Assembly: GCA_945874145.1 (NCBI GenBank)
Contig: CAMCFN010000025.1
Span: 1 to 52,401 of the forward strand
Origin: Akkermansia muciniphila
GTDB taxonomy: Bacteria > Verrucomicrobiota > Verrucomicrobiia > Limisphaerales > SXTU01
DNA length: 52,401 nt
Reading direction: 5' to 3'
Of this stretch, positions 1 through 52,401 are shown in pieces (positions within the stretch are counted from its first letter, which is position 1; each line of letters opens with the position of its first letter). The notes below the pieces were generated by a model. The model saw only the letters and a list, made by a program, of their open reading frames with translations. It had not been told where the DNA came from and did not search any database. The translations under genes were made by a program, and so were the position numbers.

Positions 1-846
1 TCAACAGCGGCAAAACCGGCATCGCTGGAACTCCCAGTTGGACTGAAGACTTCACCTACGACCCCATCGGCAACTGGGATGCTTATCTGACGAAGGTGGC
101 TGGGACGACCAACCTCGACCAAACCCGGACGCACAACACGGCCAATGAGCTGACAGAAATCGATGACTCCACCGATACCGTAGCGCACGACGTGGCTGGG
201 AACATGGTTAAGGTGCCGCAGGTCGCAGATTGGTCCTCAACCAACGAATTGAAGTGGGATGCGTGGAACCGGCTGGTGGAGGTGGCTGATGGAGAAACCA
301 CCGTAGCCGTGTATCGCTACGATGGGATTACGCGACGCATCGCCAAGGAAACCGACGCCGCCCGCCACTACTACTATAGTGATCATTGGCAAATCCTTGA
401 AGAACGGCTGGACAGTGAGACAACAGCAGACCGGCAATTCATCTGGGGTCAGCGCTACCTCGACGACCTCGTCCTCAGAGACCGAGATGTTGACCAGGAT
501 GGCAGCCTGGACGAGCGTCTTTACGTCCTCAGCGATTACTTCAACCCCACCGCTATTGCCGATGAAGACGGCGTTGTTGTTGAGCGCTACGGTTACAACG
601 CCTTCGGCCTGAGCCGGGTGATGGATGCTGATTTCGAGCCAAGGAGTTCATCGGATTTCGACTGGGAGACGAGGTATGGGGCCTATCGCTTGGACGAAGA
701 GACAGGCTTCTACCAGGTGCGCTACCGTTACTTGCATCCCACCTTAGGCAGGTGGTTGAGCAGGGATCCGATTGGAGACGCGGGCGGGGCGAACCTCTTT
801 GCTTATGTCGCCAATGGCTCACCTAATCGCATAGATAGGCACGGCT
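1..846 (+). repeat. RHS core direct repeat, copy 1
   Basis: Bases 1-846 align without visible gaps to 2139-2984 (constant offset 2138). Many differences are at third codon positions. Similarity ends abruptly where the variable C-terminal tips begin, the usual boundary in RHS cassette displacement. Confidence 0.85.
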
Positions 847-1400
847 TGATCGATTGGAGCTCCGCGAAACCTAGTGGAGAACCGGCTCCTGACATCGAAG
901 GGGGCAAGTGGATGTTTTTTGAACTCAAAACTGATACTGGAATCCCCATAGTGGCCTGGAAGCCGGCCGACAACATATCCTACTCTTGTCACGGTTTTAC
1001 ATTTGATGGGCTGAATCAACTGGGTGGGCCATTTTCTCCCGATGGGGCTTACATCGGAAAGATTATTTCGGAGGATGGTTGGAAGCATGTCTGTTGCGCT
1101 GAAGCGAGTGGTGGTATTGCGGTATTTCGGCAACAGAGCACTTTTGCTGGGATACCCGCTAAGCCGGCCACGCACAGCGGTAAGATTTCGTCCATTGTTT
1201 TTGCCGGCTCAGGATTTGATGGGAGCAAATCAATTCTTGAATCAAAGCAAGGGATAACTGGTGCTCTGACGAAAGAATCATTCGCAGTCAATTCGGCGAG
1301 ATGGGGCAGGTATGAATGTTATGTTAAAAGCCCGGTGCCAGAGAATAGTTCGTGTTGCGGCACTCCTGGTCCTGGAGAAGATGCTCCACGTCTGAAATAG
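1..1400 (+). CDS. RHS repeat-associated core protein with papain-like C-terminal tip (5' partial)
   Basis: The reading frame is open from base 3, so the true start lies left of the window; the GTG at 96 is internal. YD-type RHS repeats come first, then the RHS core signature (RYRYLHPTLGRWLSRDPI, codons 720-773). After the core the sequence changes at about base 840 into a roughly 186-residue tip unrelated to that of the next RHS gene, as expected of polymorphic toxins (established family knowledge). The tip has a Cys-His step (SCHGF, Cys codon 987-989) and a later His-Ser-Gly (THSGK, His codon 1173-1175). That spacing fits a papain-like/NlpC-type Cys-His pair, which is inference. A small lipoprotein gene starts one base after the stop and is the candidate immunity gene. 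The RHS identification is firm; the toxin activity is unproven. Confidence 0.85.
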   Translation, partial: NSGKTGIAGTPSWTEDFTYDPIGNWDAYLTKVAGTTNLDQTRTHNTANELTEIDDSTDTVAHDVAGNMVKVPQVADWSSTNELKWDAWNRLVEVADGETTVAVYRYDGITRRIAKETDAARHYYYSDHWQILEERLDSETTADRQFIWGQRYLDDLVLRDRDVDQDGSLDERLYVLSDYFNPTAIADEDGVVVERYGYNAFGLSRVMDADFEPRSSSDFDWETRYGAYRLDEETGFYQVRYRYLHPTLGRWLSRDPIGDAGGANLFAYVANGSPNRIDRHGLIDWSSAKPSGEPAPDIEGGKWMFFELKTDTGIPIVAWKPADNISYSCHGFTFDGLNQLGGPFSPDGAYIGKIISEDGWKHVCCAEASGGIAVFRQQSTFAGIPAKPATHSGKISSIVFAGSGFDGSKSILESKQGITGALTKESFAVNSARWGRYECYVKSPVPENSSCCGTPGPGEDAPRLK

Positions 1401-1401
1401 T

Positions 1402-1707
1402 ATGAGAATACTAATCGCTATTGCGATAATTGCGACCGCGTCAGCGTGCGCGACGAGAAGCGAATTTGATTACCTTCGGAAGGTGCATACGAGCATTCAC
1501 GTTGGAATGCGGCGTTCAGATGTTGTCAGGATTTTGGGGAAACCCATTTATGACTTTGCTGAGTCGGCTTACTACGGTTTACCCGTTATTGTGCCCCCTG
1601 ATGAATCTCCCGTGCAGGCATACACTGTTGTGATTCTCTATCGCAATGGCTTTGTTCAGCAAGTGCACCTCGCCCCATCAAAACAAAAAGTGAGGAGAGG
1701 GAATTGA
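1402..1707 (+). CDS. Small BamE/SmpA-like lipoprotein, candidate immunity protein of the upstream RHS tip
   Basis: A 101-residue protein with a lipoprotein signal: a hydrophobic stretch ending in TASAC, with the lipobox Cys at about residue 16. The mature part contains IHVGMRRSDVVRILGKP, which matches the SmpA/OmlA/BamE motif (hydrophobic-x-x-G-M-x-x-x-x-V-x-x-x-L-G-x-P). It starts one base after the RHS stop codon, so the two are almost certainly co-transcribed. Polymorphic-toxin genes are normally followed directly by their immunity gene, so an immunity role is inferred from position only. It could instead be a small cell-envelope assembly lipoprotein. It is more AT-rich than the genes further right. 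Confidence 0.6.
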   Translation: MRILIAIAIIATASACATRSEFDYLRKVHTSIHVGMRRSDVVRILGKPIYDFAESAYYGLPVIVPPDESPVQAYTVVILYRNGFVQQVHLAPSKQKVRRGN

Positions 1708-1882
1708 GAGCAAACGGTCTGACAGCTCGTGCGGAGCTCAGGCTGCGCCGGAGTCAGTCAGCCACCCGCGCCTGTTGCACAGCCTTGGCGCTGCGTCTTC
1801 GCCGCGGGATGCGGGAAGGCAGCAAACCGAAAAGTCCTTTACCTAGCGCATTGAAGACGCGGTTTACAAAGCCTGAGCAACG

Positions 1883-3430
1883 ATGAGGCTGACCTACATC
1901 AAGCAAACGGGTGAACCCAACGGCGACGCCGGTGACCAATACACCGGGCTGGACCGGTTCGGGCGCGTGGTTGACCAGCGGTGGCCGGATGGCAGTAGCG
2001 AACTGGAGCGGGTTGATTACGGCTTCACCAGAGCCAGCTACCGGCAGTGGCGGCAGAACCTGGTGGCCACCAACGGACAGGATGAATACTACAATTACGA
2101 CGGGCTGTATCAAGTGGCGGAGCTGAATCGCGGAACACTCAACACCGGCAAAACAGCCATCAGCGGGACGCCCAGCTGGACGGAGGACTTCACTTATGAT
2201 CCGATCGGCAACTGGGACAATTATCTGACGAAAGTGTCCGGCGTCACCGATTTGGACCAAAGCCGAACCCATAACACGGCCAATCAAACCACCGAGATTG
2301 ATGGCTCAACAGCGACGGTAAGCAGCGACCTGGCTGGCAATATGGTTAAGGTGCCTCAAGTCAGCGATTGGGAATCAACCAACGAGCTGAAATGGGACGC
2401 TTGGAACCGGCTGGTGGAGGTGGCTGATGGGGAAACAACGATTGCCCAGTATCGCTACGACGGGCTAACACGGCGGGTGATCAAGGAAACAGGTGTCACC
2501 CGGCACTACTTCTACAGTGATCAATGGCAGATTGTTGAAGAGCGCGTTGACGACGAAACGACAGCAGAGCGGCAGTTTATCTGGGGGCAGCGCTACCTTG
2601 ATGACTTGGTGCTCCGGGACCGCGATGTCGATGATGACGGCAGCATGGATGAACGCCTCTACGTGCTGAGCGACTACTTCAACCCAACAGCTATTGCCGA
2701 TGAGGACGGCGTTGTGCTGGAACGCTACGGCTACAATGCGTTTGGCCTGAGCCGGGTGATGGATGCTGACTTCGAGCCGCGCTCAACCTCGGACTACGAT
2801 TGGGAGACGCGGTATGGGGCTTACCGCTGGGACGGGGAGACAGGGTTTTACCAGGTTCGTTACCGTTACTTGCATCCCACCCTCGGAAGATGGTTGAGCA
2901 GGGATCCGATTGAGGAAGCCGGCGGCTTGAACCTGATGGCCTATGTCGAAGACGGTCCAATTAACAATATTGACGCATTTGGTCTCTTCTCGTTCGATTG
3001 GGACAAGTTTGAAAGAGACTGGGGGTTCCGCCTTGATGGCATTTCCTTTGATTGGGATAAGTTTGAGAAGGATTGGGGATTCCGATTAGACGGCATCTAC
3101 TTTGATGCTGAAAAATTTGATAAGGACTGGGGGCCAACAGGCAGATTCCTTTCATGCACGGCGCTCTGTTGCCTTGGTGTTGACGAAAGTGATGCAGAAA
3201 AGGCAAAGAACCTTGTTCGTTCTCTAGCGGGTGGCTCTGGAGCACTCGTGAGTGGAAAGGCATTGGGCTTTGAGATCCCAGTTGAAGGAGTTAAGAACAT
3301 CTCCAAAGGAATCGCTGAAACAATAGGTAAAGAGGCTGCAAAAAAATTTGCAGCTACAGCGACCGGAATCGGGGCTGCATTGTGGGCTTATGACATCGGT
3401 AGATGCTCAATCAAATGCGCTCGCAAATAG
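1883..3430 (+). CDS. N-terminally short RHS core protein with tandem-repeat C-terminal tip
   Basis: A 515-residue protein; an in-frame TGA at 1874-1876 prevents a longer start. It begins inside the RHS/YD repeat region with no signal peptide or N-terminal shell part, so it looks like a displaced ('orphan') RHS 3' cassette. The core signature RYRYLHPTLGRWLSRDPI lies at residues 326-343. The tip (from about 366) starts with two exact-length 18-residue repeats of the type FDWDKFE-x-DWGFRLDGI (371-388 and 389-406) plus a partial third (407 to about 420). A Cys-containing segment and a Gly/Ala-rich, probably membrane-active end (ATATGIGAALWAYDIG) follow. A small membrane-protein gene starts three bases after the stop. 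Whether the truncated protein is expressed or only serves as a recombination reserve cannot be told from sequence. Confidence 0.8.
   Translation: MRLTYIKQTGEPNGDAGDQYTGLDRFGRVVDQRWPDGSSELERVDYGFTRASYRQWRQNLVATNGQDEYYNYDGLYQVAELNRGTLNTGKTAISGTPSWTEDFTYDPIGNWDNYLTKVSGVTDLDQSRTHNTANQTTEIDGSTATVSSDLAGNMVKVPQVSDWESTNELKWDAWNRLVEVADGETTIAQYRYDGLTRRVIKETGVTRHYFYSDQWQIVEERVDDETTAERQFIWGQRYLDDLVLRDRDVDDDGSMDERLYVLSDYFNPTAIADEDGVVLERYGYNAFGLSRVMDADFEPRSTSDYDWETRYGAYRWDGETGFYQVRYRYLHPTLGRWLSRDPIEEAGGLNLMAYVEDGPINNIDAFGLFSFDWDKFERDWGFRLDGISFDWDKFEKDWGFRLDGIYFDAEKFDKDWGPTGRFLSCTALCCLGVDESDAEKAKNLVRSLAGGSGALVSGKALGFEIPVEGVKNISKGIAETIGKEAAKKFAATATGIGAALWAYDIGRCSIKCARK
2139..2984 (+). repeat. RHS core direct repeat, copy 2
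   Basis: The partner of bases 1-846, collinear at offset 2138. It ends just before the variable tip, so recombination between copies would swap tips while keeping the core. Confidence 0.85.
2993..3135 (+). repeat. 54-bp in-frame tandem repeat (2 full and 1 partial units) in the RHS tip
   Basis: The units start at 2993, 3047 and 3101. Each encodes a Phe-Asp-Trp-Asp-Lys-Phe-Glu core followed by Asp-Trp-Gly. Units 1 and 2 differ at scattered third positions, so the duplication is not brand new; unit 3 is degenerate after its first 12 or so codons. Confidence 0.85.
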
Positions 3431-3433
3431 ACT

Positions 3434-3670
3434 ATGGCTTCTATATGCAAAAAACTTGTATTGTATTGTTTTACTTTTCTATTTCTCATCGGCTTAGTTG
3501 TAAGTAGCGGCCTGTTACCCGATGAGTGGTGGACGCGTATGCCAGCGTTCGTAAGAGGCATACTCATTGGAGCTGGTGCAATTACAGCTACTGTCACAGT
3601 CGGTAGCGCGTTTGTTTTAATTCGAGACATGAAATGGAAAAAGCGTGAAACCTCCAACAGGCACGACTAA
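3434..3670 (+). CDS. Small two-helix membrane protein, candidate immunity protein
   Basis: A 78-residue protein with two hydrophobic segments: about 8-27 (LVLYCFTFLFLIGLVVSSG) and about 43-63 (ILIGAGAITATVTVGSAFVLI). The end is short and basic. The ATG is three bases after the RHS stop. Gene order and size match RHS immunity proteins, and membrane-embedded immunity proteins are typical partners of membrane-acting toxins (family knowledge). Assignment to the preceding tip is inferred from position. No specific family is recognised. This gene and the following 200 bases are clearly more AT-rich than the rest of the window, which fits a recently acquired module. Confidence 0.55.
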   Translation: MASICKKLVLYCFTFLFLIGLVVSSGLLPDEWWTRMPAFVRGILIGAGAITATVTVGSAFVLIRDMKWKKRETSNRHD

Positions 3671-3929
3671 ACTGCTCGGTCCTCCTATCAATCCAACTTT
3701 TACAGCTTGTGAGGCTGCTAAGCTTATAGACCGCCGACTTGAATACCGCACCAACATTTCAATATCCGCATACGGACTGCAAAATACAGAATCCGGATTG
3801 TGGTTCTGACGTGTGCCGGCGGCTTGGTGACGATTTGTGACTTGAGAGCTCCGGTGGAATAAACGAGATATTGATCGCTTGAAATCGCTTAAACAGGGCG
3901 TAATTGCGGTCGGCAGACTAAACGTATAT

Positions 3930-4130
3930 GCTTCCGCAAGACCCTGCGGGTGGGGATGCCCGGGACCAATACACCGGGCCGGGCTGGACCAGTTCGGGCG
4001 GGACGTTGACCAACGATGGCCTTGTAGGCAGCGGGAGCTGGAGCGGGTGTATTACGGCTTCATGGTGGCCTGTAAGCGACGACCGGTGATCGCTGGTGGC
4101 CAAGGACACTTTTACCTCCACAAAACTTTG
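3930..4130 (+). pseudogene. Degenerate RHS core fragment (third copy)
   Basis: GACCAATACACCGGG at 3965 and the following bases match 1938 onward in the second RHS gene. The match runs on through a GTTGACCA block and a GAGCGGGT-x-xATTACGGCTTCA block. Small insertions, deletions and substitutions break the frame and no RHS core follows, so this is a decayed remnant. The rest of the 3671-4140 gap holds nothing else recognisable. Confidence 0.7.
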
Positions 4131-4140
4131 ACTTAACTGT

Positions 4141-5604
4141 GTGAACAACATCGAAATGTTCATTCTTAACTACGGCCACTTGGGCAGGGCCGCTAAGCTC
4201 ATGGAGAGTCTGCTGAGCTGTTTTGTAAAGGTAACGATTCTCTCTGCGGAGTGTGCTTCAGATGACTATGGCAAGCACAGCAATGTTCCGATAGTGCGTC
4301 GGTCAAGCACGGATTTCTATTCTGCACTGTGGAACGAGGTGGTTGCTCGCAGCAAGGCTGAAGTCGTCGGCATCATCACTGGCGATGTGCAGGTGCCTGA
4401 CGTCGAATTGCTTGTCCAGCGCGCGTCAGCGTTCTTCACTCAACAAGGAGAGAATGCCTGGATTTATGCCCCTGATGTCAACTACACGCATTTCCGTTAC
4501 CGGCGACAGGCCCTGAGGCTCATCGCCAACAGTTGCTACGAGGTGCCGACAACGGACAGCACCTGCTGGTTTCTGCGCCGCGAATGCTTGCAAAGCATTG
4601 GGCGTATTGACACCTCCATCAACAAGTTCGGATATGGTCTGGATATTCTGGCGTCGCTTTATGCCAAGGAGAGAGGTAAACTGTGCGTCCGCGACTTCGG
4701 AGTGGAGGTCATTCACCCAAAATCCAAGGGCTACAGCGACAAGGAGGCCCAGAAGCAGGAGAAAGCATGGGTGAAATCACTCGGCCTGACCGACCGATTC
4801 TTTGCGCTCAAACGCCAGGCTCAAAAGCTGATCGACCGGCGTAATCCGAAAATCTCCTACTGCACCACCACCATGGGCCGGCTGCATCACTTGTGGCTGA
4901 CTTTGAGCAGCAATCTTCATCACAACCAGTATTCCGACGTGGAGTTTGTCGTTCTCGACTACGGCTCTCAGGATGGGGTCGCGGAATGGGTGCAGCAGGC
5001 TTTCCCCGATGAGCTGAAATCGGGTCGGTTGCAGTTCTACCGGCTGCCCTGGCCCTCCAAGTTTCACGCAGCTCACGCCAAGAACTGCGCGCATCGGCTT
5101 GCGCACGGGGAGATTGTCGCCAATGTGGACGCCGACACCTTCGTGCTGCCGGAGTATGGCCAGGTGCTTCGGGAGCATCTGGAGATTGGCTCAAAGAATT
5201 GCGTGCGCTTGCTACCGCCAGACCGCAGCCAGTTTAGCCTGTGCGGACGGGTTGCGATGCGGCGGGAGGATTTCATCCGGTTAGGCGGCTACAACGAGAA
5301 CCTACAGGGCTACGGGTTCGAGGACACGAACCTGCTTGAGCGAGCGCAACGACTCGGATTGAAGGTCATCGGACTTTCAAGCGCCTATGCCGCGTGCCTG
5401 GAACATTCAGACAGCGAGCGCACCGTGAACTACGACAACAAGAGCACTCTGGCGGGTCGCGAGTCGAATCTGGCGAAAGCGAGGGCGGAGATGAAGATCG
5501 GATACCACGCCAATTCCGGGCGAGCTTGGGGCGACTTGGAGAGCGATCCTTACGCTCATGAATGCTCGGATTTCGGGCTGGCAAGCAAGGAACAGCTTGG
5601 CTAG
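4141..5604 (+). CDS. Two-domain GT-A glycosyltransferase (GT2/galactosyltransferase C-terminal type)
   Basis: A 487-residue protein starting at a GTG. Residues 1 to about 235 form a GT2-like domain whose expected acidic motif reads GDVQ (a D-x-Q in place of D-x-D), so it may be inactive or structural. Residues from about 236 form a second GT2 domain with VDADTF at about 328 (D-x-D, nucleotide-sugar/metal binding). The galactosyltransferase-type C-terminal motif GGYNENLQGYGFEDTNLLER is at about 382-401. It probably adds a sugar to a cell-surface glycan in the cytoplasm. It is the first gene of the 4.1-16.1 kb glycan island. Donor and acceptor are unknown. Confidence 0.8.
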   Translation: MNNIEMFILNYGHLGRAAKLMESLLSCFVKVTILSAECASDDYGKHSNVPIVRRSSTDFYSALWNEVVARSKAEVVGIITGDVQVPDVELLVQRASAFFTQQGENAWIYAPDVNYTHFRYRRQALRLIANSCYEVPTTDSTCWFLRRECLQSIGRIDTSINKFGYGLDILASLYAKERGKLCVRDFGVEVIHPKSKGYSDKEAQKQEKAWVKSLGLTDRFFALKRQAQKLIDRRNPKISYCTTTMGRLHHLWLTLSSNLHHNQYSDVEFVVLDYGSQDGVAEWVQQAFPDELKSGRLQFYRLPWPSKFHAAHAKNCAHRLAHGEIVANVDADTFVLPEYGQVLREHLEIGSKNCVRLLPPDRSQFSLCGRVAMRREDFIRLGGYNENLQGYGFEDTNLLERAQRLGLKVIGLSSAYAACLEHSDSERTVNYDNKSTLAGRESNLAKARAEMKIGYHANSGRAWGDLESDPYAHECSDFGLASKEQLG

Positions 5605-5646
5605 TTTTCAACAACAGACCCAGTCGCCAGGAAGTAAGCGGTAGAG

Positions 5647-6603
5647 ATGCACTCAATGACCAGAGAACGAATCACGGAAGCGCCCATTGCGGGGTCCAAG
5701 GATCTGTCGGATGAGCGTATCGCCCGGTGGGGGCGCTCCCAGCACGAAGGCTTTCGCAAGTTCAAGCATCGGTTCCTGCAACCGGCTCCGATGCTTTTCA
5801 CCCAAGACCATCACCCCCTGTGGCTCGGTGACATGTATCGCGGTCGCTCGGCCTTTTTGATTGCTGGCGGACCATCGTTTGCCACGTTGGACCACCAGCT
5901 CCTACGGCAGCCCGGCGTGCTCACCATGGGGCTGAACAACTCACCGAAGACATTCAGGCCCGACTTGTGGGTCAGCGTTGATGCGCCGGACCATTTTCTT
6001 CGGTCCATCTGGCTGGACCCGACCATAACGAAGTTTGTGCCGATCTGTCATGCCGCCAAACCCATTTTCAACAGCGATACCTGGGAGTTCATGGAACTCA
6101 GGGTCGGGGATTGTCCAAACGTGGTGTATTTCAAGCGCAACGAGCACTTCAAAGCCAAGCAGTTTCTCTGGGAAGACTGCGTCAACTGGGGCAACCACAA
6201 AGACCATGGCGGTGGACGCTCAGTGATGCTGGCGGCCATCCGGATCTTGTTCATTCTGGGAATCCGCCGTGTCTATCTGCTGGGGGTTGACTTCACCATG
6301 AGTGAAACCACCAAGTATCACTTTGAGCAGGACAGGAAAAAGGGATCAATCAACGGTAACAACGCCACCTATCGGCAGCTGAACGCTCGTTTCAAGGAAT
6401 TGCGGCCATACTTTGAAAAGGAGGATTTTCTGGTCTTCAACTGCAATCCTGACAGCAATCTCAAATCCTTCGATTTTCTGCCCTTTGAGGATGCGATGCA
6501 CAATGTCCTCTCGGAGTTCGACCTGGTGGACGTCCGCAACGAGCGCACCCAGGGGCTTTACGACACGCCGACCAAGGAGAAGAGACAGGGCAAGGGGAAA
6601 TGA
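5647..6603 (+). CDS. DUF115/sialyltransferase-like Rossmann protein
   Basis: A 318-residue protein. FLIAGGPSF (about residues 70-78) is a nucleotide-binding-like loop of the type seen in DUF115/Maf motility-associated proteins and in GT42-like (Cst) sialyltransferases (hydrophobic-x-x-x-G-G/N-G-P-S). A second hydrophobic strand ending in LLGVDF (about 211-216) is also typical of that fold. The C-terminus is charged and disordered-looking (KEKRQGKGK). The stop overlaps the next start (ATGA), so it is co-translated with the following glycosyltransferase. Likely role: nucleotide-sugar-dependent modification of a surface glycan or protein. GT42 and DUF115 cannot be told apart by eye. Confidence 0.55.
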   Translation: MHSMTRERITEAPIAGSKDLSDERIARWGRSQHEGFRKFKHRFLQPAPMLFTQDHHPLWLGDMYRGRSAFLIAGGPSFATLDHQLLRQPGVLTMGLNNSPKTFRPDLWVSVDAPDHFLRSIWLDPTITKFVPICHAAKPIFNSDTWEFMELRVGDCPNVVYFKRNEHFKAKQFLWEDCVNWGNHKDHGGGRSVMLAAIRILFILGIRRVYLLGVDFTMSETTKYHFEQDRKKGSINGNNATYRQLNARFKELRPYFEKEDFLVFNCNPDSNLKSFDFLPFEDAMHNVLSEFDLVDVRNERTQGLYDTPTKEKRQGKGK

Positions 6604-8138
6604 GCAAATCGACGGGTGAGCCAAGCCAGTGCGTGCTCTACTTTAACCGGGGCACCGCCTGCTACATACGTCTGCTCGTCTCGATCTTTTCATTACGCAA
6701 GCACTACTCGGGACCGGTCAAACTGATGCAGGAGGGGGAACTGGACCAGCCGATTGCGGCAATCCTTGAGCAACTTGGGGTGACTATCCAACTCCTCCCG
6801 CTCAACTCAGATCCGGTGCTCGTCGCGCGCGCCTCACTGTGGCGGGTGCTGGATGTGGATTACGCGCTGATGCTGGATGCGGATACGATCGTGCGCGGCC
6901 CCATCGACGAGTTTTTCGGCTGGATCAAAGCGCGGGGCTTTGTAGCCAGCTGGTTCACCGGGTGGCGGACCACTGGTGGCACGATGCGCAAACGAATCGA
7001 GGAGTGGAAGAAGGTGGTTCCTGAGATGGTGCCGCTCGCGGTTGCCTACGGAAAGGCCATCAACGGAGGCGTGCAAGGCTGGTCGAAGGGCACCTCCATG
7101 CTGCCGGCCTACGAGGCGCTCACCCGCCGGGGACACGCCGCAGGCTGCAACCGGATCGTGCTGGACGAAATTGCATTGCAGCTTCTCCTGCCGCACCACC
7201 AGCACCATCTCGCCGATCATGTCTGGAATACCTCTGGTGCATTCGGTGACCTCACGAAGGCGAAAATTGTTCACTACCACGGACGAAAGCACTGCGTGAA
7301 CAATCCGCGTTGCGACCTGTGGAAAGAGCACTATTTTGAACTCTTAGCGTCCTTCCCACACCATGCGGACACGCTCGCCAAGACGTGGGGAGACAAGCGA
7401 CTGGAACGATTCCTGAAAGCGCTCTCCGCTCGCCGAACCAACCTCACGGTGGTCACGGCGGTTAATCCAGCCTATGCCGACCGGCTCAAGAAGAATCTCC
7501 AGGCCTGGATGCGGATGCCGGGGCTCAAGAACCAACGGTTCATCGTGTTCGTGAACGGCTTCCGTGGCCACCGTGAGCGGCGCTTTCTCGACCTTCCGAA
7601 TGTGAAAGTTGTCCGCTGGCGATACCCCCACCCGTCGGCGAGCCAGCGGGAAACGATGCTGGCGGCATTTCTCCTGGGCGTTGCGAAGCACGTCAAAACT
7701 GAATACTGGCTGAAATTGGACGCCGATTGCCGTCCGCAGAGGAGGTGGTGGGAGTGGCCCGACTATGAGGCTCATACGGTGGTCAGTCATCGGTGGGGAT
7801 TCACCCGCATGAAAGGGGACGACGGCGCTGCGATGCATTGGTTCAACCGCCTCGATCAGTTTTTCTCCCCGGCAAGCCCTTATTTTAGAGCGGTCTTTGA
7901 TCCGGTCAAAAGCCGAGTGAGTCACCGACCCGGAAATCCCTTCGGTTTGCCGATGCGCTTCAACTCCTACTGCCACATTGAAAGAACTGCTTTCACACAA
8001 CGCATGGCGGCGCTGCTGGAAGCCGGCAACAACGGCCGGATGGTGGTTCCGACCCAGGACACCACCAGTTGGTATTGCTCGGTGATTTGGAAAGAGAGCG
8101 TCCGGCTCGTCAACATGCGCAAATGGTTCAGGAACTAG
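6600..8138 (+). CDS. Fused double GT-A glycosyltransferase
   Basis: A 512-residue protein starting in a 4-base ATGA overlap. The N-terminal half resembles GT8-like transferases, with LMLDADTIV at about 90-98 (D-x-D in a GT-A context). The C-terminal half, from about residue 283, begins NLTVVTAVNP and carries a second D-x-D (WLKLDADCRP, about 370-379), then aromatic-rich acceptor-side motifs (HWFNRLDQFF). Two catalytic-looking motifs in one chain suggest two successive sugar additions by one polypeptide. No signal peptide; probably cytoplasmic. Substrates cannot be assigned. Confidence 0.75.
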   Translation: MSKSTGEPSQCVLYFNRGTACYIRLLVSIFSLRKHYSGPVKLMQEGELDQPIAAILEQLGVTIQLLPLNSDPVLVARASLWRVLDVDYALMLDADTIVRGPIDEFFGWIKARGFVASWFTGWRTTGGTMRKRIEEWKKVVPEMVPLAVAYGKAINGGVQGWSKGTSMLPAYEALTRRGHAAGCNRIVLDEIALQLLLPHHQHHLADHVWNTSGAFGDLTKAKIVHYHGRKHCVNNPRCDLWKEHYFELLASFPHHADTLAKTWGDKRLERFLKALSARRTNLTVVTAVNPAYADRLKKNLQAWMRMPGLKNQRFIVFVNGFRGHRERRFLDLPNVKVVRWRYPHPSASQRETMLAAFLLGVAKHVKTEYWLKLDADCRPQRRWWEWPDYEAHTVVSHRWGFTRMKGDDGAAMHWFNRLDQFFSPASPYFRAVFDPVKSRVSHRPGNPFGLPMRFNSYCHIERTAFTQRMAALLEAGNNGRMVVPTQDTTSWYCSVIWKESVRLVNMRKWFRN

Positions 8139-8210
8139 ACGACCAGGAGCCAATGCAAACGCATCGAGGAAATCCAGTGCGGATCCCCAGCCTGTTGCGG
8201 CAGCGGGAGG

Positions 8211-8288
8211 GTGGAGGACGCGATTTGGAACGAGAGCACCAAGCTGTCAGCGCTTTGCAAGCGCCGCTGCAAAACGCGCAACTTATGA
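8211..8288 (+). pseudogene. Possible decayed copy of a glycosyltransferase C-terminus
   Basis: The frame GTG-GAG-GAC-GCG-ATT-TGG-AAC-GAG-AGC gives AIWNESTKLS and ends at a TGA. This resembles VIWKESVRLV near the end of the preceding transferase. It may be a remnant of a paralogue's 3' end in the 166-base gap. The match is very short. Confidence 0.25.
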
Positions 8289-8304
8289 CCACCCACGCCA
8301 GTCC

Positions 8305-9201
8305 ATGAAACGAACCTACCAAGGAGGAATAAGGGCGGCAACTTCCGAGCGGCTCGACGCGCTGCGTTTGAATTTTGAGCCTGGGGAAACCGTGCTCGAT
8401 CTCGGCTGCAATCAGGGCGAATTCTGCATGCTGTTGAACGCCGGCGGCTTGCGGGCAACCGGAGTGGACCGCCAGCCTCCGGTCGGACCAGGCTTCTTGA
8501 GCCTTGATCTCAACAAGGGATTGGTCGCGAGTTTTGAATCTGTCGGGATTGAACGGTTCGATCATGTGCTTGCCTTGTCGGTGTGGAAATACATCAACAC
8601 CCCGGTGATGGTGGATCTGATCTCCTTTTACGCGAAAAAGACGGCCACGATCGAGTTCAACCCTGGTATCGAGCTGAGTCAGCAGAAAATTCAGGAGCTT
8701 TTCAAAAGGAGCGGGCTTGCGGTCTCTGCCATGTGGAAAACGAGCGACCGCTTCGAGCGGGTGGCCGTGCGCTTGCTCAATCAGCGAGCCGATTCATCGG
8801 CGCCGCCGCATATCGTCCAAAACCGGAAGACAGGAACGGTGGTAAGCCATGAGGCTGGCAGGGTAGTGACTCTGGACGAGATCAGACGCGGCCTGCCCGA
8901 TCTTGCACCGGGGACTGTTGTGATGGTGAGGAAAAGCGAGCTGCTGGCCTTGCGGGGCAGAAGGAGGCAGGCTAAACCGCTGAAAAGCTGGTGGTGCGAC
9001 GCTTGGGTGGGAAGACCGTTGACAGGCTTTGAGAAGAAGGCATGGCTGGCGCAAAGCTGCCGAGACGGATGGGATTGGAGGCGCCCCGCACATGTTGCCT
9101 TCCGTAGGTCAGCAAACAAACTGAGGCTGGTAAATGGAGCGCACCGGCTCCAGGTGTTCCAAGGAGAGTTAGTGCCAACGCTTCTGACGTATTTGCCGTG
9201 A
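8305..9201 (+). CDS. SAM methyltransferase with ParB-like C-terminal extension
   Basis: A 298-residue protein. The N-terminal class I methyltransferase fold has VLDLGCNQGEF (motif I, about 31-41) and TGVDRQPP (acidic end of beta 2, about 52-59). From about residue 180 a different, basic domain follows. Its end, GWDWRRPAHVAF followed by LVNGAHRLQV, resembles the 'N/D-G-x-H-R' hallmark of ParB/sulfiredoxin-type nucleotide-binding domains (inference). It sits inside the glycan island, so glycan or nucleotide-sugar methylation is likely. There is no Shine-Dalgarno sequence before this ATG; AGGAGG occurs just inside the gene (8321-8326) but no start codon follows it. Confidence 0.6.
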   Translation: MKRTYQGGIRAATSERLDALRLNFEPGETVLDLGCNQGEFCMLLNAGGLRATGVDRQPPVGPGFLSLDLNKGLVASFESVGIERFDHVLALSVWKYINTPVMVDLISFYAKKTATIEFNPGIELSQQKIQELFKRSGLAVSAMWKTSDRFERVAVRLLNQRADSSAPPHIVQNRKTGTVVSHEAGRVVTLDEIRRGLPDLAPGTVVMVRKSELLALRGRRRQAKPLKSWWCDAWVGRPLTGFEKKAWLAQSCRDGWDWRRPAHVAFRRSANKLRLVNGAHRLQVFQGELVPTLLTYLP

Positions 9202-9414
9202 ACGAAATGCTCGCCATGAGGCTGCTGATGCGATGCAACAAAACGACAAGTTGAATGGCGACCGGCGAACTTCCGGCGCGCTCCGAGCGGCCAGCGCTGC
9301 GGAGTTTTCCAGCCAGATGCCCGCTTCCATAATCGCTCCAAATTGCCCCCTCAAGCACACCCAAAACCTCACTGCTGACAGGGAGAGCGACATCCATTTC
9401 AAAGCAATCAGACC

Positions 9415-9993
9415 ATGCAATTCACTGATTTGTTGCGCCCCGACATGTTTTTCCTCCAGATAGGTGCGAATGATGGCGTCAGGCGGGATCCCATTCGGAA
9501 ATACATCCTCGAATTGCACTGGAGAGGAGTGCTTGTCGAGCCAATCCCAGGGGTCTTTGCAAGTTTGGTGAGCAACTATTCTGGCGTCGCGGGTCTGCAA
9601 TTCGAAAATGCCGCGGTCTGCAACACCAACGGGAAGGTGAAATTCTTCATTCACCCAAAGCACAGCGATTGCAGCGGCTTGAAGGTGAGAACGCGGAAAC
9701 AGAAGCGCACAACCATGGTGGAAAGCGAAGTGAGCGCCATCACATTCGAAAGCTTGCTCGTCAAGTATGGGATCCAGCAGCTGGACCTGTTGCAGCTGGA
9801 TGCCGAGGGCTTCGATTTCGAGATCATCAAAACCGTTCCTTTTCCGCAAATGCGCCCTGGAATCCTCCGCTACGAGCACAAGCACATTGATAATGCCGCC
9901 TGCATGCGCTACTTGGCGGATTGGGGGTATTCCTTCATGCACGAAAAGAACGACACGGTTGCCTTTCTGCACCCAAGGGCTTCGACACTGTAA
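9415..9993 (+). CDS. FkbM family methyltransferase
   Basis: A 192-residue protein with the FkbM pattern: FLQIGANDGV (motif I, about 12-21), VLVEPIP (about 39-45), and LLQLDAEGFDFEIIK (about 124-138), the diagnostic D-x-E-G-x-D/E segment. FkbM proteins O-methylate hydroxyl groups of sugars or natural products using SAM. Here it most likely methylates a sugar of the surface glycan built by its neighbours. The 213 bases before it hold no recognisable gene. It is shorter than many FkbM proteins but covers the complete core. Confidence 0.85.
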   Translation: MQFTDLLRPDMFFLQIGANDGVRRDPIRKYILELHWRGVLVEPIPGVFASLVSNYSGVAGLQFENAAVCNTNGKVKFFIHPKHSDCSGLKVRTRKQKRTTMVESEVSAITFESLLVKYGIQQLDLLQLDAEGFDFEIIKTVPFPQMRPGILRYEHKHIDNAACMRYLADWGYSFMHEKNDTVAFLHPRASTL

Positions 9994-10015
9994 ATTGAAC
10001 TGTGCCAGCGACGAA

Positions 10016-10789
10016 ATGAGTTTCCCTAAGCGAGCGTTTGTCAGAGGCCTGTTCGGGCAAGCGGGCTCGGAATCCGGGACACATGCAGCCCGGCAGCGTG
10101 CCTCGGTGGAAAGGGACCTGGTGAATGTCCGGAGGCGCGAAGTGCCATTCAATCTGCAGTATGTCACCTACGTGTTTGGAAGCGAAAATGAGGCAATGCT
10201 GCGCGACCTTGGGTGCCTGGATGTTCGACTGCTCGATACACGACCATACGTGTTTGCGAAGGAGTATCTGTTCCGTAACAAGATGGAGCTGATCAAAGCG
10301 GCTTTGCTTGATTTTGATGAAATAATCTGGCTGGATTGGGATTGCAATGTGGCAAGAGCGCTCCCTCACAACCTGTGGGAGCGAATGTATTCCAAGGAAC
10401 CGATTCAAGCATGCCTCCACCAATACAGAAGAAAGCTTTGCTTTTGGAGACGAGATGCAAAACGGAAAGTCGCCAACAGCGGGTTTCTCTACATCAGGGA
10501 TAAGAGTCTGATGCCGGAAGTGTTGAATGCTTGGGAGACCACGGGGAGATCCAGTAATGACGAAATCGCAATCACCTACGTCATCGACAGGATAATGGGT
10601 GGGTGGAAGGGCGTTGCAAATTACTGGGAGCGCTTTGAACCGGTCTTTTGCCAAACCAAGTCAGGCGGGCCTTACCCGGACGACTGGATCAAGCAAAAGG
10701 AGATATATTTCCATCATCACTTTGGCCCCAAACGACGGCGAAATGCGAACCTCAACTTGCAGCCGATGCCAGGCACCTGCCGGTTGTAA
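10016..10789 (+). CDS. GT-A fold nucleotide-sugar transferase (GT8-like)
   Basis: A 257-residue protein; the frame is open further upstream, but the part before this ATG only shadows the FkbM gene. The core has IIWLDWDCNVA with a D-x-D motif at about 108-110, preceded by a helix typical of GT8/GT32-type capsular transferases. Near the C-terminus, a NSGFLYI block and an HHHFG stretch fit the donor-binding and metal-binding loops of such enzymes (inference). Transcribed with the FkbM gene (22-base gap) and convergent with the next gene. Substrate unknown. Confidence 0.7.
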   Translation: MSFPKRAFVRGLFGQAGSESGTHAARQRASVERDLVNVRRREVPFNLQYVTYVFGSENEAMLRDLGCLDVRLLDTRPYVFAKEYLFRNKMELIKAALLDFDEIIWLDWDCNVARALPHNLWERMYSKEPIQACLHQYRRKLCFWRRDAKRKVANSGFLYIRDKSLMPEVLNAWETTGRSSNDEIAITYVIDRIMGGWKGVANYWERFEPVFCQTKSGGPYPDDWIKQKEIYFHHHFGPKRRRNANLNLQPMPGTCRL

Positions 10790-10801
10790 TTACGCTTCGC
10801 T

Positions 10802-11692
10802 CTACTTGGTCACTTCCAAAAGCAAATCCGACATTCCATTGGGTGAAAAGTATCGCTGGTAAATATCCTTGGCCGCAGCACTGAATGGCAGCGGGTCAAT
10901 CTCGCTGAGCGAAGCGATGTCCTCGGGGGAGCGGAGGTGGACAAAATGCTTTCCCGGTGTGAATTCAAATGGATAGGTTGGACAATAGTTCAGCGCCAAG
11001 GGCATGCCGCAGGACGAGAATTCCACTTCCCGACGGTTCTTTCCGTCGTGTTTGCGGTCCAGCCCCTTCAATATCAACCCCCACTGGCATTCGGCCAGAA
11101 TCTCAAGATACCCCTTGTCTGCAACTCGGGTCTTGTAGCCGTCGCCTGAGTAGATGGTGCTGAACTGCTGACAGAAGTCCACCCACTCTGGCCGTCCAAA
11201 ACGGTCGTTTCTGCCTGTAACCGCCGTGAGATACTTTCCCCCAGGCCGCCAGGAAAAGGATTCGAGTGGAAACGAGTGCGTTGGAAACATGGTCCAGGGG
11301 GTGACTTTGATGCCTGTTCGGAGTTGGAAATTAGTCCAGTAATCACAGGGAAAGTATTGAATCTTCAGAATCTGGCTGACATCTCTCAGGGCACCTTTGA
11401 ACAAACCGCGCCGCTCGCAGGAACTCGTCGGAGCGAACGTATCCCAGCAATCGATCCCGATCAATTTACCGGCGATTTCCACAAGGGCAAATTCTCGATG
11501 CTTGTAAACGTCCGCTCCAATTCGTGGCAGTGCCTTGAAGGCGACCGGATGGTTGGTGTTTCGTCTGAGAAGCGATAACAAGGTGTGGCTCCAGGAGTAA
11601 AATCTCCCTGCCGGCGCCTTGTTCCAATCCGCGTCCAAGTAGATCGCACCTAGCATACAAAGTGGTGGCGTTGCCTGCTGTCGGTAATGCAT
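10802..11692 (-). CDS. Exostosin/GT-B-like glycosyltransferase
   Basis: A 296-residue protein. The C-terminal half has the GT-B acceptor/donor pattern: ECQWGLILKG, then KNRREVEFSSCGMPLAL, then FTPGKHFVHL (about 205-265). This matches exostosin-like (GT47) and related GT-B C-domains, where a conserved Arg/Glu region binds the nucleotide-sugar. The ATG at 11692 is used, but a second ATG (11656) lies right before the first predicted strand (MLGAIYLD) and is equally possible. Transcribed towards its convergent neighbour; the 156 bases on its other side are a divergent promoter region. Confidence 0.6.
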   Translation of the reverse strand: MHYRQQATPPLCMLGAIYLDADWNKAPAGRFYSWSHTLLSLLRRNTNHPVAFKALPRIGADVYKHREFALVEIAGKLIGIDCWDTFAPTSSCERRGLFKGALRDVSQILKIQYFPCDYWTNFQLRTGIKVTPWTMFPTHSFPLESFSWRPGGKYLTAVTGRNDRFGRPEWVDFCQQFSTIYSGDGYKTRVADKGYLEILAECQWGLILKGLDRKHDGKNRREVEFSSCGMPLALNYCPTYPFEFTPGKHFVHLRSPEDIASLSEIDPLPFSAAAKDIYQRYFSPNGMSDLLLEVTK

Positions 11693-11848
11693 ACGATTTT
11701 CACGCAGGTGTCAACGACTGGAAACGAGGCGTTGCCAAAACTTTACTCAGCAGCTAAGACGTTGGAGCTTTCTGACGGTTGGCATATGGTAAACATATGA
11801 GAGTCGCAGTCGAAAATTGCGTGAGGGATATGCTTACAACTAGCCGGT

Positions 11849-12430
11849 ATGAGTGACCTGCTTGCCGACTTGAAGGCAATGCGGCGGGCGCGTTGGATTC
11901 GTCGCGTCCTGCGCGAGCACAAGCTGCTGCGCCTCTGTGAAATCGGAGTTCGCCAGGGCAAGGGACTCCGGCGGCTCCGGCGTGCTCGGCCGGAAATTCT
12001 GGTGGGAGTGGACTGCTGGCTGGCCGACGGAGATCTTGCCCATAACGATCTCTCCTTCTCGCAGGCGGCGCTTGATGCCATGTATCGCAAAGCATGTGCG
12101 ATGATGGTGGAGATTCCGGCATTGCGGATTCTTCGCATGTATTCTCACGAGGCGGCGTTGTGCTTCCCTGACGGCTTCTTCGACTATGTTTACATCGACG
12201 CAGACCACACTTACGCTGCCGTGTGTCAGGACATTGCCACCTGGTATCCCAAAGTGCGCTCTGGAGGCATCCTGGCCGGTCACGACTTTTTGCATCACAC
12301 CGTGCCGCAGACCGGCGTGGCTTTTGGCGTGGTGGAAGCCGTGACTGAGTTCGTGCAGGCCAACAATTTGCAGGAGCGGTTCCACAAGACCACCGATCGG
12401 TTTGCCAGTTGGTATGTGGTCAAACCTTGA
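11849..12430 (+). CDS. Class I SAM methyltransferase (Methyltransf_24 type)
   Basis: A 193-residue protein. LRLCEIGVRQGKG (about 27-39) is the SAM-binding motif, VGVDCW is the beta-2 acidic end, and FDYVYIDADHTY followed by GGILAGHDF is the classic Methyltransf_24 signature seen in macrocin/cephalosporin-hydroxylase-like sugar methyltransferases. The basic N-terminus (RRARWIRRVLREH) is unusual but has no membrane segment. It is monocistronic and divergent from the preceding gene. Probable sugar O-methyltransferase of the glycan island. Confidence 0.8.
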   Translation: MSDLLADLKAMRRARWIRRVLREHKLLRLCEIGVRQGKGLRRLRRARPEILVGVDCWLADGDLAHNDLSFSQAALDAMYRKACAMMVEIPALRILRMYSHEAALCFPDGFFDYVYIDADHTYAAVCQDIATWYPKVRSGGILAGHDFLHHTVPQTGVAFGVVEAVTEFVQANNLQERFHKTTDRFASWYVVKP

Positions 12431-12500
12431 TTCGTGATCCTGCCTTCAAACGCTTCAGACTTCTTTCCCACTGCCACCGAACGTTGCAACCAAGCCTTCA

Positions 12501-13289
12501 TCAATCGCATGAAATGCCCCCTTTGAGGCATGCAGTTTGCCCCGCGTCCCGACAGTCGAGTTGTGGGTCAGCGATGGGGATTCGTCCTCCATGCCGCTCC
12601 AGGTAGTCCAGCATCCGCTGGAATTCACCCCACCAGGGAAGCCCCAGCTCCCGATACAGGACAGCCCGGCGTCGCAGCCGGTCGAGCAAGTTTCCGTGCC
12701 ACTTGAAGTGATGCACACGGAACTGGGTTCGCAAGGCTTTGGCACGATGGCTGTGATGCCCCGGACTGATCGGCACGCTTCCCCGGGCCAGCATCACCTT
12801 TTTCAGGCACCCCCCGGCCACCACGCGCGTCAACTCGCAGCCTAGCGGAAACTGTTCGGACACTGGCGCATTGGTTATGCGATCTGGAATTGAACCGTCC
12901 GTCGTGATGCGATCCCAAAGTTTGCCCGAAACCACGTTCGCCTGATGTGCCACGGCAACTTCCAGCAACTCTTGAACGCTGCCGAAAGGTGAGTAATCGT
13001 GGAACTCATCCAAGTCGGCGATTCCATACCAATCGGCGGGCGCAACATACTTGCTACGCAGGACATTGGCGGCATCCGCATCAGCCGGTCCCGTAAAGTG
13101 AGCGCTCACCCCGTGCCCGATGGTGCAGTCGAATGGGGCGCAACCGAGCCGTATCTGCTCATGCAGCGGATTGGCTTGGCCGCGGGCCACCCCCACATGG
13201 AACCGGTTGAAGCCGAGTGCTGTGTAGTGAGCCAGGAACTGCGGCAAGAGCTGAATCGAATCCTCGATATTGAAAATCAGTTGCATCAC
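12501..13289 (-). CDS. GT92/GT2_4-like glycosyltransferase
   Basis: A 262-residue protein. WYGIADLDEFHDY (about 87-99) carries the D-x-D-E motif typical of DUF23/GT92 and Glyco_tranf_2_4 families. VHHFKWHGNLLDRLRRR (about 192-208) matches their C-terminal His-rich motif. The start overlaps the stop of the upstream gene by 4 bases, so the two are translationally coupled. In related families the enzyme adds hexoses to glycans; the substrate here is unknown. The rest of the protein (residues 210-262) is poorly conserved-looking. Confidence 0.7.
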   Translation of the reverse strand: MMQLIFNIEDSIQLLPQFLAHYTALGFNRFHVGVARGQANPLHEQIRLGCAPFDCTIGHGVSAHFTGPADADAANVLRSKYVAPADWYGIADLDEFHDYSPFGSVQELLEVAVAHQANVVSGKLWDRITTDGSIPDRITNAPVSEQFPLGCELTRVVAGGCLKKVMLARGSVPISPGHHSHRAKALRTQFRVHHFKWHGNLLDRLRRRAVLYRELGLPWWGEFQRMLDYLERHGGRIPIADPQLDCRDAGQTACLKGGISCD

Positions 13290-14941
13290 CCGTTTGAGGC
13301 CAAAATGGCAAGGCGAAGCCGGCCAGCCAGATTTGTGAACTCCTGGCTTAGCGATTCTTCATGGTGTTTGGATGCCAACCGGACGGCAGCCAGCGTCTGT
13401 GGAATTTCCGCTAGGCTGGGTGCGACTCGAATCCAAGGAACCTTCTGGAACCACTCGGCCACGGACATGAGTGATGGAGCTTCGTTTGGCAGAATTACCG
13501 TCGGTGATCGGGCCAGGTAAGCAAACAGCAGTCCATCCAAATGATTCGTTATCAGCGCGGCCGCGCGCTGAATCTCCGCAATTTTGTTCTGTAGCATCCA
13601 CAAGCGGACTCCCTCCGTGACTTCCGTTTCCTCAAAATTGATCGTGTCCCAAAGGGTGGTAAGCTTCCCAACGACCGAGTCAAGGTTGCGGACGACTCCT
13701 CGACCGGTGCAAACACTCACCAGCACATGCTCGCCAACGGGAGTTCCGGCTGGACTTGCCACGGGAAAATTGAGCGCAAAGTCAGGGACCACCCATGCCA
13801 CGTCAACCGTCGGGAACCATTGTCGGGCCAACTCTTGGCTGTGCGCATCGGCTGCGATCAAGGTGAGTCGGGGGTGTTCGGCGTAATGTCGTTGCGTGAG
13901 AGCCAAATGCACGCCATCGGTGTCCGACGGGGGCGGGAAGGATTTCGAGAGTATGATGACCCTGTTGCGTCCAAACTGCCGCAGAATCCCATTGCCGGAG
14001 CCGGTCGGCAGCAAGACAGCTTCGCCAAGTGCCTCCTCCGCCTGACAGACAATGAGATCCTCGTCCGCTATCTCAAAACGGGCAAGGTCGTGCCGGGTGG
14101 TATCGGGAGCGATAATGGGGAAATCGGGGAACTGCTCTTGCAGCCAAGCCCGGATGCCAAGGCTTCGCGCGTGCGATATCAGGTTCCGGCAATCGCCAGA
14201 TGGGGTGCCAAGCAGGATAATGCGCGCAGGGGTCCGGTGAAGGTGACGAGTCATGGTTCTGCACATGTTAAAGAAGGCGATCCTGCGGCCGTAGTGGTCC
14301 GGCATGTCCTGGCAGGCGTGGGGAGCAGGAAGTTCCCGAGCGTTCATTTCGGCACCGGGAGGCGAGCGTGGGGTGATCCATGCCTTTTCTCCAGTGTTGG
14401 CCTGGATCGCCGCAGCCATGAGGATATCCTCTTCCAGAATGAAATCGCGGGCTAAACCTACGTCGTGTGTGTATCGTAGTATATGGGGCAGTCTCGAAGT
14501 CCGAACAAAATAGCCGCGACAAACAAAATCCACTTCTTCTGGATGCTTCGACGGCTCTACGACTCGGTATTCCTGACCCACTACACGGCGTCCCGTCTGT
14601 CCCATCACGGCGAAGGGCAGGTGGCTCCATGAAAGGAGGAACTCAAGCAGGTGCGGTCCCGGGACCATGTCGTCATCGTGGAACCAGCAGTATTCGCAAG
14701 GATATGCAAATGCAGGTATCAGTCGGTTGAAGCCGCCGTGGTTGATGTCCCAGACAAACCAGGAGTCTAATGAAACGAGCACATCCTCAGGCAGGCGATG
14801 CTGCTTTCCCCCCACATCGCAAACCGTGAGCCAGCACGGCACGGTCTGATTTCTGAAGGCTTTGATGATGCGGGGCAGATTCGAGGGCCTCCGCCAGTTG
14901 ACAATGACGACTTGAACACGTGGGATTGATTTCGTGCGCAC
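13286..14941 (-). CDS. Fusion of GT2-like and polysaccharide pyruvyl transferase-like domains
   Basis: A 551-residue protein. The N-terminal about 230 residues are a GT2-like domain with VQVVIVNWRRP (strand 1) and WFHDDDMVPG (metal-binding D-x-D at about 88-91). From about residue 240 the sequence follows the polysaccharide pyruvyl transferase (PF04230) layout: a Rossmann-like strand (IILLGTPSG), a second half with VLVSVCTGRG, and the diagnostic LITNHLDGLLFAYLARSPTV segment, which corresponds to the family's RLH-type motif but reads N-H-L-D-G. It is translationally coupled to the following transferase. A fused glycosyl/ketal transferase is unusual. Loss of the Arg-Leu-His may mean the second domain is modified or inactive. 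Confidence 0.65.
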   Translation of the reverse strand: MRTKSIPRVQVVIVNWRRPSNLPRIIKAFRNQTVPCWLTVCDVGGKQHRLPEDVLVSLDSWFVWDINHGGFNRLIPAFAYPCEYCWFHDDDMVPGPHLLEFLLSWSHLPFAVMGQTGRRVVGQEYRVVEPSKHPEEVDFVCRGYFVRTSRLPHILRYTHDVGLARDFILEEDILMAAAIQANTGEKAWITPRSPPGAEMNARELPAPHACQDMPDHYGRRIAFFNMCRTMTRHLHRTPARIILLGTPSGDCRNLISHARSLGIRAWLQEQFPDFPIIAPDTTRHDLARFEIADEDLIVCQAEEALGEAVLLPTGSGNGILRQFGRNRVIILSKSFPPPSDTDGVHLALTQRHYAEHPRLTLIAADAHSQELARQWFPTVDVAWVVPDFALNFPVASPAGTPVGEHVLVSVCTGRGVVRNLDSVVGKLTTLWDTINFEETEVTEGVRLWMLQNKIAEIQRAAALITNHLDGLLFAYLARSPTVILPNEAPSLMSVAEWFQKVPWIRVAPSLAEIPQTLAAVRLASKHHEESLSQEFTNLAGRLRLAILASNG

Positions 14942-15133
14942 CCGGACTCAATTCGGATGGTGTGGCATCAATTCAGTCAAGAGCATTCGACAGCTTCGAG
15001 AGATGCAAATAAAACCGAGCGCGACGCCAAAGTTGGCTTGGCTACGAGAGCCGAACGAAATTCAGTCCATCCTCGGCTGCGGTCGGGCCACGCCTCCCTG
15101 CGCAGGGGGACAAAAAGAGAAGCAACAGACAAC

Positions 15134-16120
15134 ATGAACCCAGTCCACAGACTAGCCCTCTCAGTGGCCCAGAAAGGCGAGTCCCGTCACCAGCAGGCAC
15201 TGGATCGCCTCGGCCGGTTGACCGGCTTCCGCATGCCGAACAGCAAGAATACCCGCCATATCCTGATGATCCACGGGTGGCTGCGAGGCAACCTGGGAGA
15301 CGCATGTATTGAAGCCGTGGTCCTGCAAACCCTGGGTAAGAACTTCACTGTCGATGTCGTCGCCTATCCTTTCGCCCCTTTTGAGGCTGACATCACCCAG
15401 GCCTTCCATGATTACGACGCAGTGGTTGTAGCTCCTGGTGGCGGCATCCAGAACGCCAACGACATGCGGGCAAAGCACATTTTGCGTGACGTGATCTACT
15501 GCGCTGCCAACAACATCCCGTGCATGTTCGCTTCCCACAGCTTCGACCCCATGTATGCCGACCTGTTGCCTGAGAAATGCAAGGTGTTCTGCCGTGAGCC
15601 GGTAAGCCATCGCCTGTTGCCTGGCAGCATTTTGACAGCCGACCTCGCTTGGCTCCAAGCCGTACCAGTCATGAAGAGAAGGGAAGGCCATCTCGTCTTC
15701 CTGCGGCACGACAACTACTCAGACCTGAACAGGCGTGGTGACACGCTGTTTGCTCAGGACACTCCAATCGTTGATGTCGGGCCAGACACTAGGCTATGCA
15801 GCAGCGATTGGGATCGTGACTCACTGGAAACCAGGAGCGGTTTGCTATCCCTGCCGTTCGTCCGATGCGATACACTTGAGGCATTGCTGCAGGTCATAGG
15901 CCGGGCAAGGAGGGTGTCGTCTGACAGGTATCACCCGGCGATCTTCGCCAGGATGATGGGCTGCGAGACTGAGTTTCTTGCCAGGAAGAACTGCTCACGG
16001 GACATGGGGTTGCTGGAGCAACTGACCATGCCGCTTGATGAGCTTCAATCGCTTGCCGCCGCCGGGCTGAACGAACTGGTGGCTGAGATTCACCGGAGCA
16101 GGAAGATCAAGATGCTTTGA
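15134..16120 (+). CDS. Polysaccharide pyruvyl transferase family protein
   Basis: A 328-residue protein. The start is placed at this ATG because the open frame upstream (to 14957) lacks any family similarity. GNLGDACIEAVVLQTL (about 45-60) is the N-terminal family motif, VVVAPGGGIQNAND (about 88-101) the glycine-rich loop, TADLAWL the central motif, and SSDRYHPAIFARMMG (about 263-277) corresponds to the C-terminal R-x-H region. Such enzymes transfer a pyruvyl ketal from phosphoenolpyruvate to sugars of exopolysaccharides; some relatives transfer sugars. It is the last gene of the glycan island. Confidence 0.75.
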   Translation: MNPVHRLALSVAQKGESRHQQALDRLGRLTGFRMPNSKNTRHILMIHGWLRGNLGDACIEAVVLQTLGKNFTVDVVAYPFAPFEADITQAFHDYDAVVVAPGGGIQNANDMRAKHILRDVIYCAANNIPCMFASHSFDPMYADLLPEKCKVFCREPVSHRLLPGSILTADLAWLQAVPVMKRREGHLVFLRHDNYSDLNRRGDTLFAQDTPIVDVGPDTRLCSSDWDRDSLETRSGLLSLPFVRCDTLEALLQVIGRARRVSSDRYHPAIFARMMGCETEFLARKNCSRDMGLLEQLTMPLDELQSLAAAGLNELVAEIHRSRKIKML

Positions 16121-16862
16121 AAGGCACGCATGGGAGTAGATGCAGCTGTCCTGAATTGCCGCGCTCGCAGCACATACCTGCGTCAGGAACCGACCGGCGA
16201 ATCTCCGACCTCCAACGCTCTTTATGAAAATGTTCTGAGCGCATTTTCGCAACGCCCGGGACGGATTTACGAAGGTGACAAAGGGAAGCGCTAGAACGCT
16301 ACGCCTCTGACGCCGATGCTCAACGTCACCCAAAATCTCGCTGAAGAGGAAGCGGGGGAACAAAGCCCGAGTAGCGATTTGATGTGGCCTCCCTTCGCCC
16401 GTCTCTCCAGGACTCGATTTAAGCCCTCTCGTTTCGCCTCAACTCAGCGCTTCAGGCAGTCCAAAACGGCCTTTTCCGGTCAACTTTCAACACCGCTGGA
16501 CGTTGATGACACCGGTGAACCGGTGAACCTCGAAATCCGGTCGAAAACGAGCGCTGCAACGAGCCGATCGCGGAGGCAAAACGCCTTAAATCGAATCGTA
16601 GCGCGTCGTCGAGGAGAGGCGGATTTAGCCCTCCGCGTTCAGGATTCATCCTGAGGTTTTCGTCGAGGAAGTGAGCGCGGCAACGAACCGAAAGTTCCTA
16701 CGGCTCGGTTAGAAGCGACGCCGAGGTGCTGGTTGTGACGACGAATTTGGAGGGTTTCAGACACCGGTGAACGGGCGGAAACAGGGGTGACACGGTTGGG
16801 TTTGTTGAGACTAGGTGTTGAGACTTTCTCACTAGATTCACAAAAACCCTGTAAATAAAGGG
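16121..16862. other. 742-base non-coding stretch with short internal repeats
   Basis: No convincing gene on either strand. Short motifs recur: GATTTAAGCCCTC near 16420 and GATTTAGCCCTC near 16622; ACACCGGTGAAC at two places (about 16508 and 16761); CGTCGAGGA near 16609 and 16663. A small palindrome (CAGGATTCATCCTG) lies near 16640. This looks like accumulated dispersed-repeat material between the glycan island and the tRNA. Confidence 0.5.
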
Positions 16863-16939
16863 TGGTCGGGACGACAGGATTTGAACCTGCGACGTCTTGG
16901 TCCCAAACCAAGTGCTCTACCAGGCTGAGCTACGTCCCG
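16863..16939 (-). tRNA. tRNA-Pro (UGG)
   Basis: Read on the minus strand, a perfect 7-bp acceptor stem (CGGGACG/CGTCCCG, 16933-16939 with 16867-16873) encloses a D-arm (AGCTCAGCCTGGTAGAGC) and an anticodon arm CTTGG-TTTGGGA-CCAAG with anticodon UGG. The TPsiC arm reads AGGTTCAAATCCT. A discriminator A (16866) and an encoded CCA (16863-16865) follow. Confidence 0.95.
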
Positions 16940-17061
16940 AGCCGTGGCGTGGATTGTCCACGCCGGGCAGACAGGCGCAATCCCCATTTCACTCTGATTT
17001 CACGGTCGGCGAATTCCGGCTGCACGGTTGCAATGGCATTGCCCCGCCGCATACTGCCGCC

Positions 17062-17877
17062 ATGCAAGCATTCGTGGACGCCGTGGCAACTGAGCTGGAA
17101 AGGCCACGGCTGCTTCTAAAACAGGTGGTTGACCATCTGGCGTCCCACCGCTCGGTGAGCCGCGACGCGCTGGGCGAATTCTTCAGCCGTGAGCTGGAGG
17201 CGCTGGAGGACTACGAGATTGATCTGATGTTTTCGGCACAGTTCACGCCGACGTTGACCGAACAGGCTGCCTTCTCCGAGTTGCTCGACCGGCAGACGCT
17301 GCCCACTGCCGAGTGGCCGGCGTTGGTCCGATTGCTGACGGCGCGGCCAGCGATGGCACGGCTGGTGACTGAGGATGGCGAGCCGCATGCGTTGCGCCTG
17401 CGCGAGGTCAGCATCGAGCGCTTTGTCACGCGGTTGAACTTGGATGTGAGATTGCCCGATCCGCTTGCCAAGCTGCTCTCTTCCCTTCCGCCCGCTGAGG
17501 ATCGCGCGCTGCTCAAGGCCCTTGCCCGCCGCAGCATCTGGAGCAAGGAGCCGCGTCGTGCGGTGCTGTTCCGCTACTTGCTGGCTGCAACGAGCGAGGA
17601 CTTTTACCGCCGCGAGGACTTGCTCGCGCTGCTCAAGCTGATGGAAACCTACCAACCCAAGGATGCCGCCGATTTGATCGCCCGCATCCCGCACTGGCAG
17701 GAGGTGATCAAGAATGAAATACTCTCCGCTGCGAGTCCGAAACTTTTCTTTGCGGCGCGGGTGCAGGAACTTCACGGCGGCGGTCGCGATCAGCGACATC
17801 AGGACAGCTCCGTCATCTCCGTCAAGCAACGGGAGCTGGAGTTCCTCGGACGGTTGCAGAGCGTGTTGACCGCTTGA
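17062..17877 (+). CDS. Unknown, probably all-helical protein
   Basis: A 271-residue protein. The frame is open back into the tRNA, but the first ATG with plausible protein character is this one. The composition is Leu/Ala/Arg/Glu-rich with regular amphipathic periodicity, suggesting an all-alpha, possibly HEAT-like or coiled-coil-containing soluble protein. No signal peptide, membrane segment or catalytic motif is visible. It stands alone between the tRNA and a terminator shared with apgM. I do not recognise the family and give no function. Confidence 0.7.
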   Translation: MQAFVDAVATELERPRLLLKQVVDHLASHRSVSRDALGEFFSRELEALEDYEIDLMFSAQFTPTLTEQAAFSELLDRQTLPTAEWPALVRLLTARPAMARLVTEDGEPHALRLREVSIERFVTRLNLDVRLPDPLAKLLSSLPPAEDRALLKALARRSIWSKEPRRAVLFRYLLAATSEDFYRREDLLALLKLMETYQPKDAADLIARIPHWQEVIKNEILSAASPKLFFAARVQELHGGGRDQRHQDSSVISVKQRELEFLGRLQSVLTA

Positions 17878-17917
17878 CGGGCGCGGTTGCCAAACCAGCG
17901 TCCCCTCCCGAAGCAAA

Positions 17918-17949
17918 ACTGCCACCGGGATGGGTTTCCCGGTGGCAGT
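17918..17949 (-). terminator. Rho-independent terminator for apgM
   Basis: A perfect 13-bp stem (17918-17930 with 17937-17949) with a 6-base loop. On the minus strand it is followed by TTTTGCTT, the expected U-rich tail, so it fits apgM best. It may also act on the convergent gene. Confidence 0.85.
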
Positions 17950-17974
17950 CGTGTGAGCCTATGGAGCCTTGGTC

Positions 17975-19201
17975 TTACGCCCCGAACTTGTCGAACATCT
18001 TCGCATTTGCCTGCATGAGCCGCATCAGATACTTCGCCTCGAAGATGCCGAGCGAGCCCGAGTTCGCGCCGGTTTCGGTGAAGCGGTCGAGCTTGTCCGA
18101 GCCGCTGCACGCACTATGCAGCAGCACGGGCTGCGGGTGCCAGGAGTGGCCCTTCATCGCACAGGGCGTCGAGTGGTCGCCGGTGATGACCAGCACGTCG
18201 GGCTTCTTCGCGAGCAGGATCGGCAGCGCGGCGTCGAAATCCTCGATGGCCTGCTTCTTCGCCTCGAAGTTGCCGTCCTCGCCGTATTTGTCGGTGTATT
18301 TGTAGTGGAGGAAGAAGTAGTCGTAGTTGTCGTATTCCGCCACGTAGCGCTGGCACTGCTCGGCGATGGTCTGCGGCCCCTCGACCTTGGTCATGCCCAC
18401 GAGCTGGGCGAGGCCCTTATACATGGGATAGACCGCGAGCGCGGCGGGCTTGAGCTGGTAGCGCTGCTCGAAGCTCGGAATCTCCGGCTGGTGCGCGATG
18501 CCGCGCATGAGGAAGCCGTTGGCCTTCGGGTGGCTGGCAAGGACAGGCAGCGCCTTCTTGTAGAACTCGGCGATGAGCTTGGCGGTCTTCTTCTGCTTCG
18601 CGTTTTTCGCGCCCTCGGGCTTGGCCTCCAGCAGTTTCAAGCCTTCACGATTGGGATCGGTCGAGCTGATGGGGCCTTCGAGGCCTTGGCCACGGAACAA
18701 CACCACGAAGCGGTGTTCCTTGCCCGCTTTGACGATGACCTGTGTGTCGCCGATCTTCTTGATTTTCTTCGTGAGCAAATCGCACAGCTCTTCGCAGACC
18801 TCCGTCGCGATGCGGCCCGCGCGGCGGTCGGTGACGATGCCCTTCTTGTCGAGGGTGCAGAAGTTGGCGCGCGCGGCGACATCACCGGCCTTCAACTCCA
18901 TGCCTAGGCCGAGCGCCTCGATGACACCGCGGCCGACCTCGAATTCCAAGGGGTCATAACCGAACAGCCCGAGGTGGCCGGGGCCGCTGCCGGGGGTGAT
19001 GCCGGGGGCGACCGGGATCATGCGGCCTTGGGCACAGCCTGACTTCACCAGCGCATCCAGATTGGGCGTGGCGGCGGCTTCCAGCGGGGTCATGTTGCCG
19101 GTGGCGGCGGTGGCGATGTCACCGAGGCCATCGAGCACGATGAGGGCGAGTTTTGCGCCCGTTTTGATGGTCAGCGAGGAATACAGTTCGTCGAGTTTCA
19201 T
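17975..19201 (-). CDS. apgM: 2,3-bisphosphoglycerate-independent phosphoglycerate mutase, archaeal type
   Basis: A 408-residue cytoplasmic enzyme that interconverts 3- and 2-phosphoglycerate in glycolysis. It belongs to the alkaline-phosphatase superfamily. LIVLDGLGD (about 20-28) is the N-terminal metal-binding Asp motif, TPGSGPGHLGLFGYDP (about 69-84) holds the catalytic Ser region, and VITGDHSTP (about 343-351) and the His in KGHSWHPQP are the second metal cluster. The length matches the ApgM family (about 400), not the 510-residue GpmI family. The ATG is chosen over an upstream TTG six bases earlier. Divergent from tig. Confidence 0.93.
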   Translation of the reverse strand: MKLDELYSSLTIKTGAKLALIVLDGLGDIATAATGNMTPLEAAATPNLDALVKSGCAQGRMIPVAPGITPGSGPGHLGLFGYDPLEFEVGRGVIEALGLGMELKAGDVAARANFCTLDKKGIVTDRRAGRIATEVCEELCDLLTKKIKKIGDTQVIVKAGKEHRFVVLFRGQGLEGPISSTDPNREGLKLLEAKPEGAKNAKQKKTAKLIAEFYKKALPVLASHPKANGFLMRGIAHQPEIPSFEQRYQLKPAALAVYPMYKGLAQLVGMTKVEGPQTIAEQCQRYVAEYDNYDYFFLHYKYTDKYGEDGNFEAKKQAIEDFDAALPILLAKKPDVLVITGDHSTPCAMKGHSWHPQPVLLHSACSGSDKLDRFTETGANSGSLGIFEAKYLMRLMQANAKMFDKFGA

Positions 19202-19359
19202 GGTCAAATTTCAGTTCAAGTCTGCTCAGGTGGAGTTTCGACCATGCTGCGGGCTTTGGTTTCCCCTGGCCGAAACGCCGCGTGCAATATGCTGGCAACC
19301 GAAATGGGGGTCAACGGTTTTGCCGCCAGACCAACCCGGCAAAAGCGCGTCGGGCAGGC

Positions 19360-19388
19360 TTGACGGGTTTGTGTCGCCTTCTTAGGCT
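19360..19388 (+). promoter_or_regulatory. Candidate sigma-70-type promoter for tig
   Basis: TTGACG (19360-19365), a 17-base spacer, then TAGGCT (19383-19388), about 80 bases before the GTG start. The -35 matches well, the -10 only partly. Confidence 0.35.
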
Positions 19389-19468
19389 GCCCAGCTCTTT
19401 GCCTCGCCACAGGCCGAAGTGTTCGGCCCAGGCGCGGCTTACTAATCGCAAACACAACAGGAACCGCC

Positions 19469-20794
19469 GTGAACGTAACCGTCGAAAATCTCGCCCCGTG
19501 CAAAAAGCTCCTGCGCGTGGAAGTGGACGCCGCCGAAGTGGATGCCGCTTTTGCCAACGTCACCAAGGAGTTCCAACGCCACGCCCAACTGCCCGGCTTT
19601 CGCGCTGGCAAAGCCCCCCGTGACTTGGTGCTCAAGAGCTTCGGCTCCCGCATCGAGGAAGAGGTCAAGAAAAAGCTCATCCCCGACTCCTATCAGAAGG
19701 CAATCGAGCAGCAGAAGATCCGCCCGGCCGTCCATCCTGACATCGAGGAGATTCAATTTGGCCGTGGCCAGTCCCTCCAGTTTGCGGCCACGGTGGAGAC
19801 CCAGCCCGAGTTCGAGTTGCCCGAATACAAGGGCCTGGCGGTGAAGCGCGAGCTCGTGCTCATCACCGATGCCGATGTGGACAAGGCGCTCAATGTCCTC
19901 CGCGAGCAGCGCACGGATTACAAGGACGTGGCGCGCCCGATCGTGGCCGGCGACATCGCCGTGGTGAACTACACGGGCACCTGCGACGGGAAGCCCATCA
20001 CTGAGACCGCGCCGACCGCGCGCGGCCTGACCGAGCAGAAGGCGTTTTGGATTCGCTGCGAGGCGGGCCAGTTCATCCCCGGCTTCACCGAGCAGCTCTA
20101 CGGCATGAACGCGGGCGAGAAGCGCACGGTGAATGTTGGGTTCCCGGCCGATTTCGTCGCCGCCGAACTCGTGGGCAAGCAGGGCGTTTACGAGGTGGAA
20201 CTCGTGCAGGTGAAGGAGCGAGTGCTGCCCGAGGTGAACGATGAGTTCGCCAAGTCCTTCAAGGCCGAAAGCCTGGAGCAGCTCCGCACTGGCATCCGCG
20301 CTGACCTCGAAGCCGACCGCAACACCAAGGCTTCGCGCTCCGTGCGCGACCAGCTCATCCAAGCCGTGCTGGGCAAGGTGCAATTTGATCTCCCCGAGTC
20401 CATCGTCCTGCAGGAGACCCGCAGCGTGGTTTACAACATCGTGCAGGAAAACCAGCAGCGCGGCATCCCCAAGGAAGCCATAGAGCAGCAGAAGGACGTA
20501 ATCTTCGCCAATGCCAACGCCAGCGCGAAGGACCGCGTGAAGGCCATGTTCATCCTCAACCGCATCGCGGAGAAAGAGGGCATCAAGGTCGAGCAGCAGG
20601 AGATCCTCGAACGCGTGCAGGGCATGGCCCAGCAATACCAGATGCCCATCCAGAAGCTCATCAAGCAGCTTGAGGAGCGCGGCGGCTTCGGCGAAATCCA
20701 CGAGCAGATCATCGTGGGCAAGGTGCTCGACTTCCTCCAGATCCAGGCGCACGTCGAGGAAGTCCCGGCGAGCGCGCCGGCTCCGGCGGTCTGA
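19469..20794 (+). CDS. tig: Trigger factor (ribosome-associated chaperone / peptidyl-prolyl isomerase)
   Basis: A 441-residue protein that binds at the ribosome exit tunnel and shields nascent chains. Three regions are visible: an N-terminal ribosome-binding domain with the signature GFRAGKAPRDLV (about 44-55); a central FKBP-type isomerase domain (about 150-245; GDIAVVNYTG, PGFTEQLYGM); and a long helical C-terminal chaperone domain rich in Gln/Glu (about 255-430) with a Pro/Ala tail. It starts at GTG with AGGA six bases before. Unusually, clpP/clpX do not follow; a strong bidirectional terminator does. The last 33 codons recur in diverged form at 29972-30070. Confidence 0.95.
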   Translation: MNVTVENLAPCKKLLRVEVDAAEVDAAFANVTKEFQRHAQLPGFRAGKAPRDLVLKSFGSRIEEEVKKKLIPDSYQKAIEQQKIRPAVHPDIEEIQFGRGQSLQFAATVETQPEFELPEYKGLAVKRELVLITDADVDKALNVLREQRTDYKDVARPIVAGDIAVVNYTGTCDGKPITETAPTARGLTEQKAFWIRCEAGQFIPGFTEQLYGMNAGEKRTVNVGFPADFVAAELVGKQGVYEVELVQVKERVLPEVNDEFAKSFKAESLEQLRTGIRADLEADRNTKASRSVRDQLIQAVLGKVQFDLPESIVLQETRSVVYNIVQENQQRGIPKEAIEQQKDVIFANANASAKDRVKAMFILNRIAEKEGIKVEQQEILERVQGMAQQYQMPIQKLIKQLEERGGFGEIHEQIIVGKVLDFLQIQAHVEEVPASAPAPAV

Positions 20795-20823
20795 GCCCCG
20801 GTAGCAATCCAACTGTAAACGCG

Positions 20824-20849
20824 AAGCGGCGGTCCATGGACCGCCGCTT
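20824..20849. terminator. Bidirectional hairpin terminator between tig and the nucleotidyltransferase gene
   Basis: A perfect 12-bp stem (20824-20835 with 20838-20849) of GC-rich arms starting AAGCGGCGG. It is followed on the plus strand by TTGTTTT. An A-rich flank on the other side gives a U-run on the minus strand as well. Confidence 0.85.
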
Positions 20850-20900
20850 TTGTTTTCGTGGCTGACAAATCCCGCCTCCCCACGTCGTCGGTTAACCCGG

Positions 20901-21644
20901 CTATTCCTGCAACGACGCCAGCACTTCCGGATCACGCACGTCCACCCAGCGGCCGGCGATTTGCAGGCCGGCCAGTTGATGCTTCGCGGCGAGCATGGCC
21001 GTCAGCGCGTCGGTCAGCTCGTATTCCCCGCGCGGCGACTTCTCCAGCCGCGCGGTGAACTCGAAGATCACCGGGTCGAACAGGTAGATGCCGGCGTTAT
21101 ACCATGCGGTGGCACCGGGCTTCAGCCGGCCCTGCGCGTGCAGCTCCGCTAGCTGGGCCTGGCTGGGCTTCTCCACGAGGTGGTGCAGGCAGAAAGCCGC
21201 GTCGAAGAAGAACAGTCCGCCCTTGGTTACGTCCTCGCTCCCGGTCACCGTCACGAGGCCAGCGAATTTCCCTTCGTTCCACCGCTTCAGCATGGCCGCG
21301 TAAGTCTCCGGCTTCACCAGGATGTCGCCGTAGGTCAGCAGGAACGGCTCGCTCCCCGCGAACGCCTTCGCCAGCTCCGGGGCCTTGCCCGTGCCGTCTT
21401 GCACCACCTGCCGCACGTAGCTGATGCGCGCCCCGAACTTCGAGCCATCGCCGAAGAACCCTTCCACCACCTCCGCGTGCCAGCCCGTCACGATGCAAAA
21501 CTCCCGGATGCCCACGCTCATCAACCCCTCGACGATGTGCTGGAGAATGGGCTTGCCCTGCACCTTGAGCATGGGCTTGGGGATTTCGTTGGTGAGGTCG
21601 CGCATGCGCGTGCCTTTGCCGGCGGCGAGGATGACAGCTTTCAT
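20901..21644 (-). CDS. NDP-sugar nucleotidyltransferase (copy A)
   Basis: A 247-residue protein that probably couples a sugar-1-phosphate to an NTP to give the activated sugar for glycan synthesis. MKAVILAAGKGTRM (1-14) is the G-x-G-T-R-x nucleotide-binding loop, followed by KPMLKVQGKPIL, the usual Lys-Pro-Met-Leu block. LLTYGDILV carries the catalytic-metal Asp (about 104), and VEKPS and WYNAGIYLF are sugar-binding loops. It has only the catalytic domain, without a left-handed-helix acyl/acetyltransferase tail. The sugar cannot be told. About 18 residues differ from copy B at 30164-30907. Confidence 0.85.
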   Translation of the reverse strand: MKAVILAAGKGTRMRDLTNEIPKPMLKVQGKPILQHIVEGLMSVGIREFCIVTGWHAEVVEGFFGDGSKFGARISYVRQVVQDGTGKAPELAKAFAGSEPFLLTYGDILVKPETYAAMLKRWNEGKFAGLVTVTGSEDVTKGGLFFFDAAFCLHHLVEKPSQAQLAELHAQGRLKPGATAWYNAGIYLFDPVIFEFTARLEKSPRGEYELTDALTAMLAAKHQLAGLQIAGRWVDVRDPEVLASLQE

Positions 21645-21784
21645 TTCAGGTAAGTTCGTTCGCGGGCCAGCGTCCGTGAACCGCCGTGAGATTTCCAGAC
21701 CGCGCGGGAAAAAAGTGCGGCCCTGCCCTAGTCCCCGTTGAAATACCCTTGGCGGGCGGGCCGTCGAAGGCCGGCCCAGACATC

Positions 21785-22912
21785 ATGCACTCCACCCGCG
21801 CTTTGCCTGCCACCCGCCGCCAGCTCCTCTCCGCCGTCGGGGCCGCCGCCCTCGCCTCGGCCTGGCGCACTGAAGCCGCGCCCGCGCCCCAGCCTGCGCC
21901 CCCCGCCCGGCCGGCGAACGCCCCGCCCGAGCCCGGCCGCCTCGTGCTCGGCTGTCAGATGTGGGGCTCGGACCCCGTTTCGCTCCTCTACTACCAACGC
22001 TACGGCGTGGCCCACATCATGGCCTCGCCACCCAAGCCGGACGCCGACGGGCGTTGGAGCGTCGCCGACTTGGTCGCCCTCCGCGAACGCGTCGCGCAGT
22101 CCGGCATCGCCGTCGAGATGCTCCCCTTGCCCGGCTTGTTCGACAACATTCTCCTCGGCCTCAGCCCCGCGCGCGACCGCGACCTCGACACCATGTGCGC
22201 CAACATCCGCGCCGCCGGCGAGGCCGGCATCCCCGCCCTCCACTACAACATCGCCACCGGCATCTATCGCGGCCCCACCGAGACTTACCGCACCGACCTC
22301 AAGGCCCCCGGTCGCGGCGGCACCTACTACGACACCTGGAAGGAAGCCGACGCGCTCAAGCTGACCAACGCCCCGCGCGAGCGCCTCGGCCCGCCCGCCG
22401 AAGTCATGTGGGAACGCATCGCCTACCTCCTGAAACGCATCGTGCCCGCCGCCGCCGCCGCGAAGGTCCGCCTCGCGATGCACCCGCCCGACCCGCCGTG
22501 GCCGCGCGGTTTCTGGGGCGTGGACCGCGTGCCTGGCACCTTCGCGGAACTCCAGCGCTACATTGCCATCGAGGAGAATCCCTATCACGGCCTGCTTTTC
22601 TGCCAGGGCACCATCTGCGAAATGGTTGCCGACCCCGCGCGCGAAATCGGCGAAGTCATCCGTTACTTTGGCCGGCGCGGGAAAATCTTCGCCATCCACT
22701 TCCGCAACATCCGCGGCCGGCGCGGTGACTTCCTGGAAGTGTTCCCCGACGAAGGCGACGTGGACATGCTCGCCGCTCTCCGTGCCTACAAGGAATGCGG
22801 TTGTGCCGGCATGGTCGAGCCCGACCACGTCCCCGGGAAGAACCGCGAAACCATCGTCTTCGCCTACGGCTACATTCGCGGGCTGTTGCAGACGGTTTAC
22901 GAAGGCGCGTGA
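21785..22912 (+). CDS. Tat-exported mannonate dehydratase-like TIM-barrel protein
   Basis: A 375-residue protein. TRRQLLSAVGAAALASA near the N-terminus is a twin-arginine signal, followed by a Pro/Ala linker. The rest resembles D-mannonate dehydratase (UxuA): a metal-ligand His in MHPPDPP (about 233), Cys in FCQGT (273), His in IHFRN (305) and Asp in EPDH (347). These correspond to the Mn ligands known in UxuA/ManD; the usual R-P-D-H reads E-P-D-H here. UxuA is normally cytoplasmic and acts on D-mannonate from glucuronate, so an exported version is odd. It may act on oligouronates or be a divergent family member. It is 13 bases before the giant gene, so probably co-transcribed. Confidence 0.7.
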   Translation: MHSTRALPATRRQLLSAVGAAALASAWRTEAAPAPQPAPPARPANAPPEPGRLVLGCQMWGSDPVSLLYYQRYGVAHIMASPPKPDADGRWSVADLVALRERVAQSGIAVEMLPLPGLFDNILLGLSPARDRDLDTMCANIRAAGEAGIPALHYNIATGIYRGPTETYRTDLKAPGRGGTYYDTWKEADALKLTNAPRERLGPPAEVMWERIAYLLKRIVPAAAAAKVRLAMHPPDPPWPRGFWGVDRVPGTFAELQRYIAIEENPYHGLLFCQGTICEMVADPAREIGEVIRYFGRRGKIFAIHFRNIRGRRGDFLEVFPDEGDVDMLAALRAYKECGCAGMVEPDHVPGKNRETIVFAYGYIRGLLQTVYEGA

Positions 22913-22925
22913 ACCGCGAGCCACG

Positions 22926-25900
22926 ATGATTCCCTCCGCCCACCCCGCCCCGTGCCGGCGCCTTGCAGTCGCCGCGTTCCTCGTCGCGCACATGCTCTCC
23001 GTCGTCCACGCCGCCGGCCAAGAGGTCCGCCTCATCGCCGCCGACGTGCCCGCCGCTCCGCCCGTCAGCACCCGCGTGGATTTCCGCCGCGCCGCCGATG
23101 GCGGGCTCATCGCCACGCAATGGCTTGCCGGCGTCACGCTCGGCGGACAGGCGCTCTTCCCGGTGACCAGCCAAGGCGCGTTGCTCCCCAAGGCCCCCGA
23201 TGTCTCCCTCCCCGCCGGCAAGGCCAAGCTCGCCAAGGAAGCCGACGACCTCCTCAAGGAACTCGACCCCGCGCTCGCCAAAGGCGGCCCCACCATCACG
23301 AACCCCGTGGACCTCGTGGACGCCCTCTATCGCGGCCAGAAACTCTCCCTCGGCCGCCCCGTCGGCCCGCAGCGCAACCGCGCCAGCGTCGCCTTTGCGA
23401 GTCCGGCGGCGGGCGAGCTGGTGGAACCCGGCGGGCTGGTGGTCGCACCCGGCGCGCGGCGGCTGGACGTGCCGTGCTTCCCACTCAGCATCACCGCCGT
23501 GCAAGCAGGCCGCGATGGCCAGCCCATTTCCTTCACGCCCCGGCTCCTGTGGAAAGGCCGCGACCTCCTCGCCGACTGCCTCTTCGAGCACAGCCCCGAC
23601 CTGCCGCTCGGCGACACCGGCGACCGCAAGTCCGCGACGCTCGAGGAATGGCTCGCCGCCACGCGCGGCGGCGAACGCCCCTTCCGCCGGCTGACGATTT
23701 ACCTCCCCGCCCTCGCCGACGCGAAGTCGCCGCCCTACGAACTCAACGGCCACCCGCTGCGCCTCAGCCCCGAAGGCGTGACGCTCGCCGCCGCGCCGGC
23801 CAACGCCACCACCGCGCTACGCCGCACGGACAAGTTCGCCCTCGAGCTTGTCCTCCCCGCGCCGACGCCCGACACCCGCGTGCCAGTCCCCGTCCTCACC
23901 GCGCTCGGCCCCGGCTGGAGCGGGCCAACTGACGACATGCTCTGGCTGCGCCGCGACGCCACCGCGCTCACCGTCACCATCAACCGCGCCGACGGCCGCG
24001 CCCTCACCCTCCGCCCCGAGCTCCCGCTGTCGCTCGCCGAAGCCGACCGCTGGCATCTCGCGGTGCTGGTCATGGGCGGGCGCGCGCCGGAGGACCTGCC
24101 CGCCGCGCACGTCCTCGCGCTGCCGCGTTCGCCGCAGCCCAACACCGACACGTTGGAGTTCCGCCTTGCCAGCGCCGGCCCCGGCGGCCCGCTGCCCTTG
24201 CCGAAGTCGCTCACCCTGCACGTCCGCGCCGGCTACCCGCTGCCGCCCGGCGCGACGAACTTCTCCGCCCTCGCCTGCGAGCAAGCCGCGCCCGGCCTCT
24301 ACCGCGCGCCGCGCGGCCAGCTCGCCTCCGGCCCGGTCAGCGCCGAACTCCTCCTCGGCTCCAGCCCTTCGCCCACCTTCCCGCTCGTGCTCACCGACGC
24401 CGCCACCCTCGGTGCCGCCACGCTCACCACACATCACAACCGCTGCGACTACTACCGGGGCGAGGAAGTGCAGCTCGCCGTCATCGTCCGCGCGCTGAAG
24501 GCACTCCCCGCCACCGCCGCGCGGCTCACGCTGCGCCACGAATCAGGCGAGGCATTCCCGCTCGGGGAAATCTCCCTCGCCGCGCCCGCCGGCCAGCCGC
24601 GCACCTTCTTCGTCAAGCTCCCCACCGCGCGCTGGCAGCTTGGCCGCCACGAGCTGCACCTCGCCGCGCCCGGCCTGCTCGCCTACGCCCACGCCGTCAC
24701 GCTCTACTCGGCCACGCCCGCCTCCACGTTCGCGCTGCCGAGCTGGATGCCCGCCAGCTTCTCCGGCCCGCCGCGCGTGGGCGGCGAGACGATTGCAAAC
24801 CTCCTGCTGGACCAGGCCCCGAGCAAGTTCCTCGCGCCGCACGAGCTCGCGGCCTTCACCGCGCAACCCGTCGCGCCCCACGCGTTGCGTGCGTGGTTCG
24901 CCCACGATGCCTTGCTCCCCGCGCCGGAGAAGACCGCCACTTACGACGCCGACACCGAACGCGAAATGGCCGTGGCCATGCGGCTCGGGCTGCGTTACGC
25001 GCCCGCCTACGGCTGGGGCATGAACGGCCAGGAAGCCGCGTGGAATCCCAAGCACAGCCTGCCCGAGGACCTCGCGCGCATGCAGCGCCTCTCCTCGCTC
25101 GTCACGCAACGCCACCGCGACTTCGGCAACTTCGCCGGCCTCCACCTCAACTGGTATCCCACCGCCGGCGGTTACTGGGAGGACCACCCGCCCACCGACG
25201 GCCACGCCACCGCGCGCGCCGCCCGCCTCGCCGCCGAGCTCGCGCAACTCCAGACCAACTCCGCCGCCCGCCCCGGCCTTACCGAACTCGACCGCGCCGT
25301 GCAGGCGCACCACTACCGCGTCGGCGCGCTGCCGCGTGCCTACCGCGCGTGGACCGAGCAAACATCCCGGCTCCTGCCCGGTCTCGCGGAGCACGCGCTC
25401 TCCGAGGACGTCGCGCAACCGGGCTTGTCGCCGCAAACGCCCGTGGCCAGCTCGTTCCTGCCCGTGAGCTGGTTCAACCAATCGGCGTATTACCCGAGCG
25501 TTTACTTCGCCACGCTGCCGGCGGCGACGGTTCACGCCTACACCGACTACGGCTTCTCGCCCTTCCAGCACTTGTGGGCGCTGGACTTCTGGGCCGCCGG
25601 CGTCGGCGCCAAGCCCAAATGGCTCACCTCCATGTCCAACGGCCGCGACCTCATGCTCCAGCAGGCGCTGCTCGCCGTCGGACGCGGCGCGGCCGGCGTG
25701 GACCTGCACGGCGACGACCCCGCCGCCGCGAAGCTGCTCGCGCGTTTGCTCACCGCCTACGGCCCGATGTTCCGCCGGCTCACGCCCGAGAGCGATGTCG
25801 CCATCGTCACCTCCCTGCGCCAGCAGTTCGCGGACAGCAAGCTCGTCGGCCGGTGGATGGGCTACACCGGCGGCAGCTACTTCGACCTTTACACCAAGCT

Positions 25901-28900
25901 CTGGTATGCGCGCCGCCCGCCCGCTGTGTTGCTCGAAGAAGAGCTCACGCCCGAGCGGCTGCGGGCGTTCCGCGCGGTCTTCCTCGTCCATCAACAAACG
26001 CCCTTCCCCGCGCCCGCCACCGCCGCGCTCGCCGCGTTCAGCGCGAGCGGCGGACGCGTCTTCAAGGACGCGGCCTCGGGCGCGGACCTGCCCGGCCAAG
26101 TCTTCTCCCTCGCGCCCGGAGAAGCCATCGGTCCCGCGTGGGACCCGAAGCAATACCGCGACACGCGCGACGCGCACTTCGTCGGCGTGCAGGCCGGTTA
26201 CGAAGCCGCCGCCCGCTCGCTCGACAAACTCTTGGCCCAGCTCCCGCCGCCGCGCGTGACCAGCGATTCGCACCACACGCTGCTCGCCACGCTCGCGGGC
26301 CGCGAGGTCGCCGTGGTCATGGCCGCGAACGACACGCACCCGCCGCCGGGCATTTACCACCCGTGGAACTTCTGGTCCGCCACGCTACTCGCGTCGGAGG
26401 GCCGGCTGTCCTTCGCGCAGGACTGCGTCGTTTACGACGTGCTCGCGGGCGGCCAAGAACTGCGGCCCACGCGCGGCGCGGACGGGCGCTTCACCTTGCC
26501 CGTCGCCTTCGACCGCGCAGCCGCGCGCCCGCTCGTCGTGCTGCCCGCCGCGTTGCGCGAGCTGCGGCTGACCCTGGCACCGCGCAGCGACCAGACGGAA
26601 CTGGCCGTGAGCGTGGAAGTGGTGGACGCGCGGCAACAGGTGCTCGCCGACGCGCTGCCGCTGGAGATTGCCCTGCTCGACGCAGCGGGGCGCAGCGTGG
26701 AAACCATTTACCGCGCGCTCGCCCCGGGCGAGCCGTGCCGGCTCGCGCTCCCCACCACGACCCGGCAAGAGCCTTGGCGTGTGCGCGTGCGCGAGCTCGT
26801 CTGCGGGCTCACCACCGAGCAGACCGTGCGGCCCCCGGCCCCGGTGCCCGCCGTGCTCCCCGCCACGCCCGTGCTGGTGGCGCGGCCGGCGGACGTGCGG
26901 CGTTTCCTCACGCCGCCCAAGCCGGCACCAGCCAGTCAGTCGGTGGAGTTCGATCCGTTGCAAGCCGTCGCCCTGCCGGAGGACGCCGCGCTGCCGCCGA
27001 AGACTTCCGCCCGCGTCGTCATTCTGCTCGACCGCCCGCAAGTCGTGGCCGGCGGCACCGCGCTCACGGAGCTTGCCACGCAGTTCGCCGCCCAGCTCCG
27101 CACGCGCGGGCTCGACGCGCGCGTCGAGGTCGTGGACCCGCTGGACATCGTCGAGCTGCCGTTGCGCTGGCAGCTCACGGCGCGGGACCGCGCGCAGCGC
27201 GAGGCCGTCGCTACGGGTCAACGCGTCGCCGCCGTCGCCTCGCTGGCCACGCGCTACTTTCAGGGCGAGAAGAAGCTGAACCAGCCCGACTACCTGCATC
27301 CCGACTCCGGCTACGCCGAGCCCGCCACGCGCCACCGCATCAGCGACCACGTCGTGCTGCTCGGCACGATGGCGGACAACCGTTACCTCGCGGACCTGCA
27401 CGCGACCGCAGGCCAGGCGGCCACCGAGCAAATCCCCGCTGCGGGCGGCGCGTTGGTGCAAGTGGTCTTTGATGCGTTCACCGCCGACCGCCACGCGCTC
27501 TCCGTGCAAGCGCCGGACCTTGCCGGGCTTCAGCGGGGCTTTGAAGCGGCGCTAGCCACGACGGCGTTTGCTCCCGCCGCGCCGCCCGCACCCGTCGCCA
27601 TCCTAGCCGGCAAGTCGAGCTCGGCGCAGCGCACCGCGTTGACCCTCGTGCGCGAGGACACGCTCGGCGCGAGCGTGTCGCCCATCGCCTTCACGCCGGA
27701 CGGCGGCGTGCTCGCGAGCGCGAACTTGCAGGCGAACACCTACTTCCAGTTCACCCCCGGCGCGCAGCTCGCGAAGGCTTGGCTCGGCAAATACGGCCTG
27801 CTCCCCGCCGCCAGCGGCAACGTCCTCTGGGCGCATCAGTGGTGGGGCGCGCCGGGCCAGCTCGACAAGCTCGTCCGCTGCGACGCGACCGCGCGGCCGC
27901 AGTGGGTCATGGAGGCACCACGCCACAGCGGCAGCTTCCAAGGCTGGCGGCACCCCGGCAGCACCGCGCTCCCGGACCGCGCGAGCGACGACCTATTCCT
28001 CGCCGGCCACGGCCGCCTCGCGCGCGTCAACGCCGCCGGCCAGATGCTCTGGCTGCACGACGACACCGCGGCGGCGGCGGACGTGCGCGCCTTCCGCTTC
28101 CGCCGCGACTTCATGCTGCACGACGTCAGCCCGGACGGGCGGCACCTGCTGGTCGCGGCGTTCGGCGTCGAGCCTTACAGCCACTTCGTCAGCCACTTCG
28201 TGCGCCCGGCCTTGCTGCTGTTCGAGGCGGCCACGGGCAAGCTGTTGTGGGAGAAAACCGGCGTGCTCATTGACCACTCGGCGTGTGCGTTCACCCCGGC
28301 GGGCGACCTGAGAATCCTCGCCGGCGACGCCACGCCCGAGCGGCGACGCCTGCTCCTGCTCGGCCTGGACGGGCGCGAAGAGTGGTCGCTCCCGCGTGCG
28401 GAAGGCACATCCGCCGCCGCGCTCACGGCGGACGGCAAACGCGTCATCGTGCGCCCCGAGGCCGCGCGCGACCGCAACCATCAGGTCATCGGCGAACCGC
28501 AGGGCTTGGCGGTGGTTGACCTCACGACGCAGCGCACCACGACCTTTCCGCTGACGGCACCCGTCTCGGCGTGGCGGCTGCTCCCGCGCTCCGGCCGCGT
28601 GCTGGTGAGCACGACCGACGGTCTGCTCACACTCTTCGAGAGCGACACGCGGCGGGTGTGGGAACGGCAGTTCACCGGGCCGGCCAGCCTGCTGGTGTCC
28701 GGGGATGAACAGCAGTTGGTCGTGGGGACGCCCGATGGTTTCCTCCGCTGGCTCGGACCGGACGGCACGCCGCGCCAGACCGCCGACCTCATGCCGCACA
28801 ACCGCGTGACCGACCTCGCCCGGTATGTGCGCGATTACACGCAAGCCCCCGTGGGCGTGCCGCAGATGGAGCCCGCGCCCGCGCCGCCGCCGACCATCGA

Positions 28901-29825
28901 GGCGCGCGGCCGGGGCGTCGTGAACTTCTCCCCGAACCTCCTCGCCGACCAGCACGCCACCGCCGCGTTGCTCGGCAAGCCCTTGACCGGGGAACACACG
29001 CTCACGGCGGAGCCCGTGGCCGGACGGACGCACGTCTTGTCCCTCGTGCAACGCGCGCCCGCCGCCGCGAACGCGCGCCTGCTCGTGCGCGTGACCGCCG
29101 CCGGACGCAAGGACCCGCTGTGCGAGGCCGAGCTGCCGTTGAGCGCGACGTGGGCGGAACGCACCGTCGCGTGGCCGGTGCCGGCGGGCACGGGGCGGCT
29201 GACGATTTCGCTGCGGCTGAACGGCCCGAGTGCGGCGGGCGCGGAAGTGCAGCGCGCCGGCTTGTTCGCCATGAAGTTCGCCTCCGGCAACTTGCTCGCC
29301 CAGCGCGGCCCCGCCGACCCGACGGCCCCGCCCGGCGCGTTGCTGGACGAGGCGCAGGCGAAGCCACCCACGCTGCGCTACTTCGCGCCGAACGATGTGG
29401 ACCTCGCCGCCCGCGCGCGCGGCGCGCCGCCGTTCCCCTGCACGCTGGAGCCAGCCACCCCCTTCGACGGGCGCGTGAGCGGGCAGCGCACTTCATGGAC
29501 CGGCAAACCGCTGACCGGCAGCACGCACGCGACGCTCGAAGTGAAGTTCGCCAAGCCGGTCAAGCTCGGCGCGCTCGCCATGCACGAGGACCCGACCTCC
29601 GCCGCGCATTACACGGACACTTACGCGCTGCTGGCCCGCGAGGCGAAGACGGGCCGGGCCGTGCAGCTCGGCAGCGTCGTGGGCAACCGCAATCCCTACA
29701 ACCTCTTCGTCTTCCCCGCCGTCGAGATCGAGTCGCTCACCTATCTGTGGCTGAAATCCCCCGACGGCCACGCGCGCGTGATGGAGCTGGAAGGCTACCG
29801 GGCAGAGCAGGATTTGTTGGAGTGA
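22926..29825 (+). CDS. Giant exported carbohydrate-active protein with GH-like barrel, beta-propeller and lectin-like end
   Basis: A 2299-residue protein. The start is the ATG giving a signal peptide (CRRLAVAAFLVAHMLSVVHA); the frame is open further upstream but only shadows the neighbouring gene. Visible order: beta-rich domains (about 40-640); a glycoside-hydrolase-like alpha/beta barrel region (about 660-950, with RLGLRYAPAYGWGMNG, LHLNWYPTAGGYW and LWALDFWAAGV); a beta-galactosidase-trimerisation/glutaminase-like alpha/beta domain (about 955-1080); beta-sandwiches; a GH67/GH20-N-like domain (about 1360-1540, LLGTMADNRYL); a PQQ/WD-like beta-propeller (about 1585-1960); and C-terminal beta domains ending in a discoidin-like fold (from about 2190). 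Probably periplasmic or surface glycan breakdown with the neighbouring dehydratase. GC content is very high. Domain calls are by eye. Confidence 0.7.
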   Translation: MIPSAHPAPCRRLAVAAFLVAHMLSVVHAAGQEVRLIAADVPAAPPVSTRVDFRRAADGGLIATQWLAGVTLGGQALFPVTSQGALLPKAPDVSLPAGKAKLAKEADDLLKELDPALAKGGPTITNPVDLVDALYRGQKLSLGRPVGPQRNRASVAFASPAAGELVEPGGLVVAPGARRLDVPCFPLSITAVQAGRDGQPISFTPRLLWKGRDLLADCLFEHSPDLPLGDTGDRKSATLEEWLAATRGGERPFRRLTIYLPALADAKSPPYELNGHPLRLSPEGVTLAAAPANATTALRRTDKFALELVLPAPTPDTRVPVPVLTALGPGWSGPTDDMLWLRRDATALTVTINRADGRALTLRPELPLSLAEADRWHLAVLVMGGRAPEDLPAAHVLALPRSPQPNTDTLEFRLASAGPGGPLPLPKSLTLHVRAGYPLPPGATNFSALACEQAAPGLYRAPRGQLASGPVSAELLLGSSPSPTFPLVLTDAATLGAATLTTHHNRCDYYRGEEVQLAVIVRALKALPATAARLTLRHESGEAFPLGEISLAAPAGQPRTFFVKLPTARWQLGRHELHLAAPGLLAYAHAVTLYSATPASTFALPSWMPASFSGPPRVGGETIANLLLDQAPSKFLAPHELAAFTAQPVAPHALRAWFAHDALLPAPEKTATYDADTEREMAVAMRLGLRYAPAYGWGMNGQEAAWNPKHSLPEDLARMQRLSSLVTQRHRDFGNFAGLHLNWYPTAGGYWEDHPPTDGHATARAARLAAELAQLQTNSAARPGLTELDRAVQAHHYRVGALPRAYRAWTEQTSRLLPGLAEHALSEDVAQPGLSPQTPVASSFLPVSWFNQSAYYPSVYFATLPAATVHAYTDYGFSPFQHLWALDFWAAGVGAKPKWLTSMSNGRDLMLQQALLAVGRGAAGVDLHGDDPAAAKLLARLLTAYGPMFRRLTPESDVAIVTSLRQQFADSKLVGRWMGYTGGSYFDLYTKLWYARRPPAVLLEEELTPERLRAFRAVFLVHQQTPFPAPATAALAAFSASGGRVFKDAASGADLPGQVFSLAPGEAIGPAWDPKQYRDTRDAHFVGVQAGYEAAARSLDKLLAQLPPPRVTSDSHHTLLATLAGREVAVVMAANDTHPPPGIYHPWNFWSATLLASEGRLSFAQDCVVYDVLAGGQELRPTRGADGRFTLPVAFDRAAARPLVVLPAALRELRLTLAPRSDQTELAVSVEVVDARQQVLADALPLEIALLDAAGRSVETIYRALAPGEPCRLALPTTTRQEPWRVRVRELVCGLTTEQTVRPPAPVPAVLPATPVLVARPADVRRFLTPPKPAPASQSVEFDPLQAVALPEDAALPPKTSARVVILLDRPQVVAGGTALTELATQFAAQLRTRGLDARVEVVDPLDIVELPLRWQLTARDRAQREAVATGQRVAAVASLATRYFQGEKKLNQPDYLHPDSGYAEPATRHRISDHVVLLGTMADNRYLADLHATAGQAATEQIPAAGGALVQVVFDAFTADRHALSVQAPDLAGLQRGFEAALATTAFAPAAPPAPVAILAGKSSSAQRTALTLVREDTLGASVSPIAFTPDGGVLASANLQANTYFQFTPGAQLAKAWLGKYGLLPAASGNVLWAHQWWGAPGQLDKLVRCDATARPQWVMEAPRHSGSFQGWRHPGSTALPDRASDDLFLAGHGRLARVNAAGQMLWLHDDTAAAADVRAFRFRRDFMLHDVSPDGRHLLVAAFGVEPYSHFVSHFVRPALLLFEAATGKLLWEKTGVLIDHSACAFTPAGDLRILAGDATPERRRLLLLGLDGREEWSLPRAEGTSAAALTADGKRVIVRPEAARDRNHQVIGEPQGLAVVDLTTQRTTTFPLTAPVSAWRLLPRSGRVLVSTTDGLLTLFESDTRRVWERQFTGPASLLVSGDEQQLVVGTPDGFLRWLGPDGTPRQTADLMPHNRVTDLARYVRDYTQAPVGVPQMEPAPAPPPTIEARGRGVVNFSPNLLADQHATAALLGKPLTGEHTLTAEPVAGRTHVLSLVQRAPAAANARLLVRVTAAGRKDPLCEAELPLSATWAERTVAWPVPAGTGRLTISLRLNGPSAAGAEVQRAGLFAMKFASGNLLAQRGPADPTAPPGALLDEAQAKPPTLRYFAPNDVDLAARARGAPPFPCTLEPATPFDGRVSGQRTSWTGKPLTGSTHATLEVKFAKPVKLGALAMHEDPTSAAHYTDTYALLAREAKTGRAVQLGSVVGNRNPYNLFVFPAVEIESLTYLWLKSPDGHARVMELEGYRAEQDLLE

Positions 29826-29971
29826 TGTCCGTCGAGCGCGACGACCTTTCGACTCCGCTGTGACGCCCATGCCCCGGCGGTGGCAACACCCCAGAACTAC
29901 CCCAGCCAGTGGCTCAAGTGGCTCGGCACAACGGCGACGTAATCAAACGCCACGCCCGGCCTGCCCAGCCC

Positions 29972-30070
29972 GGCGAAATCCACGAGCAAATCCTCGTCGG
30001 CAAGGTGCTCGATTTCCTCCAGCTCCAGGCCAACGTCGAGGAAGTCCCGGCCAGCGCCCCGGCGGCCTGA
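29972..30070 (+). pseudogene. 3' fragment of a second tig gene
   Basis: 33 codons ending in TGA encode GEIHEQILVGKVLDF and so on, matching the trigger factor C-terminus (from codon 408 of tig, 20690 onward). Nearly all base differences are silent or conservative (Ile to Leu, His to Asn), so this piece diverged while still selected as part of a full gene. No start or upstream tig sequence remains. The 146 bases before it (29826-29971) hold nothing recognisable. Confidence 0.85.
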
Positions 30071-30100
30071 AGCTCCGGTAGCAACCCAACTTAAAACGCA

Positions 30101-30125
30101 AAGCGGCGGTCATTGACCGCCGCTT
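30101..30125. terminator. Hairpin terminator, copy B
   Basis: Arms AAGCGGCGGTCA and TGACCGCCGCTT (30101-30112 with 30114-30125) followed by TTGCTTTTG. It is homologous to the terminator at 20824-20849, but the inner bases have changed in a compensatory way, so the stem is kept. Confidence 0.85.
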
Positions 30126-30163
30126 TTGCTTTTGTAGGAGCCGCCGCGAGGGGTTGTCGATGA

Positions 30164-30907
30164 TTACTCCTGCAACGCCGCCAGCACCTCCGGGTCCCGC
30201 ACATCCACCCAGCGACCGGCGATTTGCTGCCCCGCCATCTGGTGCCCCGCTGCGAGCATCGCGGTCAGTGCATCTGTCAGCTCGAATTCGCCGCGCGGGG
30301 ACTTTTCCAGCCGCGCCGTGAACTCGAAGAGCACCGGCTCGAACAGGTAAATGCCCGCGTTATACCAAGCGGTCTCGCCCGGCTTCAGCCAGCCCTGCGC
30401 CTGGAGTTCAGCGAGCTGCGCCACACTGGGCTTCTCCACGAGATGCTTCAGGCAGAAGGCCGAGTTGAAGAAGAACAACCCGCCCTTGGTCACGTCCTCG
30501 CTGCCCGTCACCGTCACGAGACCGGCGAACTTCCCTTCGTGCCAGCGCTTCAGCATCGCCGCGTATGTCTCCGGCTTCACCAGGATGTCGCCGTAAGTCA
30601 GCAGGAACGGCTCGCTGCCCGCGAAGGCCTTGGCCAGCTCCGGCGCCTTGCCCGTCCCATCCTGCACGACCTGTCGCACGTAGCTTATGCGCGCGCCAAA
30701 CTTGGCACCGTCGCCGAAGAACTCCTCCACCACCTCCGCGTGCCAGCCGGTGACGATGCAAAACTCCCGGATGCCCACGCTCAACAGCCCCTCGACGATG
30801 TGCTGGAGAATGGGCTTGCCCTGCACCTTGAGCATGGGCTTGGGGATTTCGTTGGTGAGGTCGCGCATGCGCGTGCCTTTGCCGGCGGCGAGGATGACAG
30901 CTTTCAT
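30164..30907 (-). CDS. NDP-sugar nucleotidyltransferase (copy B)
   Basis: A 247-residue paralogue of the enzyme at 20901-21644, with the same G-x-G-T-R nucleotide loop, TYGDILV metal-site motif and C-terminal GRWVDVRDPEVL. About 18 residues differ, none in the visible catalytic motifs, so it should be active. The start is the internal ATG matching copy A; the frame runs 43 codons further upstream but without similarity to copy A. Changes cluster in residues 150-225 (for example Asp-Ala to Asn-Ser, Arg to Trp), near the sugar-binding side, so the sugar preference could differ. Confidence 0.85.
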   Translation of the reverse strand: MKAVILAAGKGTRMRDLTNEIPKPMLKVQGKPILQHIVEGLLSVGIREFCIVTGWHAEVVEEFFGDGAKFGARISYVRQVVQDGTGKAPELAKAFAGSEPFLLTYGDILVKPETYAAMLKRWHEGKFAGLVTVTGSEDVTKGGLFFFNSAFCLKHLVEKPSVAQLAELQAQGWLKPGETAWYNAGIYLFEPVLFEFTARLEKSPRGEFELTDALTAMLAAGHQMAGQQIAGRWVDVRDPEVLAALQE

Positions 30908-31061
30908 TTCAGGTAAGTTTGTTTGCCGGCGGATTGTCCGCGAAGTCGCGTGCCTTTTCCAGACTGCACGGGCGAAAAGTTGCCGCGCACTTGTAGCTAC
31001 AGGCTGGTTCGAGTGCCACCCAATCCGCCTCCTCACGTCGGCGGCTACATGGGTGGCGTTG

Positions 31062-33551
31062 CTATTTCTTTACGGGTGGCGGAACGGGAACTGGCGCCGG
31101 CGCTGCGGGAGCTGCAGGGACCGGAGCCGGGTTGGACGTGGGCGGTGGCACAGTGCGCGGCACAGCGGGGAAGGCCCCGTAGGACTTGTTGCCCACGGTG
31201 TCCGTCGGGCCGGAGAAGTGGGGGCCTCCAGCGGCCACGTAGCCCATGCTGCGGCCCAGTTGCCCCGGCCCGACCCAGAACGAGTAGAGGCTCGCGTTTT
31301 TGAGGTGGAAGCGGATGCGCACAGTGCGGCCTGCGAGCATGGAGAGGTCTTGAATCCCGTTCTGCCAGTTCACTCCCATGAGGGTTTGATCGCCGTTCAT
31401 GGCGTTGGATTTGTCCACCGTGAAGGGTTGCGTCTGTTCTTTGGTATCGTTCTTCGTGACGGTGATGGGGCGTCCGTCCGGGTGCAAAATCTCGATCCGC
31501 AAGGAGCCGTCGGGTGCGTTGGTCTTCATGTTTACGAACATGAAGCGGGCATTGAACTTCACCGGGCGGGTCGTCAGCACCGCACCTTCCGGCCCCGCGT
31601 CCATGGAGCAGAAACCATCGCGGCGCAGGAACGCCAAGCCCATCGCGCCGCCCGCGTCGCGCTTGTCCGGTGCCCCACCGCGGCCGCTGAAGTAAAACCA
31701 GAGGTTCCGCCCGTTGACCAGAAAGCCACCGCCGGCGGACTGCACATTGCCCCAGTTCCAGTCGCCCTGCTTCTCGGAGACATCAATGAGCGGACGGCGA
31801 TCCGGGCGGTCCCAGTGGTAGCCGTCCCGGCTGAAACCGAGCCAGATGGAGTTGGGCTTGGGCCGGCCGGCTGGAATGTTTTTGTCCCCGCGCCAAATGG
31901 TGAAGAGGCCGACCATCAGGCTCTCGTAAGGCGTGGCGTCGAGGTTGTAGAGCTGCGGCGTCACCTGCAAATCCGGGCGCATCGGATCGAGGCGGTCCGC
32001 CCCCACCCACATCGTCGGCTCGGTGATGTCCTTCCAGTGCGGCCCGGCCAGCAGATCCTTCACCTCCCAATAACTGCGGGCGCGCGGCTCACCCCATTTG
32101 TCGCGCAGGCTGTAAACCCACACGTTGCGGAACGGGTTGTAAAAGACCGTGCTCCGGTCGCCAACACCGCCCGTGCGCAGTGCCGGGGCTCCCCAATGAA
32201 CTCCATCCGGCGAGAAGTGCAGGGTCAGGCCAAAGGCTCGGTTTTGTCCGTGCGAGCGCCACATTTTGTAGCGGCGGGTGGCGTCGAGATCGTTCTGGTC
32301 CAGCCACACCGTGGAGGAGTCACGCGGGTCGGTCTGCACGAGGTTGCTGCCGGCCTGCACATCGAAGTGCGGCTTCTCCCAATCAAGTCCGTTGGTGGAA
32401 AGCGCCAGCGCCGTGCCGCGCGCATAGCCGGCCATATACCAGGCGGCGAACACGGACTGCATGCGGAACAGTTCGCGCGGAAACACGTCTTCCAGCAGCC
32501 AGCGGTTGAGGCGTTCCACCGTGCTGCCTTTGGGGGACCGGGCGAGCAGCAGCATCGTGCGATCTTGCAGACGCACCCCGGTGAAGCGGTCGTGGGTGTG
32601 CAGCAGCGGACCGGCGATGAGCTTGTTCAATTCGGCTGCGAGCATGGCGCGCATCGGCTCGTGCAGCGCGGCATTCGTCGCATTGAAGGTCGGCAGCTTG
32701 GCGCGGGTTTCAGCGGAGAGCTGGGCGTTGAGATACTGCAAGACGGCATTGGTGCCGGGTGTCTTGAGCTTCTCCGCCAGCGCCGCCACATCCTGAAGCT
32801 CGGCTGGCTGGAAGGCGGGCCGCGAGATCGGGTTGAGCGGGTCCAGCCATACGCCATCGCTGAAGGGCATGGCCATCGGGGCCTTGCCGGCGGTTTCCCA
32901 TGCCTGCTCGGGCTTGAGCACGGGGTTGTTCGAGTAGAGCGTAGCGGAGTGCCATGTGCGTTTCGTGGTGTTGCTCTCGATGAGGAAATTGTCCACGAAC
33001 AACTGCCGACCCAAGGTGATGTCGATGACCGGTGGTGGGTTGCTCAGATAGGGCACGGGCATCGGCTCCCCGGGCTGGTATTCGCCCTTGGGCGGCCAGA
33101 CCGCTGGCAGGACGATCCCGTTGTAAAGTGTCTCGCCGGAGGGTTGGGGCGGGGCCACTGGCGCGGTTGGGGTTTTGGCCGGTGTGCTCAACAGCGCGGG
33201 CGGGGTGGGGCCGGTGGCGGTGGCGGCCACCTGATTCGTCATTTTGAAAATCGCATTGGACTGTGCTGTCGTGAGCCCGGTCCCGGCGGGCAGTGTCGCC
33301 GAGGGCAGCGCCAGCGGAGCAGGGGTGGTTGCCGCCGGGACTACGGTTCCGGTCGGTGGAGCGGGCTTGCCGGCGGAGCGGAAAGAATTGGCGTTGGCCG
33401 CCGCCCAGCCCACTACGCCGCCCGCCGCGACCGCGAGCACAAGCCAGAGCCAAGGAATGGCCGCCGGGGGCGTTGCTGGTGCCGGGGTTACCGCCGCTGC
33501 TGGCGCAGGTGCGGCGGCGGTTGAATGCTTGGGCTGCTTCTTTTTCGGCAT
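31062..33551 (-). CDS. Membrane-anchored GH32/GH43-like five-bladed propeller protein
   Basis: An 829-residue protein. After a Lys-rich start and Ala/Pro linker, one transmembrane helix (about 32-52, PWLWLVLAVAAGGVVGWAAA) anchors it, with the bulk probably periplasmic. From about residue 155, LGRQLFVDNFLIE is followed by repeated blade motifs such as LALSTNGLDWEKP, LHFSPDGVHWGAP and LGFSRDGYHWDRP, the 'S-x-D-G-x-x-W' pattern of GH32/43/DUF-type propellers. An unusual helical insert (about 240-385) separates the first blade from the rest. The C-terminus is a beta-sandwich plus Pro/Val/Ala tail. Likely a glycan-degrading or binding protein; catalytic residues were not identified. The start is placed at the ATG before PKKKQ. 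Confidence 0.65.
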   Translation of the reverse strand: MPKKKQPKHSTAAAPAPAAAVTPAPATPPAAIPWLWLVLAVAAGGVVGWAAANANSFRSAGKPAPPTGTVVPAATTPAPLALPSATLPAGTGLTTAQSNAIFKMTNQVAATATGPTPPALLSTPAKTPTAPVAPPQPSGETLYNGIVLPAVWPPKGEYQPGEPMPVPYLSNPPPVIDITLGRQLFVDNFLIESNTTKRTWHSATLYSNNPVLKPEQAWETAGKAPMAMPFSDGVWLDPLNPISRPAFQPAELQDVAALAEKLKTPGTNAVLQYLNAQLSAETRAKLPTFNATNAALHEPMRAMLAAELNKLIAGPLLHTHDRFTGVRLQDRTMLLLARSPKGSTVERLNRWLLEDVFPRELFRMQSVFAAWYMAGYARGTALALSTNGLDWEKPHFDVQAGSNLVQTDPRDSSTVWLDQNDLDATRRYKMWRSHGQNRAFGLTLHFSPDGVHWGAPALRTGGVGDRSTVFYNPFRNVWVYSLRDKWGEPRARSYWEVKDLLAGPHWKDITEPTMWVGADRLDPMRPDLQVTPQLYNLDATPYESLMVGLFTIWRGDKNIPAGRPKPNSIWLGFSRDGYHWDRPDRRPLIDVSEKQGDWNWGNVQSAGGGFLVNGRNLWFYFSGRGGAPDKRDAGGAMGLAFLRRDGFCSMDAGPEGAVLTTRPVKFNARFMFVNMKTNAPDGSLRIEILHPDGRPITVTKNDTKEQTQPFTVDKSNAMNGDQTLMGVNWQNGIQDLSMLAGRTVRIRFHLKNASLYSFWVGPGQLGRSMGYVAAGGPHFSGPTDTVGNKSYGAFPAVPRTVPPPTSNPAPVPAAPAAPAPVPVPPPVKK

Positions 33552-33695
33552 GGCATGATTAAGCCAAACCACACGTGAGAAGCCATCCGTTTTTCACCGG
33601 AGCCGCTGCTTTTGGGGCAGTGCCGGGTGTGCTGCCAGAAGCGAACCCGTGCCCACAATGGAGTGACGCAACAGGCGTAGTCCCGTTTACCCCGG

Positions 33696-34214
33696 TCAGG
33701 GCTTGGTAGTGGCCGGAACGAGTGTTGGAGACGCGTTGGTGGCTGCGGAGTCGGACCCGGTCAGGGGCTTTTGCTTGGCCTTGGCCGGCGGGCTGTTGGT
33801 GCCGGTGGGGCGCTTTTCCTTGCGATCCGGGTCTTGCTTCTTCGGAGTCCGGGAGAGTTTCAGCTCGGCATCATACTTCTTGAGCTGTTCCGGCGTGAGC
33901 TGGGCGCGGATCTTTTCGCCCACGGTCCGGACTTCCTCTTTCATCTTCACGGCCACCGGATCCCAGTAGGGCTTTGTGCGCTGGTTGCTCTCGCGGAGAA
34001 TCTGGCCGATGTGATCGTGCTGTTCCGGCGTGAGCGCGAGCTGCTTGTCGAGGTGGTTCAGAAACTCGGCGCGCTGAATCTGGCTGTAGGTGAGTGACGG
34101 CGGCGGCTTGGCGGCGCGGTGCGGCCGTTCAACCAGCGTGGTCACCAGTGCCCCGGTCACCACTCCGGTCCCGTAAATCAGGACCGTGGCCAGAATGAAC
34201 TTCCATGGATTCAC
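33696..34214 (-). CDS. Membrane-anchored Spy/zinc-resistance-like periplasmic protein
   Basis: A 172-residue protein with an N-terminal membrane segment (FILATVLIYGTGVVTGALVTTLV, first 20 residues of it at about 5-24). A helical region follows with QLALTPEQHDHIGQIL (about 58-73) and AQLTPEQLKKYDAEL (about 105-119). Repeated L-T-x-x-Q motifs are the hallmark of the Spy/CpxP/ZraP and heavy-metal-resistance families. The C-terminus is Lys/Pro/Thr-rich and low complexity. It is the third gene of the ECF-sigma operon, three bases after the previous stop. It probably acts as an envelope-stress sensor or chaperone for this sigma system (inference). Confidence 0.65.
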   Translation of the reverse strand: MNPWKFILATVLIYGTGVVTGALVTTLVERPHRAAKPPPSLTYSQIQRAEFLNHLDKQLALTPEQHDHIGQILRESNQRTKPYWDPVAVKMKEEVRTVGEKIRAQLTPEQLKKYDAELKLSRTPKKQDPDRKEKRPTGTNSPPAKAKQKPLTGSDSAATNASPTLVPATTKP

Positions 34215-34217
34215 GGG

Positions 34218-34517
34218 TTATTCACCAGACACGTCGTCGCTGGAGAGGATGGTGTTTTCGAGGGCCTGTTCGAGGCTGTGTGGGTCGGGTTCCGACGGCA
34301 TGGTGACCAGCACCCAGATGGCGAGGCCGGCCATGACGGAGAAGCACGGCGTGACGGCCCGCCAGAGCCAGCGACCATAAAGCGTCCACACGTCCACGAC
34401 CGCGTGCGCGGCGAGGCGGGCCATGATGCGTTTCTCAAAAGCGTAGGGCACTCCGTTGCCCGGCGGATTGGCCTGCGCGACGGCCACCAGTTTTTTGTGG
34501 AGTTTGTCCAATTCCAT
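34218..34517 (-). CDS. Small single-pass membrane protein, possible anti-sigma factor
   Basis: A 99-residue protein. The ATG (MELDKLHKKL) follows the sigma gene by 35 bases; upstream in-frame sequence only shadows that gene. A membrane segment lies at about 54-73 (WLWRAVTPCFSVMAGLAIWV). It has no zinc-binding HxxxCxxC motif, so it is not a ZAS-type anti-sigma factor. The cytoplasmic N-terminal about 50 residues and the position between the ECF sigma gene and a Spy-like gene make a short membrane anti-sigma likely (inference). Confidence 0.6.
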   Translation of the reverse strand: MELDKLHKKLVAVAQANPPGNGVPYAFEKRIMARLAAHAVVDVWTLYGRWLWRAVTPCFSVMAGLAIWVLVTMPSEPDPHSLEQALENTILSSDDVSGE

Positions 34518-34552
34518 AACTGCAACGACAGACGAGGGCTTCACCAATGGAG

Positions 34553-35128
34553 TTACAAGAACTTTTCCCGCGTCATGGTTTCCAGGATTTTTCGCATCTG
34601 CGCGCGGGCCCGGAAGGCACGCACTTTCACCAGCGGGACCGACCATCCGGTGAGTTCGGCGATTTCCTTCACCGAACGGTCCTCGATTTCCAGCAGAGTG
34701 ATGATCAGCCGGGCTTCGGGGGAGAGTTGCGTCAACACGCGTTCGACCAGCGCGCGCGCCGCGTCGCCGCCCTCATGATCCTGCGTCGGGGCGGCTGCGA
34801 AGCGTTCGAGCCAGTCCACTTCGGGGTCGCTCAGTTCGGTCAGGGTGGTTTCGCGATTGCGCTGGTGGACCCGCAGAAAATCGTAGCAGGTGCGCACGGC
34901 CAGCCGCATGAGCCAGTGCTCGAAGGGGGCTTCGGCGCGGAAACTGTCGAGCTTTTGGAAGGCCTTGATGAAGACTTCCTGCACGATGTCCTGCACCTCG
35001 TCCTCCCGCCGGGCATAGCGCCGCGCGGTGGCAAAGACCCGCGGCTGGTAGCGGGTAATGAGGGGCTCGAACTGTGCGACATCGCCCTTGCGGACGGCGG
35101 CGATCAATTCGGCATCGCTGGGTTCCAT
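34553..35128 (-). CDS. ECF-type RNA polymerase sigma factor
   Basis: A 191-residue protein. Region 2 is at about 25-90 with DEVQDIVQEVFIKAFQKLD (core binding, D-x-V-Q-x-x-F pattern) and FEHWLMRLAVRTCYDFLR. Region 4 is at about 133-183 with LSPEARLIITLLEIEDRSVK and IAELTGWSVPLVKVRAFRAR (helix-turn-helix, -35 recognition). Regions 1 and 3 are absent, as in ECF sigma factors. It is first in an operon with a membrane protein and a Spy-like protein, pointing to envelope-stress control. Confidence 0.92.
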   Translation of the reverse strand: MEPSDAELIAAVRKGDVAQFEPLITRYQPRVFATARRYARREDEVQDIVQEVFIKAFQKLDSFRAEAPFEHWLMRLAVRTCYDFLRVHQRNRETTLTELSDPEVDWLERFAAAPTQDHEGGDAARALVERVLTQLSPEARLIITLLEIEDRSVKEIAELTGWSVPLVKVRAFRARAQMRKILETMTREKFL

Positions 35129-35172
35129 CGGGGCGAACTATGCAGAATCAAAGGGTTAAAAGCAAAAACACT

Positions 35173-35199
35173 AAGCCACCGCCCAACTGGCGGTGGCTT
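35173..35199 (-). terminator. Rho-independent terminator downstream of the Arg/Pro-rich protein gene
   Basis: A perfect 11-bp stem (35173-35183 with 35189-35199) with a 5-base loop. On the minus strand it is followed by TTTTTGCTTTT. It separates this gene from the sigma operon. Confidence 0.85.
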
Positions 35200-35228
35200 G
35201 GCGAAGAGACGAAATCGGGGCGGATTGG

Positions 35229-36188
35229 TTACTGGTCCGCTGGCGGCCGACGCGGGGTCTCCGGGCGGCGATCTTCTACGGGCTTGCGGCCGCGCTCCCC
35301 ATCGGGCTTCGGTCCACGGTCGCCGTCCACCCGAGGTCCCTTGTCTCCATCCGGCCGGGGGCCACGATCACCGTCTGGCCGCGGACCACGGTCTCCATCT
35401 GGCCGAGGTGCGCGGTCACCTTCGCCGGGTCGACGCACTTGGTCGCCATCGCGCGGGCCTGCCGGGCGACGGAAATCTCCCTCGGCAGGCCGGCGAACGT
35501 CGCCGCCCTCGCGGCGGACGTCTGGCCCACCTTGTGGCTGAGGTTGGAAGCCTGGGCGCGAACCCGCCCCGGCCACCATCATTCGCAGCCGCTCAGTAGT
35601 TTCCTTGGGCAGTTGGTCGCGCACTCGGGCATAAGCGCGGGCGCGGGCAATGGTGGCATCGGCTTCCAGCTTGGCGACCTCCATGGATTTCTCCCTGATC
35701 AGCACTTCATTGGGCTTGTCGGCCAGCGCCGATTCGGTGATTTCGCGGCGGAGGCGCATCATCTTCTCGGTCGTTTCCCGCGTGATGTCCTGATTGGCTT
35801 CAAAGAAGCCGCGCAAGGCCATGCGCTGGTTTTCGTTCAGGTTCTGAAACATCTCCTGCGGATTGAACCCGCCCCGTTGACCTTCCACGGATCGGAACTC
35901 GCCGCGCTCGCGGTCGGCTGGTCGGGCCTCACCGCGCGGGGCCTGATCCCGGCGGATTTCTTCGCGGCGGGGCTCCTCGCGGCGGACGTCGTTCGGTCGG
36001 GCATCGCCCCGGGGACGCTCGTCGCCCTTGAAATCACCCCGGGGCGGACGCTGGCCCTCAACGGGGCGTTCGTCGCGCGCACGGTCCTCGCGGGGGCGGT
36101 CTTGGGCAAGGGTGGGCTGAGGTAGCGCCGCGATCACCAGCCCGCACAAGGCGGCGCTCAATGGGCGGAGAACGGTGGATGATTTCAT
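35229..36188 (-). CDS. Secreted Arg/Pro/Gly-rich protein with Spy-like helical core
   Basis: A 319-residue protein. The N-terminal signal peptide ([20 protein letters not shown]) is followed by a highly charged Arg/Asp/Glu/Pro region (about 30-105). A helical core (about 107-205, containing [18 protein letters not shown]) resembles the L-T-x-x-Q helical periplasmic family. A long low-complexity tail repeats [12 protein letters not shown] units (about 245-305). The tail is collagen-like in composition but the Gly spacing (every 8) is not collagen's. Probably a periplasmic or surface protein; perhaps functionally linked to the adjacent Spy-like protein. Function unknown. Confidence 0.65.
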
Positions 36189-36411
36189 AGTCTGGTGGCT
36201 TGGCTGTCGCGCAGTATGTGAGGCAGCATCTGTTCATTCAACGCTGCATCTCGACAAATAGTTCGCGGCGGAAGTGAAATGACAGACGCCCTCGCACAGA
36301 ACGGGGTTACTGGGCTGCCAAAACCCGCCGCCCGCCATGTGCTAAATGTCGGTGCTCATTGAACAATCATCGAACTCCCCCCCTGCCCGGGGCGTCCGAA
36401 AAGGGAAGCCA

Positions 36412-39156
36412 ATGCTGTCACAACGCATGAATCCGCTCCGGCCTGCTGCATACCGTGGCAGGAGCCTACCATGGCTGGCCGCGCTCGCGTGCTTCGTGTT
36501 CAGCGCCACCGCTTCCGCCACGCCGGCGAACCGCGCCGCGTTTGAGCAGCACTACGACCGTTTCCTCGCGAAGGAGTTGAACCGCTGCACGACCTGCCAC
36601 CTGCCCAGCGAGCGCAAGGAGCCGAAGTCGCTGGCAGAGTTCCCCCACAACGCCTTCGGCAAACGCCTGCACCAGCTCGGCGGGGAACTTACCGCCGCCG
36701 GCAAGCCGTCGAGTCTCGCCGCCCGCCTCGCGCTCGTGGCGAAAGAGGACAGCGACGGTGACAGCGTGCCGAACGAGGTGGAGTTGCTGCTCGGCAAAAA
36801 TCCCGGCGACGCGAAGGACAAGCCGCCGGCCAAGGAACTTTCCAAGGCGAGTGCCAAGCAGGCGGAGTTCGCCAAGTTCCTCGCGGCCTACCGCTGGCGA
36901 CCCTTCGAGACCGTGCAGCGGCCGGCAGTGCCCGTGGTGAAGAACGCGGCCTGGGTGCGGAACCCGGTGGACGCGTTTATCGCCGCCGAGCATGAGGCGC
37001 GCGGGTTGAAGCCCCGGCCCGAGGCGACGAAGGAAGTTTTGCTGCGCCGCGTTTATCTCGACTTGACCGGCCTCAACCCGACGCCCGAGGAGCAGCGGAA
37101 GTTCCTCGCTGACACCAGCAGCGACGCCTACGAGAAGGTCGTCAATCATCTGCTCGACGACCCGCGCCACGGCGAGCGCTGGGGCCGGCACTGGATGGAT
37201 GTGTGGCGTTATAGCGACTGGGCCGGATGGAGCGGCGGCAACCAAATCCGCGACAGCAAGCCGCACATCTGGCGCTGGCGCGACTGGATTGTGGAGGCGC
37301 TCAACAAGGACAAGGGCTACGACCGCATGGTGCTGGAGATGCTCGCCGCCGATGAACTCGCGCCGCTCGACACCGACGCCCTGCGCGCCACCGGCTTCCT
37401 CGTCCGCAACTTCAAGATGCTCAGTCGCGAGCAGTGGATGGAGGACACGATCAAGCACACGTCGCAGGCGTTCCTCGGCGTCACCGTGGGCTGCGCCAAG
37501 TGCCACGACCACATGGTGGACCCCATTTCGCAGCGCGAGTATTACCAGCTCCGCGCCGTGTTCGACCCGCACGATGTCCGCACCGACCGCATTCCCGGCC
37601 AGCTCGACACGGCGAAGGACGGCCTCGTGCGCACGTTCGATAAGAAGCCTGACCAGCGCACGCACCTGCTTATCCGCGGCGACGAGCGCACGCCGGACAC
37701 AAACAAGGTCATGGAAGCGGGCGTGCCCTTCGCGCTCTGCGGCTTGACCAGCGTCGCGCGCACCGGTGGCAAGCTCGCGGTGGAGCCGGTGAAGCTGCCG
37801 CTGCTCGCCGCGCAGCCGGACCAGCGGGAGTTCGTCTTCCAAGACACCTTGGCCGCGAGCGAACGCGGCTTGGCAGATGTGCGGGAGGCGTTCGCGAAGC
37901 TGAAGACCAATTCTGCCACCGCTCCCGAGAAGCTCCGCGAACAGGAACTCACGGTGGTCGCGACCGAAACCAAGCACGCCGCGCTCGCCGCTGTGATTCG
38001 CGCGGAGAAGTTCGATGTCGCAGGCCGGAAGGACTCTGACGACTGGAAGCGGGCCGCCACCGAGGCCGTCGCCGCGCAACGCCACCAAGCCGTCGTCGAC
38101 GCGCGGCTCAAGCTGCATCAGACCCAGACTACGCTCGCCGCTGCGCTCAAGAAGGCTGAGGACGGCAAGCCCGCCGAACCGAAAGCTCCCGCAAAGAAAG
38201 GCGACAAGCCCGCCGACCCCGAGGCGCTCAAGAAGCAGCTCGCAGACAGCGAGAAAGCCCTCGCTGCCGCTGAGAAGGATTTGTCCGCCGCGCCCGGCAC
38301 GGCCTTCAAGCCGCGCACCGTCGAGTCCTACCCCGCCACCAGCACGGGCCGCCGGACCGCCTTCGCTCAATGGGTTGCGGACACGCAGAACCCACTCACC
38401 GCGCGCGTCGCTGTGAACCAGATGTGGCTCCGCCATTTCGGGCGCGGCATCGTGCCTACACCCGCTGACTTCGGCCGTAATGGCCGGCCGCCCTCGCACC
38501 CGCAGTTGCTCGACTGGCTGGCGTCGGAGTTCGTTACGCGCGGCTGGAGCATGAAGGCCATCCATCGTCTGCTCGTGACCAGCAGCACGTATCGCATGGC
38601 GTCCACGCCGGACGCGGCGAGCGCGAAGCTGGACCAGGACAACTTCTTCCTCTGGCGCATGAACTCGCGTCGCCTCGAAGCCGAAGCCGTGCGCGACAAC
38701 CTCCTCTTCGTCTGCGGCAGCCTCGACCTCGCGATGGGCGGGCCGGAGATTGACCACAACCTCGGCCTGACCTCCAAGCGCCGCAGCCTCTACCTGCGCC
38801 TCGCCGCCGAGAAGGAAGTCGAGTTCCTGAAAATCTTCGATGGTCCCGCCGTGACCGAGTGCTACGAGCGGCGTCCCAGCGTGATGCCGCAGCAGGCGCT
38901 GGCGTTGGCGAACAGCGAGCTGGCTTTCACAGAGGCCCGGCGGTTGGCGAAGCACCTCGCGACCGACGATGACGAAGGCTTCGTGCGCAGCGCCTTCGCG
39001 CAAGTGCTCGCGCGTCGTCCGACGGTGGAGGAGGCGCGACTGGGCCGGGACTTCCTCGCGGCCAAGCCCGCCGACGCGGCCACCGGCAAGGACCGCGCCC
39101 GCGAAAACCTTGTGCTCGTGCTGCTCAACCACAACGACTTCGTGACCGTGCGATGA
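36412..39156 (+). CDS. Exported cytochrome-type DUF1549/DUF1553 protein
   Basis: A 914-residue protein. This ATG has AAAGGG six bases before; another ATG at 36427 is possible. The signal segment (LPWLAALACFVFSATASA) is followed by a CTTCH haem-binding motif, then a Ca-binding-type segment DSDGDSVPNE, then DUF1549 (PNPVDAFIA-like block RNPVDAFIAAEHEARG, and RVYLDLTGLNPTPEE). A second CxxCH (CAKCHDH) follows at about 363, then a long Ala/Lys/Glu helical spacer (about 505-640), then DUF1553 (NPLTARVAVNQMWLRHFGRG). These families are typical of Planctomycetes/Verrucomicrobia. Exact role unproven; often near polysaccharide or sulfatase genes. Coupled to the next gene by an ATGA overlap. Confidence 0.85.
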   Translation: MLSQRMNPLRPAAYRGRSLPWLAALACFVFSATASATPANRAAFEQHYDRFLAKELNRCTTCHLPSERKEPKSLAEFPHNAFGKRLHQLGGELTAAGKPSSLAARLALVAKEDSDGDSVPNEVELLLGKNPGDAKDKPPAKELSKASAKQAEFAKFLAAYRWRPFETVQRPAVPVVKNAAWVRNPVDAFIAAEHEARGLKPRPEATKEVLLRRVYLDLTGLNPTPEEQRKFLADTSSDAYEKVVNHLLDDPRHGERWGRHWMDVWRYSDWAGWSGGNQIRDSKPHIWRWRDWIVEALNKDKGYDRMVLEMLAADELAPLDTDALRATGFLVRNFKMLSREQWMEDTIKHTSQAFLGVTVGCAKCHDHMVDPISQREYYQLRAVFDPHDVRTDRIPGQLDTAKDGLVRTFDKKPDQRTHLLIRGDERTPDTNKVMEAGVPFALCGLTSVARTGGKLAVEPVKLPLLAAQPDQREFVFQDTLAASERGLADVREAFAKLKTNSATAPEKLREQELTVVATETKHAALAAVIRAEKFDVAGRKDSDDWKRAATEAVAAQRHQAVVDARLKLHQTQTTLAAALKKAEDGKPAEPKAPAKKGDKPADPEALKKQLADSEKALAAAEKDLSAAPGTAFKPRTVESYPATSTGRRTAFAQWVADTQNPLTARVAVNQMWLRHFGRGIVPTPADFGRNGRPPSHPQLLDWLASEFVTRGWSMKAIHRLLVTSSTYRMASTPDAASAKLDQDNFFLWRMNSRRLEAEAVRDNLLFVCGSLDLAMGGPEIDHNLGLTSKRRSLYLRLAAEKEVEFLKIFDGPAVTECYERRPSVMPQQALALANSELAFTEARRLAKHLATDDDEGFVRSAFAQVLARRPTVEEARLGRDFLAAKPADAATGKDRARENLVLVLLNHNDFVTVR

Positions 39157-40616
39157 ACCATTTTCCTTCCTCTTGTGCTGGCGTCACCCGACGCTCCTTT
39201 CTCGCCGACACAGGCATGGGCTTCACCGGCCTCGCCCTCGGCGCGATGCTTTTCCGCGACGCGCGGGCTGCCGCGCCTTCCGCCGGGCTTTCACCCAGCG
39301 GCCTCCCGCACTTCGCCCCGCGTGCCAAGTCTGTCATCTGGATTTTCCTCTGCGGCGGCGTCAGCCATCTGGAGAGCTTCGATGTGAAGCCGGAGCTGAA
39401 CAAATACGCCGGCAAGTCCATCGCCGAGACGCCTTACGCGAAGGTGCTGGAGACCGAGGGCAAGAACATCATCGGCGGCAATCCCGGCCACGGGAACCGC
39501 AAGGTCATCATGCCGCTCCAGACCGGCTACGAAACTTACGGCCAGAGCGGGCTGGTGGTGGGCGACTGGTTCAAGCACATCGGCACGTGCGCGGACGACC
39601 TCGCGGTGGTGCGCTCGCTCTGGACGATCCACAACGATCACGGCGCGCAGCTCACGTGGCAGACGGGGCGGCATCCGCGCGAGCTGGAACACCCGACGCT
39701 CGGCGGCTGGGTGAGCTACGGGCTCGGCTCCTTGAACGAGAACCTGCCCGAGTATGTCGTGCTGGGCACGCCCACGGGCGATTGCTGCGGCGGCACCTTC
39801 ACCTACGGCTCCGCGTATCTCGGCCCGGAGCACGGTGGCGTGCGCTTCAGCACCGACCCGAAGAAGCCGCTGCCGTTCATCGCGCCGCCCGCCGGCAGCA
39901 TCACGCCGGCGGAGCAGCTCCAAAACCTCAGCCTGCTCGGCAAGTTGAACCAGCTCGCCGGCATTGATTACCCCGACGACCAAAACCTCCGCGCCCGCAT
40001 CAAGTCCTACGAGCTCGCCTACCAGATGCAGGCCAGCGTGCCGGAGACGATGCAGCTCGAACGGGAGACCGAAGCCACGCGCCAGCTCTACGGCATGGAC
40101 CGCAGCGAGACGAAGGCCTTCGGCGAGCAATGCCTTGTGGCGCGGCGGCTCGTCGAGCGGGGCGTGCGGTTCGTGCAAGTCTTCCACGGCGGCGGCGGCG
40201 GCGGCGCGTGGGACGCGCACTCGGCCATCAAGTCCAACCACACCAACCTCTCAACACAGGTGGACAAGCCCATCGCCGGCCTGTTGAAAGACCTCAAGCA
40301 ACGCGGCCTGCTTAACGACACGCTTGTCGTCTTCGGCACGGAGTTCGGCCGCACGCCCGGCGCGCAAGGCGACGGGCGCGACCATCATCCACAGGGCTTC
40401 TGCGCGTGGCTCGCGGGCGGCGGCATCAAGCCCGGTGTCCAGCACGGGGTCACGGACGAGCTGGGTTTCCACGCCGTCGAAGACCGCCACTACGTCACGG
40501 ATATCCATGCAACTGCGTTGCACCAGTTGGGTCTGGACTCGCACAAGCTGGAGATTCCCAGCCGTAAGCGCCTGGAGATGGACCACGGCGAACCCATCCG
40601 CGCGATCATCACCTGA
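39153..40616 (+). CDS. Tat-exported DUF1501 (sulfatase-fold) protein
   Basis: A 487-residue protein. TRRSFLADTGMGFTGLALG is a twin-arginine signal. SVIWIFLCGGVSHLESFDVK (about 60-79), WTIHNDHGAQLTWQTGRH and VFGTEFGRTPGAQGDGRDHH are the DUF1501 motifs; the fold is related to alkaline phosphatase/sulfatases, with metal-binding Asp/His residues visible. The Gly-run (HGGGGGGAWD) is normal for the family. The ATGA overlap with the DUF1549/1553 gene is the classic pairing, so they probably act together in the periplasm. Substrate unknown. Confidence 0.88.
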   Translation: MNHFPSSCAGVTRRSFLADTGMGFTGLALGAMLFRDARAAAPSAGLSPSGLPHFAPRAKSVIWIFLCGGVSHLESFDVKPELNKYAGKSIAETPYAKVLETEGKNIIGGNPGHGNRKVIMPLQTGYETYGQSGLVVGDWFKHIGTCADDLAVVRSLWTIHNDHGAQLTWQTGRHPRELEHPTLGGWVSYGLGSLNENLPEYVVLGTPTGDCCGGTFTYGSAYLGPEHGGVRFSTDPKKPLPFIAPPAGSITPAEQLQNLSLLGKLNQLAGIDYPDDQNLRARIKSYELAYQMQASVPETMQLERETEATRQLYGMDRSETKAFGEQCLVARRLVERGVRFVQVFHGGGGGGAWDAHSAIKSNHTNLSTQVDKPIAGLLKDLKQRGLLNDTLVVFGTEFGRTPGAQGDGRDHHPQGFCAWLAGGGIKPGVQHGVTDELGFHAVEDRHYVTDIHATALHQLGLDSHKLEIPSRKRLEMDHGEPIRAIIT

Positions 40617-40639
40617 TCGCAACGCTGCATGGGGCAACC

Positions 40640-41743
40640 TTATCCCTGAAGTTTGTAACGGTAGTTGCGGAACTGGCCGGCATTACCGCAGTGGCCGTCC
40701 TCCGCCGCGTGGAGGATGTTCACCAATTCGCGCGCCGTGACGTAGTGAAGCCGCCATCCCTTCGCCTCCGTGTAGGTTTCGGCAAGGTGCTGGTGAAACG
40801 CACGGTAGGGTTCGCCGAGGAAGACGCCGGAGTTCGGCGGCGGCGCACCATGACAGTGCAGCTTGATGAAGCACCATTCCGGCCGGCCCAGCACATGGAT
40901 GTGCTGCTGCAACCACAGGCGCATCCGATCAGGGCGGGGCGGGTTGGCGGCGGTGAGGTCGGAGTTTTCAATGCGCGGGAGGAACCCGAGCTTGCGGCGC
41001 TCCCAGTTCAGCGCGAGCGGGCCTTGGACGATGAGCAGGTCGCCGAAGAGCGGGGCCGGCGACTGCAAGTCGTCGGCACGGAGCACTCTCACCTGCACGC
41101 CTGTGTCATGGGACTTCGGTTTCGCCGTGTCCTGCGCGTAGTAGAAACGGTTGATGGTGCGCGTCTGCGTCACGTCAGGGCACGACGGCAAGGTGAAGTC
41201 CGCGTAACAGCCGAGTTCGCGCAGGATGGAAAGCTCGTTGCTCACGCCGCACTGCGCGCCGTCGGGATGCGAGTTGTCCAAGGCCCAGTCGCCATGCACA
41301 AAACCCCACCGGGTGCGGCCTGCCGCGTCGTGCGGAAGGAAGCCGTGGCGGGCGAAGTTGGCGATGCCCTGCGCCAACTTCGCGCGCAGCGTCTCCTCCG
41401 TGTCGCGGTCGTGGTGGAGATGCACCTCCACCTCCGCACCGGACGCACGGCACAGCTCGGCGACTTCGTTGAGCAGGTCGGGATCGTATTGTTCGATGGG
41501 ATAAAAGCAGGTGTGGCGTGGCTGGATGCCGTCCGCATCGCGGAAGGGGGCGATGTTCTTCGGAAACTCGGTCTTCCACTGCGACATGCGGCGGAGCGCC
41601 TCGGGCTTGTCCGCGCGGTGGAGCGGCTCGAAGTGGTCGCAGACGCAGAGCAGCACGTCCTTCACGCCATCGGGCAACGGCGCGGGCGTTTGCCGGAGGT
41701 AACTCGGCAGCCAGAGCGGGAGCGTGCGGAGCTGTTCAGACAT
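40640..41743 (-). CDS. NodB-fold deacetylase-like protein of the exopolysaccharide operon
   Basis: A 367-residue protein. The frame extends 20 codons further upstream without similarity, so this ATG is used. LLCVCDHFEPLH (about 30-41) gives an Asp-His near strand 1, HTCFYPIEQYD and VEVHLHHDRD (about 104-113) are the His-rich strands of polysaccharide deacetylase folds, and FVHGDWALDNS is a further strand end. No signal peptide. It is the last gene of the minus-strand operon, behind a second deacetylase. Probably modifies polysaccharide or nucleotide-linked sugars. Activity is not assignable from sequence alone. Confidence 0.6.
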   Translation of the reverse strand: MSEQLRTLPLWLPSYLRQTPAPLPDGVKDVLLCVCDHFEPLHRADKPEALRRMSQWKTEFPKNIAPFRDADGIQPRHTCFYPIEQYDPDLLNEVAELCRASGAEVEVHLHHDRDTEETLRAKLAQGIANFARHGFLPHDAAGRTRWGFVHGDWALDNSHPDGAQCGVSNELSILRELGCYADFTLPSCPDVTQTRTINRFYYAQDTAKPKSHDTGVQVRVLRADDLQSPAPLFGDLLIVQGPLALNWERRKLGFLPRIENSDLTAANPPRPDRMRLWLQQHIHVLGRPEWCFIKLHCHGAPPPNSGVFLGEPYRAFHQHLAETYTEAKGWRLHYVTARELVNILHAAEDGHCGNAGQFRNYRYKLQG

Positions 41744-41763
41744 GGGAGAGAAAGTAAGAAGCG

Positions 41764-41830
41764 TGAAGGATGAAGGCTGAGCGGCCGGAGGGCATGTCGG
41801 CACGGTTCATCATTCGTAGTTCATCCTTCA
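41764..41830. repeat. Inverted repeat of TTCATCC type in the operon gap
   Basis: The arm at 41764-41774 (TGAAGGATGAA) is a perfect complement of 41820-41830. The enclosed 45 bases contain ATGAT/TCATC-like words. It lies between two minus-strand genes and could form a long hairpin; there is no T-run, so it is more like a dispersed repeat than a terminator. Confidence 0.6.
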
Positions 41831-41839
41831 TCCTTTGCT

Positions 41840-42778
41840 TCAAGCGGTGGGCCGGTGCAAGCGCCAGGCGAAGTGCGGGAGCGTGGCGCAGCAGTTCAGG
41901 CGCGGAAGTTGGTGCAGGTCGGCGCCGGGCTTCACGAAGCCGGGCTGGGTCGTCACGGCGGCGGTGTAGTTCAGGCGGGTGAGCTGCGTGACCTGCGGAT
42001 TGAAATCGCCGTTTGGGTAGCAGAAGAACTCGACCGGGCGGGTCAGTGCCTGTTCCAGCAACGCGCGGCAGTCGCTGACCTCGTGGAGGAGTTCCTCCGG
42101 CGAGCAGGTGGCGAGAATCGGATGGTGCGTGCTGTGCGCGCCGAGCGTGATGAGCGCCGGGTCGAGCGCCTTCAGCTCGTCCCAGTTCATCAGGTCGAAC
42201 TCGATGCGTTGCGCCTCGCTGGGGCGGAAGTTGGGCGTGGCGTCGCGGACGATGCGCTCGATGTGCGTGCGCGAGCGTAGCGGGAGGCTCTTCATCCACT
42301 TGATGACGGCTTCGAGGTTTTCCCCCGTGCGGCCGAAGCTGTCGGCCAGCGCAGCGAACTCGGCTGGCGGCAAGGTGCGCAGGCGCTCGCGGGCCTCGTG
42401 ATTCCAGAGCCAGACGCCGCGCCCGACGAGGCCAGGGCAGATGAAGAACGTCGCGGGCAGGCTAAGGCGTTTCAGGATGGGCGCGGCGACGGTGCCGTTG
42501 TTGCGCGCGCCGTCGTCGAAGGTGAGCGCCACCCAATGGGCGATGTCGGGCTGGCGGTCACGCAGGGCTTGCACCAACTCGGCCAGTGAGACGACGTGGA
42601 AGTGCTGCTTCAGATACTCCAGTTGCGCGGTGAAGGCTGCCGTCGAACAACTCGGCACACCGACGGCGTGGAAGGTGATGATGCGCGCGACGGGGAACTC
42701 TTTCGCCCGCGAGAGCGAAAGGCCGGCGGCGTGGCCGAGGCCATGCACGAGGGGGGCGATGGCGGTCTTGAGGCTCAT
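41840..42778 (-). CDS. Polysaccharide deacetylase (NodB family)
   Basis: A 312-residue protein. IITFHAVG (strand 1), VALTFDDGARNN (about 83-94; catalytic Asp-Asp of the NodB motif 'T-F-D-D-G') and LGAHSTHHPILA (about 212-223; metal-binding H-x-x-x-H as HSTHH) match the family. FFCYPNGDFN (about 250-259) is motif 3. The enzyme would remove N- or O-acetyl groups from the exopolysaccharide made by the operon. No clear signal peptide, so it probably acts in the cytoplasm or at the inner face. Confidence 0.85.
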   Translation of the reverse strand: MSLKTAIAPLVHGLGHAAGLSLSRAKEFPVARIITFHAVGVPSCSTAAFTAQLEYLKQHFHVVSLAELVQALRDRQPDIAHWVALTFDDGARNNGTVAAPILKRLSLPATFFICPGLVGRGVWLWNHEARERLRTLPPAEFAALADSFGRTGENLEAVIKWMKSLPLRSRTHIERIVRDATPNFRPSEAQRIEFDLMNWDELKALDPALITLGAHSTHHPILATCSPEELLHEVSDCRALLEQALTRPVEFFCYPNGDFNPQVTQLTRLNYTAAVTTQPGFVKPGADLHQLPRLNCCATLPHFAWRLHRPTA

Positions 42779-42794
42779 GGCAATCCCGCAGGCC

Positions 42795-43562
42795 TCAGTC
42801 GCCCTTGGTCTTGCGCTTGAACGCCGACTTCACCCGGCGCAGCAACGTGAGGGCGACGGAGGCGTAGTTGCTTTCCTCAACGAGTTCGCCGCCGAAGCTG
42901 TCCTTGAATTCGTTGATGTGCTGGAGCGCGGGGTCGGTGGTGTTGGCTGCGTAACCGCCGAAGTCGTAGGTCTTGAAGCCCTGTTCCCGCAGCCATGTCA
43001 TGTCGCGGAAGTGGAGCAGGCGGTTCGCCCGGCCAATGAGGTTGCGGCGCTGCTGGGCATCCTCGCCGTCCGCGCCTCGGAACTGCGACGCGGAATGCCA
43101 GAGCGTCGCGCGGCCGGCTGACTTGTCCATCACGTAGCAGTGCATCACGAGCACTTCGGCGGCGTTGGTCATCTGCGTGACGGCCAGATGCGGCCAGTAG
43201 GCTCGCAGGATTTTGCCGTCCATGGTCGCCATGTCCTTGGTGGCCGCGAAGCCGTTGTAGAACTGGAGGAAGACGTCGGGGTTGTCCACGAGGCTGAAGG
43301 CGAGGCCTTCCTTTTGCGCGCGGCGGACCTCGTATTGGGTGTTCTTGCGGAAGTCCTTTTGGATCGCGTCGTCGGACCGGTTCACCTCCACCAGCTTGGT
43401 GAATTTGGCGTGCCGCTCAAAGCCTTTCACCGGCCCGGTGAACTTGCAGTGGTAGTAGTAGGTGAGCTTGAGCGCGTCAGCGGGTTTGGGTTTGGCAGCA
43501 AACCAGATGTGGGCGGCCTGCACGGCCTTGGTGCGCTGAAGGGCGAGGGGGATGGTGATCAT
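42795..43562 (-). CDS. FemAB/GNAT-like acyltransferase (tandem copy 2)
   Basis: A 255-residue protein. RKNTQYEVRRAQKEGLAFSL (about 93-112) matches the FemAB/'peptidoglycan bridge' and PEP-CTERM-associated acetyltransferase pattern (R-K-x-x-x-x-I/V-R-x-A), and LIGRANRLLHFRDMTWLREQ the C-terminal helix. FGGYAANTTD near 202 and NEFKDSFGGELVEES are conserved C-terminal motifs. It is clearly paralogous to the gene at 43646-44401. Probably transfers an acyl or aminoacyl group to a polysaccharide or lipid carrier in this exopolysaccharide operon. Confidence 0.7.
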   Translation of the reverse strand: MITIPLALQRTKAVQAAHIWFAAKPKPADALKLTYYYHCKFTGPVKGFERHAKFTKLVEVNRSDDAIQKDFRKNTQYEVRRAQKEGLAFSLVDNPDVFLQFYNGFAATKDMATMDGKILRAYWPHLAVTQMTNAAEVLVMHCYVMDKSAGRATLWHSASQFRGADGEDAQQRRNLIGRANRLLHFRDMTWLREQGFKTYDFGGYAANTTDPALQHINEFKDSFGGELVEESNYASVALTLLRRVKSAFKRKTKGD

Positions 43563-43645
43563 GGGGGAAGCTAGGCGTCGGCAGAGGCGGGTGACAGCGC
43601 GTTTTGGTTCATGCTCGTAATCCTAATCGTATTCCTGCTCCTCGA

Positions 43646-44401
43646 CTACGCCTGCTTCCCCCGCAGGAGCCGGTTGAGCTTGCGCGCCCAGTGCAGGGGC
43701 TTGGAGATGTAGGTGCTTTCCTCAACGAGCTGGCCGCCGAAGCTGTCCTTGAACTCGTTGATTTCCTGCAATTCCGGATCCTTCGTGTTCAGCGCATAGC
43801 CGCCGAGATCGTAGGTCGTGAGACCACGATCCTTGAAGCACAGCATGTTCAGGTAGTGCAGCGCGCGGTTGGCGCGGCCAATCAGGCTACGGCGCTCGCT
43901 GTCATCCGTGCTGCGAAAGAGCGAGGCGGAGTAGAGGTGGTTGGCGCGCTTCAACCCCTCGTCCACGAGGAATGCGTGCATGACGAGGGCGTCGTGATCC
44001 GCGCTGATCTTCGTGGCCAGCATCTTCGGCCAATAGGCGCGGAAGGTGCGCTCCTCCAGCGGCGGCCGGCCCTTGCCCCGGGCAAATTCGTTGTAGAGGT
44101 CACGGACTTCGTTTGGCTGATCAATGAGGGCGAAGCGAAGGCCGCCCTCGGAGAGCGCGCGTTTGATCTTGGGTTTGGTGTTCTTCCCGATCTGGTCGAA
44201 AATGTCGTCCTCGCTCCCAGTCAGGCTGATGAACTTGGTGTGTTTGGCCTCCCGGACGAACCCGCGCACCGGTTCCGTGCACTTGCATTGATAATAAATG
44301 GCGAGCCCCCGGGCATCCTCGGGCAGCGGGCGTTCGGCAAACCAAGTGTGGGTGGCCTTGCCGAAGGGCAGGCGCTGGAGGGGAAATTCAAAGCGGAGCA
44401 T
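43646..44401 (-). CDS. FemAB/GNAT-like acyltransferase (tandem copy 1)
   Basis: A 251-residue paralogue of the next gene. Shared blocks are K-x-x-R-A-L-S-E-G-G (about 88-97), SLIGRANRALHYLNMLCFKD, LGGYALNTKDPELQEINEFK and DSFGGQLVEES; similarity runs over the whole length, so this is a true tandem duplication. The N-terminal halves differ more than the C-terminal halves, suggesting different acyl donors or acceptors. Operon position as above. Confidence 0.7.
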   Translation of the reverse strand: MLRFEFPLQRLPFGKATHTWFAERPLPEDARGLAIYYQCKCTEPVRGFVREAKHTKFISLTGSEDDIFDQIGKNTKPKIKRALSEGGLRFALIDQPNEVRDLYNEFARGKGRPPLEERTFRAYWPKMLATKISADHDALVMHAFLVDEGLKRANHLYSASLFRSTDDSERRSLIGRANRALHYLNMLCFKDRGLTTYDLGGYALNTKDPELQEINEFKDSFGGQLVEESTYISKPLHWARKLNRLLRGKQA

Positions 44402-44428
44402 CGGGCGCGAAGGGGAGCAGAACTTGGG

Positions 44429-45571
44429 TCACCACTTTCCCTGTCGATACGCGCCGCGCAGCCAGTTCACGAAGCCGCCGACGGTCATCAGGTTGAGGAA
44501 AACAAAACCGGCGGGAACGGAAAACGGCTTCCACCGCAGCCCGGGCAGCGCCAGGCCCGCCACGGCCAGAGCGTAGAAGGCGCAGTGCGCCAGCAGCAAC
44601 GCCCGGTAGAACGGCCCGTCGGCCAGCGCGACATTGGCCGCAAACATGGTCACCATGAACACCGGCGCGACGATGCGGGAATACTTGTGGGAAAGCAATT
44701 GCCACCACAGACCGGTGCGCCACGGCAGGAGCCAGCCGGGATGGTGCGCGAGCAGTTGGAAATTGCCGGCCAGCGTGCGCAGCTTGCGGCGCTTTTCCTT
44801 CGCGGGGTCAGTGGTCTGGGGATCGTAAGCGTGCGCAGTTGGATCGAAGGAAATGCGTCGGCCGTGGTTCACGGCGATTTGCATGGGGATGACCACGTCA
44901 TCCAACAGCGTGTCGTCGGGGATGGGCTGGAAGAGTTCGCGGCGAATGGCGTAAACCGCCCCGGTGGCGCCAATCGTGGAGCTGAACCGGCCTTCGCAGC
45001 CGCGGATGAATTTCTCCAGCTTCCAATAGAGATCCACGCCGCCGCCCACCCCGGTCGCCGCTGGATCAATTTCCAGCGAGCCGCTCACCGCTCCGAGTCC
45101 GGGATCAGAGAAGTTCGCGACCAATTCCGGGATGGTGTGCGGCGCGAAGCGCTGGCGGGCATCGCAAAGCACAACGATCTCGCCAGTCGCCGCCGGGATG
45201 GCGGCGTTGAGGCAGGCGGACTTGCCGGAGCGTTGCTCCCGAGCGAGCACCCGCACGCGCGGGTCGGCCAGCGCACGCAGCCGCGCTGCGGTGCTGTCGG
45301 TGGAGCCATCCGTGACGACGAGGACTTCAATGCGGTCGGCGGGATAGTTCGCGGCGAGCAGGTTCTCGATGCGCGGGATGATGCGGTCCTGCTCGTTGAA
45401 CGCGACGAGGACGACGGAAACGAAGGGCGGGGAAGCGGGCGCAGACTTGCCCGGTGGGCGCCCGGCCAGTTTAGCCAGCAGACCGATGCACAGCGCGTAA
45501 CCGATAAACGTGTAGAACAGCGCCGCCAAGCTGGCCCAGAAGAGGAGTTCCCACGAGTCAGCGCGGCTCAT
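44429..45571 (-). CDS. Membrane GT2 glycosyltransferase (processive-type)
   Basis: A 380-residue protein. An N-terminal membrane helix (about 10-34) is followed by a GT2 domain: VSVVLVAFNEQDRI (about 51-64), LVVTDGSTDST (first Asp motif, about 84-94), VVLCDARQRF (D-x-x, about 133-142; expected D-A-D reads D-A-R) and DDTLLDDVVIPMQI (E/D-D motif). The C-terminal end has about three membrane segments, as in cellulose-synthase-like or glucosyl-ceramide-type enzymes. It builds polysaccharide at the inner membrane. The D-A-R in place of D-A-D is worth noting. Confidence 0.8.
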   Translation of the reverse strand: MSRADSWELLFWASLAALFYTFIGYALCIGLLAKLAGRPPGKSAPASPPFVSVVLVAFNEQDRIIPRIENLLAANYPADRIEVLVVTDGSTDSTAARLRALADPRVRVLAREQRSGKSACLNAAIPAATGEIVVLCDARQRFAPHTIPELVANFSDPGLGAVSGSLEIDPAATGVGGGVDLYWKLEKFIRGCEGRFSSTIGATGAVYAIRRELFQPIPDDTLLDDVVIPMQIAVNHGRRISFDPTAHAYDPQTTDPAKEKRRKLRTLAGNFQLLAHHPGWLLPWRTGLWWQLLSHKYSRIVAPVFMVTMFAANVALADGPFYRALLLAHCAFYALAVAGLALPGLRWKPFSVPAGFVFLNLMTVGGFVNWLRGAYRQGKW

Positions 45572-45583
45572 GCGGGGTGGGGG

Positions 45584-47149
45584 TCACAAGCTGATGGCGT
45601 AGTCGCGGATGTAGAGCACCAATCGAAGGCTGAGATAAATGCCAACGGCGTCATACCAGCGGAACCTGGGCCACGGCATGAAGGAGGCGCTGCCGACCGC
45701 CCCCGCCAGCGCCCCGGAGTCGTCCTTAACCGCTGCGACATAGCCAGTGGCTTGCCGGGGTTGGTCTCGCTGCGCCACCACCCCAACTTGGGCCGAAAGC
45801 ATCTGGCGCGGACGCGTCGGTGCGCCCCGAACCATCTTCCGTTGCAGCACATAATCCTGCGCCGTCATCGCCGGGACGCCGTCGGATCCCGCCCCAGCCT
45901 GACCCAGCTTGCTCTCGGCGACCCCCAGAATGCCCCCCCATTCTGCCTGCTCCTGAGTGGTCGGGTTGTAACCAGCCGTGCGGTCCATGAGAATGCGGTG
46001 GAAGGCGCTGATCATAGCCACCATGACGAAGAGCGACGCGCGGAAGCCGAAGTCGATCATCCACGACGAGATGACGTAGGACAACAGCATGCAAAACAAC
46101 ATGCGGCGCACCCGCTCTTCGTTGTCATCGGCCGTGCGGGCGCGCGTCAGCGAATGGAAGCAGGTGTAAAGAATGCCCGAAAAAATCAGCAGCCCCCAAA
46201 AGCCGAATTCCGCCTGCACTTGGTTGAACGAGGAGTGCGAAGCGCGGGCCTGCAGGTCGCCGGCCTTGCGGACATAGGCGGCGTAAAAATTACCGTAACC
46301 CACGCCGTAGGGCATGTTTTCAAAGGCCCATTTGCCGAACTCGAAGGCTTGGATGCGGCCCAGCACGGCTTCGTCATTACGACCTTGGCCGCTACCGAGC
46401 GGCGTGTCGCTAAAGCGCGGGAGCAGCGGCAGGGCGGCGCTGCCAATGACCAGCAAGATGGGCAGCAGGACGAACTGCACCCACTTGGGCCGCCCAAACG
46501 CCAGCGTGGCAATAATCGCCCCGATGCCGGACACTGCAGCCCCTTTGGACTGGGTGAAATAGGTGCAGAGCATCGGCAGAAAGATAAGCGGCAGGCCGAC
46601 CTCTTTCACGAAGATGGGCCGCTTCCAAAACATGAAGAAGAAAAGGAGGGGCACGGCCACCATGACGGAGTGCCCCAGCCCGTTTGGATTGCTGAAGAGC
46701 GAGGTGTTCAAGGTCAGGCGTCCCTGCGAGCCGGCGGTGGTGGTCGCCGAGTCCAGCGGGTCGAGGCCGATCATGCTCAACAACGCCATGACCGCGATGA
46801 ACATGACGCAGCCGCACCACCAGGCCAGATACTGGTAGATCCGGCGGAAGTTGGTCAGCGCCAGCACCACCAGAAAGTAGAAACCGACGAAGGGATAGAT
46901 TTGGCCCCACAACTCACCAAAGCTGCCGGGCGTCCAGACTAGGATGTAAACGAAATACGCTGTTATCATCCAGTCCATCGGCGTGCGGATGATCTGTTTG
47001 GGGGAGATACCGCTCTCGCGGATGAACAACCCCAAACCCGCCATGGCCAAGGACAACTGCGCGGGCCGCAAAGCCGAGAGGAACCCGATGAACTCCTGCG
47101 GCCGCACGTAAAGCGCGATGGCGAAGAGCACGATGCCGGCGAAATCCAT
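45584..47149 (-). CDS. O-antigen ligase/polymerase-like (Wzy_C) membrane protein
   Basis: A 521-residue protein with about ten to twelve hydrophobic segments. The long periplasmic loop with GRIQAFEFGKWAFENMPYGV (about 272-291), then YGNFYAAY and ASHSSFNQVQAEFGFWGLL (about 311-329), is the diagnostic Wzy_C/RfaL region, in which Arg and His of the loop are functional in ligases/polymerases. The C-terminal about 130 residues are hydrophilic, with a last membrane segment. It is the first gene of a six-gene operon and probably polymerises or ligates its polysaccharide. Confidence 0.85.
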   Translation of the reverse strand: MDFAGIVLFAIALYVRPQEFIGFLSALRPAQLSLAMAGLGLFIRESGISPKQIIRTPMDWMITAYFVYILVWTPGSFGELWGQIYPFVGFYFLVVLALTNFRRIYQYLAWWCGCVMFIAVMALLSMIGLDPLDSATTTAGSQGRLTLNTSLFSNPNGLGHSVMVAVPLLFFFMFWKRPIFVKEVGLPLIFLPMLCTYFTQSKGAAVSGIGAIIATLAFGRPKWVQFVLLPILLVIGSAALPLLPRFSDTPLGSGQGRNDEAVLGRIQAFEFGKWAFENMPYGVGYGNFYAAYVRKAGDLQARASHSSFNQVQAEFGFWGLLIFSGILYTCFHSLTRARTADDNEERVRRMLFCMLLSYVISSWMIDFGFRASLFVMVAMISAFHRILMDRTAGYNPTTQEQAEWGGILGVAESKLGQAGAGSDGVPAMTAQDYVLQRKMVRGAPTRPRQMLSAQVGVVAQRDQPRQATGYVAAVKDDSGALAGAVGSASFMPWPRFRWYDAVGIYLSLRLVLYIRDYAISL

Positions 47150-47273
47150 AGGACAGGCTGATCATGGCAAAAGCCGGTTCGAGAGACAAAATCTTTGTTG
47201 GCACTGCTCCCCGGTGCCCGGACTTCACGCCGGAGGGCTGGGCTGCTATTCTCACTCACACCTCGGATCTGCC

Positions 47274-48050
47274 ATGAAACTACTCCTCAAAATGAGCCGC
47301 CGCCGCCTGCTGCTGTCCACCGGTGTGGCCGTGCCGGCCGCAGTGCTGGGCGATGCGCTGGCCTTGGAGCCCAACTGGTTGCAGGTGCGCACGATCCGGC
47401 TGACGCAGTCGAAGCCGACCCACCGCATTGTGCATTTCACCGACCTGCACCACAAAGGTGACCGTGCACTGCTCCAAGCCGTGGTCCAGCGCATTAACAA
47501 CTTGAAACCGGATCTGGTCTGCTTCACGGGCGATTTGGTCGAGGAATCCGTCCATGTGGAAGAGGCGCTGGCCTACCTCCGTGAGCTGCGTGCCCCGCTC
47601 TACGGTGTGCCGGGCAACCACGACTATTGGGCGAACGTGGACTTTGAGAAGATCAGCCAAACGTTTGCGGCCACCGGCGGAGCGTGGCTGATGGACCGCT
47701 CCGTCCGCACGCATGACGGGCGGTTCACCCTCCATGGCCTGACCTGCACCAATGGCAAGCAGCCGGAACCGGTGCAAGGCACGCGAAACCTGCTGCTGGT
47801 GCATTATCCGGCCTGGGTGAAGCGTTTCCCCGGCCGCCGGTTCGACCTCGCGCTCGCCGGCCACTCGCACGGTGGTCAGGTTCGACTGCCGTTCATCGGG
47901 GCTGCGGTGGTGCCTTGGGGCGTGGACGAATACGACTGGGGACTCTTCCAGACGGTGACCGGCCCGCTTTACGTGAACGCGGGCATCGGCTGGTTTTATC
48001 TCAACGTCCGGTTTCGTTGCCGGCCGGAGATCACGGTGTTGGAGCTTTAA
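47274..48050 (+). CDS. YaeI-like calcineurin-type metallophosphoesterase
   Basis: A 258-residue protein with an N-terminal signal-like segment (SRRRLLLSTGVAVPAAVLGD, with Arg-Arg suggesting Tat export). Motifs: HFTDLHHKGD (D-x-H), CFTGDLVEES (G-D-x-V), GVPGNHDYWANV (G-N-H-D), LLVHYP (H) and LALAGHSHGGQVRLPF (G-H-x-H-G-G-Q). This is the full metal set of the YaeI/YkuE subfamily, which acts on phosphodiesters or pyrophosphates at the membrane (established for YaeI as UDP-diacylglucosamine-type pyrophosphatase relatives; substrate here unknown). The ATG is chosen because the upstream frame shadows a neighbour. Confidence 0.88.
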   Translation: MKLLLKMSRRRLLLSTGVAVPAAVLGDALALEPNWLQVRTIRLTQSKPTHRIVHFTDLHHKGDRALLQAVVQRINNLKPDLVCFTGDLVEESVHVEEALAYLRELRAPLYGVPGNHDYWANVDFEKISQTFAATGGAWLMDRSVRTHDGRFTLHGLTCTNGKQPEPVQGTRNLLLVHYPAWVKRFPGRRFDLALAGHSHGGQVRLPFIGAAVVPWGVDEYDWGLFQTVTGPLYVNAGIGWFYLNVRFRCRPEITVLEL

Positions 48051-48078
48051 GCGCCGGGCTGAATTGGCCTCACCCCGC

Positions 48079-49377
48079 CTATTTGTCCGCCAGCCGAATC
48101 AGCGCGGACTTCCCGTGCGCGTCCAGCCCTTCCAGTTCGGCGAACTTCTGCACCGCCCTCAGCGCCTTCTTAAGCGCGGGTTTGGCGTAGTTCACCACGC
48201 TGGTCCGACGCTGGAACTGATCCACGGTCAGGCCCGCGAAGGAGCGGCCCGCACCACCCGTGGGCAAGGTATGGCTCGGGCCGGCCACGTAGTCGCCCAG
48301 CACCGTGGGCGACCAGCCGCCGAGGAAGAGCGCGCCCGCCGTGGTGATCTCCGCGACGGCCTGCTGCTGCTGGCGGATCATCACCTCGCAGTGCTCCGGC
48401 GCGAGCCGGTTCACGAGCGCGAAGCCGTCGGCCAGGGACTTCACTTGGATGAGCCAGCCGTTGCTGGCCAGCGCCTTGGCGATGAACTCGCGGCGGGACA
48501 ACTTGGGCAGTTGCCGCGCGATCTCCTTCTCCGTGGCCTTGAGAATCCTGGCTGAGGTCGTCACCAGCCAGACACGTTCGTGGCCGGAACCGTGCTCGGC
48601 CTGGGCGAGCAAATCAGCGGCGATGAATTTCGGATTGGCCGAGTCATCCGCGAGCACCAGCACCTCGCTCGGGCCGGGCAGGAGGTCAATCGCCACATGG
48701 CCGACGAGCAGCCGCTTGGCCGCGACGACGTAGGCATTGCCCGGACCGAAAACCTTCTGCACCGGGCGGATGGTGGCCGTGCCCAGCGCCAGCGCGGCGA
48801 TGGCTTGAGCGCCGCCAGCCTTGTAAATCTCTGTCGCCCCCGCCGTGCGCGCAGCGAAGAGCAGGGCGGGATTCACCGAGCCATCGCGGCCCGGCGGCGT
48901 GCAGACGACGATCTCGCGGCAGCCGGCCACCCGGGCCAGCGTGATGGTCATCAACGCGGTGGAAACCAATGGCGCGGTGCCGCCCGGGATGTAGATGCCC
49001 ACGCGCCCGAAGCCGTCGAACTTCTCCCCGACGGTGGCGCCATGCGAGTTACGGGCAGACCAGTTTTTGCGCAGGGACTTTTTGGCGAAGGTGGCGATAT
49101 TCTTCTCCGCCTCAGTGACGGCGGCGCGCAGCGCGGCATCCGCGGTGAGGGAGGCGTTGAAGATTTCCGCCTGCGAAACCGCCAACTGCTCCGCCGTGAG
49201 CTGTGCGCCGTCGAAGCGCTCGGTCAGCTCTAACAAGGCTGCATCGCCCCGCGTGCGGACCGCCTCCACAATGCCGCGTGCGCGCTCCTCCACGACGGGG
49301 TCAAAGAGGCTGGACGCCGCCGCAAGCTGGCTCAGCCGCGCCGCGTAGTGCTTGTCCGAAAACTTGAGGACGTTCAT
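48079..49377 (-). CDS. hisD: Histidinol dehydrogenase
   Basis: A 432-residue enzyme performing the last two steps of histidine synthesis (histidinol to histidine, NAD-dependent, Zn-bound). Motifs: IYIPGGTAPLVSTALM (about 123-138), GGAQAIAALALGT, VFGPGNAYVVAAK, IDLLPGPSEVLVLAD and AQAEHG (Zn-ligand region), NRLAPEHCEVM (catalytic Glu-His) and GPSHTLPTGG (His ligand). The length is standard. It stands alone, away from other his genes, convergent with the phosphoesterase. The ATG follows the family start (MNVLKFSD), 38 codons inside the longer open frame. Confidence 0.95.
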   Translation of the reverse strand: MNVLKFSDKHYAARLSQLAAASSLFDPVVEERARGIVEAVRTRGDAALLELTERFDGAQLTAEQLAVSQAEIFNASLTADAALRAAVTEAEKNIATFAKKSLRKNWSARNSHGATVGEKFDGFGRVGIYIPGGTAPLVSTALMTITLARVAGCREIVVCTPPGRDGSVNPALLFAARTAGATEIYKAGGAQAIAALALGTATIRPVQKVFGPGNAYVVAAKRLLVGHVAIDLLPGPSEVLVLADDSANPKFIAADLLAQAEHGSGHERVWLVTTSARILKATEKEIARQLPKLSRREFIAKALASNGWLIQVKSLADGFALVNRLAPEHCEVMIRQQQQAVAEITTAGALFLGGWSPTVLGDYVAGPSHTLPTGGAGRSFAGLTVDQFQRRTSVVNYAKPALKKALRAVQKFAELEGLDAHGKSALIRLADK

Positions 49378-49528
49378 GCGGCGGGAGGCTAGGGGGGGGA
49401 ATGGCCTGAAGCAATCCTGCGTGCGGATCGGTGCGGGCGGATGGCTGCGGCCACCATTGCTTTCCACAATGAGAAAATTCCTATTTATCAATTAACTCAA
49501 TGGCGCGGCAGGCCGCCATTCTGGGCCG

Positions 49529-50437
49529 GTGAAACCCGTGTTCGCGATGCACCCGATGCGGTGGTCATGCGGAGGCGTTTCCAAAGCACCTTGGAAACGC
49601 CTCCGCTCCGCCGCTGCTCTCAGACTCTCAGGCCAAGTCATCCTTTTGGCCCTCGCCCTCGCGACTGGCGTGGGCTGCGTCGGGACTCAGCGGCATCCTG
49701 ATGCCGACATGGTGGGGACCAAGCGCGTCATCGCGATGGCCCAGCCCACCGAGCAAGCCACCCCGCACCAGTTGCATCGCCTTCACGCCGCCTTTGTCCG
49801 CGACGACGGCACCATCCTGCTCCAAATCCACGGCAAGCCGGTGAACGAAGCCAAGACCCAGCCCTGCACGCTTGAAATCCCACCGCCCAAGCGCACTACC
49901 CAAAAGGAGACAGTCGCTCGCCGCGTGGAAGTCCCCAGCTCCGCGCTGCACTTGGGATGGGACACAAATGCAGTCATTGCCACCAACCTACACCCGCTCC
50001 CCATCGGCCCCGTCATGACCATCACGGCCAAGGAAGTCTATGTTTGGAACGACATCGCGCTGACCGAGGGCCGGGCCGAGGAAATCCGCCTCGTGCGACG
50101 GCTCGGCACGGTGAACCAATGGGAACTCCTCCACTTGCGCGCGCAACCCACCGCCGCGCAAGCCCGCTTCACCGTCTACGAAGTCCGCCCCATCATGGTC
50201 CCAGTCAACCACCGTGCCGCGCTGGCACTCATGCCCTTCGCGCTTGCGGAGGACGTGATGACGAACGTGGGCAGCCCGGTGGCCATGGCGGGAGCCATCC
50301 CCGCAATCGGGGCGGCCCTCATCTATACTGGCTACCTCCCGTTTGCGGCCGCGCTGTGGACTTGTGAGCAGCTCGGCAAGGGAGCCAAAGCGGTAGGCCG
50401 GGCCGTCGGTTTGGTTGAGCCGGAAAACTCCCAGTGA
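49529..50437 (+). CDS. Predicted lipoprotein of unknown function with embedded palindrome
   Basis: A 302-residue open frame from a GTG; the true start is uncertain because no Shine-Dalgarno sequence is visible and the first about 25 codons include a perfect palindrome. A hydrophobic signal ending LALATGVGC (lipobox Cys at about 50) is visible. The mature part has beta-rich stretches and, near the C-terminus, two hydrophobic helices (AGAIPAIGAALIYTGYLPFA). No family recognised. Coupled to the next gene by a GTG overlap or short gap. Confidence 0.6.
   Translation: MKPVFAMHPMRWSCGGVSKAPWKRLRSAAALRLSGQVILLALALATGVGCVGTQRHPDADMVGTKRVIAMAQPTEQATPHQLHRLHAAFVRDDGTILLQIHGKPVNEAKTQPCTLEIPPPKRTTQKETVARRVEVPSSALHLGWDTNAVIATNLHPLPIGPVMTITAKEVYVWNDIALTEGRAEEIRLVRRLGTVNQWELLHLRAQPTAAQARFTVYEVRPIMVPVNHRAALALMPFALAEDVMTNVGSPVAMAGAIPAIGAALIYTGYLPFAAALWTCEQLGKGAKAVGRAVGLVEPENSQ
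49569..49606. repeat. Perfect 16-bp palindrome inside the 5' end of a gene
   Basis: The arm GCGGAGGCGTTTCCAA (49569-49584) is perfectly complementary to 49591-49606, with a 6-base loop (AGCACC). It adds 12-13 codons to the start of the lipoprotein frame or lies just before its real start. Perfect conservation of both arms suggests a mobile palindromic element. Confidence 0.85.
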
Positions 50438-50472
50438 AATCCCGCGCAACTCAACCCCCAACCACCAGCACC

Positions 50473-50919
50473 ATGACAGCTAGCCCGATTACCAACCAAA
50501 CGCGCCTCGGCTTTGCCCTGGTTTGGGTGCTCTTTGGCATCTCCCTCACGCTGCCTGCCTTTGATTCCGACTCTGGATGGAAATGTGCTTTGACGGTCCT
50601 CAGCGTCCTTCCAGAACTCCAATCAATGGACATCGGAGGCTGGCTTTATTACTTCGCCTTCAATGTCACAAACCTCGTGTTGCTCGTGCTGCCCATCTTG
50701 GCCTTCACGCCTTTCTTGAACCGCTTCTACCGAGCAACGCGATGGCTAGTTGGTGCGTGTTTTCTTCACACCCTTTCTTGGTTCGTGATTGCGCTTTGCA
50801 AAGGTGGAATCACCGGTCTGAAAGCCGGTTACTACCTTTGGCTGCTGGCGGTCGGAACTCTGCTGGCCTCCTGCCTTCTCCGTGCTCGTCAAATCGCCAC
50901 TCAAGACTCAACGAACTAA
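50473..50919 (+). CDS. Small four-helix membrane protein (tandem paralogue 1)
   Basis: A 148-residue protein. Starts after a short gap; an in-frame GTG overlapping the previous stop is also possible, but this ATG puts the TRLGFAL block at the same distance as in its paralogue. About four membrane helices are visible. Motifs YYFAFNVTNLVLLVLPI and FLHTLSWF are shared with the next gene. Function unknown. Confidence 0.65.
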   Translation: MTASPITNQTRLGFALVWVLFGISLTLPAFDSDSGWKCALTVLSVLPELQSMDIGGWLYYFAFNVTNLVLLVLPILAFTPFLNRFYRATRWLVGACFLHTLSWFVIALCKGGITGLKAGYYLWLLAVGTLLASCLLRARQIATQDSTN

Positions 50920-50923
50920 CGCC

Positions 50924-51406
50924 ATGAAAGCTCCTCCCCCGCGTGACCGCTCCCGCCTCGGCTTTGCCTTAGCTGGGGCGCTCTTTGTCACCTCCCTGCT
51001 GCTGCCCGCCTATCGAGTAGTCTCAGGGAATCCTGACTTTTCCACACATATGGCGGGTTGGGAGTGCGCGCACGCCGTTGGGGCCAACCTGCTCGGGTTC
51101 CTAGACGACTCGTTCAACTTCAAAAAGGACTTCGCCGAATGGGTCTATTACTCCGCCTTCAACGTAACGAATTTGGCCCTCCTCGTGTTGCCAATCATGG
51201 CTTTCACCAAGCGCTTCGGTCAATTTAGCCCGCTCCTTCCGTGGTTCGTTGGGACCTGTTTCCTCCACACCGCCTCATGGTGGTTTAGCGAGAAGCAACA
51301 AATCCTAGCCGGCTACTACGTCTGGCTGCTGGCGGTGGGCGTTTTGTTTGCCGCCTGCGTTGCCCGCGTCCGCAGTCAGAATATACCTTTGGAAACAAAG
51401 AACTAA
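50924..51406 (+). CDS. Small four-helix membrane protein (tandem paralogue 2)
   Basis: A 160-residue paralogue of the preceding gene, four bases after its stop. Shared SRLGFAL, YYSAFNVTNLALLVLPI, CFLHTASWWF and AGYYVWLLAVG blocks place the four helices identically. It differs in the first periplasmic loop, which is longer and contains acidic/aromatic residues. Function unknown; the pair may form a heteromer. Confidence 0.65.
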   Translation: MKAPPPRDRSRLGFALAGALFVTSLLLPAYRVVSGNPDFSTHMAGWECAHAVGANLLGFLDDSFNFKKDFAEWVYYSAFNVTNLALLVLPIMAFTKRFGQFSPLLPWFVGTCFLHTASWWFSEKQQILAGYYVWLLAVGVLFAACVARVRSQNIPLETKN

Positions 51407-51419
51407 CCCCACCCTGCTT

Positions 51420-52085
51420 ATGAAAAAATGGTCCTTCGTCGTCGCCGCACTCTACGGACTGCTCTTGGCGGCATTGTTTATCCCAGTGGCCGCCATTGCG
51501 TGCATGAAGAAGTGGGAAGTAGATATGAAGTGGCCTGCTGAAGCGCTTCTCCACTGGGAGTTCTGGAGCATCATCACCGTGCTGGCCATCGCCCAGTTTG
51601 CTTTGCTGCGCATTCCCGTGGAGATGGCTCACCGCCGACCCGTGAAACAGCGCTCGCTCTGGACCACAGTCATCACGGCAGCGCTCATGATGGGCTTGCT
51701 GGTGTTTGGCGCTGGCGCGTCACTTTGGGAATGCATCTCTATTATCACAAAGATTGAGGGCTGGGACAATGGCCTGTGGCTGGTAATCGCGCTTGCGCTG
51801 ACTAGCTGGGGGGGATGGGCCATTTACTTCTACCGCTCCACCCAGACTGCCGCGCCAGAAATGCAGATGAGCCGCATGAAGCGCCACTTGTGGACCGGCA
51901 GCATCCTCGAACTGCTGGTTGCTGTTCCCACGCACATCGTTGTGCGCCAGCGGGACATTTGTTGCGCAGGGTTCCACACTTTTCTCGGTCTCACCTGCGG
52001 CATCTCAGTCATGCTCTTCGCCTTTGGCCCCGCCGTGTATTTCCTCTTTGTCGAAAGGTGGAAGCGCCTGCATCCCGAAGCTTGA
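51420..52085 (+). CDS. Multi-pass membrane protein of unknown function
   Basis: A 221-residue protein. About five hydrophobic helices; a CC pair (DICCAGFH) and WKRLHPEA at the cytoplasmic end. It follows the tandem paralogues by 13 bases and is probably co-transcribed. No family recognised. A C-rich, G-poor tract starts just after the stop. Confidence 0.65.
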   Translation: MKKWSFVVAALYGLLLAALFIPVAAIACMKKWEVDMKWPAEALLHWEFWSIITVLAIAQFALLRIPVEMAHRRPVKQRSLWTTVITAALMMGLLVFGAGASLWECISIITKIEGWDNGLWLVIALALTSWGGWAIYFYRSTQTAAPEMQMSRMKRHLWTGSILELLVAVPTHIVVRQRDICCAGFHTFLGLTCGISVMLFAFGPAVYFLFVERWKRLHPEA

Positions 52086-52107
52086 GAACTCCGCCCCTAA
52101 GCTATGT

Positions 52108-52219
52108 CTCCCCACCCAAACCAACCGCTCCAAATCACCACGGACATTCTCCACCCCCACACGACAACCACCAACCACACCCCCATGAACATTACACCCC
52201 ACCAAACCACAGAACCCCG
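52108..52219 (+). terminator. C-rich, G-poor tract, candidate Rho-utilisation (rut) region
   Basis: Only six G in 112 bases on the plus strand against more than 50 C, with no hairpin. It lies about 20 bases after a stop codon. This composition is what rut sites look like; the call is by composition only. No gene is seen in the rest of 52086-52289. Confidence 0.35.
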
Positions 52220-52289
52220 CCTCGCCTCGTTACCTCAACTCATTCCCCTGCTAGGCGGCGCAATTTCTTTTCTGTAAAAGCAGCGATCA

Positions 52290-52401
52290 TCAGGTTGCGG
52301 GTTGGGTCACTGGTTCCATGTTGAGGTAGATTTTTCCGGTTTCCCAGTCGTCGCTGGTCTCGGCCAGGAGGGCGGCGATTAAGCGCAGGAGGGATTTTTC
52401 A
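52290..52401 (-). CDS. IS256-type (mutator) transposase C-terminus, cut by window edge
   Basis: 36 codons on the minus strand, entering at 52400 and ending at a TGA (complement of 52290-52292). SLLRLIAALLAETSDDWETG and then KIYLNME match the very conserved C-terminal end of IS256-family transposases. The rest lies right of the window. A possible IS end (AT-rich CTTTTACAGAAAAGAAATTG on the minus strand, about 52262-52281) follows the stop. Confidence 0.75.
   Translation of the reverse strand, partial: EKSLLRLIAALLAETSDDWETGKIYLNMEPVTQPAT

Follow-up and report, generated by a model that had tools for sequence, protein, structure and literature searches.

The window, by which we mean the whole stretch of 52,401 nucleotides that was analysed, contains two direct copies of a segment composed of the 3′ end of tig, a terminator and a complete nucleotidyltransferase gene (Table 1). 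The two copies, 20689–21716 and 29971–30980, align by BLASTN in direct orientation with 84.8% identity over 1,030 alignment columns. Their starts are separated by 9,282 nucleotides in the tig part and by 9,263 nucleotides in the nucleotidyltransferase part, in agreement with the first-pass annotation, which had described the same order of elements occurring twice about 9.3 kb apart. In copy 1, tig and the nucleotidyltransferase gene NT1 are both complete. In copy 2, tig is represented only by its last 33 codons, stop included, next to a complete nucleotidyltransferase gene, NT2. The similarity extends ~72–73 bp past the start codon of the nucleotidyltransferase, a predicted sugar-nucleotide enzyme. 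Two genes situated between the copies, an uxuA-like gene and a giant gene, are here called the island.

Table 1. Features at and around the two tig–nucleotidyltransferase copies, in window coordinates.
Feature	Position	Strand	Remarks
apgM (2,3-bisphosphoglycerate-independent phosphoglycerate mutase)	17975–19207	−	NF003160, 525.5 bits (cutoff 468)
tig, complete trigger factor gene	19469–20794	+	TIGR00115, 356.6 bits (cutoff 180.2)
Repeat copy 1	20689–21716		tig 3′ end, terminator, NT1 and 5′ flank of NT1; BLASTN to copy 2
NT1, sugar-phosphate nucleotidyltransferase	20901–21644	−	PF00483, 131.4 bits; 96% amino acid identity to G002 orthologue
uxuA-like gene (mannonate dehydratase-related TIM barrel), island gene 1	21785–22912	+	PF03786, 137.1 bits; NF003027, 96.4 bits (under cutoff 191)
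Giant gene, island gene 2	22926–29825	+	2,299 residues from ATG at 22926; PF13360, 26.5 bits (just under cutoff 27.6)
63 bp behind giant gene	29826–29888		Last 3–8 bp within matches of G001, G004 and G006
Rhombosortase-like C-terminal scrap, 84 bp	29889–29972	−	Cut at tig junction; early stop
tig scrap	29971–30070	+	Last 33 codons including stop; 5′ part missing
Terminator-like stem 3′ of tig scrap	30093–30133	+	Inverted repeat I2, 20-nt arms, 85% complementary; copy 1 equivalent at about 20817–20858
NT2, intact second nucleotidyltransferase	30164–30907	−	PF00483, 127.5 bits; 93% amino acid identity to NT1
132-nt identical stretch	30788–30919	−	Equals 21525–21656 of copy 1; −12 to +120 of NT genes
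5′ flank of NT2	30920–30980		Homologous only to flanks of NT1 and of the G002 gene
REP-like dispersed 21-mer	31028–31048	+	Adjoins right end of copy 2; 20 genome copies at ≤2 mismatches; reversed control 0
ECF sigma-factor block	33696–36188	−	Sigma factor at 34556–35128, PF04542, 66.4 bits

The trigger factor of copy 1 shares 97% amino acid identity with that of the relative G002 and 85–89% with those of the other nine genus relatives. The apgM gene adjoins tig on the left and is also the neighbour of tig on contig C661 of G002, with 97% amino acid identity. The terminator-like stem is found behind tig across the genus.

The protein of the uxuA-like gene has counterparts with 91% amino acid identity in G002 and 80% in G046, and with no more than 44% in the remaining genomes covered by the search; among the ten genus relatives, only G002 contains a close uxuA-like gene. 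Towards its C-terminus, the giant protein weakly matches a PQQ/BamB propeller. It is 87% identical to its counterpart in G002 and has 21 homologues besides itself, at 28–89% identity. The third-position GC content of the island (0.88–0.91) is host-like when compared with tig, apgM, NT1 and hisD (0.85–0.89). The codon use check proposed in the first-pass annotation hence gives no sign of a recent foreign origin of the island, a reading that was dropped on this ground. Profile matches reveal no integrase among the two island genes. The only tRNA gene of the window, at 16863–16939, lies away from the island, and tRNA-borne integration was discarded.

The stop codon of the giant gene (29825) and the tig scrap (29971) are separated by 145 bp, which include a scrap of another gene. 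The island is thus located between the two copies, as the first-pass annotation had it, but not exactly, since it is not flush with copy 2. Proceeding 3′ from the giant gene, the order is the 63-bp segment, the rhombosortase-like scrap, the tig scrap and NT2. The first 55 bp behind the giant gene have no match in the ten genus relatives. The rhombosortase-like scrap matches one place each in eight of the ten relatives, at 78–95% DNA identity, and the intact gene of two of them scores 66–69 bits against TIGR03902, under the cutoff of 84. A plus-strand coding reading of 29889–29972 was dropped because the frame contains a stop in G004 and G010. In G002, G003, G004 and G007, the rhombosortase-like protein has short second matches, which fall antisense to a neighbouring amidohydrolase gene and were set aside. 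The protein also produces a longer match of 41% to 29864–30274, which contains three stops and spans the tig scrap and NT2; we take it for an over-extension of the rhombosortase-like scrap. Judged from its sequence, the right-hand joint of the island is a non-homologous scar and involves no tig–tig crossover.

The 5′ flank of NT2 is related to those of NT1 and the G002 gene: its alignment score was reached by none of 2,000 shuffles for NT1 and likewise by none of 2,000 for G002. For the nine other relatives, 105 to 1,967 of 2,000 shuffles reached the score, with 1,967 and 1,961 for G008 and G009. Further to the right, the protein of the gene next to copy 2 is 86% identical to that of G002 vs 66–69% in six other relatives, and HisD, encoded at 48 kb, shares 97% identity with that of G002 vs 86–92% in seven relatives. 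By these affinities, the DNA on both sides of copy 2 belongs to this lineage.

In this genus, the ECF sigma-factor block normally flanks tig on the left, and it adjoins tig in six of the ten relatives. In the window it lies to the right of NT2, 2.8 kb away and turned round, with one other gene in between. Its nearness to NT2 was counted in favour of a relic of an old locus, an argument weakened by its being a single case and by the intervening gene. An assignment of this conserved block to clpP was rejected, the PF04542 match identifying an ECF sigma factor. The sigma tree comprised 10 rows (no G010) and the HisD tree 9 rows (G001 being represented only by a fragment, and G008 having no match).

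The divergence between the copies is unevenly distributed. In the tig part, the 30 aligned codons contain nine differences, of which six are silent and three replace the residue. These bear out, over few sites, the annotated predominance of silent changes. The nucleotidyltransferase genes are identical from nucleotide −12 to +120 and 86.4% identical in the remainder of the gene, with no difference in the first 120 nucleotides and 86 in the rest. Among 66 pairs of nucleotidyltransferase genes compared, only G008–G009 also lacks differences in the first 120 nucleotides (13 in the rest), and the next pairs have three. The 132-nucleotide identical tract likely reflects gene conversion between NT1 and NT2, an argument weakened because the first 120 nucleotides are conserved throughout the genus, silent sites included. 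Mosaic tests on the nucleotidyltransferase genes gave p values of 5e-5 to 0.013 (MaxChi; raw p, 17 combinations tried), with 0.00025, 0.0016 and 0.013 for NT2; NT1 is mosaic as well. Purifying selection has likely kept acting on NT2; dN/dS between NT2 and NT1 is 0.081, in a pairwise range of 0.08–0.12. A stronger form of exchange, in which the pair would still be recombining and producing new mosaic alleles, and in which the 132 identical bases could release the 9.3-kb uxuA-like/giant stretch in circular form and so make the presence of the island in the population reversible, appears highly doubtful.

Copy 2 is older than the split of this species from G002, as far as the tree tests tell. A duplication after that split was rejected by the AU test (p = 0.037 and 0.023; 0.012, 0.008 and 1.2e-8 in a second set of trees without outgroup), and a tandem or segmental duplication within this species alone falls with it (p from 1e-8 to 0.037). 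A duplication in the stem lineage, with NT2 basal to the NT1–G002 pair, narrowly escaped rejection, with p values of 0.0675 and 0.075 (0.16, 0.084 and 0.051 in the second set). The best tree does not place NT2 there; it groups NT2 with G008/G009 (and G010). Ultrafast bootstrap values are 47–77% for NT2 with G008/G009 alone, 83–92% with G010 included and 69% when only the 3′ segment is used. In trees of the 5′ segments, NT2 takes other positions, which are poorly supported. The nucleotidyltransferase trees left out G027, whose row could not be aligned without gaps, and G012 was absent from the tig tree. Over its last 306 bp, NT2 shares 90.5% identity with G009 and 89.2% with G008, vs 80–85% with the rest. 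The tig scrap lacks the changes common to the window's tig and that of G002, and it is nearer to G001, G005 and G007 (88/93) than to G008/G009 (84/93). When the best 120 of 2,703 matches of a protein database search with NT2 are considered, none is nearer than 93%, in a database clustered at 90%.

The tig fragment had been ascribed in the first-pass annotation to a functional gene, either an old duplicate or the allele of a relative. That ascription is upheld by the lack of the shared changes and by the rejection of a species-only duplication. Copy 2 would be one or the other, and the 5′ flank and the 3′ half of NT2 disagree on which. Because of the 5′ flank, we lean towards an old duplicate from the stem lineage or towards a sister lineage that has not been sampled.

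In G002, tig, the nucleotidyltransferase gene, the uxuA-like gene and the giant gene follow one another on a single 11.7-kb contig, which runs 1.8 kb past the giant gene and contains no second copy. Genome-wide, G002 has one nucleotidyltransferase gene and one tig. The G002 assembly consists of 950 contigs and is 92% complete, so a second copy elsewhere in that genome could be missing from it. The first-pass annotation had suggested looking for genomes with a single unit and no island; G002 possesses a single unit and the island. The outcome named there as contradicting the proposal, namely both copies and the island in all relatives, did not occur either: ten of ten genus relatives have one nucleotidyltransferase gene and one tig each.

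The next gene after the giant gene in G002 is spermidine-synthase-like. In the present genome this gene is located on another contig, the 17,207-bp C86, and is 98% identical to that of G002. The similarity between C86 and G002 ends ~105 bp before the spermidine-synthase-like gene, 16 bp behind the end of the giant gene of G002. The similarity of C86 to G005 ends at −105 and that to G001 at −93, short of the ribosomal L13 gene, which precedes the spermidine-synthase-like gene in five relatives. The end of C86 was considered as the end of a mobile element, which no match supported. Because G002 has the island without the second copy, and other sequence lies behind the giant gene here, the island was probably present before the second copy, which a later rearrangement would have put behind it; this order is derived from one relative.

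We favour, with moderate confidence, a history in which the second tig–nucleotidyltransferase unit is a relic of an older copy of the gene pair that parted before the split from G002 and was placed behind the island by a later rearrangement. The ancestor shared with G002 would already have had the order tig, nucleotidyltransferase, uxuA-like gene, giant gene and spermidine-synthase-like gene. In this lineage, the chromosome would have broken behind the giant gene, bringing it next to the older unit. Where the rhombosortase-like gene and the older tig faced each other, a deletion between short similar sequences may then have taken the adjoining parts of both, leaving the tig tail and terminator beside an intact NT2. 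As direct repeats, NT1 and NT2 likely exchanged sequence by gene conversion, which would have produced the 132 identical nucleotides and the mosaic genes. The second unit is likely not a footprint of the arrival of the island, and the whole case would amount to fairly ordinary genome wear.

The best trees, the closeness of the 3′ half of NT2 to G009 and G008, and the mosaic structure of NT2 would also fit an allele acquired horizontally from a G008/G009-like lineage, later set beside the island, with conversion from NT1 replacing some of the sequence at its 5′ end. However, the 5′ flank of NT2 is not of G008/G009 type in the shuffle test, the tig scrap is nearer to other relatives, and the neighbouring genes of copy 2 belong to this lineage. 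Such a transfer is possible, though we think it the less probable course. Entry of the island by homologous recombination between tig loci of related strains, which would have left one copy on each side, was the mechanism put forward in the first-pass annotation. The direct repeats do flank the island, and NT1 is mosaic. Yet G002 contains the island at the same place behind a single unit, and a clean deletion of the second copy would be needed there. In addition, the right joint is non-homologous, its scraps meeting 145 bp past the end of the giant gene, and NT2 had already parted from NT1 when this genome and G002 split. This mechanism is very improbable.

An assembly artefact has also to be weighed, in which a chimeric metagenome contig joins two places or strains near 29826–29971. 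The genome consists of 157 contigs and is 82% complete, the relatives are metagenome-assembled, and remnants of several genes are found at the joint. Against such a chimera, there are no ambiguous bases, the sequence of the joint is single-copy in this genome, unlike the shared repeats at which assemblers switch, and the genes on both sides are from the same lineage. Moreover, this genome does contain, on C86, the gene found after the island in G002, and C86 ends in unrelated sequence, as a real break would give. We assign the artefact only a small chance.

Genomic islands flanked by direct repeats are generally modelled as products of homologous or site-specific integration. The present locus resembles them in that direct repeats enclose ~8 kb of lineage-specific genes. 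It differs in that the island occurs without the repeat in a sister genome, neither island gene encodes an integrase and the only tRNA gene of the window is elsewhere. Bacterial gene pairs are also known to duplicate, after which one member decays and the paralogues that are left undergo gene conversion with each other. Here, likewise, there are two diverged direct copies, one partly lost, that share a short identical tract; however, one gene is cut to its tail, and the copies likely flank the island by rearrangement and are not in tandem. The rhombosortase-like homologues of two relatives match nearly the whole TIGR03902 model, although with scores under the cutoff, and the window retains only ~25 C-terminal codons. 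PMC12046097 deals with duplication and conversion, and the portions of the literature covered by our searches yielded nothing on this locus.

Direct repeats around a lineage-specific block resemble an integration footprint, and the locus calls for caution in this respect: one sister genome indicates that the repeat is probably later than the block. In this uncultured member of the Verrucomicrobia, the core gene tig is situated at an uncommon chromosomal site, with a scrap of an older copy persisting elsewhere. Two diverged gene copies in one genome can turn into mosaics.

The direct repeat reported by the first-pass annotation is borne out, with two copies in the same orientation that agree at 84.8% over 1,030 alignment columns. 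The source genome (G000) comprises 4.58 Mb in 157 contigs and is 82% complete; the window is its entire contig C25 (52,401 bp). Copy 1 consists of the 3' end of a full-length tig and a full-length nucleotidyltransferase gene (NT1). Copy 2 is composed of the final 33 tig codons including the stop, the terminator stem, and a second full-length nucleotidyltransferase gene (NT2). As also proposed, the tig fragments differ mostly at silent sites, with 9 nucleotide differences over 30 aligned codons, of which 6 codons are silent and 3 replaced. At all three replaced codons the state of copy 2 occurs elsewhere in the genus, and copy 1 is the departing copy. The first is Leu in copy 2 and 9 of the 10 genus relatives (G001–G010), and Ile in copy 1 and G002, the nearest sequenced relative. 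The second is Leu in copy 2 and all ten relatives. The third is Asn in copy 2, as in G003, G004, and G006, and His in copy 1, as in G002.

Features of the window discussed in the text
Feature	Coordinates	Strand	Remark
Left region	1-16862		lower GC
tRNA-Pro	16863-16939	minus	right limit of low-GC left 17 kb
Copy 1	20689-21716		end of working tig, terminator, NT1
NT1	20901-21644	minus	first 120 nt: 21525-21644
uxuA-like gene	21785-22912	plus	island
Giant gene	22926-29825	plus	island
Rhombosortase-like scrap	29889-29972		
Copy 2	29971-30980		tig scrap, terminator, NT2
NT2	30164-30907	minus	first 120 nt: 30788-30907
REP-like 21-mer CCTCCTCACGTCGGCGGCTAC	31028-31048		
Gene right of copy 2	31062-33572		

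A chimeric assembly of the contig is unlikely. The contig contains no ambiguous bases, and the joint sequence behind the giant gene occurs once in the genome. The gene right of copy 2 is 86% identical in amino acid sequence to its G002 counterpart and 66–69% to those of six other relatives; it matches two pieces in G006 (63 and 79%) and only weakly in G001 and G008. HisD, at 48 kb, is 97% identical to G002, 86–92% to seven others, and 94% to a fragment in G001, with no match in G008. Both genes are thus nearest to G002, placing the two flanks in one lineage. At ≤2 mismatches, the REP-like 21-mer occurs between 6 and 172 times in each genome of the genus (reversed control, 0), and facing pairs are frequent among the places listed for G001 and G008. 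The left region has a GC content of 0.48–0.59 per kb and a third-position GC of 0.63–0.73 (four genes), and contains polysaccharide genes. The G002 contig is collinear with the window only right of tRNA-Pro, suggesting a variable region at this tRNA gene.

All ten relatives possess a single nucleotidyltransferase gene (89–96% identity; spread over two contigs in G009) and a single tig (spread over two contig ends in G002). The tig gene adjoins the nucleotidyltransferase gene in six of them (G002, G004, G007, G008, G009, and G010) and an ECF sigma-factor block in six (G003, G004, G005, G007, G008, and G009). A further collection of 80 named loci surrounding the nucleotidyltransferase gene, in which the ten genus relatives are again represented, was also compared. 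All 80 contain one copy of it in the stretch covered, and the uxuA-like and giant genes are present in one, that of G002. In a search of 58 genomes (G000 plus 57 relatives), matches to the uxuA-like protein reach 80% or above only in G000, G002 (91%), and G046 of another family (80%); the remaining matches are ≤44%. The two tig-bearing contig ends of G002 (end of L041 and start of L016) share a 480-bp overlap containing 9 mismatches and may therefore represent two strains or two alleles. Three public MAG records with close nucleotidyltransferase relatives (L111, L116, and L117; 90–94% at the amino acid level) bear the discordant titles Klebsiella pneumoniae, Akkermansia muciniphila, and Proteobacteria bacterium.

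Codon use does not set the island apart. The third-position GC is 0.909 in the giant gene and 0.878 in the uxuA-like gene, close to the 0.851–0.887 of tig, apgM, NT1, and hisD. The possible carbohydrate role of the island derives from one of its genes, the uxuA-like gene. A giant-protein query (frame residues 150–1150) retrieved 22 proteins including itself, the others being 28–89% identical; three, from Planctomycetes, are named PQQ-like or PQQ-binding-like beta-propeller protein.

The island does not lie flush between the copies as had been stated, since 145 bp separate the stop of the giant gene from the tig scrap. Part of this spacer matches one place each in eight of the ten relatives at 78–95%, and none in G002 or G008 at this threshold. 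In these relatives the sequence forms the C-terminal end of a gene on the minus strand, whose intact products in G006 and G010 score 66 and 69 bits against rhombosortase TIGR03902, below the cutoff of 84. The whole rhombosortase-like protein as query also located the gene in G008 and gave no full match in G002. In six genomes (G001, G003, G005, G006, G008, and G009; L103–L107 and L224) the gene lies tail to tail with an amidohydrolase-type gene, a family assignment tested on the G006 gene; G002 keeps the latter without a rhombosortase-like gene beside it. The rhombosortase-like scrap stops where the tig scrap starts, and both genes lack their mutually facing parts, a pattern that a deletion between divergently oriented genes would leave. 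Most of the tig of the older copy would have been lost in this way. The joint contains a few bases of common sequence, too few to prove a mechanism.

Contig C138 of G002 carries tig (from codon 145), the nucleotidyltransferase gene, the uxuA-like gene, the giant gene, and the start of another gene, whose G000 homolog matches a fused MFS/spermidine synthase. No tig scrap or second nucleotidyltransferase gene is present behind the giant gene in the 1.8 kb to the contig end. The G000 spermidine-synthase-like gene, on contig C86, is 98% identical to that of G002. The similarity extends to about 105 bp before the gene; beyond this limit, G002 contains the end of the giant gene, with its stop 16 bp off, and C86 contains 138 bp of other sequence up to the contig end. 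This C86 end (L207, 12071–12208), where G002 has the giant gene, features repeated CCCCTTTTGAACTC. The similarity of C86 to G005 and G001 ends 105 and 93 bp before the gene, respectively. More than 1 kb upstream of it is common to G001, G004, G005, G007, and G010, including a divergent ribosomal L13 gene in G005; G003 and G009 possess different sequence there. G000 and G002 thus lack the usual upstream neighbor from the same base, suggesting that their ancestor already carried the giant gene joined to the spermidine-synthase-like gene and that only G000 underwent the break behind the giant gene. The same breakpoint used twice would also produce this pattern.

The origin of copy 2 was assessed from NT2, its flank, and the tig scrap. 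In trees, NT1 groups with G002, and NT2 with G008, G009, and G010. An exclusive pair of NT1 and NT2 was rejected (AU p 0.037 and 0.023; further tests, 0.012, 0.008, and 1.2e-8), and NT2 at the base of NT1 and G002 was not (0.0675 and 0.075; further tests, 0.16, 0.084, and 0.051). Over positions 435–741, NT1 is 94.8% identical to G002, and NT2 is 90.5% identical to G009, 89.2% to G008, and 79.7–85.0% to others; positions 133–435 show mixed affinities for both. The main rival explanation, a donor of the G008/G009 type, agrees with this 3' half. However, the 5' flank of NT2 (63 bp past the identical run) belongs to the G000/G002 lineage. It is homologous to the NT1 and G002 flanks, whose scores are reached by 0 of 2,000 shuffles in either case, but not to those of the nine other relatives (105 to 1,967 of 2,000 shuffles reach the score); in G005, G007, and G010 its place is taken by a tRNA-Lys gene. 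Flank identities are 37/48 (NT1–G002), 36/49 (NT2–G002), and 32/49 (NT1–NT2). Copy 2 therefore combines a G000/G002-lineage flank with a 3' half nearest G008/G009. Of its 93 tig bases, 88 are identical in G001, G005, and G007, 84 in copy 1, G002, G008, and G009, 83 in G004 and G006, 81 in G010, and 80 in G003.

NT1 and NT2 are identical from −12 to +120 (132 nt) and differ at 86 sites in the remainder of the gene. Among 66 pairs of 12 sequences, only G008–G009 shares a longer run (180 nt; 13 differences in the rest); NT1 and G002 share 131 nt further along, with 59 differences. The excess is real but moderate, given that the first 120 nt are conserved genus-wide, including silent sites. Their silent-site conservation is unusually high, with third-position identity mostly 75–90% compared with ~50–75% elsewhere in the gene, as though a second constraint acted on them. 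Mosaic tests gave p values, uncorrected for multiple testing, of 5e-5 for NT1 between NT2 and G002, and, for NT2, 0.00025 (G002/G009), 0.0016 (NT1/G009), 0.013 (NT1/G008), and 0.10–0.19 with three other second parents. One of ten control combinations fell below 0.05 (G002 between NT1 and G009, 0.013), and it includes the mosaic NT1. Gene conversion between NT1 and NT2 is likely. The low pairwise dN/dS of NT2 (0.081 to NT1, 0.118 to G009) is as expected for a gene under purifying selection.

On these sequence comparisons, we lean to copy 2 being an old stem-lineage duplicate, or derived from an unsampled sister lineage, with its 3' half exchanged by recombination. The second copy would thus be old, and a rearrangement behind the island, likely in place beforehand, would later have set it there. 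The direct repeat is real and is best explained by ordinary processes.
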